Assembly (NCBI GenBank): GCA_945889495.1
Contig: CAMDBU010000044.1
Location: 1 to 38,642 of the forward strand
Length of the DNA: 38,642 nt
Origin: Syntrophobacter sp. SbD2
GTDB taxonomy: Bacteria; Desulfobacterota; Binatia; UBA9968
Direction: 5' to 3'
The position numbers were made by a program, and so were the translations under genes. Within the stretch, counting starts at the first letter, position 1. Every line of letters starts with the position of its first letter. The notes below the pieces were generated by a model, which saw only the letters and a program-made list of their open reading frames with translations, had not been told where the DNA came from and did not search any database. Shown piece by piece: positions 1 to 38,642 of the stretch.

Positions 1-441
1 CTCGATCACCCTCGGACGTGGCTTGCAACGCCTTCATGATATTGTCACCGGTTTCTCGCTTGCCCAAGAATTTTATTCCGCTCAACAACCGGCTGCGTCA
101 TCCTCTCGACCTTTTCCCAGCAAGGGGAGTTACGGGTAACGATCAGAGCGAATGCGAGGGATCTGAGAAAGATTTCTCCCTCCGGTCGAAATGACAACGA
201 GTCCGCAGTTGGCGTCTTTGCGCCTTGGTGAGAGTAATTTCCGAGTCCGTGGGTCTTCGACTTCCGGGACATTTGCGGGAGCCTCGCAAATTATCACTTG
301 TAGTACGAAGTAGGCGAAAGACTCGAATGATTGAAATTCCGAACTTCGTGAACTTCCTGTCCGCCAGAGGACGGATCAGCCACAGTTTTTGAGACTGATC
401 TTTCGTGGTGAATACTTCTTTAAATTAAATCCAGAGGAACT
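1..441. other. Intergenic stretch without a credible gene; repeat debris
   Basis: I see no credible gene here. Positions about 161-204 hold a dispersed intergenic word (GAGAAAGATTTCTCCCTCCG followed by a GTCGAAATGAC-type end); a 75-codon minus-strand reading frame over it is most likely fortuitous. Positions 339-356 (CCGAACTTCGTGAACTTC) and 401-412 (TTTCGTGGTGAA) look like the right arm of the inverted repeat seen complete at 1472-1553, split by about 44 bases that include a small TCCGCC/GGACGGA dyad. No promoter or RNA gene was recognised. Confidence 0.6.
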
Positions 442-1449
442 CTATTTGTTGAAGAACGCTTTCCTGAATTCTTCGCGTTTGTCGGCGTAGCCTTTTTGGT
501 CGAAGTCGTCCATTTCGACGGGTTGGATCTTTTCCGCGCCGGGGAGCAGTTGCGGGATGCCCTTCATGGTAACGAACTCGCCCGACTTGGCGAGCAGCTT
601 CATCCCTTCGGCGGTGAGGAAGTAGTCGATGAAGGCTTTGCCGGCGCTCGGACGCGGCGCTTTATTGCTGAGCGCCAAGTATTGTCCCGTGCTGAGCATC
701 TTGCTCATCCTGACGTAATCCACCGGCGCGCCGGTTTCGCCGAAGGTGACCACGTAACGTACCAGGCTAATGGCGATGGGCGTTTCGCCGGTGGAAACCC
801 GTTCGGCCGACGGAGCGAAGGACTCCACCAAGATCGGTTTGGTGGCGCCGAGATCGCGAATGAACTTATCGGCCTTTTCTTTTCCCATGATCTTATACAG
901 GCTTCCCAGCCATTGCATGGTCGTGGTGTGCTGCGTCGGGTCCGGCATCACGACCTTGCCGCGATACTTGGGGTTGAGCAGGTCTTCGAGGGATTTCGGC
1001 GCGTCGGCGGCGCTGATCGCCGATTTATTGTAGATGATGCCGATCGGCGTGTGCCGATAGGCCGGGCCGAGTTGGGGATCGATCTCGTCCTTGGGAAAGC
1101 CGGCTGCGGAAGGCGAGATGTATTTGGCTAAAATATTTTCCTTGCGCATGATTTCGATGGTGCCGCTGTTGCTGACCATGATGTCAAAATTGGCTTTGCC
1201 GGCGCGCATCTCGGTCAATGCCCGTTCCATTGCTTTGGTGGCCGAGGCGCGGAAGTATTCCACTTTGATCCCGGTCTTTTTTTCAAAGGCTTCGATGATG
1301 GGATCGATGGCGGTGTTTTCCAAGGAACCGTAAGCCACCGCTTTTCCGCCTTCCTTCTTCGCCGCTTCGATAAGTTTGGCGTCTTGGGCGAAGGCGGAGA
1401 ATGAGATGAGCAGAGTCGCGAGTAGTAGAGTTGTCGGTAGGTGAAACAT
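442..1449 (-). CDS. Extracellular solute-binding protein, iron(III)/polyamine type
   Basis: 335 aa. Residues 1-22 form a signal peptide (hydrophobic core, then SFSAFAQ), so the protein is exported. The mature part begins with the family opening 'AKKEGGKAVAYGSLENT' and carries 'FEKKTGIKVEYFRAS', 'HTPIGIIYNKSA' and 'MPDPTQHTTT', typical of periplasmic binding proteins of the Fe(III)/thiamine/putrescine ABC superfamily (SBP_bac type). The start is supported by GGAGA seven bases before the ATG. It is clearly paralogous to the plus-strand gene at 2827-3840. No permease or ATPase lies nearby, so it must use a transporter encoded elsewhere or work as a stand-alone sensor or scavenger. The ligand is unknown; the adjacent amidohydrolase hints at an organic acid rather than iron (inference). 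Confidence 0.88.
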   Translation of the reverse strand: MFHLPTTLLLATLLISFSAFAQDAKLIEAAKKEGGKAVAYGSLENTAIDPIIEAFEKKTGIKVEYFRASATKAMERALTEMRAGKANFDIMVSNSGTIEIMRKENILAKYISPSAAGFPKDEIDPQLGPAYRHTPIGIIYNKSAISAADAPKSLEDLLNPKYRGKVVMPDPTQHTTTMQWLGSLYKIMGKEKADKFIRDLGATKPILVESFAPSAERVSTGETPIAISLVRYVVTFGETGAPVDYVRMSKMLSTGQYLALSNKAPRPSAGKAFIDYFLTAEGMKLLAKSGEFVTMKGIPQLLPGAEKIQPVEMDDFDQKGYADKREEFRKAFFNK

Positions 1450-1471
1450 CGAGATTCTCCGTCAAGAGTTT

Positions 1472-1553
1472 TTCACCGCGAAGACACGAAGGTCACGAAG
1501 GTTTCGGAAAAATTATTATCCGAACTTCGTGCGCTTCGTGTCTTCGTGGTGAA
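1472..1553. repeat. Inverted repeat, 'CACGAAG' family
   Basis: The left arm (1472-1507, starting TTCACCGCGAAGACACGAAG) and right arm (1520-1553, ending CTTCGTGTCTTCGTGGTGAA) are near-perfect reverse complements around a short AT-rich loop. Related dyads built from the same word lie at 9401-9543, 11647-11760 and, more loosely, 14482-14585. It fills the gap between two same-strand genes. It may be a non-autonomous mobile repeat or a transcription barrier; the sequence does not decide. Confidence 0.75.
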
Positions 1554-1565
1554 GAGTCAATTCAA

Positions 1566-2684
1566 TTACATGCGCAGCAGATTGAGCGCGTTGTCTTCCA
1601 AGATCAACTTTTTCTGTTTCGGCGACAGATCGGGCCGCTCGCGGATGCCGCTGACGGTCTTGGGGAACGTCGAGTCGAAGTGCGGGTAATCCGTCGCCAC
1701 CACGACATGGGTCTCGCCGACTTCGGACAGCGCCAGCGGCAGCCACTTCTCGTCGGCTTCGCAGGTAATATAACAATTGCGCTTCACATACTCCGACGGC
1801 AGCATGCTCAGCTGCGGACACATGCCGGCCTCTTTGATGACTTCATAGTCGTCGTCCATGCGGTGCATCCAGAAAACCAAGAACTCGGCGGTGACCTCGA
1901 AGAAGACGACTTTCAAGCGCGGGAACTTCTCGAACACGCCACCCAACACCATGGCGACCAGCGGCGCGACGCAATTCAATGGCCGGCCAAGGATGTGCAT
2001 GGGGAAGAAATGAGTCTGGCGATTGATCAGAGTACCCGGCGCGCCCAGGGTGGTCGGATGGCAGAACAGCGGGATGTCGAGCTCCTGCGCTGCTTCATAG
2101 AACGGGAAGAACGCCGGATCTTCCATCTGTTTGTCGGTGGTGTAGCTGACTAAATGCGCCGCCTTGCAGCCGAGGGTCTTGACGCAGTGGCGTAACTCGT
2201 TGGCCATCTCTTCTGGGCAGCCGGCGGGGATCATCGCTACCGGCGACAGCTTGTCGCGATGGCCGGCGACCAGTTTGTGCGCCCAGTTGTTATAAGCGCG
2301 GGCCACCGCGGCGCCCAAGGGACCGGGGTTTTGCGACGGGATGTCGATGGAGGTCGGAAACATCAGTTGAAAGTCGACGCCTTCGCGGGCGTTGTCCTTC
2401 AAGCGGTACTCCATGTCGTAGCCGCCTTGCTGCCAGCGCATCACTTCGTTGCCGCGGGCGTTGGCTTCGGGATTGTAAAACACCTGGTGGGTCACCGGCT
2501 TTTTGAAATTGGCATTGGCCACCGGATCTTCCGTGGGTGACAGGTTATGCTCGAATTTCGAATAAAAATATTTGCCGTCGCCGATGCGCCGCGGTGAATG
2601 TTTCGCGAAGGGCTCGGGCAGCTGGTAAATCTCGTCGAGCAGCCAACCGTCGCGCAGGTGAGAGTCGAAATCGATGATCGCCAT
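1566..2684 (-). CDS. Amidohydrolase-2 family metal-dependent hydrolase/decarboxylase
   Basis: 372 aa, no signal peptide, so cytoplasmic. It begins MAIIDFDSH, matching the beta-strand-1 metal site of the amidohydrolase_2 (ACMSD-like) TIM-barrel family: D7 and H9. Further likely ligands are H209 in 'LFCHPTTLG' and D331 in 'VATDYPHFDST'. Family members decarboxylate or hydrolyse aromatic and other cyclic carboxylates (ACMS, gamma-resorcylate, 5-carboxyvanillate). This subgroup is common in uncultured bacteria and has no assigned substrate. The start follows AAAGGAAA in a suitable position. It is read away from the divergent solute-binding protein gene at 2827 and towards the one at 442-1449, suggesting a small uptake-and-processing unit. 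Family placement is good; the reaction is unknown. Confidence 0.85.
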   Translation of the reverse strand: MAIIDFDSHLRDGWLLDEIYQLPEPFAKHSPRRIGDGKYFYSKFEHNLSPTEDPVANANFKKPVTHQVFYNPEANARGNEVMRWQQGGYDMEYRLKDNAREGVDFQLMFPTSIDIPSQNPGPLGAAVARAYNNWAHKLVAGHRDKLSPVAMIPAGCPEEMANELRHCVKTLGCKAAHLVSYTTDKQMEDPAFFPFYEAAQELDIPLFCHPTTLGAPGTLINRQTHFFPMHILGRPLNCVAPLVAMVLGGVFEKFPRLKVVFFEVTAEFLVFWMHRMDDDYEVIKEAGMCPQLSMLPSEYVKRNCYITCEADEKWLPLALSEVGETHVVVATDYPHFDSTFPKTVSGIRERPDLSPKQKKLILEDNALNLLRM

Positions 2685-2826
2685 AAAATTTCCTTTCGGT
2701 TGTAAACGATTGCGTCTGAATGGTTGGCAACAGATTTATTACATTGAAACTCATGCCGTCAAGGCTTAGCGCGTTTGTCGCGCTGTTTGGTTTGTGCGAT
2801 ATTTCGCGCCAACTGGGAGGGTTGAG

Positions 2827-3840
2827 ATGATCGCAAAATGGTTTGTGACGGGATATATCGCCGCCTTGGTAACGCTGCTGGCGCCGCTGACAATTTGCGC
2901 TCAGGGGGTGAACATCGACGCGGCCAAGAAGGAAGGCAAGCTGGTGGCCTATGGCACGATTTTGCCACAAGTGATGGACCCGCTGCACCGCGGCTTTGAG
3001 AAGAAATACGGTATCAAGGTCGACTACTGGCGTGCTTCGGCGACCCAAGTGATGGAGCGCGCCATCGCCGAGTGGCAGACTGGCAAGCCTGGTTTCGACG
3101 TCACCTTCGCGGCGCAGAGCGCCCAGGATTTAGTCAAGCAGTCGGGCGCGTTGGCCAAGTACACGCCGCCATCGGCCGATAAATTTCCCGCCCGCTTCAA
3201 GGACAAGGACGGCATTCTCACTTCCTGGCGCCACACGCCGATTGGGATTTTGTACAGTACCGATGTTATCAAGCCCGCCGATGCGCCGAAAAATCTCGAC
3301 GATCTGTTGGCGGCCAAATGGAAAGGCAAAATCGCCATCCCCGATCCGACCCGCCACACCACCACGGCGCAGTTTCTTTACAGCTTGAAAAAAATCAAAG
3401 GCGAGGGCTGGCTCGACTACGTCAAAGCGCTGGGCAAGCAAGAGCCGCTGTTGCGCGAATCCTTCGCGCCAGTTCCCAATGACATCCTGCGCGGCGAGGT
3501 GACGCTGGGCTTCACCTACATCCAATACGTCCAGCAGTTCAGCAAGGCGCCGTTTGCCTTCGTCTTGATGGACAAAGTGCTCACCGACACCAACGATTTG
3601 GCCCTCAGCGCCAAAGCCGCCAATCCTAACGCGGCCAAGTTATACATCGAGTATCTCTGCTCCCAGGAAGGCCAGCGCATCGCCGCCGACCACGGCGAGT
3701 TCGTGCTTTATCCCGGCGTCTACCCGGCGATCAAGGACGCCGACAAGGTGAGCGCCAACAGCATCTTCATGGATAGCCCGACGGCGGAGGAATATAAAAA
3801 ACTTAGCGCGGAGTTCCGCCAGATATTTTTGACCAAGTAA
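2827..3840 (+). CDS. Extracellular solute-binding protein, iron(III)/polyamine type
   Basis: 337 aa from the ATG at 2827, chosen because GGGAGG lies six bases upstream; an in-frame GTG at 2794 has no ribosome site and would put extra residues before the signal peptide. Residues 1-25 are the signal peptide (MIAKWFVTGYIAALVTLLAP...ICAQ). The mature protein has 'AKKEGKLVAYGTI', 'FEKKYGIKVDYWRASATQVMERA', 'HTPIGILYSTD' and 'IPDPTRHTTT', matching the paralogue at 442-1449 motif by motif. It is divergently arranged with the amidohydrolase, sharing a 142-bp promoter region. No transporter partners are visible. The ligand is unknown; a metal-type name would be over-interpretation. Confidence 0.88.
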   Translation: MIAKWFVTGYIAALVTLLAPLTICAQGVNIDAAKKEGKLVAYGTILPQVMDPLHRGFEKKYGIKVDYWRASATQVMERAIAEWQTGKPGFDVTFAAQSAQDLVKQSGALAKYTPPSADKFPARFKDKDGILTSWRHTPIGILYSTDVIKPADAPKNLDDLLAAKWKGKIAIPDPTRHTTTAQFLYSLKKIKGEGWLDYVKALGKQEPLLRESFAPVPNDILRGEVTLGFTYIQYVQQFSKAPFAFVLMDKVLTDTNDLALSAKAANPNAAKLYIEYLCSQEGQRIAADHGEFVLYPGVYPAIKDADKVSANSIFMDSPTAEEYKKLSAEFRQIFLTK

Positions 3841-3857
3841 GTGAAGAAAAGGCGGAG

Positions 3858-3907
3858 GGATGAAGGCGGAAGTTGCGGATCGCTCCGGAAACCTTCCGCG
3901 TTCATCC
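3858..3907. repeat. Hairpin between convergent genes
   Basis: GGATGAAGGCGGAAG (3858-3872) and CTTCCGCGTTCATCC (3893-3907) are reverse complements at 14 of 15 positions, separated by 20 bases. The dyad sits between the convergent ends of the genes at 2827-3840 and 3912-4937, where it could act as a bidirectional terminator. It has no T tract on either side, so that role is only suggested. Confidence 0.55.
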
Positions 3908-3911
3908 TTGT

Positions 3912-4937
3912 CTACGGCTTTATCCCATAGCTCGCATACAGCTTGTCGATAAAGCCGCTGTCGTCGAGTTTTTTCATTAATCGGTTGTCGATGACGCTGT
4001 CGGCTTTGACTTCGCCGACTTTCGGATTGCGGGTTTGTAATAGCCGCTGGGCGTTGCGCAGGCCTTCGAGCGACGCGAAGGGTTTTCGATCCACGCCACG
4101 GACCAGATCGAGATAGGCGTCTTCGGCGCCGTTGGCGTCAACTTTGAGCCACTTGGATAAAGTTTTGAGCACCACCGGTTTGTTCTTTGGCGCTAGGGAA
4201 AACACCAGCGCTTCGAGCTCGCCTTTCAGATACGCCTCGGCGACATCCGGCCGCTGTTGCAGCATGGTCGCTGGCACCACCATGGATTGACCGATCAAGA
4301 GCGATTTGAGTTGGCTGTATTCACCCATCACGCTCATGCCGCGGGCCTTGGCCACTTTGGTGTAGACACCGTCGACCGCGACTGCGTCGCACAGACCGCT
4401 TTCCATGCACTGCACCTGGACGCTCTGGTCGCCGATCACTTGCAGGCGGATGTTGTCGCGCTTCTCATCGAGGCCCAAATGTTCGAGCCAGAGGATCACG
4501 CCCATCCAGCTGGTGCCGCCGATGCTGGTGATGCCGAAGGTCTTGCCGCGCAAATCTTCGGCGCGTTTAATGTTGGGTCGGACCACCAGATCGTAGGTGT
4601 TGCGGGTGTTGAAGGCGGCGACGACTTTGAAATCATGACCGGCGGCCACTGCCGCCAGCATGGCGCTGCCGCCGGTGCGGCCGATCTGCATGCTGCCGGC
4701 GGCCAGCCCGGCGACCAGCGTCGGCGCGCCGCGGATGAACACCGGCTCGACCTCGACGCCGTACTTGGTGAAAAAGCCCTGCTCCTGGGCGAGCCAGAGC
4801 GGCACGATGCGCGCGGTGAACGTCGCGTAGCCGACGACGATCTTGCTCGGCGCCGCGGCGGCGAATGAGTTAGCAACGCTGAAGAGGAGCGAGATGATCG
4901 CAGCGGCGATGAGCTGCTTTACAGTCTTCATGGACAT
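3912..4937 (-). CDS. NMT1/THI5-like (SsuA type) solute-binding protein, array member 1
   Basis: 341 aa with a signal peptide ending near residue 28 (NSFAAAAP). It has the type-2 periplasmic-binding fold signature 'KIVVGYATFTARIVPLWLAQ', the hinge-strand motif 'KRAEDLRGKTFGITSIGGTSW', and a family-specific C-terminal tail with 'VDRKPFASLEGLRN' and 'KKLDDSGFIDKLYA'. Two starts are possible: ATG at 4937 lies only three bases after GGAGG, while the in-frame ATG at 4931 has nine-base spacing and may be the real start. It is the last gene of the minus-strand run of seven paralogues. No ABC permease or ATPase is encoded in the run. The family binds sulfonates, taurine, pyrimidines or aromatic acids; the ligand here cannot be inferred. 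Confidence 0.88.
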   Translation of the reverse strand: MSMKTVKQLIAAAIISLLFSVANSFAAAAPSKIVVGYATFTARIVPLWLAQEQGFFTKYGVEVEPVFIRGAPTLVAGLAAGSMQIGRTGGSAMLAAVAAGHDFKVVAAFNTRNTYDLVVRPNIKRAEDLRGKTFGITSIGGTSWMGVILWLEHLGLDEKRDNIRLQVIGDQSVQVQCMESGLCDAVAVDGVYTKVAKARGMSVMGEYSQLKSLLIGQSMVVPATMLQQRPDVAEAYLKGELEALVFSLAPKNKPVVLKTLSKWLKVDANGAEDAYLDLVRGVDRKPFASLEGLRNAQRLLQTRNPKVGEVKADSVIDNRLMKKLDDSGFIDKLYASYGIKP

Positions 4938-4947
4938 TATCCTCCGT

Positions 4948-5044
4948 TAGCTATCAGCTATCAGCCGTCAGCTATCAGGTGTCAGGGCAGAGTACAAAGC
5001 TGAAAGCTGATCGCTGATAGCTGACTGCTGACCGCTGATAGCTA
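4948..5044. repeat. Inverted repeat built from the word AGCTATCAGC
   Basis: The left arm at 4948-4978 repeats TAGCTATCAG about three times, and the right arm at 5007-5044 carries the complementary CTGATAGCTGA words. The right arm abuts the stop codon of the upstream-transcribed gene (5045-5047). It fills almost the whole spacer between array members 1 and 2. Short-word composition plus dyad symmetry resemble the other repeat families in this window, though the word differs. Confidence 0.75.
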
Positions 5045-6064
5045 TTATTTGAAACTGGCGCCATGGAGCGCGAAAATTTTGTCGATAAAGCCGCTCTCTT
5101 CGAGCTTGCGCATGATCCGGTTGTCGACCACGTCCTCGACTTTGACATTGGCGATCTTGGGGTTGCCGGGGCGCAAGAGCCGATGCAGATTGCGCATGCC
5201 TTCCATGGACGCGAAGGGTTTGCGATCGACGCCGCGCAACATGTCGCCATAGCCTTCCTCCGCGGTGTTGGCGTCGACGCGCAGCCGGCGCATGAGCATT
5301 TTGATCACCGCCGGTTTGTTCTTCGGCGCGGTGGCAAACGCGATGCCTTCGACTTCGCCTCTGACGTAATTCTCGGCGAGCTCCGGATGTTGGCGCAGAA
5401 AAGTGTTCGGCATGATCGTCGATTGGCTAACCAGCGGTTGTTTGAGCTCGTGCGATTCCGCGATGATGTTCATGCCCTTTTGCTTCAATACCTTACTGTA
5501 GACGCTATCGACGAAGACACAATCGACGGTGCCGGACTCCAAAGCCTGAGATTGCGTGCCCTGATCGCCGATCGATTGGAGTAGAATATTATCGCGTTGG
5601 ACGTCGAGACCGAAATGTTCCACCCACAGCATGGCGCCGATCCAGGTGCCGCCGCCGATGCTGTTGATGGCGAGCTTCTTGCCGCGTAAGTCTTCGGCGC
5701 GTTTGATGTTGGGGCGGGTGACGACATCGTAGGAATTGCGGCTGGAGAACGTCGCTAGCATCTTGATGTCGTGGCCGGCAGCCACGGCTGATATCACCGC
5801 GGCGCCCGCAGTACGGCCAATCTGAATATCGCCCGAGGCCATGCCGGTCACCAACGTCGCGCCGCTGCGCAACAGCACCGGCTCGGACTCGATGCCGTAC
5901 TTGGCGAAGAAGCCTTGCTCGCGCGCCATCCATAGCGGCATCAAGCGCGGCGTCGTCGAGGCGTAGCCGATGACCAGCCGGGTCGGCGCTGCGGCGTAAA
6001 CAATGGATAATGGAAAATGGATAATGGAAAATGTCAGAACAATGACGATTTTTAAGTAACGCAT
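5045..6064 (-). CDS. NMT1/THI5-like solute-binding protein, array member 2
   Basis: 339 aa. The signal peptide (residues 1-26) reads 'TFSIIHFPLSIVYAAA' across its core and is encoded by a dispersed ATGGATAATGGAAAAT repeat (6000-6033), an unusual origin. The mature domain has 'RLVIGYASTTPRLMPLWMARE', 'KRAEDLRGKKLAINSIGGGTW', 'DRKPFASMEGMRNLHRLL' and 'RKLEESGFIDKIFA', the same landmarks as its neighbours. GGAGGT lies about 12 bases before the ATG, somewhat far. It is secreted or periplasmic and presumably binds a small organic ligand. It differs from member 1 by E for D in the C-terminal SGFID motif. No transporter gene is adjacent. Confidence 0.87.
   Translation of the reverse strand: MRYLKIVIVLTFSIIHFPLSIVYAAAPTRLVIGYASTTPRLMPLWMAREQGFFAKYGIESEPVLLRSGATLVTGMASGDIQIGRTAGAAVISAVAAGHDIKMLATFSSRNSYDVVTRPNIKRAEDLRGKKLAINSIGGGTWIGAMLWVEHFGLDVQRDNILLQSIGDQGTQSQALESGTVDCVFVDSVYSKVLKQKGMNIIAESHELKQPLVSQSTIMPNTFLRQHPELAENYVRGEVEGIAFATAPKNKPAVIKMLMRRLRVDANTAEEGYGDMLRGVDRKPFASMEGMRNLHRLLRPGNPKIANVKVEDVVDNRIMRKLEESGFIDKIFALHGASFK
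6000..6033. repeat. ATGGATAATGGAAAAT repeat inside a signal-peptide coding region
   Basis: Two direct copies of ATGGATAATGGAAA-type sequence lie inside the 5' end of the gene at 5045-6064. The same word family occurs inside the 5' end of the gene at 9549-10571 (10504-10540) and, as a GAGAATTGAGAATGGAGAAT variant, in the intergenic space at 22541-22573. Confidence 0.7.
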
Positions 6065-6192
6065 AGACTAGGTTTTACCTCCGCTCTCTGACTTCCGACC
6101 TTCTGTGGCCTGCGCGTGTCGCGCGGCTCGATTCCCTTACAGCCAATGATGGACAATCGCTTCACGAAACTTCGCACCCTTGACACTTTCAC

Positions 6193-7227
6193 TTACGGCT
6201 TCATGCCCTGCGCCGCGTAGACCCGGTCGATGAAGCCGCTGTCGTCGAGCTTTTGCATGATCCGGCTGTCGATGACCTCTTCGCTGCGTAGTTCGCCGAC
6301 CTTTGGGCTGCGTAGCTTCATCAGGCGTTGAATATTACGCATTCCTTCGACGGAGGGAAACGGTTTGCGGTCGATGCCGCGGACCAGATCGGCGTAGCCT
6401 TCCTCGGCGCCGGCGGTGTCGGTCTTGAGCCGGCGCATGAGTAACTTAATCATCGTGGTTTTGTTCTTCGGCGCGAAACAGTACGCCAGCGCTTCGATCT
6501 CACCTTTCAAATAATTCTCGACGATGTCGGTGCGCTGTTGCAGATACTGCCGCGGCACGGCGACCGCTTGGCCGAGCACGGGCTTGGTCAGATTCGAATA
6601 TTCGCCGATCACGGTAAAGCCCTTTTGTTTGAGCCGGCGGCTGTAGGCGCCGTCGAGGGCGGCGGCATCGACGATACCGGTTTCCAGCGCTTGGGTTTGC
6701 GTGTTTTGGTCGCCGATGGCCTGCAAATGGATTTGATCGCGCTGCGGGTCGAGGCCCAACTGCTCGAGCCAGAGAAGCGCGCCCATCCATGTTGTGCCGC
6801 CGATACTGGTGACGGCGATTTTTTTGCCGCGCAGCTCTTCAGCTCTCTTAATGTTGGGACGGGCGACCAAGTCATAGGGGTTGCGCGAGGAAAAGTTGGC
6901 GATGATTTTGAAATCATGACCGGCGGCGATGGCGGACAACGTCGCGCTGCCGCCGCTGCGGCCGATCTGGATCTCCCCGGAGGTCATGCCGGCGACTAAG
7001 ATCGGCGCGCCGCGCATATAAACTTGCTCGGTGTCGATGTCGTACTTGTTGAAGAAGCCCTGTTCTTGGGCGACCCAGACCGGCGCGATGCGGGCGTTGT
7101 GGGTGGCGTAGCCGACGATCAGCTTGGTGGCGGCCGATGCCGGCGGCGCGAGCGCGATGAGCGCAGCCAGGCTAACGAAAAACTTCGCCGCCGGTCGCCG
7201 GAGGATTTTGCTTGCCCCATTTAACAT
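6193..7227 (-). CDS. NMT1/THI5-like solute-binding protein, array member 3
   Basis: 344 aa from the ATG at 7227, chosen because GGGGAG lies seven bases upstream; the in-frame ATG at 7245 lacks a ribosome site. The N-terminus (MLNGASKILRRPAAKFFVSL...APPASAA) is a clear signal peptide. The mature part has 'KLIVGYATHNARIAPVWVAQE', 'KRAEELRGKKIAVTSIGGTTW', 'DRKPFPSVEGMRNIQRLMK' and 'QKLDDSGFIDRVYAAQG'. It sits 51 bases downstream of array member 4, close enough for co-transcription. It is probably secreted or periplasmic; the ligand is unknown and there is no partner permease. Confidence 0.88.
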   Translation of the reverse strand: MLNGASKILRRPAAKFFVSLAALIALAPPASAATKLIVGYATHNARIAPVWVAQEQGFFNKYDIDTEQVYMRGAPILVAGMTSGEIQIGRSGGSATLSAIAAGHDFKIIANFSSRNPYDLVARPNIKRAEELRGKKIAVTSIGGTTWMGALLWLEQLGLDPQRDQIHLQAIGDQNTQTQALETGIVDAAALDGAYSRRLKQKGFTVIGEYSNLTKPVLGQAVAVPRQYLQQRTDIVENYLKGEIEALAYCFAPKNKTTMIKLLMRRLKTDTAGAEEGYADLVRGIDRKPFPSVEGMRNIQRLMKLRSPKVGELRSEEVIDSRIMQKLDDSGFIDRVYAAQGMKP

Positions 7228-7278
7228 GGATTTCTCCCCGGTCATGGCTACAGAGCTTTGCTCGCGTTCTTCGACTGC

Positions 7279-8313
7279 CTATTTCAACGTCATGCCCTGG
7301 GCCGCGTAGGCCTTGTCGATAAACCCGCTGTCGTCGAGCTTCTTGACCAAACGGGCGTCATTTAATTCTTCGAGATTGACCGCGCCGATTTTCGGATTCT
7401 GGACTTTCATCAAACGCTGCACATGGACTAGGCTCTCGACCGTGGGGTAGGGTTTGCGGTCCATGCCGCGCAATAGATCGAGATAGCCTTCTTCAGCCGG
7501 GCCGGCGGCGGTTTTCATCCGGCGCATGAGAGTTTTGATCACCGCGGCTTTATTCTTCGGCGCCAGCACGTAGGCCAACCCTTCGATCTCGGCTTTCAAG
7601 AGATTCTCCAGCATGTCGCCGCGCTGTTGCAGCAGGCTCTTCTGCACGACTAGCGCTTGGCTGATGAACTGATACTTGAGATCGGAGTACTCGCCCAAGA
7701 CGGTGAAGCCCTTGGGCTTGATGCGGCTCGAATAGATGCCGTCCAAGATCGCCGCGTTGACCACGCCGGCGTCGAGGGCCTGGACGGTCAGCGCCTGTTC
7801 GCCGGTGGGCTGCAATTGCATTTTATCGCGCTGGACATCGAGGCCGAAGTGTTCGAGCCACAAGAGCAGCGCCATCCAAGTGGTGCCGCCGATGCTGGTG
7901 AGGCCGATGCGCTTGCCGCGCAAATCTTCGGGCCGCTTGATGTTGGGTTGGGAGATCAGATCGAAGGTGTTGCGGCTGCCGAAGGTGGCGATGATTTTCA
8001 AATCCTGGCCGGCGGCCACCGCCGCAAGGGTGGCGCTGCCGCCGGTGCTGCCGATGTGAATGTCGCCCGAGGCCAGGCCCGAGACCAACAGCGGCGCGCC
8101 GCGGATGAACACCGGCTCGACATCGAGGCCATATTTGTTGAACAGCCCGAGTTCCTGAGCGATCCAAAAGGGCAGTGCCCGGGCGCCGGGCGCGGCGTAG
8201 CCGAGAATTATTTTTCCTGGCGCGGCGGCGAATGAGAATTCTGCGAAATACAGTAGGGCCGCCATCAATGGCGCGGTGATAGATAGATTAGCGAATGACC
8301 GATTTATTCTCAC
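7279..8313 (-). CDS. NMT1/THI5-like solute-binding protein, array member 4
   Basis: 344 aa from a GTG at 8313 that follows GGAGGT closely; an in-frame TTG at 8343 would place the ribosome site inside the gene and is unlikely. The signal peptide ends near 'EFSFAAA'. The mature domain has 'KIILGYAAPGARALPFWIAQE', 'KRPEDLRGKRIGLTSIGGTTW', 'DRKPYPTVESLVHVQRLMK' and 'KKLDDSGFIDKAYAAQG'. With 36 bases to the upstream broken paralogue it probably belongs to the same transcript. Variations such as KRPED instead of KRAED and FWIAQE instead of LWIAEE show that it has diverged in sequence while keeping the scaffold. The ligand is unknown. Confidence 0.87.
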   Translation of the reverse strand: MRINRSFANLSITAPLMAALLYFAEFSFAAAPGKIILGYAAPGARALPFWIAQELGLFNKYGLDVEPVFIRGAPLLVSGLASGDIHIGSTGGSATLAAVAAGQDLKIIATFGSRNTFDLISQPNIKRPEDLRGKRIGLTSIGGTTWMALLLWLEHFGLDVQRDKMQLQPTGEQALTVQALDAGVVNAAILDGIYSSRIKPKGFTVLGEYSDLKYQFISQALVVQKSLLQQRGDMLENLLKAEIEGLAYVLAPKNKAAVIKTLMRRMKTAAGPAEEGYLDLLRGMDRKPYPTVESLVHVQRLMKVQNPKIGAVNLEELNDARLVKKLDDSGFIDKAYAAQGMTLK

Positions 8314-8349
8314 CTGACCTCCAAAATTCGAATTCGCCAGCAAGTTGGT

Positions 8350-9369
8350 TTACGGTTTGGTTCCTTGGGCTGCATAGGCTTTATCAATAAAGCCGCTGTC
8401 ATCCAATCGCTTGATGATCCGGTTGTCGATGACGTTGTCGATTTTGACCTCGCCCACTTTCGGATTGCGCAGCGCCATCAGTCGTTGCACGTTGCGCATT
8501 CCTTCCGCCGAGGCTTAGGGCTTGCGGTCGACGGCGCGGTGCAAGTCGAGGTAGCCTTCCTCAGCGGTGGCGGCGTCGATGCGCAGCCGGCGCATGAAAG
8601 TTTTCAGCACTGTCGGTTTATTCTTCGGCGCTAGCGAAAAGGCGATGGCTTCAACCTGGACTTTCAAGAGATTCTCCAGCATATCGGGCCGCTGTTGGAG
8701 ATATTTCCCCTGCACGACGATGGCTTGGCTGGTGTATTGCTGTTTCAAGTCGGAAAATTCGCCGGTGATGTTGAAGCCTTTTTGTTTCAAGCGCCGGCTG
8801 AATACGCCGTCAAGTACCGCGGCGTCGATGGTGCCGTTCTCCAAGGCCTGCATCTGGATGGTCTGGTCGCCGATCACCTGGATCTGTATCTTGTCGCGCT
8901 GGTCGTCGAGGCCGAAGTGTTCGAGCCAGAGCATGATGCCCATCCAGACGGTGCCGCCGATGCTGGTGACGCCAAAGTGTTTGCCGCGCAAGTCTTCGGC
9001 TCGCTTGATCGACGGGCGGGTGACCAGATCGTAGGTGTTGCGGCTGGAAAACGCCGCGAGCATTTTCAAATCATGGCCGGCGGCGATGGCAGCCAGCGTC
9101 GCGCTACCGCCGGTGCTGGCGATGTGAATGTCGCCCGATGCAAGCCCGGCGACTAGCGTCGGCGCGCCGCGGATGAAAACCTGCTGCGAGTCGATGCCGT
9201 ACTTGCTGAAAATTCCCTGCTCCTCGGCGATCCACAGCGGCATCACCCGCGCGCTCATGGCGGCGTAGCCGATGACGAGCTTGGACGGCGTGGCGGCGAG
9301 GGCCGTGGAGAGTGGGCAGAGGAGTAGGGTGAGGAGGAACAGGGCGCAATGTCGGTGGATTGATTTCAT
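8350..9369 (-). pseudogene. NMT1/THI5-like solute-binding protein, array member 5, one in-frame stop
   Basis: The frame runs from the ATG at 9369 (MKSIHRHCALFLLTLLL..., signal peptide) to a natural TAA at 8350-8352, but is broken by a TAA at 8515-8517. Paralogues have a Phe or Tyr codon there ('DRKPF' or 'DRKPY'), so one base change from TAC or TAT explains it. The remaining 55 codons continue in frame and still encode the conserved 'GMRN' and 'LDDSGFIDKAYAAQG' tail, so the damage is recent or is a sequencing error. The upstream product would be 284 aa and lack the last helices of the binding fold. No strong ribosome site is visible before the ATG. Other landmarks are intact: 'KLVIGYAAMSARVMPLWIAEE' and 'KRAEDLRGKHFGVTSIGGT'. 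Confidence 0.8.
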
Positions 9370-9400
9370 GGCGTGGTCTCGGTTGAGAAGGAGTTCGGAT

Positions 9401-9543
9401 TTATCCACGAAAAACACGAAACACACGAAAGGGTTCTGGGGGCGGGTTTATAACCCGCCCCGAATTATTTTGAGTCCTTTGCGTTCTCTGCGGCCGTTCC
9501 TTCCGAGTCCGACTTTTGTGCCTTTTGTGCTCTTTGTGGTTAA
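9401..9543. repeat. Inverted repeat, CACGAAA/TTTGTGG family
   Basis: The left arm TTATCCACGAAAAACACGAA (from 9401) matches the reverse complement of the right arm ending TGTGCTCTTTGTGGTTAA (9543). A GC-rich centre (about 9433-9512) separates them. Same family as 1472-1553 and 11647-11760. It fills the spacer between array members 5 and 6. Confidence 0.7.
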
Positions 9544-9548
9544 GTCTC

Positions 9549-10571
9549 TTATTTCAAACTCACGCCCTGGGCGGCGTAGGTGCGGTCGATGAAGCCGGAC
9601 TCGTCCAACCTGCGCATGATGCGGTCGTCGACGACGTTCTCGACTTTGATGTCGCCCAGTTTCGGGTTGCGCGGTTTTAGGATTCTTTGAATGTTGCGCA
9701 TGCCTTCCAGGGACGGGAACGGTTTGCGGTCGACGCCGCGCAAGAGATCCTGGTAGCCCTCTTCGGCGCCGGCGGCTTCGGTCTTGAGCCGTTTCATCAG
9801 GAGTCGAATTACCGTCGGTTTATTTTTCGGCGCCACGGCGAAGGCCAGGGCTTCGACTTCGGACTTGAGATAGCTCTCGGCGATGTCGCCATGGCGGGTG
9901 AGAAAGGTTTGCGGCACCACCATGGCTTGGCCGACGATGGCGGCTTTCAAATCGCTATATTCGCCGAGCAGGTTGAAGCCCTTGGCGCGCAACTGTTTGC
10001 TGAACACGCCGTCTAAACCGGCGGCGTCGGCGATGCCGGTTTCCACTGCCTGCATTTGCACTAGTTGGTCGCCGACGACCAACAATTGAATGTTGTCGCG
10101 CACCGGGTCGAGGCCAAAATGTTCGAGCCAGAGCATGACGCCCATCCAGGAGCTGCCGCCGATGCTGGTGACGGCGATTTTCTTGCCGCGCAGTTCTTCG
10201 GCGCGCTTGATGTTGGGCCGGGCCATCAGATCGTAGCTGTTGCGGCTGGAGAAGCTGGCGATGACCTTGAAATCATGGCCGGCGCCGACCGCGGCGAGAG
10301 TCGCGCTGCCGCCGCTGCGGCCGAAGTGAATATCACCCGAGGCCATGCCGGCGACCAACACCGGCGCGCCGCGTAGGTACACTTGCTGGGCTTGCAGGCC
10401 ATACTTCGCCAATATGCCTTGCTCTTCGGTGATCCACAGCGGCGCCACGCGGGCGTTCATAGCCGCGAATCCGATCACCACTTTGGTCAAGGGCGTGGCG
10501 GCGTTAACAATTGATAATGGATAATGGAAAATTGACAATGCCAGAGTAAGAACTATTACCAACACATTCAT
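9549..10571 (-). CDS. NMT1/THI5-like solute-binding protein, array member 6
   Basis: 340 aa. The signal peptide 'LALSIFHYPLSIVNAA' is encoded by a copy of the ATTGATAATGGATAATGG repeat (10504-10540) and is strikingly like the one of array member 2 ('TFSIIHFPLSIVYAA'), probably because both derive from the same repeat. The mature domain has 'KVVIGFAAMNARVAPLWITEE', 'KRAEELRGKKIAVTSIGGSSW', 'DRKPFPSLEGMRNIQRILK' and 'RRLDESGFIDRTYAAQG'. Member 7 ends only 27 bases beyond its start, so the two may be co-transcribed. It is secreted or periplasmic; the ligand is unknown and no transporter is adjacent. Confidence 0.87.
   Translation of the reverse strand: MNVLVIVLTLALSIFHYPLSIVNAATPLTKVVIGFAAMNARVAPLWITEEQGILAKYGLQAQQVYLRGAPVLVAGMASGDIHFGRSGGSATLAAVGAGHDFKVIASFSSRNSYDLMARPNIKRAEELRGKKIAVTSIGGSSWMGVMLWLEHFGLDPVRDNIQLLVVGDQLVQMQAVETGIADAAGLDGVFSKQLRAKGFNLLGEYSDLKAAIVGQAMVVPQTFLTRHGDIAESYLKSEVEALAFAVAPKNKPTVIRLLMKRLKTEAAGAEEGYQDLLRGVDRKPFPSLEGMRNIQRILKPRNPKLGDIKVENVVDDRIMRRLDESGFIDRTYAAQGVSLK
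10504..10540. repeat. ATTGATAATGGATAATGG repeat inside a signal-peptide coding region
   Basis: Tandem GATAATGGAT/AATGGAAAATTG words form part of the first 30 codons of the gene at 9549-10571. Related copies lie at 6000-6033 (also in a signal peptide) and 22541-22573 (intergenic). Confidence 0.7.
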
Positions 10572-10598
10572 TTTGTGATTTCGCTCCGATTCTAATGG

Positions 10599-11618
10599 TT
10601 ATTTGACGCCTTGTTCGGCGAGCACGCGGTCGTTGAAGCCGCTCTTTTCCAATTCTCTTACAAGGGAGTCGTCGATGACTTCTTGGAGTTTGATCTGGCC
10701 GATTTTCGCATTGCGGGTTTGTAAAAATCGCTGAATGTTGCGCAGGCCGTCGAGGGATGGGAAAAGCTTTTTGTCGATGCGTTTGAGCAAATCCTGCAAG
10801 CCGTCCTCGGCGACCGCCGGATCACTGATGTTGAGCCGCTTGCTGATTACGCGCAGCACCGCGGGGCGCTTGGCCGGGCTCAAGACAAAGGCATGGGCTT
10901 CGGTCAGGGCGCGGATGAAATTGCGCAACAGCTCGGTGTGGGTCGTCATCATGGATTGTTTGACCACCACGGCGGAGCCCAACATCTGTACCCGTTCGAG
11001 TTCGCCCAAGATATTGAAGCCGGCGCGTTTGAACTGCGAGATCAGATTGCCGGTGACCAGGGCGCCGTCGAGATTGCCGGCTTCGAGCGCTTTGCCGATG
11101 ATGCGCATGTCGCCGAAGGCCGAGACAATCAGTTTGTCTTTGTCGGGATTGAGGCCCAGTTGTTCAAAGGCCAACATCGCCGCCATCCAGCCGGTACCGC
11201 CGATGCTAGTGACGCCGACGCGCTTGCCGCGCAGGTCTTCGGCCTTCTTGATGTCGTGGCGAACGATGAGATCGTGCAGCACGCGCCCCTGGCTCGCCGC
11301 GATGATTTTCAAATCCGTACCGCCGCCCACCGCGCCCAAGATCGCCGTGCCGCCGGTGTAGCCGATCGCCAACGCGCCGGAATTGATCGCTGCGATCAAC
11401 GTCGGTGAACCGGGCATGAACACCAAGTCGGCGTCGATGCCGTACTTGGCGAAAAACTTTTCGTCCTGGGCGACCCACAGGGTCGTTGACGCGCTGCTGA
11501 TAGTGGCGTAGCCGACGGCGATCTTGGTCGGCGCGACCGCGGCGAAGACGGCAACCGACCACAGAAAGGCGATGGCACCGACGAGCGGGGCGAAGCGGAT
11601 GCGCTGAGTAAGTTTCAT
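10599..11618 (-). CDS. NMT1/THI5-like solute-binding protein, array member 7 (diverged)
   Basis: 339 aa with a signal peptide ending near 'VAVFAAVAP'. It keeps 'KIAVGYATISSASTTLWVAQ', 'KKAEDLRGKRVGVTSIGGTGW' and the tail 'DKKLFPSLDGLRNIQRFLQ', but the end motif is 'RELEKSGFNDRVLAEQG' instead of LDDSGFID, and the ligand-side lobe ('FGDMRIIGKALEAGNLDGALVTGN') differs from members 1-6. It is the first gene of the minus-strand run and the most diverged, so it probably binds something different. AAGGA lies about 11 bases before the ATG. No permease or ATPase is nearby. Confidence 0.87.
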   Translation of the reverse strand: MKLTQRIRFAPLVGAIAFLWSVAVFAAVAPTKIAVGYATISSASTTLWVAQDEKFFAKYGIDADLVFMPGSPTLIAAINSGALAIGYTGGTAILGAVGGGTDLKIIAASQGRVLHDLIVRHDIKKAEDLRGKRVGVTSIGGTGWMAAMLAFEQLGLNPDKDKLIVSAFGDMRIIGKALEAGNLDGALVTGNLISQFKRAGFNILGELERVQMLGSAVVVKQSMMTTHTELLRNFIRALTEAHAFVLSPAKRPAVLRVISKRLNISDPAVAEDGLQDLLKRIDKKLFPSLDGLRNIQRFLQTRNAKIGQIKLQEVIDDSLVRELEKSGFNDRVLAEQGVK

Positions 11619-11646
11619 CGTTCCGTGAAATCCTTTCGGAATGATC

Positions 11647-11760
11647 TAACCACAAAGAGCACAAAGTTCACATAGATTCAGAGGGGGACGATGCTACGCA
11701 TCCCAACTTTGTGTCCGTAGCCTGTGGTGAGCGTAGTCGAACCATGCCCCTTGTGGTTAA
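11647..11760. repeat. Inverted repeat, CACAAAG/TTTGTGG family
   Basis: The left arm TAACCACAAAGAGCACAAAG (from 11647) and the right end CCTTGTGGTTAA (to 11760) are complementary. The interior holds a second common intergenic word (GTGAGCGTAGTCGAACCATG). It fills the 146-bp gap between the hydrolase at 11765-12601 and array member 7. Confidence 0.65.
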
Positions 11761-11764
11761 ATTC

Positions 11765-12601
11765 CTAATCCTGAAACTGCTTCAGCCATTGGCCGATGAC
11801 TTCGACCATCTGCGGCGTGTGGCGATTGTAAAAATGGTTGGCGCCGTCGACCCGTTGATACTTTGATCGGCCGCCGGCGGCGGCGACGATTTCTCGGGCG
11901 TAGTCATGAAACAGCGGCTGCTCGGCGCCGCCGGCGATGGCGAGCACCGGGCAGCCGACGTTTTTCGCGTGGGGCCGGCAGTCGTTGGCGTCGTCCCGGC
12001 CATATTTATTCAAATGCGTGCGCGCCGTGAATAGCCCCGGATTGACGCCCACCGGCACCATCATCAGCTCTTCACTCTTGCCCGCCGCGACCATTTCTTC
12101 GGCCGTGGCGATCAACTCGCGAAACTCAGGGTAGCGCTCGACCCGCTCGGAATAGAACTGCTTGGGTGCTGAGCAAGAGACGATGCTGGCGATGTCAGCG
12201 CGCTGTTGGGTGCCCTGATAGATGATCGACTTGATGGCGCCGAGACTATGGCCGATGAGCACGAAGCGCCGGTAGCCGCGCTCCTTGAGAAATTCGATGG
12301 CCGCGTCGAGATCGGCGACGCAGTCTTCGAGATTCTCGTAGGCCGAGCCGCCAAATTTTTGCAAATTCCCCGCCCGCGCGATCCAATCATGACCGCGCGT
12401 GTTGATGACAAATGAATGATAGCCGCGTTGCGCCAACCCCTGGCCGAAACTAAACAGCGGCGGCAAATAAAAATTCATCGCCACGCCATGAACGAAAATC
12501 AAGCCAAGATCGGTAGCGCCATCCGGCGGCGTCAGCAGCGCGCCGTGGAGCCGCTCGTTGTCGGCGGTTTTGAAGGTGTGGATTTGGGTGTGGTAGTTCA
12601 T
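11765..12601 (-). CDS. Alpha/beta hydrolase
   Basis: 278 aa, no signal peptide. The oxyanion-side 'IFVHGVAMNFY' (about residues 35-45), the nucleophile elbow 'LIGHSLGAIKS' with S119, and the late His in 'VDGANHFYNRH' match the alpha/beta hydrolase triad. Similar proteins are annotated as serine aminopeptidase/acylglycerol-lipase-like (Hydrolase_4). The substrate is unknown. The ribosome site is weak (AAATTTT before the ATG). It is transcribed towards the binding-protein array, about 146 bases upstream of member 7, so a shared transcript is possible but a repeat lies between. Confidence 0.85.
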   Translation of the reverse strand: MNYHTQIHTFKTADNERLHGALLTPPDGATDLGLIFVHGVAMNFYLPPLFSFGQGLAQRGYHSFVINTRGHDWIARAGNLQKFGGSAYENLEDCVADLDAAIEFLKERGYRRFVLIGHSLGAIKSIIYQGTQQRADIASIVSCSAPKQFYSERVERYPEFRELIATAEEMVAAGKSEELMMVPVGVNPGLFTARTHLNKYGRDDANDCRPHAKNVGCPVLAIAGGAEQPLFHDYAREIVAAAGGRSKYQRVDGANHFYNRHTPQMVEVIGQWLKQFQD

Positions 12602-12942
12602 AAAATTTAACGATTCTTATGATATGGGCGGTGGCGGCTGTCAAGGTGACCGGGCGCTACTCGAGTACCTTGGCCGTAGAGAATCGGCGATTTCTGCAAT
12701 CGCTTGGCGGGTATCAGCAATTCTCGCCCGCGCCCGTGGTAATTTGCCGGCGTGCTGGTGAGCTGCCTGTCCGGAAACTGGCGTAGAAGTAGAGCGGATT
12801 CACGGGGGGGCGGTAGTGAATCTCTAGCGCCCGGAATTTTGGCCGCTTTGAAAGGCGATCCAAGCTAGATTCTAGTCGAATCGCGCAGGCGATAGCCGCT
12901 TTTGCTATCGGCTATCGCCTGCGCCGTAATCGACTCCGAGCT
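12602..12942. other. 341-bp intergenic region without a gene
   Basis: No credible reading frame or RNA gene is visible. The only clear structure is the perfect 16-bp hairpin at 12883-12924, listed separately. The rest shows no repeat family that I recognise. Confidence 0.6.
12883..12924 (-). terminator. Perfect 16-bp hairpin downstream of the pilin gene
   Basis: GCGCAGGCGATAGCCG (12883-12898) is exactly complementary to CGGCTATCGCCTGCGC (12909-12924), with a 10-base loop. It lies 18 bases past the pilin stop codon and could terminate or stabilise that transcript. There is no T run after it on the minus strand, so it is not a textbook intrinsic terminator. Confidence 0.4.
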
Positions 12943-13140
12943 TTAGGATGTTGAGCTGCAAGCGTTGGGATCGCCAACGCAGTTGCCAACTTTACTCCAG
13001 CCACTGGCCAGTTCGCTGCCGATATTGGTGTTTTTAATCGCGACCCAAAACACTAGCGCGACCAACACCACGATCAAAGTATATTCGACCAGGCCTTGAC
13101 CGTCTTCTTCGACCCATAGCCGTTTAAATAGTTGCATCAT
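12943..13140 (-). CDS. Flp/Fap-type (class IVb) pilin
   Basis: 65 aa. The short charged leader ends 'EEDG', followed by 'QGLVEYTLIVVLVALVFWVAI', the class IVb prepilin signature: cleavage after Gly, Glu five residues into the mature protein next to Tyr, and a hydrophobic assembly helix. The mature pilin would be about 51 aa, and the C-terminus holds two cysteines (NCVG...NACSS) that could pair. AGGAGG precedes the ATG and TATAAT lies at 13164-13169. Tad assembly genes (prepilin peptidase, ATPase, secretin) are absent nearby, so this is an isolated pilin locus that would depend on a Tad system elsewhere. Confidence 0.85.
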   Translation of the reverse strand: MMQLFKRLWVEEDGQGLVEYTLIVVLVALVFWVAIKNTNIGSELASGWSKVGNCVGDPNACSSTS

Positions 13141-13163
13141 GTTTCCTCCTCTGAGCCTTCTCT

Positions 13164-13169
13164 ATTATA
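13164..13169 (-). promoter_or_regulatory. Consensus -10 element for the pilin gene
   Basis: The minus strand reads TATAAT here, 24 bases before the pilin start codon. No convincing -35 hexamer was found at 16-18 bases upstream, so only the -10 is proposed. Confidence 0.45.
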
Positions 13170-13379
13170 GACCTTCGATCCGTTCACCCCATGTTTGTCG
13201 TCGAGGAGAGAGAACCTACTCCAAGAGGGTTGAGGTTTTCAAGGGGGTAGGTTTCGACTCATAGTAGCAGCGGAAATCTGACTGGGTCCAAACCGCAACG
13301 TAATTGCGTTTGGGCGGTGGGCGACGATGCGCATCACCCCCGAAGGTTCCCTATTGGTCTCCGCCCTGACTGGGTCGGG

Positions 13380-14405
13380 CTACTTCCCGCCGTACTCCGC
13401 ATTCATCTTATCGAAGAAGCCGCTGTCTTCGATTCGTTTCACGATGCTGGAGTCGATCAGGTTTTCGACCTTGAGGCTGCCGATCTTGGGATTCCCGGGC
13501 GTCAGCAGGCGCTGTAGCGTGCGCATCGCTTCGAGGGAGACGTAGGGTTTGCGGCCTTCTTCCAAGCGCACCAGGGTGGCGACGTCTTGGTAGGCGCCTT
13601 CGGCGATGACCGGGTCGGTCATGCGGAATTGCTTGGTGAGGGTTTCCAGTACCGCGGGCTTGTTGCGCGGGCTGCCGGTGAAGGCCATGCCCTCGATCAA
13701 CGCCATCATGACGCCTTGCAAGGTCTCGGCGTTTTGCTGCAAGTAGGGGCGCTCGACCAGCACGGTCATGCCCACCGAAGTCAATTTGGTCTGCTCGCAG
13801 CGGCCCAGCACAGTGAAGCCCTTCTCCGCCAAACGGCGGCTCAAAAACGGCGGCACCACTGTCACGTCGATGAGGCCGGATTCGAGCGATTGGGCGAGCA
13901 CGGTGACATCGCCGATGACCAGCATCTGGATGTTGTCGCGCTTCTCGTCCATGCCGAAGTGTTCGAGCCATACGGTGGCGGTCTTCCAGACGCCGCCGCC
14001 GACGCTTTGCACGCCGAAGCGTTTGCCGGCGAGATCTTTGGCGCTTTTGATATTCGGCCGGGCGACGATGTCGAGGCTCTCGCGGCTCGACAGGCTGGCG
14101 ATGATCTTCATGTCGCGGCCGCCCAGCGTGGCCGAGATGGCGGTGGGGGCGCCGCCGTAGGCGATCTGGGTGTCGCCGGAAACCAGCGTCGCGATCTGCG
14201 CCGGATTGCCGCGCACCCAGACGACTTTGGCATTGACGCCATACTTGCCGAAGAAGTTGCGCCGCTGGGTGACCCAGAGCGGGATCGACGTCGTGCTCAT
14301 GCTGGCGTGGGAGATGACGACTTCACCGGGGGCGGCGGCGAGATTGGCGGTGGATGCCAATAGCGCCGCGATGATGAGTAAAGGTAATCGGGTAATGAAT
14401 TTCAT
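13380..14405 (-). CDS. NMT1/THI5-like solute-binding protein (separate from the array)
   Basis: 341 aa from the ATG at 14405, chosen for GGAGG about nine bases upstream and because the signal peptide (MKFITRLPLLIIAALLAST...AAP) starts there; a longer frame to 14456 adds 17 unlikely residues. The mature domain has 'VVISHASMSTTSIPLWVTQ', 'KSAKDLAGKRFGVQSVGGGVW', 'RKPYVSLEAMRTLQRLL' and 'KRIEDSGFFDKMNAEYGG'. It is the most distant homologue of the array by these landmarks (KSAKDL for KRAEDL, SGFFD for SGFID). It is exported and its ligand is unknown. It lies next to the divergent Rrf2/sulfite reductase block, so sulfonate uptake is thinkable, but nothing in the protein shows it. Confidence 0.87.
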   Translation of the reverse strand: MKFITRLPLLIIAALLASTANLAAAPGEVVISHASMSTTSIPLWVTQRRNFFGKYGVNAKVVWVRGNPAQIATLVSGDTQIAYGGAPTAISATLGGRDMKIIASLSSRESLDIVARPNIKSAKDLAGKRFGVQSVGGGVWKTATVWLEHFGMDEKRDNIQMLVIGDVTVLAQSLESGLIDVTVVPPFLSRRLAEKGFTVLGRCEQTKLTSVGMTVLVERPYLQQNAETLQGVMMALIEGMAFTGSPRNKPAVLETLTKQFRMTDPVIAEGAYQDVATLVRLEEGRKPYVSLEAMRTLQRLLTPGNPKIGSLKVENLIDSSIVKRIEDSGFFDKMNAEYGGK

Positions 14406-14481
14406 TGCGCTAGCCTCCGAAGGTTGGTTGCGTGGCTGTTCGGAATATAGTCGCAATCGATTGAGCCGCGCAATCGGATAA

Positions 14482-14585
14482 TCTCTCGCAAGGGCGCAAA
14501 GACGCTAAGTTCGGAAGATCGGGAAAAAGATCCGGCGAACAATTCTTAATTTCTTACCTTAACGCCTTGGCGCCTTTGCGAGAGA
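14482..14585. repeat. Long imperfect inverted repeat upstream of rrf2
   Basis: TCTCTCGCAAGGGCGCAAAG (from 14482) is largely complementary to the segment ending CGCCTTTGCGAGAGA (14585). A smaller GATC-centred dyad (GATCGGGAAAAAGATC) lies inside. It separates the divergent binding-protein and Rrf2 genes. Its AAAGACGC words resemble, but do not equal, the CACGAAG family. Confidence 0.6.
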
Positions 14586-14640
14586 CATTCCGGCTTCTTC
14601 CGAGGCCCCGCGGGCCCCAGATTTGTCTCCGATTCTATTC

Positions 14641-14669
14641 TTGACTTTGTTAACTGAATTACTTAGTTT
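14641..14669 (+). promoter_or_regulatory. Candidate sigma-70 promoter of rrf2
   Basis: TTGACT (14641-14646), a 17-base spacer and TAGTTT (14664-14669) lie 24 bases before the start codon of the Rrf2 gene. The -35 is good and the -10 is weak, as in many regulated promoters. The spacer contains a partial palindrome around AACTGAATTACTTAGTT. Confidence 0.45.
14651..14661 (+). promoter_or_regulatory. Candidate Rrf2 operator, copy 1
   Basis: TAACTGAATTA sits inside the spacer of the proposed rrf2 promoter. Ten of 11 bases recur before the sulfite reductase gene (15156-15166). The location would allow autorepression. Motif sharing is seen; the binding role is inferred. Confidence 0.35.
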
Positions 14670-14692
14670 GAGCTCTCCGAAGGATCAAAACC

Positions 14693-15127
14693 ATGAAAAT
14701 CGGCTCAAAAGCTTACTATGGATTCCTCGCCCTGGTCGAGTTGGCGAGCAACTATAAAATCCGCCGCACCACCCAGGTGAAAGAGATCGCCAAGGACCAG
14801 GAAATCCCGTCCGAGTACCTCGGCCAGATCATGGTGCTGCTCAATCGCGCGCGCTTGGTGCATGGCTCGCGCGGGCCGGGCGGCGGCTATATCTTGGCGC
14901 GGCCACCCGAGACCATCACAGTGAAAGAAGTCATCGAAGTGCTGGAAGGGCCGTTCGCGACCTTGGAAATGCGCGCGCGTAAAAAGGGTGGGAGCGGCGC
15001 GCTGGCCACCGAGCGTTTGATCCAGACCTGGGCCAAGGGCGTGGCGGCGATGGAGTCGGTGCTGGAAGATACGACGCTTGCCGATCTGTGCAAGCCGGAG
15101 CAGGAATCCTACATGTATTATATCTAA
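14693..15127 (+). CDS. Rrf2-family transcriptional regulator
   Basis: 144 aa. An N-terminal winged helix-turn-helix covers about residues 1-85: 'MKIGSKAYYGFLALVELA', the recognition region 'EIPSEYLGQIMVLLNRARLV' and the wing 'GSRGPGGGYILARPPETIT', all standard for Rrf2. Only one cysteine is present ('LADLCKPEQ'), so an IscR/NsrR-type Fe-S cluster with three Cys ligands is not expected; it is closer to cluster-free CymR-like cysteine/sulfur regulators. Its position directly upstream of sulfite reductase and siroheme genes supports a sulfur-assimilation role. AAGGATCAAAACC precedes the ATG. A TAACTGA(A/C)TTA motif in its promoter and before the reductase gene is a candidate operator. Confidence 0.88.
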   Translation: MKIGSKAYYGFLALVELASNYKIRRTTQVKEIAKDQEIPSEYLGQIMVLLNRARLVHGSRGPGGGYILARPPETITVKEVIEVLEGPFATLEMRARKKGGSGALATERLIQTWAKGVAAMESVLEDTTLADLCKPEQESYMYYI

Positions 15128-15155
15128 ATTTCGGCGCGAAAAATTTTTGCGATAA

Positions 15156-15166
15156 TAACTGACTTA
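15156..15166 (+). promoter_or_regulatory. Candidate Rrf2 operator, copy 2
   Basis: TAACTGACTTA lies 35 bases before the sulfite reductase start codon and differs by one base from the copy in the rrf2 promoter. It falls in the 73-bp gap between the two genes. Confidence 0.35.
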
Positions 15167-15200
15167 ACCCATCAACTTACTTTTTACACGCGAGGCGAAA

Positions 15201-17495
15201 ATGGACCAGCAGCTCAACTGGAAAGAAAAACTCGGCGCCAAGATTCCCGCCGAACTGGGTCGCGAGATCGATATCTTCGAGCAGCAGATGGAGCTGCGCA
15301 AGGCGGGTAAGATCGACGAGAAAGTTTTCGCCGAAACCCGGTTGCGCCGAGGTATCTACGGCCAGCGCTACGACAACGGCCAGCGCCATGACGGCAAGCG
15401 GGTGCAGCGGCTGCCGTTCAACGCCGATCTGGTCAAAGGACCGGACACCTTCTGGGATGCGCCGGGCATGGTGCGGATTAAAATCCCCTTCGGCGGCGTG
15501 ACGCCCGAGCAGTTTGAGACGCTCGCCGATCTATCCGAGGAATATTCCGACGGCGTCACCCATGTGACCACGCGCCAGGATTTTCAATTTCACTACGTCC
15601 ACATCGACGACACCCCGGCCTTAATGCGCCGGCTGGCCGCCGTCGGCATCACCACCCAGGAAGCTTGCGGCAATGTGGTTCGCAATGTGACCGCCTGTCC
15701 GCTGGCGGGCATCTGCCATGAAGAGACTTTCGATACGACGCCCTACGCCAAAGCCACCGCCAAGTTTCTCATGGGCCATCCCGATACCCAGGATTTTGGC
15801 CGCAAGGTGAAGATCGCTTTTTCCGGCTGTGAGCAAAATCCCTGCGGCCTGGTGACCATGCATGACATGGGCGCGATCGCGAAAACTAGAGTGGTCGACG
15901 GCAAGAAGGTGCGCGGCTTTGCTTTCTACGTCGGCGGCGGTCTGGGCTCGGTGCCCTACAAAGCTAAGTTGTTCGACGAGTTCCTCCCGGAAGAAGAGTT
16001 GCTGCCGACCATGCAGGCGATCTCGCGGGTGTTCGCCCGTCTGGGCGAGAAGCGTAACCGAGCGCGGGCGCGGATCAAATTTCTCATCGCCCAGCTGGGC
16101 GTGGCGGAATTTAAAAAATTGGTCGCCGAGGAGCGGCAAAAACTTGCCGACGATCCGCGCTGGACCGATTTCCTAAAATCGGTCAACGACCCCACCGAAG
16201 AGGCGCTCAAGGCCGGTATCAGTCTCAACGGCCATCAGCGCCCCGAGGGCTTCGACGCCTGGTACAAGACCAATGTTTATAAACAGCGCCAAGCCGGTTA
16301 CGTCGCGGCGACGGTGTCGCTGCCGCTGGGCGATGCTAGCTCCGATCAGCTGCGGGCGCTGGCCGACATCGCCCGGCGTTTCGTCAAGGACACGCTACGC
16401 ACCACGGTGGAGCAGAACATTCTTTTCCGCTGGGTCAGCGAAGCCGACTTGCCGGAGTTCTACCTGGCGATCAAAGCCATCGGCTTGGGCGCGGCGGATG
16501 CGGCGACCATCGTCGACGTCACTTCCTGCCCCGGCACCGATACTTGCAAGCTGGGCATCGCGTCGTCGCGCGGTTTGGCGCGAGAGCTGCGCCAGCGCTT
16601 GGGTGAAAAGAGTCTGCAGTTGGATGAGGCGGTAAAAAATCTCCGCATCAAAGTCAGTGGCTGCTTCAATTCCTGTGGCCAGCATCATATCGCCGACATC
16701 GGCTTTTACGGCATCAGTCGCAATATCAAAGGCTTCGCCGTGCCCCATTTCCAAGTGGTCCTGGGCGGCAAGTTCCACGACAACGCCGGCGAGTACGGCG
16801 TGCCGATCGGCGCGGTGCCGTCCAAGCGCATTCCCGAAGCGGTGTCGACGATTACAGAGTTCTACATGCGCCAGCGGCAGAAGGACGAGCGCTTTCAAGA
16901 TTTCATCGCCCGCATCGGCAAAAAGGCGGTCAAAGACTTGCTCGAAGATCTAACCAAGATTCCTACCCATGATGTCGACCGTTCCTTTTACAGTGACTGG
17001 GGCGATCCGCGCGAGTTCACGCTGGCGGACATGGGCGTCGGCGAGTGCGCCGGTGAAGTGGTGAGCCAGGCCGAGTTCACGCTGGCCGCCAGCGAACGCG
17101 AACTGTTCGAAGCGCAATTGCTGCTCGACGCCGGCCATTCTCAACATGCAGTGAAAGCCGCCTACGCGTCGATGGTGCGTGCGGCGCAAGGGTTGGTGAA
17201 GGATCAGAATCCAATGATCTCGGAGAACGACGAGCAGATCATCGCCGAGTTCACCCAGCGCTTTTACGACACCCAGCTGTTTTGGGACAAATACGCCGGC
17301 GGCAAATTCGCCGAGTATTTGTTCAAGGCCAAGGAGTTTGTCGGCGCCGGCAAAACCGCCGACGCCGACCGCGCCGTGCAACTCTTGCAAGAAGCGCAGC
17401 TGTTCATCGACGCGGCCCATGACTGCCACAACAAAGTGCGCGGCGGCATCGCCAGCGCGCCGGCGATCGCGCCGACGCTGCAGCCGGGGGCGTAA
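15201..17495 (+). CDS. Siroheme [4Fe-4S] sulfite/nitrite reductase with C-terminal extension
   Basis: 764 aa, cytoplasmic. It reduces sulfite to sulfide, or nitrite to ammonia, with six electrons, probably from ferredoxin. Two ferredoxin-like half domains and two siroheme-binding domains occupy about residues 40-600. The C-terminal half has the canonical cluster/siroheme ligands C443-X5-C449 and C488-X3-C492 ('SCPGTDTC', 'GCFNSCGQHH'). The N-terminal half also has cysteines, C166-X5-C172 and C210-X4-C215 ('ACPLAGIC', 'GCEQNPC'), where many single-chain enzymes have lost them. Residues about 610-764 form an extra mostly helical segment with 'AAYASMVRAAQGLV', recalling HEPN-like four-helix domains. 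GAGGCGAAA precedes the ATG. The siroheme genes downstream support the assignment; sulfite is favoured over nitrite because of the Rrf2 and siroheme context, but this is inference. Confidence 0.88.
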   Translation: MDQQLNWKEKLGAKIPAELGREIDIFEQQMELRKAGKIDEKVFAETRLRRGIYGQRYDNGQRHDGKRVQRLPFNADLVKGPDTFWDAPGMVRIKIPFGGVTPEQFETLADLSEEYSDGVTHVTTRQDFQFHYVHIDDTPALMRRLAAVGITTQEACGNVVRNVTACPLAGICHEETFDTTPYAKATAKFLMGHPDTQDFGRKVKIAFSGCEQNPCGLVTMHDMGAIAKTRVVDGKKVRGFAFYVGGGLGSVPYKAKLFDEFLPEEELLPTMQAISRVFARLGEKRNRARARIKFLIAQLGVAEFKKLVAEERQKLADDPRWTDFLKSVNDPTEEALKAGISLNGHQRPEGFDAWYKTNVYKQRQAGYVAATVSLPLGDASSDQLRALADIARRFVKDTLRTTVEQNILFRWVSEADLPEFYLAIKAIGLGAADAATIVDVTSCPGTDTCKLGIASSRGLARELRQRLGEKSLQLDEAVKNLRIKVSGCFNSCGQHHIADIGFYGISRNIKGFAVPHFQVVLGGKFHDNAGEYGVPIGAVPSKRIPEAVSTITEFYMRQRQKDERFQDFIARIGKKAVKDLLEDLTKIPTHDVDRSFYSDWGDPREFTLADMGVGECAGEVVSQAEFTLAASERELFEAQLLLDAGHSQHAVKAAYASMVRAAQGLVKDQNPMISENDEQIIAEFTQRFYDTQLFWDKYAGGKFAEYLFKAKEFVGAGKTADADRAVQLLQEAQLFIDAAHDCHNKVRGGIASAPAIAPTLQPGA

Positions 17496-17521
17496 TGAGC
17501 TTTTGTGCAATGGACCGACGG

Positions 17522-17606
17522 AAAATTCCCCTCGATCACCCTTTTTCAAATGGGGAAGGGCTGGGTCTCTTCCCCGCTTTGGTAAAGAGGGGCTAGGGGA
17601 GATTTT
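17522..17606. repeat. Inverted repeat, 'CCCCT...AGGGG' family
   Basis: The left arm (AAAATTCCCCTCGATCACCC onward) and right arm (ending GGGGCTAGGGGAGATTTT at 17606) are imperfect reverse complements, with inner copies of TTTTCAAATGGGGA and TCCCCGCTTTGGTAAAG. It lies between the reductase and the downstream 199-aa gene and could reduce read-through in the operon. Confidence 0.6.
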
Positions 17607-17639
17607 CTTCGTCGTCGTGGCGAAACAATCGGAGTGATC

Positions 17640-18239
17640 ATGGAACTACAAAAACTCAACGTTAAGTTCTTCGTCGAGCAGCCTGACAAAATCGCGCTCA
17701 CCGACTTTATCGATGTCTTTCATTCATGGATTCAAGCCACCGACGGCGTCTATCACGATGTCGCGGACTATAGCCATATGCAGGCCGGGCCGGGCGTTGT
17801 GTTGGTGGCGAACAGCGCCAATGTCAGCATTGACGAGAGCGGCGCGCGGCGCGGCTTGCTGTTCAGTCAAAAGGCGCCGCTCACTGGGTCCAACCAAGAG
17901 AAAATTCGCGCCGTGCTGGGCGCCGCTTTGGACAACTGCCGCATGCTCGAAGCCGAGCCGGCCCTCAAGGGCAAACTACGCTTCGCCGCCAACGAAGCGC
18001 TGCTGTCGGTCAACGACCGCCTGGTAGGCGAGAATTCCCAGCAGTCTTTCGACGCGCTCAAGGGCGATGTCGAAGCGGTGGCGCGGCAATTATTCGGCGG
18101 CGCCAACGTGAGTGTGGAACGCAACGCTGATTCGCACCGGCAATTGAATGTGCATATGAGAAGTTCGGCGGCCATGGACACGGCCCAAGCGCTGCGCAAT
18201 CTAACAGTTCACTCACCTATTGGCGGAGCGCTAACATGA
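17640..18239 (+). CDS. Conserved-looking protein of unknown function in the siroheme block
   Basis: 199 aa from the ATG at 17640, with GGAG five bases upstream. I do not recognise the family. No signal peptide or membrane segment is visible. The N-terminal half is 'LNVKFFVEQPDKIALTDFID', followed by 'HSWIQATDGVYHDVADYSHM' and 'GPGVVLVANSANVSIDESG'; the C-terminal half is helical and ends with 'RNADSHRQLNVHMRSS'. Its stop overlaps the start of the uroporphyrinogen methyltransferase gene (ATGA), so the two are translationally coupled. Placement between the reductase and cobA suggests a function in siroheme delivery or sulfite reduction, which is inference only. Confidence 0.8.
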   Translation: MELQKLNVKFFVEQPDKIALTDFIDVFHSWIQATDGVYHDVADYSHMQAGPGVVLVANSANVSIDESGARRGLLFSQKAPLTGSNQEKIRAVLGAALDNCRMLEAEPALKGKLRFAANEALLSVNDRLVGENSQQSFDALKGDVEAVARQLFGGANVSVERNADSHRQLNVHMRSSAAMDTAQALRNLTVHSPIGGALT

Positions 18240-19030
18240 ATCCGGGTAAAGTCTATCTCGTCGGCGCCGGTCCCGGCGATCCCGGGTTGATGACCATGCG
18301 CGGTATGCAATTGCTGCGTGCGGCTCAGGTGGTGGTCTACGATCAACTGGTCAATCCGGTGTTGCTCGAAGAAGTTCCAGTCGACGCCGAGCGCATATTT
18401 GTCGGCAAGCAGGCGGGCAAGCATTGCATCGCCCAGGGCGACATCAACGAAGTCTTGATCGGCTACGCCTGGCGCGGCATCGATGTGGTCCGGCTCAAGG
18501 GCGGCGATCCGTTTGTCTTCGGCCGCGGCGGCGAGGAAGCCGAGGCGCTACGCGATGCCGGGGTGGCCTTCGAGATCGTTCCCGGCGTTAGCTCCGCCGT
18601 TGCGGTGCCGGCCTACGCCGGGATTCCGCTGACCCATCGCAACTACGCCTCGTCCTTCGCCGTGGTCACCGGCCATGAGGCGGTCAAGTCAAAATCCACC
18701 GTCGACTGGGCCAAGCTCGCCACCGCGGTGGACACGCTGGTGATCTTGATGGGGCTGCATAACTTGCCATCCATCGTCGCCAAGTTGCTGGCTCATGGCC
18801 GTTCGGCCAACACCCCGGTGGCAGTGATCCAGCAGGGCACCACGGAGCGGCAAACGACGGTGACCGGCACACTGGCCGATATCGTCGAGCGCGCGCGCAC
18901 GATCAAGGCGCCGGCGCTGATCGTCGTCGGTGAAGTGGTGCGATTGAAAAGCGCCCTCGATTGGTTTTTTCCCAATGGCGACGCTGAGCCGGCGCCAACC
19001 GCGCACCGGGTGCAGGATCATGGTGAATGA
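18236..19030 (+). CDS. cobA: Uroporphyrinogen-III C-methyltransferase
   Basis: 264 aa. It transfers two methyl groups from S-adenosylmethionine to uroporphyrinogen III, giving precorrin-2, the first committed step to siroheme. The tetrapyrrole methylase fold is shown by '[12 protein letters not shown]' at residues 7-18, '[20 protein letters not shown]' at about 84-103, '[20 protein letters not shown]' and 'VVTGHE'. It is single-domain, unlike CysG fusions; the dehydrogenase partner is separate, downstream at 19198. It overlaps the preceding gene by four bases. Its 3' end overlaps the possible small gene at 19020. Confidence 0.95.
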
Positions 19031-19295
19031 TTCGCTTTCTGCCGTCTGGGGCGACGATCTCGACCGCTTGGCGACCGAGGAACTCATGGATTGGGCCCAG
19101 GGCATGGATTATTTCGGCGACCAACCGTTTGTCTGGGAGGGCCATCACGGGTTAGATTCGCAGCTAGAGATCGATCTCCAGCCGAGTTTAAACGCCGATG
19201 AGCTATTATCCAATTTACCTCGACATGAGCGGCCGGCGCTGCCTGGTGATCGGCGGCGGCGTGGTGGCCGAGCGCAAAATCGCCAGCTTACTTGA
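19020..19295 (+). CDS. Small overlapping ORF of unknown function
   Basis: 91 codons from the ATG at 19020, which overlaps the last codons of cobA. The first 60 residues are acidic and gene-like ('DDLDRLATEELMDWAQGMD', 'YFGDQPFVWEGHHGLD'), but the last 32 codons overlap the next gene in another frame and look like shadow sequence. It may be a real short protein with an overlapping end, or the start of a gene truncated by the overlap. It fills a 167-base gap that otherwise has no coding content in a tightly packed operon, which is the main argument for it. No known family recognised. Confidence 0.4.
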   Translation: MVNDSLSAVWGDDLDRLATEELMDWAQGMDYFGDQPFVWEGHHGLDSQLEIDLQPSLNADELLSNLPRHERPALPGDRRRRGGRAQNRQLT

Positions 19296-19827
19296 AGCCG
19301 GTGCCCTGCCGACGGTGATAAGCCCGGCGATCACCGATACCATCGCTCGCTGGTCGAAGGATCATTCAATCGAATTGATCGCCCGCCGTTATCAATCTAG
19401 CGATTTAGCCGAACATGAAATCTGTTTTGTCGCCACCGACGACGGCGCGGTGAATGCTCAAGTGTTCAGCGACGGCCGGCGCTTGGGCGTGTGGATTAAC
19501 GCCGCCGACGACCCAGCCCACTGCGATTTCATCCTGCCTTCGGTCCTGCGCCGCGGCGATCTCACCGTGGCGGTGTCCAGCGGCGGCACCAGTCCGGCAT
19601 TGTCGCGCACCATCCGCGAAGAACTCGAACTTTATTTCACCGCTGAATACGAACTGTTGGTCAAACTGGCGGCCGAAGCGCGCGGCGAACTTCAGGCGCG
19701 CGGTTTGACGGTGCCGTTTGAAACCTGGCGGCGCGCCTTGAGTGGCGATGTGCGCCAGCTACTCATGCGCGGCGATGTCGGCCGCGCCAAGGCGCTGTTG
19801 CTGCGCGAATTGGGTGTGGAACCGTAA
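19198..19827 (+). CDS. Precorrin-2 dehydrogenase / sirohydrochlorin ferrochelatase (Met8/CysG-N type)
   Basis: 209 aa. It oxidises precorrin-2 to sirohydrochlorin with NAD+ and inserts Fe2+, giving siroheme. The N-terminal Rossmann motif is 'RRCLVIGGGVVAERKIASLL' with glycines 19-21; 'FVATDDGAVNAQVF' and 'NAADDPAHCDFILPSVLRRG' follow, then 'VAVSSGGTSPALSRTIREEL'. The Asp residues in these stretches include the likely shared catalytic Asp of the family. Length matches stand-alone Met8/CysG-N proteins. It is read in the same direction as cobA and hemD, so the operon covers uroporphyrinogen III to siroheme. Confidence 0.93.
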   Translation: MSYYPIYLDMSGRRCLVIGGGVVAERKIASLLEAGALPTVISPAITDTIARWSKDHSIELIARRYQSSDLAEHEICFVATDDGAVNAQVFSDGRRLGVWINAADDPAHCDFILPSVLRRGDLTVAVSSGGTSPALSRTIREELELYFTAEYELLVKLAAEARGELQARGLTVPFETWRRALSGDVRQLLMRGDVGRAKALLLRELGVEP

Positions 19828-19845
19828 GTTACCGGGAATTAAATT

Positions 19846-20694
19846 ATGGAAACCCAAAGCCGCGGCAGCCTGCGTGGGCTCAGAGTGGTCTGCTTTGAGA
19901 GCCGGCGCGCCAAGGAGATGGCCGAGCTGATTCGTCGGTACGACGGCGAGCCGATTGTCGCGCCCTCCATGCGCGAGGTGGCGCTAAGCGAAAACCGCGC
20001 CGCGCTGGAGCTCTTACCGGCGATCGAAGCCGGCGGTTTCGATCTCGTCATCCTCATGACCGGCGTCGGCACCAAGGCGCTCAATGAAATCCTGCGCAGC
20101 CAGTTCTCTCAAGAAAGAATTGTCGCGGCGCTAAAAATGGTTCAGCTGATCGCCCGCGGACCCAAGCCGGTGGCCGCGTTAAAAGAATTGGGACTGCAAG
20201 CGGCGCTGACCGTGCCCGAGCCCAACACCTGGCGGGAAATTCTCTCGACCTTGGACGGCGCCGTCGAGCTGCGCGGCAAGCGCGTCGCGCTGCAAGAATA
20301 CGGCATCGCCAACCCCGAGTTGGTGGCGGCGCTCGAACAGCGCGGCGCGGCGGTGACGGCGATCCCGATCTACCGCTGGGCCTTGCCGGAGGATTTGGCG
20401 CCGCTGCGTAGCGCCATCGAGAAAATCAGCGCCGGTGGCGCCGAGGTCGCGCTGTTTACCAACGGCGCCCAGGTCGATCATCTGTTGCAGGTGGCGACGC
20501 TCGATCATGCGGCCGATGGCTTGCGCGCCGGTTTGAAAAAACTCGTCGTCGGCTCGGTGGGGCCGGTGTGCAGCCAAGTGCTGCGCCAGTTTAGCATCGA
20601 GCCCGACATCGAGCCGGTGCATCCCAAGATGGGTTCGTTGATCGCCGAAGTGGCGGCGCGGGCGCGCGACGTGTTGGCGCGGAAATCGACATAG
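19846..20694 (+). CDS. hemD: Uroporphyrinogen-III synthase
   Basis: 282 aa. It cyclises hydroxymethylbilane to uroporphyrinogen III with inversion of ring D. Although HemD sequences are poorly conserved, the landmarks are present: 'GLRVVCFESRRAKEMAELI' at the start, 'VILMTGVGTKALNEIL' at about 66-81, 'ARGPKPVAALKELGL', 'GKRVALQEYG' and 'VALFTNGAQVDHLLQV', followed by 'VGSVGPVCSQVL'. It starts 18 bases after the previous stop, so it is the last gene of the siroheme operon. Having hemD here lets the operon pull flux from the heme pathway towards siroheme; hemA, hemL and hemC are not in the window. Confidence 0.9.
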   Translation: METQSRGSLRGLRVVCFESRRAKEMAELIRRYDGEPIVAPSMREVALSENRAALELLPAIEAGGFDLVILMTGVGTKALNEILRSQFSQERIVAALKMVQLIARGPKPVAALKELGLQAALTVPEPNTWREILSTLDGAVELRGKRVALQEYGIANPELVAALEQRGAAVTAIPIYRWALPEDLAPLRSAIEKISAGGAEVALFTNGAQVDHLLQVATLDHAADGLRAGLKKLVVGSVGPVCSQVLRQFSIEPDIEPVHPKMGSLIAEVAARARDVLARKST

Positions 20695-20880
20695 AGTCCG
20701 CTGTTCCTTCCGCCGCGTCGTTGTTTCTCGGGCAGTTCAAGATTTAGGCGTGCGCCGCGTGTGTCGGCGAGGTCTGCAAAAGAAATATCCCACCGACTCC
20801 GTCGATTCAGAAATCGTTCGTAAACTCGATCGAGAAGGCTTCTAGAAAGAATTGTCATCAACAAATAGAAAGAAAAAACT

Positions 20881-22539
20881 ATGCGTGCCGCCGATGCTCT
20901 GGTCGATATTCTTAAAACCGAAGGCGTGAAGTTCGTCTCGACGCTACCCGGCGACGACATCTTGCCGATTTTCGACGCGCTCCACGAGAACGGTCAAGTG
21001 CCGCTGATTCTCACCCGCCATGAGCAGGCGACGGTGTACATGGCCGACGGTTACGCGCGCAGCACCGGTGAGGTCGGCGTGGCGATGGTGACCAAGGGGC
21101 CGGGGCGCTGCAATGCCTTCACCGCCATCGTCAACGCCTTTACCGACTGCGTGCCGCTGGTGGTGATCTTCGGCCATAGCTCGCGCAAGCAGTTGGCCAA
21201 GGGCATGCTGCAAGAAGTGCCCTACCTCGATGTGTTTCAGTCCATGGCCAAGTGGACGTTTAGCGTGCCGTCGGCGGAAAGAATTCCCGAAGTGTTTCGC
21301 CGCGCGTTTACCCTGGCGCGCTCGGGCCGGCCGGGCCCAGTGATCATCGAAGTGCCCCAGGACATCAGCATGGCCCAGGCGGAGATTCCGCCCTATTACA
21401 AAACCCGGCGCGTGCGCTTCGGTCCTGATCCCGACGATGTCGACAAGTTGATCGAGCTCTTGCAGCAGGCGAAAAAGCCGCTGATCTACGTCGGCCGTGG
21501 CGCGCTATGGTCGCAGGCCACCGATGCTTTGGTGCAAGTCGCCGAGAGCTATGCGTTGCCGGTGATGGCGACCTTGCCGGCCAAGGGGGCGATGCCGGAG
21601 GATCATCCTTTGTGTTTGGGCCTGGGCGGTTATCCGCGCGCGGTGTACAGCACCGGGCAGTCGCGCAAGTTCGCCGACGAAGCCGATCTTGTCATCGCGC
21701 TTGGGTGCAGCTTCCGCCAGCATGCGACGTCGAGCTGGTTGCCCAAGCCGGCCCACGCAAAATTGGTTCAAGTCGACATCGACGCCGCCGAGCTGCACAA
21801 AAATTATCCGGCCGATCTCGTGGTCATGTCGGATATTCAACTATTTCTGCGCGCGTTGCTTTTGCAGGGCAAGGAAAAGCTTGCTAACTATCGCCAAGGC
21901 ATGGCGGCGGACGTCGGCGCTGAGATCAAGGAGCTGAAAAGCAAATGGCTCGATTCCTGGAATCCGCGGCTCACTTCCGACGAAGTACCGATGAATCCTT
22001 ACCGCGCCTGCTGGGATATCACCCATGAGCTCGATGCCAAGAAGACCATTCTCTTGCACGACGCCGGCGTGACCCGCGCCTACGTGTCGCATCACTATGA
22101 GGCGCTCAATCCGCTCGGCTTCATCGGTTTCGGCGGCACCAGCGCCATGGGCTGGTCGACGCCGGCGGCGCTCGGCGCCAAGTTGGGCAATCCCGACAAG
22201 ACCGTGGTGAACTTCACCGGCGACGGCTCTTTCGGCATGACTGGCATGGAGATCGAGACCGCGGCGCGCAACGATATTCGTACCTTGACGGTGATTTTGA
22301 ACAACGAGAGTCTCGGCGCCAGCCGTGAGACTTTGCACGAGCGCTTCGGCGGCCACGAGATCGGCATCTCCTTGCGCGGCGACTACGCCGGGGTGGCGCG
22401 GGCGCTGGGCGCCTTCGGTGAGCGCGTGCACAAGCCCGATGAATTGAAGCCGGCGTTGCGGCGCGCGCTGGCGCATCCTGGGCCGGCAGTGTTGGAAGTC
22501 GCGGTCAAGCCGTTGGAGCCGCGGCCGTGGAAGTCTTAA
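20881..22539 (+). CDS. Thiamine diphosphate-dependent enzyme, acetolactate synthase-like
   Basis: 552 aa, cytoplasmic. It has the three-domain ThDP layout: the PYR domain with catalytic Glu E48 in 'LTRHEQATVYMADGYARSTG', a central domain at about 190-325 ('KKPLIYVGRGALWSQA'), and the PP domain with the ThDP-Mg motif 'GDGSFGMTG' starting at G447 and closing with 'VILNNESLG'. Members include acetolactate synthase, benzoylformate, sulfopyruvate and phosphonopyruvate decarboxylases. No regulatory small subunit follows, so valine synthesis is less likely; a 2-oxoacid decarboxylase or carboligase role is possible. A 186-bp gap separates it from hemD and the ribosome site is weak (AAAGAAAAAACT before the ATG). 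Substrate unresolved. Confidence 0.88.
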   Translation: MRAADALVDILKTEGVKFVSTLPGDDILPIFDALHENGQVPLILTRHEQATVYMADGYARSTGEVGVAMVTKGPGRCNAFTAIVNAFTDCVPLVVIFGHSSRKQLAKGMLQEVPYLDVFQSMAKWTFSVPSAERIPEVFRRAFTLARSGRPGPVIIEVPQDISMAQAEIPPYYKTRRVRFGPDPDDVDKLIELLQQAKKPLIYVGRGALWSQATDALVQVAESYALPVMATLPAKGAMPEDHPLCLGLGGYPRAVYSTGQSRKFADEADLVIALGCSFRQHATSSWLPKPAHAKLVQVDIDAAELHKNYPADLVVMSDIQLFLRALLLQGKEKLANYRQGMAADVGAEIKELKSKWLDSWNPRLTSDEVPMNPYRACWDITHELDAKKTILLHDAGVTRAYVSHHYEALNPLGFIGFGGTSAMGWSTPAALGAKLGNPDKTVVNFTGDGSFGMTGMEIETAARNDIRTLTVILNNESLGASRETLHERFGGHEIGISLRGDYAGVARALGAFGERVHKPDELKPALRRALAHPGPAVLEVAVKPLEPRPWKS

Positions 22540-22540
22540 A

Positions 22541-22573
22541 TAATTGAGAATTGAGAATGGAGAATTGAAAATG
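22541..22573. repeat. GAGAATTGAGAATGGAGAAT short-word repeat
   Basis: A run of GAGAATTGAGAATGGAGAAT-type words directly follows the stop codon of the ThDP enzyme. It belongs to the same word family as the copies inside two signal-peptide regions (6000-6033, 10504-10540). Confidence 0.6.
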
Positions 22574-22598
22574 TCGGAGAGGATTCGGAGGTGCTCGG

Positions 22599-23840
22599 AT
22601 GCTTTATAATAAAGAACGTTTACTTGCCTTGATGGATAAGCATGATTTGGCTGGGGTCGTCGCGGCGACGCCGGAGAATATTTATTACTTGAGCGGTCAT
22701 GCGTCCTGGAGTCAGAACGGTTATCGCTATGGCGGGTCGCAAGTCTACGTCGTCTATCCGCGCGATCCGGCGCATAAGCCGGCGCTGCTGATTCCCGGCA
22801 GCGATGTCGGTTATGCGTCCATCGACGATGTTTGGCTCGACGAGAAATATATTTACGGCCGGCCGCGCAATCCGCATATCGCCGACATGAAAAAGCTCTC
22901 CGCCGTCGAGCAGCGCACGGTGACGCTCGCCGGCAGCGACTCCAAAGGGCCGACGGCGGAAAAAGCGCTGGCGCAACTGATTCAAGAGAAAGGCATGGCC
23001 AAGGGGCGCATCGGTCTGGATCATTTCGCGATTAATATCACCCAATACGAAAAGATCCGCGCCCATCTGCCCCAGGCGACGCTGCTCCCGGCGTCGACGT
23101 TTTTTCGCTACGTGCGCATGATCAAGACACCGGACGAGATTCAGCGGCTGCGCGAGGCCGCCGAGGTCAACGAAGCGGCGATCAATACGATGTTGCACTC
23201 CTGCCGGCCGCGGGTGACCGAGAACGAGCTGGCGAGCATCTACAAAGGCGAGATCGCCAAGGCCGGCGGACAAGTCTACTGGATGCACATGGCGGTGACC
23301 CGGGGCGGCAACTTTCCCGCGATTAAAGATAATGTCTTGCAGAAAGGCGATATCTTCCGTGTCGACATGGGCTGCTCGATCAACGGCTACCACGCCGATG
23401 TCTGCAAATCCGGCTGCGTCGGCGCCGCGCCGACCGCCGAGCACCGCAAACGCTACGACGCCATCCAGGCCGGCGTGTTGAAATCGGTGGAAGCGTTGAA
23501 GCCCGGCGTTCGTCCGCAGGAACTCTACGAAACCATGATCGCCGGCGTGCGCGCCAACGGTCTGCCCAACTATTCGAACTTCTTTCTCGGCCATACGATC
23601 GGTCTCGAAGCGCGCGAGTTCCCGTTTCTCCTCGGCCCGGCGGAAGAAGTCGACGATCCGTTTTTACCGAACACGACCAATATTCCCGTCGAGCCCGGCA
23701 TGACCATGAACTTAGAAGCGTCCAACCACGAAGCCGGCTGGGGCACCGTCCAGGTGGAATACACCTGCGCGGTGACCGAGACCGGCCACGAGCATTTAAT
23801 TTTTCCGGAGCAGAAGCTGATGACGTTGCCGTTGGAGTGA
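22599..23840 (+). CDS. M24-family metallopeptidase/creatinase-fold hydrolase
   Basis: 413 aa. The N-terminal creatinase-type domain (residues 1-165) is followed by the pita-bread catalytic domain. All five metal ligands of the dinuclear site are present: D256 and D267 ('VDMGCSINGYHADV'), H332 ('LGHTIGLE'), E373 ('MNLEASNHE') and E387 ('VQVEYTC'). This argues for a metal-dependent peptidase (Xaa-Pro type) or ectoine-hydrolase-like enzyme, not metal-free creatinase. GGAGGTG precedes the ATG. It lies 59 bases after the ThDP enzyme in the same direction and may be co-transcribed. The actual substrate is not readable. Confidence 0.9.
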   Translation: MLYNKERLLALMDKHDLAGVVAATPENIYYLSGHASWSQNGYRYGGSQVYVVYPRDPAHKPALLIPGSDVGYASIDDVWLDEKYIYGRPRNPHIADMKKLSAVEQRTVTLAGSDSKGPTAEKALAQLIQEKGMAKGRIGLDHFAINITQYEKIRAHLPQATLLPASTFFRYVRMIKTPDEIQRLREAAEVNEAAINTMLHSCRPRVTENELASIYKGEIAKAGGQVYWMHMAVTRGGNFPAIKDNVLQKGDIFRVDMGCSINGYHADVCKSGCVGAAPTAEHRKRYDAIQAGVLKSVEALKPGVRPQELYETMIAGVRANGLPNYSNFFLGHTIGLEAREFPFLLGPAEEVDDPFLPNTTNIPVEPGMTMNLEASNHEAGWGTVQVEYTCAVTETGHEHLIFPEQKLMTLPLE

Positions 23841-23925
23841 GACGGGTGCGGGCGCGATGCCTGCAGCGAGCACGCTGGTGGCGCCAGCGATGGGTTTCGC
23901 TTCGCTCAAACTATCCTACGGGATT

Positions 23926-24044
23926 TGTCATTCCCGCGCAGGCGGGAATCCAGGTCGCGGGCAAAGTCCGTCAAACTGGTGACGGCCGGAATCCAGGTGT
24001 GGCGGAGTGGGGTTTCGCCTGGATTCCGGCCTACGCCGGCATGA
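23926..24044. repeat. Palindromic dispersed repeat interrupted by the intron
   Basis: The left hairpin arm TGTCATTCCCGCGCAGGCGG (from 23926) is followed by GAATCCAG, and the right arm CTGGATTCCGGCCTACGCCG (from 24019) ends GCATGA. The two ends are reverse complements, and each end is itself a short hairpin (CCCGC/GCGGG; CCGGC/GCCGG). This is the common 'TCATTCCCGC...GAATCCA' type of bacterial intergenic repeat. The group II intron starts directly after its GCATGA end. Confidence 0.8.
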
Positions 24045-24777
24045 GTGCGCCCATGAGGGTGCTGCATCAGCACGGTGAAAGACCGTGTCGGAGTAAGCCA
24101 CAACTCCGAAGCCGAAGGTAACTGCGTCGTCGCGAGGCGGGGTGGAGAGCAACCGGAGGCGAACAGTCGGTCCGTAGGATAACGAACTCGATTCGGCGGG
24201 AAACTGCGACGAGCCTGCTCATACATGGCGAAGTCCGAAACTCGCGGGTCACGCTGGCGTGGTGGTAAGCGATGACTCGGCAGTCCACGTGGTTGGAGAC
24301 GGAACGACAAGAAGGTGTGGCGCAGTAAGTGGGGAGACCTGCGCCGTAGGTGAGCGGTGTAGGAGTCAGAGCCTTCATGGTACCGCAGCGGTGAGGAGCC
24401 GCGAGAAGCGCTGAAAGCAAAGCAGCGCCGAGGGACGGGAGGTAGGAAGGTGGATGGGAGAGAGTCAAAGCGGAGCAGAGCGAGGAGCCAGCGTCGATAG
24501 TGCCCGCAAGGGCTAAACAAGACGCAGAGACCCAGGGGCCAAACGGGCCGTGAGTTAAAGCCCCGCAGTGAAAGGAACCCATGTTGGCGGCGCTGGGTAA
24601 CGGCGTCCAAAGAGACGAGACTCTTTTTCGCTGTGCACGGATTGTTCACCAAGATTGCAATCTGTGGACTGGCGAGCCAATCCCGATGAGGAAACCACCG
24701 ACTGGAGAGCCGTGTGCGGGAAAACCGCACGCACGGTTCGGAGGGAGGGGACGGCGAAAGCCGTTTCCTACCCCTAT
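24045..24777 (+). mobile_element. Group II intron without an intron-encoded protein
   Basis: It begins with GTGCG (24045-24049) and ends with AT (24776-24777), the group II boundaries. Domain V (24707-24739) and a domain VI hairpin with a bulged A eight bases from the 3' end (24741-24777) are both clear. The upstream 650 bases are rich in short helices and GAA-type loops expected of domains I-III. At 733 nt it is close to ribozyme size; no reverse transcriptase/maturase reading frame fits in domain IV, so mobility or efficient splicing would need a protein made elsewhere. A long reading frame on the opposite strand (23906-24817) is a known kind of false gene over such RNA. It is in the same orientation as the M24 gene upstream. 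Domain V has the AGC triad, unlike class C introns. Subclass not assigned. Confidence 0.85.
24707..24739 (+). ncRNA. Group II intron domain V
   Basis: GAGCCGT pairs with ACGGTTC at the base, then GTGCGG pairs with CCGCAC, with a two-base GC bulge on the 3' side and a GAAAA loop. This is the catalytic domain V layout, with the AGC triad at 24708-24710. Confidence 0.85.
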
Positions 24778-24813
24778 CTGAAACTTCGCGCCGCGGCAAT
24801 TCCGACAAACGTG

Positions 24814-26256
24814 TCATCGCTTTATGCCAATCATCTCTTTCAACAGCGCGGGATACTTCCGGTCCAATTCCGCTTTCAGCGTATCGGTCACCGCGTTCAC
24901 CGGCGGGAATTTATCTTTCCATTCGTAGGGCCGGGTGGCGTCGATGATGGCGCGGGAGTTGAAACCTTTGCGTTCGCGCGGGATCGCCGGGTCGAGCGGG
25001 CCGCTCCAGCAGCGCCGCAGGATGTCGATGTTCTCGGGCTCCGAGCGCGTGCCGATGGCCCAGATGACATCGTTGGGATTGTAGATATCGACATCGTCGT
25101 CGACCACGACAACATAGCGGCCGAGATAGGCGCCGGGGCGGCATTGGCTGGCGATCAGCGCCGCTTGTTTGGCGTGGCCGGGATAGCGCTGCTTGATTTT
25201 CAAGATCGAAAAAAATCGGTAGGCGGCGGGGTGGAGCCAGACGCCTTGGACATCGGGAACGCCGGCGTCCTCCAGCGCATTCCAGATCAGCGCCGAGCGC
25301 TGGATCGAGCGGTGAAAGCCTTGTCCCGCCGACGGCCGCAGCGGCGGTTCGCCGCACAGGATCGGATTGTTGCGATGATAGAGCGCTTTGATGCGCACCA
25401 CCGGCTCGGGCCGCGTCGCGCTGGCGTAGTAGCCGGGCCATTCGCCGAACGGCCCTTCGGGGAGATCGTCGCCGGGGATCATTTCGCCCTCGATGGCGAT
25501 CTCTGAGTAGGCCGGGATCGGCAGGCCGGTGAGCGGTCCGCGCACCAGTTGCACCGGCTCGCCGATGACGCCGCCGGCGTAGTCGAACTCGCTCATCTTG
25601 TTGGGCACGTCGGTGCAGCCGGCCAAAAACAAAATCGGATGATGGCCGAAGGACATCACCACCGGACAGGGTTTGCCGGCGTCGAAATATTTCTGCCGCT
25701 GGACGCGGCCATGCTTGCCCGGTGAGATGTAGAGCGCGACGGCGTCCTTGCCTTGGAGCATGACGCGATAAGTCCCGGCGTTGATCCAATGCTCTTCGGG
25801 ATCTTCGGTGATGACTAGATCGTCGGTGCCGATATAGCGGCCGCCGTCTTCCTCATGCCAACGCGGGATCGGGAAGGCTTCGAGGTCGATGTTTTTATCG
25901 ACACGGTTCTCGAAGATCGGCGCGTCCTTGACGAACTCGGCGGGTACCGGAGCGAAGTTGCGGATCTTCTTGCGCCAGGCCTGAATGAAATCGGTTAAGG
26001 GCAAATTGGGATCGGTGCCCATGGCGATGGCCAAGCGCGGCAGGGTGTCGATCTGGCTGCACAGAATCTCCATGTCCTGGCGCGCGCCGGGAATCTTTTC
26101 GAACAGCATGGCCGGCGGATGGGCGCTGCGTTCGAGGATCATCTCGACCAAACCGCCCAAATCTTTGTCCCAGGGTATGTCAGCGATGCGGCGCAGCTCG
26201 CCGATCTTGTCGACTTCGTTTAAAAACGCGCGCAGGTCGTGGTTGGATGGGGTCAT
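24814..26256 (-). CDS. UbiD-family decarboxylase (copy 1)
   Basis: 480 aa, cytoplasmic. UbiD enzymes use prenylated FMN to (de)carboxylate aromatic or alpha,beta-unsaturated acids. Landmarks: 'RWHEEDGGRYIGTDDLVITE' at about 150-170, 'AGTYRVMLQGKDAVALYISP', 'VMSFGHHPILFLAG', and the active-site stretch 'EIAIEGEMIPGDDLPEGPFG' followed by EWPGYY, with the conserved acidic residues intact. 'VVVVDDDVDIYNPNDVIWAI' near the C-terminus is also typical. AAGGA lies about ten bases before the ATG. It is the last gene of the minus-strand cluster that starts at 31516, downstream of a PqqC/TENA-like gene. The stop is 36 bases from the intron. No UbiX (prFMN synthase) is in the window. Confidence 0.92.
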   Translation of the reverse strand: MTPSNHDLRAFLNEVDKIGELRRIADIPWDKDLGGLVEMILERSAHPPAMLFEKIPGARQDMEILCSQIDTLPRLAIAMGTDPNLPLTDFIQAWRKKIRNFAPVPAEFVKDAPIFENRVDKNIDLEAFPIPRWHEEDGGRYIGTDDLVITEDPEEHWINAGTYRVMLQGKDAVALYISPGKHGRVQRQKYFDAGKPCPVVMSFGHHPILFLAGCTDVPNKMSEFDYAGGVIGEPVQLVRGPLTGLPIPAYSEIAIEGEMIPGDDLPEGPFGEWPGYYASATRPEPVVRIKALYHRNNPILCGEPPLRPSAGQGFHRSIQRSALIWNALEDAGVPDVQGVWLHPAAYRFFSILKIKQRYPGHAKQAALIASQCRPGAYLGRYVVVVDDDVDIYNPNDVIWAIGTRSEPENIDILRRCWSGPLDPAIPRERKGFNSRAIIDATRPYEWKDKFPPVNAVTDTLKAELDRKYPALLKEMIGIKR

Positions 26257-26287
26257 CTCGGGTTGTCCTTCGAAGTGTTTTTGTTTG

Positions 26288-26346
26288 GCGTCTAGGGTCT
26301 AGCGTCTCGGGTTAACGCCAGACGCTAAACGCGGGACGCTAGACGA
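26288..26346. repeat. Inverted repeat built from the word GTCTAGCGTCTCG
   Basis: GGCGTCTAGGGTCTAGCGTC (26288 onward) is complementary to the segment ending GACGCTAGACG (26346), with a GTTAAC centre. A second copy lies at 27143-27210. The two copies flank the PqqC-like gene at 26350-27123. Confidence 0.75.
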
Positions 26347-26349
26347 TCT

Positions 26350-27123
26350 TTAAGTGGCCAGCTCCACCGCCGCGCGGTGCATGACGCCGTAGAGGTCGAC
26401 GGCGGCCAGAGCGCAGTATTCCAAGTTATAGCCTTCGCGGCAGTCGGCGTAGCCGTCTTCTAAAATGCGCTGCATGACCATTTTATTAAACGTGCCATGG
26501 CCCATGATGCCGTCTTCATGCTCTTTCAAGTCGGCTTCTTCGTGGGTCTTAAAATAGACCGCTTGCGGTTTGGTAAAGCCGTATTTCTGCGTCAGTGTGC
26601 GACCCCACATGGCCGACCAGTGGCCGATGGGTTCTTCCGTCAGCATGGAGAACCACCACTCGGCGACCGTTCCCTCCCACATCAGCTGCCGTTTGAAATC
26701 TAATATCGCCCGGCACTCGGGCAGCATCGGCGTGCGCAGGATTTCATCTTTGCTGAGGCCGAAGGCTTCGGCGGTCTGGAGCATGACCAACACATGGCCG
26801 GGCGGTTTGGGATGAATGAATTCGTCGGCGATTTTCACGCCGAGCGGCGCCATGAGATCGTCGTGGCGTTTAAAAAAGCCGATATGCTTGTGATAGGAGA
26901 CCGACACCAGGGTGTTGATCTCGACGGTGAAGTTGCCCCAGTTTTTGAAAAATAATTTCACCGCCGACATGGGCAGCTTGCCGTCGAGAAACGGCTTCAT
27001 GAACGGGCCGTCGGTGACGCGCTCCTTCCAACGCTGGATGACTTTCTTATTGAGCGCGGCGATGTAGGCTTTAGCATCGTCAGGGCTCATCTTGACGCCG
27101 AGTTGGGGGATGATCTGGCTCAT
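26350..27123 (-). CDS. PqqC/TENA-like heme-oxygenase-fold protein, possible di-iron oxidase (copy 1)
   Basis: 257 aa, all-helical, no signal peptide. It looks like the iron-containing redox branch of the TENA/THI-4/PqqC superfamily. Residues conserved with the paralogue at 30773-31516 include 'KNWG' (60-63), D100-E101 and H104/H110 in 'DEFIHPKPPGH', E155 in 'AEWWFS', and H194-x3-D198-x3-H202 in 'THEEADLKEH'. Such Glu/His/Asp sets bind iron in heme-oxygenase-like oxidases (CADD, UndA relatives), so an O2-dependent oxidation is plausible. It sits 93 bases upstream of UbiD copy 1 in the same transcript direction, suggesting that the two act on one substrate. No good ribosome site is visible. Substrate unknown; the metal role is inferred. 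Confidence 0.8.
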   Translation of the reverse strand: MSQIIPQLGVKMSPDDAKAYIAALNKKVIQRWKERVTDGPFMKPFLDGKLPMSAVKLFFKNWGNFTVEINTLVSVSYHKHIGFFKRHDDLMAPLGVKIADEFIHPKPPGHVLVMLQTAEAFGLSKDEILRTPMLPECRAILDFKRQLMWEGTVAEWWFSMLTEEPIGHWSAMWGRTLTQKYGFTKPQAVYFKTHEEADLKEHEDGIMGHGTFNKMVMQRILEDGYADCREGYNLEYCALAAVDLYGVMHRAAVELAT

Positions 27124-27142
27124 AAATCGATTTGAACGTTGA

Positions 27143-27210
27143 GGGTCTGGCGTCTCGGGTCTAGCGTTTCCGGATTAACCCCAGACGCCAGACGCTAGAC
27201 GCTGGACCCA
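27143..27210. repeat. Inverted repeat, second copy of the GTCTAGCGTCTCG family
   Basis: GGGTCTGGCGTCTCGGGTCT (27143 onward) pairs with the segment ending AGACGCTGGACCC, around a GATTAACCCC centre. It is related to 26288-26346 but not identical. Confidence 0.75.
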
Positions 27211-27214
27211 ATGA

Positions 27215-28126
27215 TTAGGTTCTATACAGATTATCGATAAAACCGCTGTCGTCGATTCTCCGCAGATGGTGAAAATCCCACAGCGCCATGGGGTCGCATT
27301 TCTCGGCGTCTTTGTTTTGCTCGACGGCGATTTCGTAGACGTTGGAGATCGCCGGGATGGTCGCGTAGGGTTTGGCTTGCAGGATCATTTTCAAATCGTC
27401 GTAAAGGTGCGTCGCCATCTCGTCGTCGAGTTGGCCTTCGGCGGTATACTTTTCTTTAATGATCTTGATGCACTCGGCGCGGTGAGTCTTGAAGTAGGCG
27501 ATGCCTTCGCAGATGCCGCGCAGCATCTTGTCGACGATGTCGGGATGTTTTTCGACGAAGGCCAGGCCGCTCGACACCGTGGTGAACCAGACCATCGGCA
27601 GGTAGGCGACGTCGATGACTTTTAACCCGGCGCGCTTGGACTGAATGTCCGCCGGCGGGGTGACGAAGGCGGCGTCGGCTTCACCGTCGCGCACCGCTTC
27701 CCAATGAAACTTGCTGCCTTTGGTTTTCTCCACATGGCACTCGTTGAGCAGGCCGGCCTGCTTGATGAACAGCCAGGTGTTGAGCCCCGGATGGTTGCCC
27801 TTGGTGGCGACATGTTTGCCCTTCAAGTCGCTAAGTTTGTTGATACCCGAGTCGGCGCGCACGACCATCCGGTGATTGAGCAGGCTGACGGTCTGGCCGA
27901 GATAGACCCACTTGTCGCCTTTGGGGCGGCGGATATAGGGCGACAGATGATTGCCGCCGACGAATTCGACCGAGCCGTTGGCGACGTTGGCGTGGGAGTC
28001 GGCCGAGGTGATCTCGTAATCGTAATTCACTTCCAACCCATGCTTGGCCCAGGCGCCCGACTCATGCACGACATGCAGGAAAGGCAGATGGCTGTCCGAA
28101 CGGTAGGGGAAATTTACTTTGTCCAT
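27215..28126 (-). CDS. Solute-binding-protein-fold (NMT1-like) protein without signal peptide
   Basis: 303 aa. It starts directly with the fold's first strand ('MDKVNFPYRSDSHLPFLHVV') behind a strong GGAGG eight bases upstream, so no export signal exists and the product should be cytoplasmic. Landmarks: 'SGINKLSDLKGKHVATKGNH' (hinge strand), 'AVRDGEADAAFVTPPADIQ', and a C-terminal 'RRIDDSGFIDNLYRT' that matches the LDDSGFID tail of the secreted array at 3912-11618. Cytoplasmic members of this superfamily can be enzymes, such as 4,5-dihydroxyphthalate decarboxylase or the THI5/NMT1 pyrimidine synthase, so an enzymatic role beside UbiD and PqqC-like genes is a fair hypothesis. It is 91 bases upstream of the PqqC-like gene in the same direction. 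Substrate unknown. Confidence 0.85.
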   Translation of the reverse strand: MDKVNFPYRSDSHLPFLHVVHESGAWAKHGLEVNYDYEITSADSHANVANGSVEFVGGNHLSPYIRRPKGDKWVYLGQTVSLLNHRMVVRADSGINKLSDLKGKHVATKGNHPGLNTWLFIKQAGLLNECHVEKTKGSKFHWEAVRDGEADAAFVTPPADIQSKRAGLKVIDVAYLPMVWFTTVSSGLAFVEKHPDIVDKMLRGICEGIAYFKTHRAECIKIIKEKYTAEGQLDDEMATHLYDDLKMILQAKPYATIPAISNVYEIAVEQNKDAEKCDPMALWDFHHLRRIDDSGFIDNLYRT

Positions 28127-28225
28127 GCTGTGATCCTCCGGAAAAGTTTTCGTTGGTGTGAAACGCTGGGCGCAACCTACAAGGAAAGTGTTGGGGCTTC
28201 AAGCCCAATTTAGCGGCGCCATGGG

Positions 28226-29245
28226 CTAGCGCAGGACGCCTTCTTTGCGCAGTTCCTGCTGGGCTTCTAACAGCAAACGATTGTCGAAGATGGTCGACTG
28301 CGGCGCGGTGAATTTCACTTTCGCCAGCTCCGCTTCCAACTGGATCGACGCGCGCATGGCGCCTTCGGTCAGGGTGCCGTCGGCGCTGAAAATCGCGCCG
28401 AGATTTTTATACAAATTCTCCGCGGTGGCGCCGTCGACGCTCATCCACTCGCCGATCAGTTTGGCGGTCTCGTCTTTTTGCGTGCGGATGAAGCGCTGGC
28501 TTTCGATGAACGCTTTGATCATGCGCTTGACCTGTTCGGGGGCTTTTTGCAATTTTTGCTCGCTGACATCCAGGCCGGAGATCGGAATATCGACTTGATC
28601 TTTGTCCCAGAGCAAAACCTTATAGCCCATCGCGGTACCGAGGGAATCCAGTGGCGGGCCATGGGAGGCGGCGTCGATGCGGCCGGCTTGCATGGCGGCC
28701 AATTGGCTGCGCACGTCGCCGGCCGGCAGGATCTTCACGTCCTTGGTCGGGTCGATGCGGAACTGATTTAAGATCGTCAGCAAACTCAAATGGATCGTGC
28801 TGCCGGCCGAGCTGACGCCGATGGTTTTGCCTTTTAAATCGTTAAGCGATTTGACCTCGGGCTTGGTCAGGACCATGAAGATAACTTTTTCCGCGCCCAT
28901 CATGACCAGCTTCACCGGGATGCCGCGCAGCGCCGCCGATACTGCCGGCTGAAAGCCGTTGTAATAATCGAGATCGCCGCTGAGTAGCGCCGGTACGGCG
29001 ACTGACGAGCGCAGAAGGACGATCTCCGGGCGGAAGCCGTATTTCGCATAAAAGCCTCTTTTCTCGGCGACGAACAGCGGCAGCGAGCCGAAGCCGCGGC
29101 TGGAAACGCCGATGCGGACGCGCTCCTGGGCGTGGGCGATGCTGGCGCTGGCCGCGATCGATAGCAACAAGAGCGCAACCGCGGTGGGGCTCGACCGACC
29201 TTTCGGTCGGATCAGTCGTATCGGACGGATCGCGGGCAGCTTCAC
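28226..29245 (-). CDS. NMT1/SsuA-like solute-binding protein in the UbiD cluster
   Basis: 339 aa from a GTG at 29245 that overlaps the UbiD copy 2 stop (GTGA), a coupling arrangement; an in-frame GTG at 29269 lies inside UbiD and is less likely. The signal peptide has a long basic n-region 'IRPIRLIRPKGRSS', encoded by a GGTCGGATCAGTCGTATCGG-type repeat (29191-29232), then a hydrophobic core ending 'IAHAQ'. The mature domain has 'RVRIGVSSRGFGSLPLFVAE', 'VKSLNDLKGKTIGVSSAGST' and 'MQAGRIDAASHGPPLDS'. It lacks the SGFID tail of the array and so belongs to another branch. It is exported, and is probably the uptake or sensing protein for the substrate of the UbiD module; no permease is present. 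Confidence 0.87.
   Translation of the reverse strand: MKLPAIRPIRLIRPKGRSSPTAVALLLLSIAASASIAHAQERVRIGVSSRGFGSLPLFVAEKRGFYAKYGFRPEIVLLRSSVAVPALLSGDLDYYNGFQPAVSAALRGIPVKLVMMGAEKVIFMVLTKPEVKSLNDLKGKTIGVSSAGSTIHLSLLTILNQFRIDPTKDVKILPAGDVRSQLAAMQAGRIDAASHGPPLDSLGTAMGYKVLLWDKDQVDIPISGLDVSEQKLQKAPEQVKRMIKAFIESQRFIRTQKDETAKLIGEWMSVDGATAENLYKNLGAIFSADGTLTEGAMRASIQLEAELAKVKFTAPQSTIFDNRLLLEAQQELRKEGVLR
29191..29232. repeat. CGGTCGGATC-type repeat inside a signal-peptide region
   Basis: CCGACC-TTTC-GGTCGG (29195-29210) forms a hairpin, and ATCAGTCG/TATCGGACGGATCG words follow. The segment encodes the basic n-region of the binding protein at 28226-29245. Confidence 0.5.
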
Positions 29246-30663
29246 TTGAGTCCCAACTTGGGCGCCCACTTTTCCCAGACCTCCTCGCGTTTGTCGGCGC
29301 TGAACTTATTAGCGATGGCGAACTTGTCGCGCCAGTGAAACGGTTTGGTGGCGTCGATGAGCATTCGGCCCATGGTGAAGTCGCCGCGTTCGCGTTTTTC
29401 CGGCGCCAGGCGCGGGTCCAAGTCGGAGGTCCAGGATTTCAAAATCTGCACCGACTCGGCGGGATCGACGCGGGTGCACATGGCCCAAATCACTTGCTTC
29501 AAATCCACCGGATCGATGTCGTCGTCCACCGCGATGTAGTAGCGGTACATGCTGGCGCCGGTCATCATGCCGGCGACCGCGGTGAGCGCTTGCAGCGCTT
29601 GGCCGGCGAAGCGCTGCTTGAGGGCGACCACGACCATCAGCGTGTGACAATGGCACCACACGCCTTGCACGTCCGACACGCCGGACTGTTCCAAATGATC
29701 CCAGATGCGCGCGGCGAATAGCGGAATGCCGTAGCGTTCGGTGATCGGCAGGAGCGGCGGGTTGCCGAGTAGGATCGGATCGTCGCGGTGTAAAATTCTT
29801 TTCACCCGGACGACGCACTCTTCGCCGCTGTGGGTGTAATAGCCGGGCCACTCGCCGAAGGGACCTTCGCTGTGGCTTTCTTCTTCCGGCGGCGGCATCT
29901 CGCCTTCGACGACGATCTCCGCGGTGGCCGGCACCGGCAGGCCGGTGTAGGGCGCGCGGATTACTTCCAACGGCGCACCGCGGAGCGCGCCGGCGTATTC
30001 GTATTCGCTGACGCCGGCTTTTGCCGCTGACGGCGCGGCCATCCATGTCGCCGGTTCGCAGCCGAGCACGATGGCGACTGGGCAAGGTTTGCCCATTTGC
30101 CAATATTTGCGGGCGATCTGCTTGCCATGCTTTTGCTCGATGATCCAGAGCGTCAAACGGTCCTTGCCGACCACGCAGGAACGATAAGTGCCGACGTTGA
30201 CCCAGCCGCTGTCGGGATCCTTGATCACCACCATGTCGCCGGTGCCGATGTAGCGGCCGCCGTCATGCTCATGCCATTTGGGCGTCGGGAAGATTTCTAA
30301 ATTGACTTTGTCGCCTTCAAGAACGTTTTCGAGCACCGGTCCGGTGGCAACTTCGATGGGCGCGAAGGCTTTCAAATCGCGAATCTTGTTGCGCCAGGTG
30401 CGCAAGATTTCCAACTTCGGTACATCGGTGGGCAGGCTCAGCGCCAGAGCGAAACGGCGTGCGCTGGCGAGCACATTGGCGGCGATGCGAAAACCTTTGG
30501 GGTAGCCGGGGATGTTGTCGAAGAGCAAAAGCGGCCCTTCCTGCTCGGCCATGAGCTCGGTCAAGCAGCCGATCTCAAGATCCCAATGGGCGCCGTCGAT
30601 GTGTTGCAACTCGCCGATCTTACCGGCGCCGTCAATGAAAGTTCTTAAGTCAGAAAAAGCCAT
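29242..30663 (-). CDS. UbiD-family decarboxylase (copy 2)
   Basis: 473 aa from the ATG at 30663, preceded by GAGGAGC; an in-frame start nine codons upstream lacks a ribosome site. Landmarks parallel copy 1: 'KWHEHDGGRYIGTGDMVVIK', 'VGTYRSCVVGKDRLTLWIIE', and the active-site stretch 'EIVVEGEMPPPEEESHSEGP' followed by FGEWPGYY, with a slightly longer acidic loop. 'YYIAVDDDIDPVDLKQVIWA' lies near the C-terminus. Copies 1 and 2 clearly share a sub-branch but differ in loop lengths, so different substrates or a hetero-oligomer are both possible. It follows the PqqC-like copy 2 gene and overlaps the next binding-protein gene by four bases. It needs prenylated FMN from elsewhere. Confidence 0.92.
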   Translation of the reverse strand: MAFSDLRTFIDGAGKIGELQHIDGAHWDLEIGCLTELMAEQEGPLLLFDNIPGYPKGFRIAANVLASARRFALALSLPTDVPKLEILRTWRNKIRDLKAFAPIEVATGPVLENVLEGDKVNLEIFPTPKWHEHDGGRYIGTGDMVVIKDPDSGWVNVGTYRSCVVGKDRLTLWIIEQKHGKQIARKYWQMGKPCPVAIVLGCEPATWMAAPSAAKAGVSEYEYAGALRGAPLEVIRAPYTGLPVPATAEIVVEGEMPPPEEESHSEGPFGEWPGYYTHSGEECVVRVKRILHRDDPILLGNPPLLPITERYGIPLFAARIWDHLEQSGVSDVQGVWCHCHTLMVVVALKQRFAGQALQALTAVAGMMTGASMYRYYIAVDDDIDPVDLKQVIWAMCTRVDPAESVQILKSWTSDLDPRLAPEKRERGDFTMGRMLIDATKPFHWRDKFAIANKFSADKREEVWEKWAPKLGLK

Positions 30664-30683
30664 TGCTCCTCGCTTCGCTCGGA

Positions 30684-30748
30684 ATTTCAAATCTCAAATT
30701 TCATATCTCAAACTCCGATTTGGAATCTGAAATCTGAAATTTGAGATT
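30684..30748. repeat. Inverted repeat built from the word AAATCTCAAATTTC
   Basis: TTCAAATCTCAAATTTCATA (30684 onward) is complementary to the segment ending GAAATCTGAAATTTGAGATT (30748). It is the fifth short-word dyad family in the window and lies between PqqC-like copy 2 and UbiD copy 2. Confidence 0.7.
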
Positions 30749-30785
30749 CGCGACCCATTAGCCACGTAGCGGCTAATGGGTCGCG
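30749..30785 (-). terminator. Perfect 15-bp hairpin straddling a stop codon
   Basis: CGCGACCCATTAGCC (30749-30763) and GGCTAATGGGTCGCG (30771-30785) are exact reverse complements with a 7-base loop. The right arm contains the last codons and the TAG stop of the gene at 30773-31516. No T run follows, so it may attenuate or stabilise the mRNA rather than terminate it. Confidence 0.4.
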
Positions 30786-31516
30786 TCATAGCAGCCGTTC
30801 ATGAACATGCGATTCAAGTCCGTCGGCGTGACCGCGCAGTACTCCGCCGAGTAGCCGGGCCGTTCGTTGACGCCTTCCTGGAGTAGGCGGACGAGCACAT
30901 GCTGGGTCACCGCGCCATGGGCCATGCGGTCGAGATGGTCCATGGTGTCGGCTTCATGATGTTTGGAAAAATAACTGGCCTCAGCAGTGGTCAGGCCGTA
31001 GTGCTTGGTCAACGCTTTGAAAAAATCCAAACAGGAATCGCCGAAGGGTTTTTCCCAGAGCACAGAGAACCAATATTCCTGAATCTGGCCGTCGTTGATC
31101 AGCGTCCGATGAAAGTCCGGCAAGGCGCGGCATTCCGCCAGCATGGGCGTGAGCAGCACTTCTTCCTTCGACAGCCCCAAGGCGGCGCCGGTGCTCATGA
31201 GTATTTGAATATGGCCGGGCGGCGAGGGATGGCCGAACTCGTCCAGGACTTTTTGCGTGTAGACTTCCATCAGGTCGACGTTCTTGACGAAAAACCACAA
31301 GTGTTTGTAAAACGCCGAGGTGTACACCGAGTTGATCACCGGCACGAAGGCGCCCCAGTTTTTATAAAATAGCTGGATGGTTTCTTTCTTGAGCTTGCCC
31401 TCGCGCAGCTCGTCCATGAATTTGGTTTTGTCGACGGTCTGTTTCCAACGCTGGTCGCACTTGGCCGCCAGCTCGGCGATATATTCCTTGGCTTGGCTTT
31501 CGTTCAACTTCAACAT
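30773..31516 (-). CDS. PqqC/TENA-like heme-oxygenase-fold protein, possible di-iron oxidase (copy 2)
   Basis: 247 aa, all-helical and cytoplasmic. It shares with copy 1 'YKNWG', 'DEFGHPSPPGH', 'QEYWFS' and the 'HHEADTMDH' motif (H-x3-D-x3-H), the likely metal ligands; the Glu in copy 1 'FTVEINTL' is Val here ('FVPVINSV'), so that Glu is not essential. AAGGAG lies seven bases before the ATG. It is the first gene of the six-gene minus-strand cluster, with a candidate promoter at 31556-31584. Its partner UbiD follows about 110 bases downstream after a repeat and hairpin. The same pair recurs at 24814-27123, which supports a joint decarboxylation/oxidation function; substrate unknown. Confidence 0.8.
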   Translation of the reverse strand: MLKLNESQAKEYIAELAAKCDQRWKQTVDKTKFMDELREGKLKKETIQLFYKNWGAFVPVINSVYTSAFYKHLWFFVKNVDLMEVYTQKVLDEFGHPSPPGHIQILMSTGAALGLSKEEVLLTPMLAECRALPDFHRTLINDGQIQEYWFSVLWEKPFGDSCLDFFKALTKHYGLTTAEASYFSKHHEADTMDHLDRMAHGAVTQHVLVRLLQEGVNERPGYSAEYCAVTPTDLNRMFMNGCYDATH

Positions 31517-31555
31517 TCCATACTCCTTCGGTCAGTTCCGCGGTTAGCCTTCATT

Positions 31556-31584
31556 TGAATATGGTAGGGTCGGTGGGCTGTCAA
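31556..31584 (-). promoter_or_regulatory. Candidate sigma-70 promoter of the UbiD/PqqC-like cluster
   Basis: On the minus strand, TTGACA (31584-31579), a 17-base spacer and TATTCA (31561-31556) lie 39 bases before the start codon of the first cluster gene. The -35 is perfect and the -10 moderate. Confidence 0.5.
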
Positions 31585-31658
31585 GCCGCTCGGCCGCTTG
31601 CCCAAGGCAAGAGCAGTAGGATAGAGTGAGCCAAATCAGACTTGAGAAAGGAACATCC

Positions 31659-32024
31659 ATGGAATTCTTAAACCTGCAAGAAGAAGCCAGCAAGGCGCAA
31701 CGCAAGGTCGATCTTTACGGCACCGATAACTTTCGTTCGTGGCTGCTTTATTTCGTTCCCGGCGACGGCACGGATATGCATTATCACGCCAGCCCGGAAA
31801 CCTTTCTAGTTTTCTCAGGTAGCGGCGTGGTCAAGGGGATCAAGGGCGAGGAGAAGGCGATCAAGCAGCATGATGTGCTCTGTTTGGCGCCTAAAGATTA
31901 CTACCAGATCGTCAACACCGGGACCGAGCCTCTGGTGCTGTTCGGCAATCGTTCCGAGGCCTTCGGCGGCGCCCATATTCTCGCCGACGGCAGCGACCGG
32001 CAGCAGATTCAAAAGGGCGCCTAG
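31659..32024 (+). CDS. Cupin-domain protein
   Basis: 121 aa from the ATG at 31659, behind AAAGGA; an in-frame GTG at 31626 has no ribosome site. It is a single cupin beta-barrel: motif 1 'DMHYHASPETFLVFSGSG' gives two His and a Glu as metal ligands, and motif 2 is reduced ('DVLCLAPKDYYQIVNTG', without the usual final His pattern). Roles range from small dioxygenases and isomerases to ligand binding. It is divergent from the UbiD/PqqC-like cluster across a 142-bp region, so a shared regulatory region is possible. Confidence 0.85.
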   Translation: MEFLNLQEEASKAQRKVDLYGTDNFRSWLLYFVPGDGTDMHYHASPETFLVFSGSGVVKGIKGEEKAIKQHDVLCLAPKDYYQIVNTGTEPLVLFGNRSEAFGGAHILADGSDRQQIQKGA

Positions 32025-32104
32025 AGCTAGTCCGGGACGCTGAATTGACATCCGCCGGAGCAGTGGTTAATTTACCCGGCAGCTTCGCAAGTTGAGGATT
32101 TTCC

Positions 32105-32440
32105 ATGCCAATCTACGAGTACAGCTGTCAGAAATGCGGCGTCATTGAGGTCACCCAAAGGATCACTGAAAAGCCTTTGGCCAAGTGCCCGACCTGCAAA
32201 AGCAAGGTCAAAAAACTGATCTCCAACACGTCCTTTCAGCTGAAAGGCACCGGCTGGTATGTCACCGACTACGCCCGCAAGGGACAAAGCGGCGAGTCGA
32301 AAAGCGATAGCGGTTCGAAGTCTTCTTCGTCGTCGACTACGGAATCCAAAAGCGAATCGAAGAGCGAAAGCAAAAAGACTGAGAGTACTTCCAGCACCGA
32401 GAAGTCGTCGTCAAGCACCAGCACGGCGTCGACCACCTAA
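32105..32440 (+). CDS. FmdB-family zinc-ribbon protein
   Basis: 111 aa. Residues 1-45 form the FmdB zinc ribbon: '[12 protein letters not shown]' and 'CPTCKSKV', two CxxC pairs. '[15 protein letters not shown]' follows, also typical of the family. The last 50 residues are a low-complexity Ser/Lys/Glu/Thr tail, common in this family and probably disordered. The function of FmdB proteins is unclear; a regulatory or RNA-associated role has been proposed. GAGG precedes the ATG. It is 80 bases after the cupin gene in the same direction. Confidence 0.92.
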
Positions 32441-32600
32441 TTCAGCAGCCAGTCCCCGATTTTACCCAGCGGCGCCTCAATGGCGACGCTGGCGTTTTGG
32501 CGCTGGTCACAATCGCGATTAGCGGCGAAATAGCTCTAGATTTAGCGGCGCATTTTCGCTATAGCTGAGGCACTAAGAAACTTGAAGGAGGATTTTTACA

Positions 32601-33320
32601 ATGGCACAGACGATTGAAAATATTGTCGATCCTAACGATTCCGGCTTAGCTTCGGAGATGGTCAAGATCGGCGCCTTGAACGCGTATGTTTCGCGTCCCA
32701 AGGATGGCAAAAATTTGGGCACGGTGATCGTGATCCATGAGAACCGCGGTTTGGTCGGACATATCAAAGACGTCACCCGCCGGTTCGCCAAGGACGGCTT
32801 TGCCGCCATTGGCGTCGACCTGATGAGCCGCATTGGCGGCAGCGACACCTGGAACGGCAGCGACGAGGCGACCAAAGAGATCGGCAAAATCACCGGCCCG
32901 ATGGCGGTGGAAGATTTGACCGCCGCGGTGGCGTACATGAAAAAGCAGAGCTACGTCAACGGCAAAGTCGGCGTGGTCGGCTACTGCTGGGGCGGCGGCC
33001 AGTCGCTCAACTTCGCGACCCAGTGCAAGGATTTGAACGCCGCCGTGGTCTACTACGGCAAGAACCCCGATCTCAACGCGGTGGCCAACATTCCTTGTCC
33101 GGTAATGGGTAACTACGCCGGCGACGACGCCAACATCATGCCCGGTGTCGAGCCCTTGAAAGAAGCGATGGCCAAAGCGGGCAAGAGCCTTGACGCCAAG
33201 GTGTTCGACGGCGCCAAGCACGCCTTCAACAACAACACCAACGCCGACCGCTACAATCCCGAAGCGGCCAAAGAAGCCTGGGCCAGGACCACGGGCTTTT
33301 TCAAAGCCAACTTGTCCTAA
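32601..33320 (+). CDS. Dienelactone hydrolase family protein
   Basis: 239 aa. An alpha/beta hydrolase of the DLH type with nucleophile Cys C129 in 'GVVGYCWGGGQS', Asp 175 or 176 in 'YAGDDANIMPG' and H207 in 'DGAKHAFNN'. 'VIVIHENRGLVGHI' (about 42-55) contains the family Glu. DLH opens dienelactone rings formed when chlorinated or hydroxylated aromatics are broken down, but many members act on other esters. AAGGAGG precedes the ATG and a strong terminator follows at 33348. No signal peptide. Consistent with, but not proof of, aromatic degradation. Confidence 0.92.
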   Translation: MAQTIENIVDPNDSGLASEMVKIGALNAYVSRPKDGKNLGTVIVIHENRGLVGHIKDVTRRFAKDGFAAIGVDLMSRIGGSDTWNGSDEATKEIGKITGPMAVEDLTAAVAYMKKQSYVNGKVGVVGYCWGGGQSLNFATQCKDLNAAVVYYGKNPDLNAVANIPCPVMGNYAGDDANIMPGVEPLKEAMAKAGKSLDAKVFDGAKHAFNNNTNADRYNPEAAKEAWARTTGFFKANLS

Positions 33321-33347
33321 CGTTAGAGAATTCCGTTAGTTCAACAG

Positions 33348-33397
33348 AAAGCGGCATGTGCTTTCCCGAGCGGGAAAGTCGCATGCCGCTTTTTTTG
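33348..33397 (+). terminator. Intrinsic terminator after the dienelactone hydrolase gene
   Basis: AAAGCGGCATG (33348-33358) pairs with CATGCCGCTTT (33382-33392), with an inner CTTTCCC/GGGAAAG stem and a run of seven T. A classic rho-independent terminator for the plus strand. Confidence 0.85.
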
Positions 33398-33430
33398 AGA
33401 AAACGCCGTGGCGCAATGCAGTGCGGCGGA

Positions 33431-33751
33431 CTATTTTTTTTCTTCTAATAGCGGTCGCTGGCCAATGCCCATGCGAGCCAGTTCGGGTGTGATGATGTAA
33501 GGACCTTGTTGCGTGTCGCGCCAAATTTGCTGGGTCAGCTCGGTGTTGCCGCCGGTGACGATATAAGACAAAGTGCCGCTCAGCGCTCCCACCGCCATCG
33601 ATATCGCCTTCACCGGCAAAAACCACATATTGCCGGCGCTGACGGCGACGGCGAAGCCGGCTTTTTCTGTATTGTCTTCGGCACGCAGAATTTGCGGCGC
33701 CAGTGAAATCAGGGCTAACGCCACCGCGGTCGCGAAAATTCGTTTTTGCAT
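33431..33751 (-). CDS. Small exported protein of unknown function
   Basis: 106 aa from the ATG at 33751, with GAGGA nine bases upstream; a longer frame upstream is shadow of the neighbouring gene. Residues 1-24 are a signal peptide (MQKRIFATAVALALISLAPQ...A). The mature part has a small-residue hydrophobic stretch, 'NMWFLPVKAISMAVGALSG', that may associate with a membrane, and ends 'IITPELARMGIGQRPLLEE'. I do not recognise a family. It follows the gene at 33757-34203 by five bases, so the two form a two-gene unit. Confidence 0.75.
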   Translation of the reverse strand: MQKRIFATAVALALISLAPQILRAEDNTEKAGFAVAVSAGNMWFLPVKAISMAVGALSGTLSYIVTGGNTELTQQIWRDTQQGPYIITPELARMGIGQRPLLEEKK

Positions 33752-33756
33752 GGTAT

Positions 33757-34203
33757 TTATCCTCGGCCGAAAAATCCTTCGCGAATGGCGTCGACGCCAT
33801 GGCTTGGGTTCCAATAGCGGCGCACGCCGAAATAGTAACAGCAGGCTTCGTTGTCGAGATCGTTGTGGAAGCAGCGCAGCTGGCCGTCTTGGAAGCGTAC
33901 CCTGGCCAGGCAGGTGCCGCCGGGCACCGATGAGGTCATGCACTCCATCACCACGCCGATCCCCCACTCTTCGTAGCGCCGGTGGTTGACTTCATCGCCG
34001 ACCCGCAGGTAAAGCCGCTTGCCGTCGGCGCGGCTGTTGTCGCGGCGGCGTTGGAAATGTTTGACGGTGAGATCGACATTGGGAAGGGCGGGTTTAGCCA
34101 GGGCGGGCGGGCTTGGCTCGGGCGCTTGGGTGTTCTCAACCGTGGCGCTTTGGCGCTTGCGCGGCGCGCCGCGTTTTCTTTGCGGTAACTTGGCTTTGGC
34201 CAC
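33757..34203 (-). CDS. Conserved-looking protein of unknown function with a DUF3553-like core
   Basis: 148 aa with a GTG start behind AAGGA. The first 45 residues are basic and Pro-rich, probably disordered ('KLPQRKRGAPRKRQSATV'). The core 'LRVGDEVNHRRYEEWGIGVV' followed by 'TCLARVRFQDGQLRCFHNDL' looks like the small beta domain often found where a protein contacts nucleic acid (DUF3553/CarD-like SH3 style). The tail has 'EACCYYFGVRRYWNP'. Function unknown; it is the upstream partner of the exported protein at 33431-33751. Confidence 0.65.
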   Translation of the reverse strand: MAKAKLPQRKRGAPRKRQSATVENTQAPEPSPPALAKPALPNVDLTVKHFQRRRDNSRADGKRLYLRVGDEVNHRRYEEWGIGVVMECMTSSVPGGTCLARVRFQDGQLRCFHNDLDNEACCYYFGVRRYWNPSHGVDAIREGFFGRG

Positions 34204-34345
34204 GATCGATCCTTGGTTGCACGATTCCTTTAATGGTCATCCCCACCCAGTGGAATTTTCCCTGGGCTCATAATCCCAAAAATCCGGTTCAATAGTCAAG
34301 GTCTAAGCGCGCCGCGGAAAATTAATTCAGCACGGCGCGCCAAGT

Positions 34346-35215
34346 TCACTGCAAGAACGGCAGGAGCGCCGCCACCAAGGCCGTTGGATTATCCTGGTGC
34401 ACCATATGGCCGGCGTCGTCGATGACGATATGGCGGCGCTCGGCGATGGCGTCATAGCGCTGTTGTTTGTCGGTGCGCCGGGTTTGGTGGCTTTGCTGGC
34501 CGTCGACGATCAGCACCGGGCAAGCGATGCGGCGGAGAAATTCCACGGCTTGAGCGGTGTAGAAAGGCTGCGGCGCCGCGGTGCGGTGCAGTGGATCGAA
34601 TTTCCACACCCATTTGCCGTCGCTGGTTTGTTTCATCGCCGCCTGGGCGAGCTGGTTGGCGAAACTCTCCCGCAAGCGCGGATTGGTTTGGCGCAATTGC
34701 GCGGCGCCGGCTTGGACGCTTGTGTACTTGCGAAAATGGTTGCGGCCGCGCTGGCGGATCTCGCCGATCCATTGGCCCATGCGCAATGGCGCGTCGGCGA
34801 AATCCATCCCCACCGGGCCGACGCCTTCGATGAGCGCTAGCTTGCTGACGCGCTCGGGAAAGGCGCCGGTGTAGAGCAGGGAGATCGTGCCGCCCATGGA
34901 GTGGCCGATGAGTTTGAACGACGGTACAGCGAGATTTTGCACGACGCTGTCGAGATCGAGGACGTAGTCGGGAAAGTGATAATAGCCGCCGGCGCCGGCC
35001 CAACCGCTGTCGCCGTGGCCGCGGCAATCGGGCGCGACGATCCATAGCGGCCGCGAGCTGCGCCGTTGCAGCTCGGCGACAAACGGCGTCCAGCTAAACC
35101 CTAGATCGAGAAAGCCATGCACCAAGAGTAGCGCATTGTCGCCGGGTTCGCCCCACTCCAAGCAATGAATCGGCAAACCGAGGGAGTCGACGATGCGATG
35201 ACGGGGTTCGGACAT
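34346..35215 (-). CDS. Alpha/beta hydrolase
   Basis: 289 aa. 'LLLVHGFLDLGFSWTPFV' (oxyanion region, about 30-47), 'DCRGHGDSGW', the nucleophile elbow 'LIGHSMGGTISLL' with S106, and the C-terminal His in 'IDDAGHMVHQDNP' make a full Ser-Asp-His triad; the acid is probably in the 'LIVDGQQSH' stretch. It resembles epoxide hydrolase/esterase-like proteins without a signal peptide. It starts three bases after the JAMM peptidase stop, so the two are one operon. Substrate unknown. Confidence 0.9.
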   Translation of the reverse strand: MSEPRHRIVDSLGLPIHCLEWGEPGDNALLLVHGFLDLGFSWTPFVAELQRRSSRPLWIVAPDCRGHGDSGWAGAGGYYHFPDYVLDLDSVVQNLAVPSFKLIGHSMGGTISLLYTGAFPERVSKLALIEGVGPVGMDFADAPLRMGQWIGEIRQRGRNHFRKYTSVQAGAAQLRQTNPRLRESFANQLAQAAMKQTSDGKWVWKFDPLHRTAAPQPFYTAQAVEFLRRIACPVLIVDGQQSHQTRRTDKQQRYDAIAERRHIVIDDAGHMVHQDNPTALVAALLPFLQ

Positions 35216-35218
35216 GAC

Positions 35219-35674
35219 TTAGACGCGCTGCGTCGGCACTTCGACAAAATCCTTATGCTCCTCCGACCAAGCATAGGCTTTGATGCTTAGCACCTGGTGT
35301 TCATCGAGCGAGACGACGATCTGGCCGGTGCCGGGGAATGCCGGCTCGCCGTCCTGGATGGCGAATGCTTTGTCTTCGGCGGAGAAATAAGGGTCGTGGT
35401 CGGGATGGGAGTGGTAAAAGGCGATAAATTTTTCGCCGCGGTTTTTCGCCTCGCTGCACAGCTTGTCCAACTCCAAGGCGTTTATGTTGTACGCGGTGGC
35501 GGCGCTACGCGGAAACGCCTCAGGATCGAGAGCGTGCAGTTTGTTTTGAATATTTTCCAGCGCGACGACACGCTCGACTACACCATCCGAGAAGATGATG
35601 CCGCAACACTCATCGGGAAAAGTCTGTCGGGCGTGCGCGGCGATGCTTTGCCACGAGCTTTCTGTTAGTTTCAC
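35219..35674 (-). CDS. M67-family (JAMM/MPN) metallopeptidase
   Basis: 151 aa with a GTG start. The JAMM zinc motif is complete: E22 in 'DECCGIIF', H88 and H90 in 'YHSHPDHDPYFSAED', S98 and D101. Bacterial members of this family cut C-terminal extensions from ubiquitin-like sulfur carriers, for example CysO-cysteine in Mycobacterium. No ThiS/MoaD-like carrier is in the window. It is the first gene of an operon with the alpha/beta hydrolase. The ribosome site is weak. Confidence 0.92.
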   Translation of the reverse strand: MKLTESSWQSIAAHARQTFPDECCGIIFSDGVVERVVALENIQNKLHALDPEAFPRSAATAYNINALELDKLCSEAKNRGEKFIAFYHSHPDHDPYFSAEDKAFAIQDGEPAFPGTGQIVVSLDEHQVLSIKAYAWSEEHKDFVEVPTQRV

Positions 35675-35713
35675 GATCGGAATTTGCCGCCGGCCAGCGC
35701 GTCAATCGACAAA

Positions 35714-36409
35714 CTAGAAGGTCGGCGCTTTGCGGTTGGTATAGCGCTTGTAGGCGTCGAGCACTAGGGTCGCGTACTCTTGGGAAACCGCTTCGTTGTT
35801 CTCCAAGCGGTTTTGCAGCTCCGACGGCCCGGCGTTGTAGGCGATCAGCGTGAGGTTGAGATTGCGAAATTGTTTTCTCAAATCATGGAGGTAGTAAACG
35901 CCCATGCGAATATTCAAGATCGGATCGTCGAGGGATTCGGGACGGTAGGCGACCGGTTGAATGCCCAACTCACGGCCCAAGGTATCGGTCAAATATTTCC
36001 CCGTGTCGGGCATAATCTGCATGATGCCGCGGGCGCCCACCGGTGAAATCGCCGAATACTGAAAGCGGCTTTCCACTTCGATCACCGCCAACACCAACAT
36101 CGGATCGAGGTTGCGCTTCAAACTTTCTTCGAGGATGACTTCCGAGACTCGCCAGGCTTCCGAGTCGGTAATATCGGTGCGATGGGCTTTGACGACGTTA
36201 TAAACTTTGACCAGTTCGCGGGGGCGGGGTTTTTCGCGAAGTTCGACGATCTTGACGATTTCAGTGACTTTGCGCGCTTTGCCGCTTTCAGGGATTCCCT
36301 GAAAGGCCAGTATGGCGGGTAAAAATATTCCGACGGCGAGAACCAGCTTGGCGCAAAAGCTGGCGCAGCTTAAAGTACGAGTGTGCGTTTTTTTACGACG
36401 TGTCTGCAT
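35714..36409 (-). CDS. Lytic transglycosylase (SLT domain)
   Basis: 231 aa from the ATG at 36409, behind AAGGAA; the frame extends upstream without a ribosome site and that part is spurious. An N-terminal hydrophobic segment at about 20-37 (signal anchor or signal peptide) targets it to the periplasm. The SLT domain covers about 95-231: catalytic Glu E113 in 'VLAVIEVESRFQYSA', 'SPVGARGIMQIMP', 'LNIRMGVYYLHDL' and 'LIAYNAGPSELQNRL'. It cleaves the MurNAc-GlcNAc bond of peptidoglycan. A lone gene, with the bidirectional terminator at 36606 upstream. Confidence 0.93.
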   Translation of the reverse strand: MQTRRKKTHTRTLSCASFCAKLVLAVGIFLPAILAFQGIPESGKARKVTEIVKIVELREKPRPRELVKVYNVVKAHRTDITDSEAWRVSEVILEESLKRNLDPMLVLAVIEVESRFQYSAISPVGARGIMQIMPDTGKYLTDTLGRELGIQPVAYRPESLDDPILNIRMGVYYLHDLRKQFRNLNLTLIAYNAGPSELQNRLENNEAVSQEYATLVLDAYKRYTNRKAPTF

Positions 36410-36605
36410 ACTTATTTCCTTGTAATTGATTTCGCTGAAACCGCTGGCGCGTTTCGAGTGCTCGAAAGCTGGAAGTTTTCTATCAAAGGAGTCGGCGCAA
36501 GTCAATGCAAGTTGCGATAAAAATGCGTCGTTAAATCGAGTCATTGGCTCTCGATCAACGAAAATAATTGTCATCGAGAGGCAACCGCCGCACACAACAA
36601 AAAAA

Positions 36606-36637
36606 GGGGCGAGGAAATTTTCCTCGCCCCTTTTTTT
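36606..36637. terminator. Bidirectional intrinsic terminator
   Basis: GGGGCGAGGA (36606-36615) pairs with TCCTCGCCCC (36621-36630) across a 5-base loop, with A5+ before and T7 after. On the minus strand it terminates the UbiD gene ending at 36663; the symmetric A/T runs allow action on both strands. Confidence 0.88.
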
Positions 36638-36662
36638 ACTGCGGATAAATTGAACCGTGAAA

Positions 36663-38234
36663 TTACCGGCCGGTGCGCGCCAGCGAATGCACCCAGCCTT
36701 GCATGCGGCCTTTGGCGTTGGCAATGTCCTTTTCGGTGAACCAATTTTTCAGATCGACGCGGTCGACCGGATAGACCGGGCGCATGAAGTCGCTCTCGTA
36801 GCCGAAGGGCACGGTGGCGTCGATACCCATGCCGCCTTCGAAACTGGTGTTCGACGCGGTCCATTCTTTTTCACCAGCGGTCATACGCTCGGCGGGCATG
36901 AAAGTTTGGCCGCGGCCGCCGGGCAGCGGATTGATGATGTCGGTTTTTGGATTGACGCGTGTGGTGATGTTCCACATGATGTCGTCCATGTCGTAGGGAT
37001 CGCTGTCTTCGCTCACCGCGACCACCACGCGTGACCCTTGCGAAGTCGCCAGAATCGCCGCCATGAAATTGCGCTGCCAGCCTTCTTCGATGCGGTTGCG
37101 TTTCTTCACCTGGATGATCGCGCCGCCCCAATCGGTCATGCAATAGGGAATGTTGACGTCCATGATGATGCCAGGCTGCATTCTTTCGCAAAGCTCGAAC
37201 ATGCAGGCCTCGCGCACGGTGGTATCGATGTTGTGATCGTCGAGAGTGTGGACGCCGAGGGGAAAGATAATCGGCTTGCCTTCGCGCCTTCGCGTGGTCA
37301 CGGCGGTGACATGGAAGGTCGGCGCTTTGTACGCTTTACCCATGTAGCCGGCCCATTCCGGATGGAAATGGAAGCGGCCCTGGATGCCGGCTTTCTCCGA
37401 CTCCGCGGTTTCGAAACGGCGATCGCGCGGATTCACATAACCTTCGAGAATGACCTCCGCATCGGCCAGCGCGTAGGCGTCGACGGTGCGCGCTTTGACC
37501 AAGCGCATGGGCGCCCCTTGCACGGCGCCGGCGATGCCGACTTCATCGCAGCCCTGGGGCAGGATGACGTAATCGAAGCCGGCGCCGGCGAGCAGCGAGC
37601 CCGCCACCGGCAAGCCGAAGTTCATGGTGATCGGCACCATTTTTTTGTCTTTGTAATATTTGCTGACCACCTGCCACATATGCGAGCCGGGGGAGATTTG
37701 GAAAGTGCCGACGTTGCCCCAGCGGAAGTTCATGCGGTTGTAACCGAGATCGGTGCCGCCGTTGAAATATTCGCCGGAGATCAGACGGTTGCCGGAACCG
37801 ACGGTCAGTTCGGGTTCGATATCGGTATGACGGATCGGCACGACGAAGTCGTTGGCTTCCGCCGGCTTTTCAAAAACTTCTTCTTGCACCGGCGCGTCTT
37901 TTTGCTCGACGACGATGGGCGCGATCGGATGGGTGACGGCGTAGGCGAGCTTGCGGGTGCGATCGGCGTGGTCCTTCCAGCCGAACATCTTGTTGATGAC
38001 GTTCATGTCGCCGAACAAGTTGGTGATGCAGCGATGCTGCGGCTTGCCTTTGACGTTATTGAACAGGATCGGGCAGCCACCGTCGAGCTTTTTCTGGATG
38101 CCGGTGAGTTCCAGGTTGGGGTCGACCTCTTTGTCGGTGACGATGATGTCGCCCTCTTTTTTCATCCACTCGATGGAACTACGCAGGTCCCGACATTCTT
38201 CCGGCGATGCGCCGTCTCGCTTTGCTTGTGCCAT
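36663..38234 (-). CDS. UbiD-family decarboxylase (copy 3, divergent)
   Basis: 523 aa, longer than copies 1 and 2. UbiD features: 'PIRHTDIEPELTVGSGNRLI', 'RMNFRWGNVGTFQISPGSHM', 'LPQGCDEVGIAGAVQGAPMR' and 'VVVAVSEDSDPYDMDDIMWN'. The active-site segment differs: 'EVILEGYVNPRDRRFETAES' is followed by 'QGRFHFHPEWAGYMG', so the usual EGPFGEWPGY is replaced by QGRFHFHPEWAGY, keeping the second Glu. This suggests another UbiD subfamily with a different substrate or a carboxylase-type role. GGAGG precedes the ATG and TATAAA lies at 38302-38297 on the minus strand. It is a single-gene unit closed by the terminator at 36606. Confidence 0.9.
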   Translation of the reverse strand: MAQAKRDGASPEECRDLRSSIEWMKKEGDIIVTDKEVDPNLELTGIQKKLDGGCPILFNNVKGKPQHRCITNLFGDMNVINKMFGWKDHADRTRKLAYAVTHPIAPIVVEQKDAPVQEEVFEKPAEANDFVVPIRHTDIEPELTVGSGNRLISGEYFNGGTDLGYNRMNFRWGNVGTFQISPGSHMWQVVSKYYKDKKMVPITMNFGLPVAGSLLAGAGFDYVILPQGCDEVGIAGAVQGAPMRLVKARTVDAYALADAEVILEGYVNPRDRRFETAESEKAGIQGRFHFHPEWAGYMGKAYKAPTFHVTAVTTRRREGKPIIFPLGVHTLDDHNIDTTVREACMFELCERMQPGIIMDVNIPYCMTDWGGAIIQVKKRNRIEEGWQRNFMAAILATSQGSRVVVAVSEDSDPYDMDDIMWNITTRVNPKTDIINPLPGGRGQTFMPAERMTAGEKEWTASNTSFEGGMGIDATVPFGYESDFMRPVYPVDRVDLKNWFTEKDIANAKGRMQGWVHSLARTGR

Positions 38235-38642
38235 TCTTTCCTCCGAAATTTTTACTTTTCCGATTTAACCGCGGCGAAAATCTTTAACAGCGAAAGTTTA
38301 TAAAACCTAATCGGCCAACAAGATTCATGGGAGAATTATCCGAATCAGGCTGTTTGAATGGTGCCTAGGAATATACAGAATTTTCGCCAAAGTCAACGAA
38401 TGCGCCGCCTGCGCACCGGCTGTTTCAGAACGCAGCACGGCTGTGAATCGGCTCCGAACGCCGCGCTGCGCGGGAACTTCTGGGCGCATTCGCGACTGTC
38501 GTAGCAACGTCAATCTGTCATGTTAACGGCAAGGCGAAAATGTCAGGTCGGTTTGTTGGTAGCAGCCTCCAAGGTAGAAATCGGACCGTAGCGGAACCCC
38601 TGCTTCTTAGCTGGCGTTCGGTATAGGCCAAGTGTGTGCGTC
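38235..38642. other. Upstream region of UbiD copy 3, no further gene
   Basis: It contains the ribosome site and a probable -10 of the UbiD gene. Beyond about 38330 no credible gene, RNA or repeat was recognised; a 62-codon minus-strand frame at 38325-38513 has no ribosome site or family likeness. Confidence 0.55.

Follow-up and report, generated by a model that had tools for sequence, protein, structure and literature searches.

The heme-oxygenase-fold dimetal oxygenases (HDOs) of known function are makers of natural products or cofactors, according to the accessible part of PMC13108848, and one of them, CADD, is described in the accessible part of PMC11965152 as a self-sacrificing p-aminobenzoate (pABA) synthase that acts via Tyr27 and Lys152. 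Enzymes of the UbiD family have been studied mostly singly; no literature on the pairing of UbiD with an HDO was found among titles and the beginnings of abstracts, a coverage that mostly excludes subscription papers, and the term 'decarboxylase' does not occur in the accessible main text of PMC8262859. The HDOs described here share the fold and the set of three histidines and three carboxylates (3His/3carboxylate) with the superfamily that includes CADD, HrmI, UndA, FlcD, BesC and RohS but, unlike those proteins, are linked to UbiD and to catabolic-looking genes. The accompanying UbiD proteins differ from the characterised ones in that the models for phenylphosphate carboxylase, VdcC and menaquinone all score them under the cut-off and in that they are coupled to an HDO.

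Organization of the locus

Within the window, that is, the whole stretch of 38,642 nucleotides analysed here, six open reading frames occupy positions 24814-31516 of the minus strand in the order hdo_A, ubiD_A, sbp_A, sbp_B, hdo_B and ubiD_B (Table 1), in agreement with the gene content, strand, order and position given in a preliminary description of this DNA. Read from hdo_A to ubiD_B, the intergenic gaps are 82, -28 (an overlap of ubiD_A and sbp_A), 99, 91 and 93 nt, sizes that would allow a single transcript. Scans for promoters (3 matches, compared with 3.3 in shuffled sequences) and terminators (12, compared with 10.3) yielded approximately the shuffled level and are therefore uninformative on transcripts. 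One weak minus-strand stem is located inside the gap between sbp_A and sbp_B. For ubiD_A, an alternative ATG start at position 30663, with GAGGAG just 5' of it, would give a protein of 473 aa.

Table 1. Genes of the six-gene cassette and the adjacent cupin gene
Gene	Product	Position	Strand	Length (aa)	Pfam	Remark
hdo_A	heme-oxygenase-fold dimetal oxygenase (HDO)	30773..31516	-	247	PF14518	
ubiD_A	UbiD-family decarboxylase	29242..30690	-	482	PF01977	TTG start
sbp_A	NMT1/THI5-type solute-binding protein	28226..29269	-	347	PF13379, PF09084	
sbp_B	signal-less NMT1-fold protein	27215..28126	-	303	PF09084	
hdo_B	second HDO	26350..27123	-	257	PF14518	
ubiD_B	second UbiD-family decarboxylase	24814..26256	-	480	PF01977	
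	small divergent cupin	31626..32024	+	132	PF07883 (35.9 bits)	outside module count

The cupin gene, together with zinc-ribbon and dienelactone-hydrolase genes, flanks HDO_A also in genomes G001, G002 and G004, and in G015 the flank is as in the window but without the cupin. The six-gene cassette itself contains no ring-cleavage gene.

The HDO, UbiD and binding-protein-like products

Both HDO products match Haem_oxygenas_2 (PF14518; 32.9 bits for hdo_B and 30.6 for hdo_A, cut-off 28.9), and the best solved sequence relative detected by profile reaches an E-value of 3.6e-10. The predicted structure of hdo_A (pLDDT 93.3, pTM 0.90) has as fold neighbours CADD (Z 24.1), HrmI (21.1), UndA (20.8), FlcD (19.5), BesC (18.6) and RohS (17.6); PqqC is, like CADD, among the nearest folds. 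The putative ligands are E93, H96 or H102, E155, H186, D190 and H194 in hdo_A and E101, H104 or H110, E163, H194, D198 and H202 in hdo_B. In an alignment of 32 sequences, the columns of E93, H102, E155, H186 and D190 (hdo_A numbering) are invariant, those of H96 and H194 are conserved in 31, and the complete 3His/3carboxylate set is intact in 31. We conclude from the conserved residues and the model that these proteins are HDOs, which would probably bind metal and use O2. Their original designation as 'PqqC/TENA-like' captured the heme-oxygenase fold, with CADD as the closest structure, but not the family, given that neither copy matches the PqqC or thiaminase II models. The shared metal site postulated at that stage likewise holds at the sequence level, with the putative ligand residues conserved, but the numbering reported for 'copy 1' fits hdo_B and not the first minus-strand gene, and the choice of E155 as a ligand was mistaken: the glutamate aligned with CADD E142 is E163 in hdo_B (E155 in hdo_A), and E155 of hdo_B is a different invariant glutamate that corresponds to E147 in hdo_A.

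CADD is closest to the window HDOs both by fold and by profile, but the position of its Tyr27 is occupied by Met (30 of the 32 aligned HDOs), Val or Phe, that of Lys152 by Phe, Trp, Cys or Val in all 32, and the last ligand histidine is located one residue beyond CADD H181. Identity with pABA synthase was rejected on the lack of Tyr27 and Lys152 and on scores of 15.2 and 18.9 with TIGR04305 (cut-off 200), and identity with PqqC on the NCBIfam model, which neither window copy matches at E up to 0.1 (with a limit of E 0.01, it matches 3 of the 32 aligned HDOs). The window HDOs are a subfamily of their own within the superfamily. A search of a plasmid collection with hdo_A gave zero matches. Biosynthesis of an aromatic compound by this cluster, either a natural product or a cofactor, would be in line with the characterised HDOs, which are biosynthetic as far as the accessible part of PMC13108848 goes, and with the cofactor parts made by both CADD and PqqC. 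Such a role is nevertheless quite unlikely, considering that the CADD residues are missing, that none of the window ORFs tested belongs to a family of synthases, carrier proteins or peptide synthesis, and that the families next to HDO and UbiD elsewhere look catabolic (see below).

The two UbiD products score 205.5 (ubiD_B) and 216.4 bits (ubiD_A) with PF01977 (cut-off 23.3), are likewise above the cut-offs for the UbiD_N and UbiD_C domains, and contain the motifs NVGTYR (ubiD_A) or NAGTYR (ubiD_B) and EGPFGE, which we take to be the catalytic Arg and Glu motifs of the E-R-E triad. The best solved relative of both is 7pda, a whole-length homologue labelled only 'UbiD family decarboxylase' (604.9 bits for ubiD_A and 339.8 for ubiD_B). 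The assignment of both proteins as UbiDs with the usual catalytic motifs is supported, and binding of prFMN and decarboxylation are predicted accordingly from sequence. One UbiX is encoded in the genome (237.3 bits, cut-off 108.9), the other match being below the cut-off (22.5). The two UbiDs might instead be unequal subunits of a single (de)carboxylase, comparable to phenylphosphate carboxylase, with the HDOs as accessory proteins; the beta subunit of that enzyme gives the best NCBIfam score for both, and the presence of two UbiDs near one HDO recurs. However, the scores of 282.3 and 301.0 bits are far under the TIGR02724 cut-off of 468.95, so that phenylphosphate carboxylase beta was rejected as an identity, and a single UbiD adjoins an HDO as well, for example in cluster C77, which makes the subunit arrangement very unlikely.

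Both binding-protein-like products match NMT1 (PF09084; 46.1 bits for sbp_B and 59.7 for sbp_A, cut-off 20.5), and sbp_A also matches PF13379 (65.1 bits) and has a signal peptide, as judged by eye. In sbp_B, an in-frame stop precedes the ATG, and a signal peptide is absent, again by eye, from the 9 complete N-termini among 10 aligned sequences; its orthologues occur near HDO/UbiD genes in two lineages. A PDB search with sbp_B alone gave nothing at E up to 0.1, and a weak model (pLDDT 67) has ThiY and Thi5 among its fold neighbours. The fold is thus shared with ThiY/SsuA-type binding proteins, from which sbp_B differs in having no signal peptide, and with the NMT1-fold enzymes Thi5, DszB and MqnD. 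Uptake by both binding proteins, as initially proposed, is not supported, given the signal-less sbp_B and its orthologues and the absence of a permease or ATPase among the Pfam-tested window ORFs, a subset of all ORFs. The resemblance to ThiY and Thi5, the NMT1 matches and the TENA_THI-4 matches in Pfam (hdo_B at 23.9 bits, above the cut-off of 22; hdo_A at 18.5, below it) could together suggest thiamine salvage by a TenA-like hydrolase with ThiY/THI5-like proteins, but this explanation is disfavoured to the point of being nearly negligible: the HDO ligand set is complete, TIGR04306 matches neither window copy, so that TenA thiaminase II was rejected, and only 4 of the 32 aligned HDOs weakly (best 0.00091), and we know of no place for a UbiD in thiamine salvage.

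Linkage of HDO and UbiD genes across genomes

With distances derived from HMM matches and UbiDs counted up to 6 kb, HDO_A orthologues were compared in 15 genomes from two lineages: in 12 of these genomes, a UbiD on the same strand lies no more than 1.4 kb away, and in three alphaproteobacterial genomes the HDO lies between two UbiDs with gaps of 32-80 bp. Among the individual cases, G002 has no UbiD within 6 kb of HDO_A, and its UbiD_A is found elsewhere, beside SBP_B, HDO_B and UbiD_B; in G004, HDO_A is matched in part only; and in G012, a tandem of HDO_B and HDO_A was merged in the distance table, where 3269 bp is the distance to HDO_B and that to HDO_A is ~4 kb. Some gene maps (e.g., L059, L077, L088) contain spurious frames taken by the automatic ORF choice. 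The pair is conserved in other genomes, as is also apparent from the linked clades in the HDO tree, so the lack of conservation that the preliminary description had named as grounds for abandoning its proposal is not observed. The partner UbiDs mostly differ between the two lineages, and given that those in alphaproteobacteria are only 27-48% identical to UbiD_A, the HDO appears to accompany UbiDs generally and not one inherited neighbour. The partner of HDO_A changes even within the order, as indicated by identities of 26 and 44% to UbiD_A for the partner UbiDs in G009.

The tree was built for 52 rows from 53 HDO loci, leaving out L044_6458 (translated across a frame change), L035 (weak) and L064, L065 and L066 (broken or partial), with L043 split into two and L113, L114 and L115 added. 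Two well-supported clades hold 17 of the 18 UbiD-linked rows, hdo_B belongs to a clade with UbiD neighbours, and in another clade, of 21 rows, 17 are unlinked, 4 lie at contig ends and none is linked, which implies that an HDO needs no adjoining UbiD. Given that the locus set was assembled from chosen neighbourhoods and from a pattern search based on four paralogues, in which 31 of 189 stretches were confirmed, the linked fraction cannot be taken as unbiased. Recent tandem duplication of the module is ruled out by the tree; on this phylogenetic evidence, the cassette is a combination of two old, separate HDO/UbiD pairs. The original view of a duplicated module with diverged copies is therefore retained for the twofold pairing, with 44% identity between the HDOs and 41% between the UbiDs, but not for a recent duplication.

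The association of HDOs with non-orthologous UbiDs in two lineages could also be accounted for if the HDO matured or protected the UbiD cofactor, oxidising reduced prFMN to the active iminium form on the adjacent UbiD in the way that PqqC finishes PQQ; PqqC and CADD, which share this fold, have roles in cofactor synthesis, and the genome has one UbiX above the cut-off for 36 UbiDs. We consider this highly improbable because few of these UbiDs are near an HDO, at most 7 HDO genes have a UbiD within 4 kb, an entire HDO clade is unlinked to UbiD and, to our knowledge, the known UbiDs mature without an HDO-type helper.

Besides the 36 UbiDs, the genome has 25 PF14518 matches (20 above the cut-off) and at least 150 NMT1 proteins. 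UbiD matches (E<=1e-25) number 16 to 43 or more in each of the 35 genomes searched in this order, such numbers are found in none of the 23 genomes from other orders of the class, and the four alphaproteobacterial relatives counted have 14-16. These family sizes could mean that the linkage is a by-product of expansion, with genes being shuffled in catabolic islands and the HDO and UbiD serving different substrates, and among nine close HDO paralogues in the genome, three adjoin a UbiD and six do not. Against this stands the proximity of the two genes in the same genome: a same-strand UbiD is found within 3 kb of 6 of the 26 HDO genes (the two pairs of the window among them), compared with 0.59 expected and with none of 2000 random placements as high, and within 1.5 kb of 3 of the 26 (0.35 expected; 9 of 2000 placements as high), although the test places genes uniformly, ignoring contig ends and operon clustering, and thus presumes that no such islands exist. 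Considering also that UbiD linkage follows two HDO clades and that the UbiD-HDO-UbiD arrangement is tight in three alphaproteobacterial genomes, a mere by-product of expansion appears unlikely.

Proposed function and implications

The neighbours in other clusters bear on the type of pathway. A bicupin similar to the ring-cleaving gentisate and 5-aminosalicylate dioxygenases accompanies UbiD and HDO in C18 and C167 of the same genome and in L114 of an alphaproteobacterial order, but is absent from the window cassette; that of C18 matches 3bu7 with an E-value of 1.3e-66 and is below the equivalog cut-offs. In C77, also from the same genome, UbiD and HDO are clustered with an amidohydrolase and a DHDPS-type aldolase, and the clusters L059 and L063 include VOC proteins. 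These families favour aromatic catabolism.

We propose, with a probability of about one half, that the six genes constitute a module for the aerobic breakdown of an aromatic or heteroaromatic carboxylic acid, in which oxidation by the HDO is coupled to prFMN-dependent decarboxylation. Gene order, families, conserved ligands and motifs, and linkage across lineages are the observations behind this proposal; metal binding, O2 use, the substrate, the order of steps, the role of sbp_B and a single transcript are postulated. Under this scheme, sbp_A would bind the acid outside the membrane, each HDO would, inside the cell, use O2 at its 3His/3carboxylate dimetal site to oxidise the ring or a side group, most simply by hydroxylation, and the partner UbiD, with prFMN from the UbiX of this genome, would take off the carboxyl group. 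The two HDO/UbiD pairs might work on successive intermediates, the product would pass to ring-cleaving enzymes encoded elsewhere, and sbp_B could be either a cytosolic NMT1-fold substrate carrier or an enzyme of that fold. The pathway of aromatic acid decarboxylation and oxidation envisaged at the outset is thus compatible with the UbiD and HDO motifs and the catabolic neighbour families, its substrate and step order being conjectural.

More tentatively, HDO and UbiD may together act as a reusable unit of oxidation and decarboxylation that serves the aerobic use of many aromatic acids and was multiplied in two uncultured lineages. If so, this would be, as far as is known, the first catabolic role for HDOs of this kind and the largest UbiD array described. 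A conserved unit of this kind would extend the roles of HDOs to catabolism, would suggest substrates for orphan HDOs and UbiDs and may provide enzyme pairs that turn aromatic acids into phenols. It would also offer a handle on the diet of uncultured bacteria with dozens of UbiDs.

The HDO-UbiD gene pair and its conservation

The minus-strand cluster comprises the genes of two heme-oxygenase-fold dimetal oxygenases (HDOs; hdo_A and hdo_B), their partner UbiD decarboxylases (ubiD_A and ubiD_B), an exported NMT1-type binding protein (sbp_A) and a signal-less NMT1-fold protein (sbp_B), with intergenic gaps from hdo_A to ubiD_B of 82, -28, 99, 91 and 93 nt. Promoter and terminator scans gave no signal beyond the chance level. 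The Pfam UbiD scores are 216.4 bits for ubiD_A and 205.5 bits for ubiD_B, both HDOs are barely above the 28.9-bit cut-off of Haem_oxygenas_2 (30.6 bits for hdo_A and 32.9 for hdo_B), and sbp_A and sbp_B match NMT1 and NMT1_2. Identity is 44% between the two HDOs, 41% between the two UbiDs and 24% across 288 columns between sbp_A and sbp_B. The group II intron matches stop 36 nt away from the stop codon of ubiD_B, and the interval between the two matches, 650 bp, is not long enough to encode a reverse transcriptase.

Features of the window, with positions in nucleotides
Feature	Position	Strand	Remarks
hdo_A, ubiD_A, sbp_A, sbp_B, hdo_B, ubiD_B	31516 -> 24814	minus	six ORFs, in that order
Third UbiD	36663-38234	minus	distant; 23% identity to UbiD_A and UbiD_B
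Group II intron RNA matches	24126-24777	plus	RF02001, 36.4 bits; RF00029, 63.1 bits
ORFs overlying the intron matches	23906-24817; 24067-24582	minus	look spurious
Rrf2 regulator, nitrite/sulfite reductase-like protein, tetrapyrrole methylase, sirohaem-synthesis genes	14693-19827	plus	in a row
Eight further NMT1-type binding-protein genes	3912-14456	minus	seven near-tandem at 3912-11618

Orthologues of HDO_A were identified in the window's order in 8 genomes (partial in G004) and in one alphaproteobacterial order in 7 of 11 genomes. The neighborhood search bore out the proposed pairing beyond this genome: in 12 of these 15 genomes, spanning both lineages, a same-strand UbiD lies within 1.4 kb of HDO_A, and in the remaining ones it lies at 3.3 kb (G059) or about 4 kb (G012), or was not found within 6 kb (G002). 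Three alphaproteobacterial genomes (G065, G068 and G069) share the order UbiD-HDO-UbiD with gaps of 32-80 bp, and SBP_B is encoded within 2.7 kb of HDO_A in 7 of the 15 genomes. The partner UbiDs are 65-86% identical to UbiD_A in G004, G013 and G015; identity is lower for the alphaproteobacterial partners (27-48%) and for those in G009 (26 and 44%), so that the UbiD partner is more than a single neighbor passed down by descent. In the initial set of 53 distinct HDO loci, a UbiD on one or the other strand lies within 2.5 kb of the HDO at 19. The locus in G068 (L113) carries five UbiD genes in 15 kb around HDO_A and SBP_B; one of the five is truncated because the stretch ends within it. A Bacillota MAG (JADBKH010000031.1), remote from both main lineages, contains a fragmentary HDO (53% identity over 182 residues), which may reflect an error in binning or be the remnant of a gene transfer; the UbiD search in that genome gave no match.

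Within the window's genome, 26 HDO genes were counted (25 PF14518 matches, 20 of them above the cut-off, and one on contig C77). For six of these, a UbiD on the same strand lies within 3 kb, vs 0.59 expected, a count that none of 2000 random placements reached; for three it lies within 1.5 kb, vs 0.35 expected, a count reached by 9 of the 2000. Three of the nine close HDO paralogues adjoin a UbiD (two in the window, one on C77). The gene order is HDO, gentisate-type bicupin, UbiD on C18, and the same with one further gene before the UbiD on C167. At locus L112 on C93, two adjacent, similar, unlabelled proteins (6148-8180) adjoin an HDO; their starts may resemble those of 4,5-dihydroxyphthalate decarboxylase-like binding-fold enzymes.

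In the HDO tree (52 rows), the HDO_A clade (support 100/100) includes 11 UbiD-linked rows, 2 unlinked and 1 at a contig end, and the core HDO_B clade (100/98) 6 linked rows and 1 at a contig end; in a third clade (98/92), 17 of the 21 rows are unlinked, the other 4 lie at contig ends, and no row is linked. The sole linked row elsewhere is that of C77, the closest tree neighbor of which is unlinked. UbiD linkage is thus mainly a trait of certain HDO lineages. The tree also shows that hdo_A and hdo_B are not recent duplicates.

HDO fold and putative metal site

On the predicted structure and profile comparison, the proteins initially called PqqC-like are assigned to the HDOs. The hdo_A model (pLDDT 93.3, pTM 0.90), built on a 32-sequence alignment, is closest among solved folds to CADD (1rcw; Z 24.1, 2.1 A across 212 residues), followed by PqqC (Z 21.8), HrmI (21.1) and UndA (20.8), and CADD is also the top match of the alignment profile (3.6e-10). 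In hdo_A numbering, E93, H102, E147, E155, H186 and D190 are invariant in all 32 aligned HDOs, and H96 and H194 are each kept in 31; among the nine close paralogues, H102 is invariant and H96 variable. As we read it, the profile alignment places E155, H186 and D190 on E142, H174 and D178 of CADD, and H194 one residue past CADD H181; these four CADD residues are metal ligands of that enzyme. Because E155 of hdo_A aligns on CADD E142, the putative ligand is probably this residue, E163 in hdo_B, and probably not E155 of hdo_B (E147 of hdo_A), the residue that had been proposed. Unlike CADD, with its Tyr27 and Lys152 (PMC11965152), the aligned HDOs lack both residues, and p-aminobenzoate synthase identity was therefore ruled out for hdo_A and hdo_B.

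Binding proteins and UbiD expansion

The N-terminus of sbp_A, judged by eye, is a signal-like stretch ending in AHA-QE. sbp_B begins directly at the mature domain; its start codon has GGAGG upstream and is preceded by a stop in the same frame. Relatives from the window's order and Alphaproteobacteria have this start in common, and no signal peptide was found in the 9 complete N-termini among 10 aligned sequences. The weak sbp_B model (pLDDT 67) is nearest to transport proteins (ThiY, SsuA and PqqT) and cytosolic enzymes (Thi5, DszB and MqnD). The role of sbp_B is broader than the HDO/UbiD module because some of its orthologues have no labelled UbiD beside them (e.g., in G007, G021, G024 and, among the f3 genomes, G027). 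The window's genome encodes at least 150 NMT1 proteins (482 candidates), and no permease or ATPase was found among the tested ORFs accompanying the eight further NMT1 genes of the window.

In this genome, which is 95.6% complete (5.64 Mb in 239 contigs), 36 UbiD matches were counted. All 35 genomes searched from the window's order have from 16 to at least 43 UbiD matches at E <=1e-25, with up to 125 candidates per genome, and none of the 23 genomes from other orders of the class has one at this threshold, which misses weaker UbiDs (0 to 5 first-look candidates in these genomes). The number of matches is 14-16 in each of four alphaproteobacterial relatives. Among 14 control genomes, the UbiD family search was positive in 9 and the PF14518 search in just 2.

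UbiD_A and UbiD_B both contain the N-x-GTYR and EGPFGE motifs and pass the broad subfamily model TIGR00148, and neither attains any characterised NCBIfam equivalog; simple patterns did not detect the usual catalytic motifs in the third UbiD. The top solved relative of UbiD_A, 7pda (604.9 bits), is labelled just as 'UbiD family decarboxylase', and a literature search pairing it with UbiD found no paper.

Proposed role of the HDO-UbiD pairs

The HDO and UbiD families are each already known. No report of their coupling, its spread over two lineages or the size of the UbiD array was found in the literature searched, and the main text of a 2026 HDO review (PMC13108848) contains neither 'UbiD' nor 'degradation'. 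Only one UbiX above the cut-off is encoded in the window's genome, outside the window. The boldest of the rival explanations is that the HDO would mature the UbiD cofactor.

Whether UbiD-linked or not, HDO loci recurrently include bicupins, amidohydrolases, DHDPS-type aldolases, FAA hydrolase and VOC proteins, families that serve aromatic catabolism, among other roles; the bicupins belong to the gentisate/5-aminosalicylate dioxygenase family (3bu7, 1.3e-66; under the equivalog cut-offs). Mainly because of these neighbors, a catabolic role, with HDO oxidation and UbiD decarboxylation of an aromatic acid, appears most likely. The HDO would oxidise the putative aromatic substrate and the UbiD would decarboxylate it, and both reactions would occur twice, once for each HDO/UbiD pair of the cassette.
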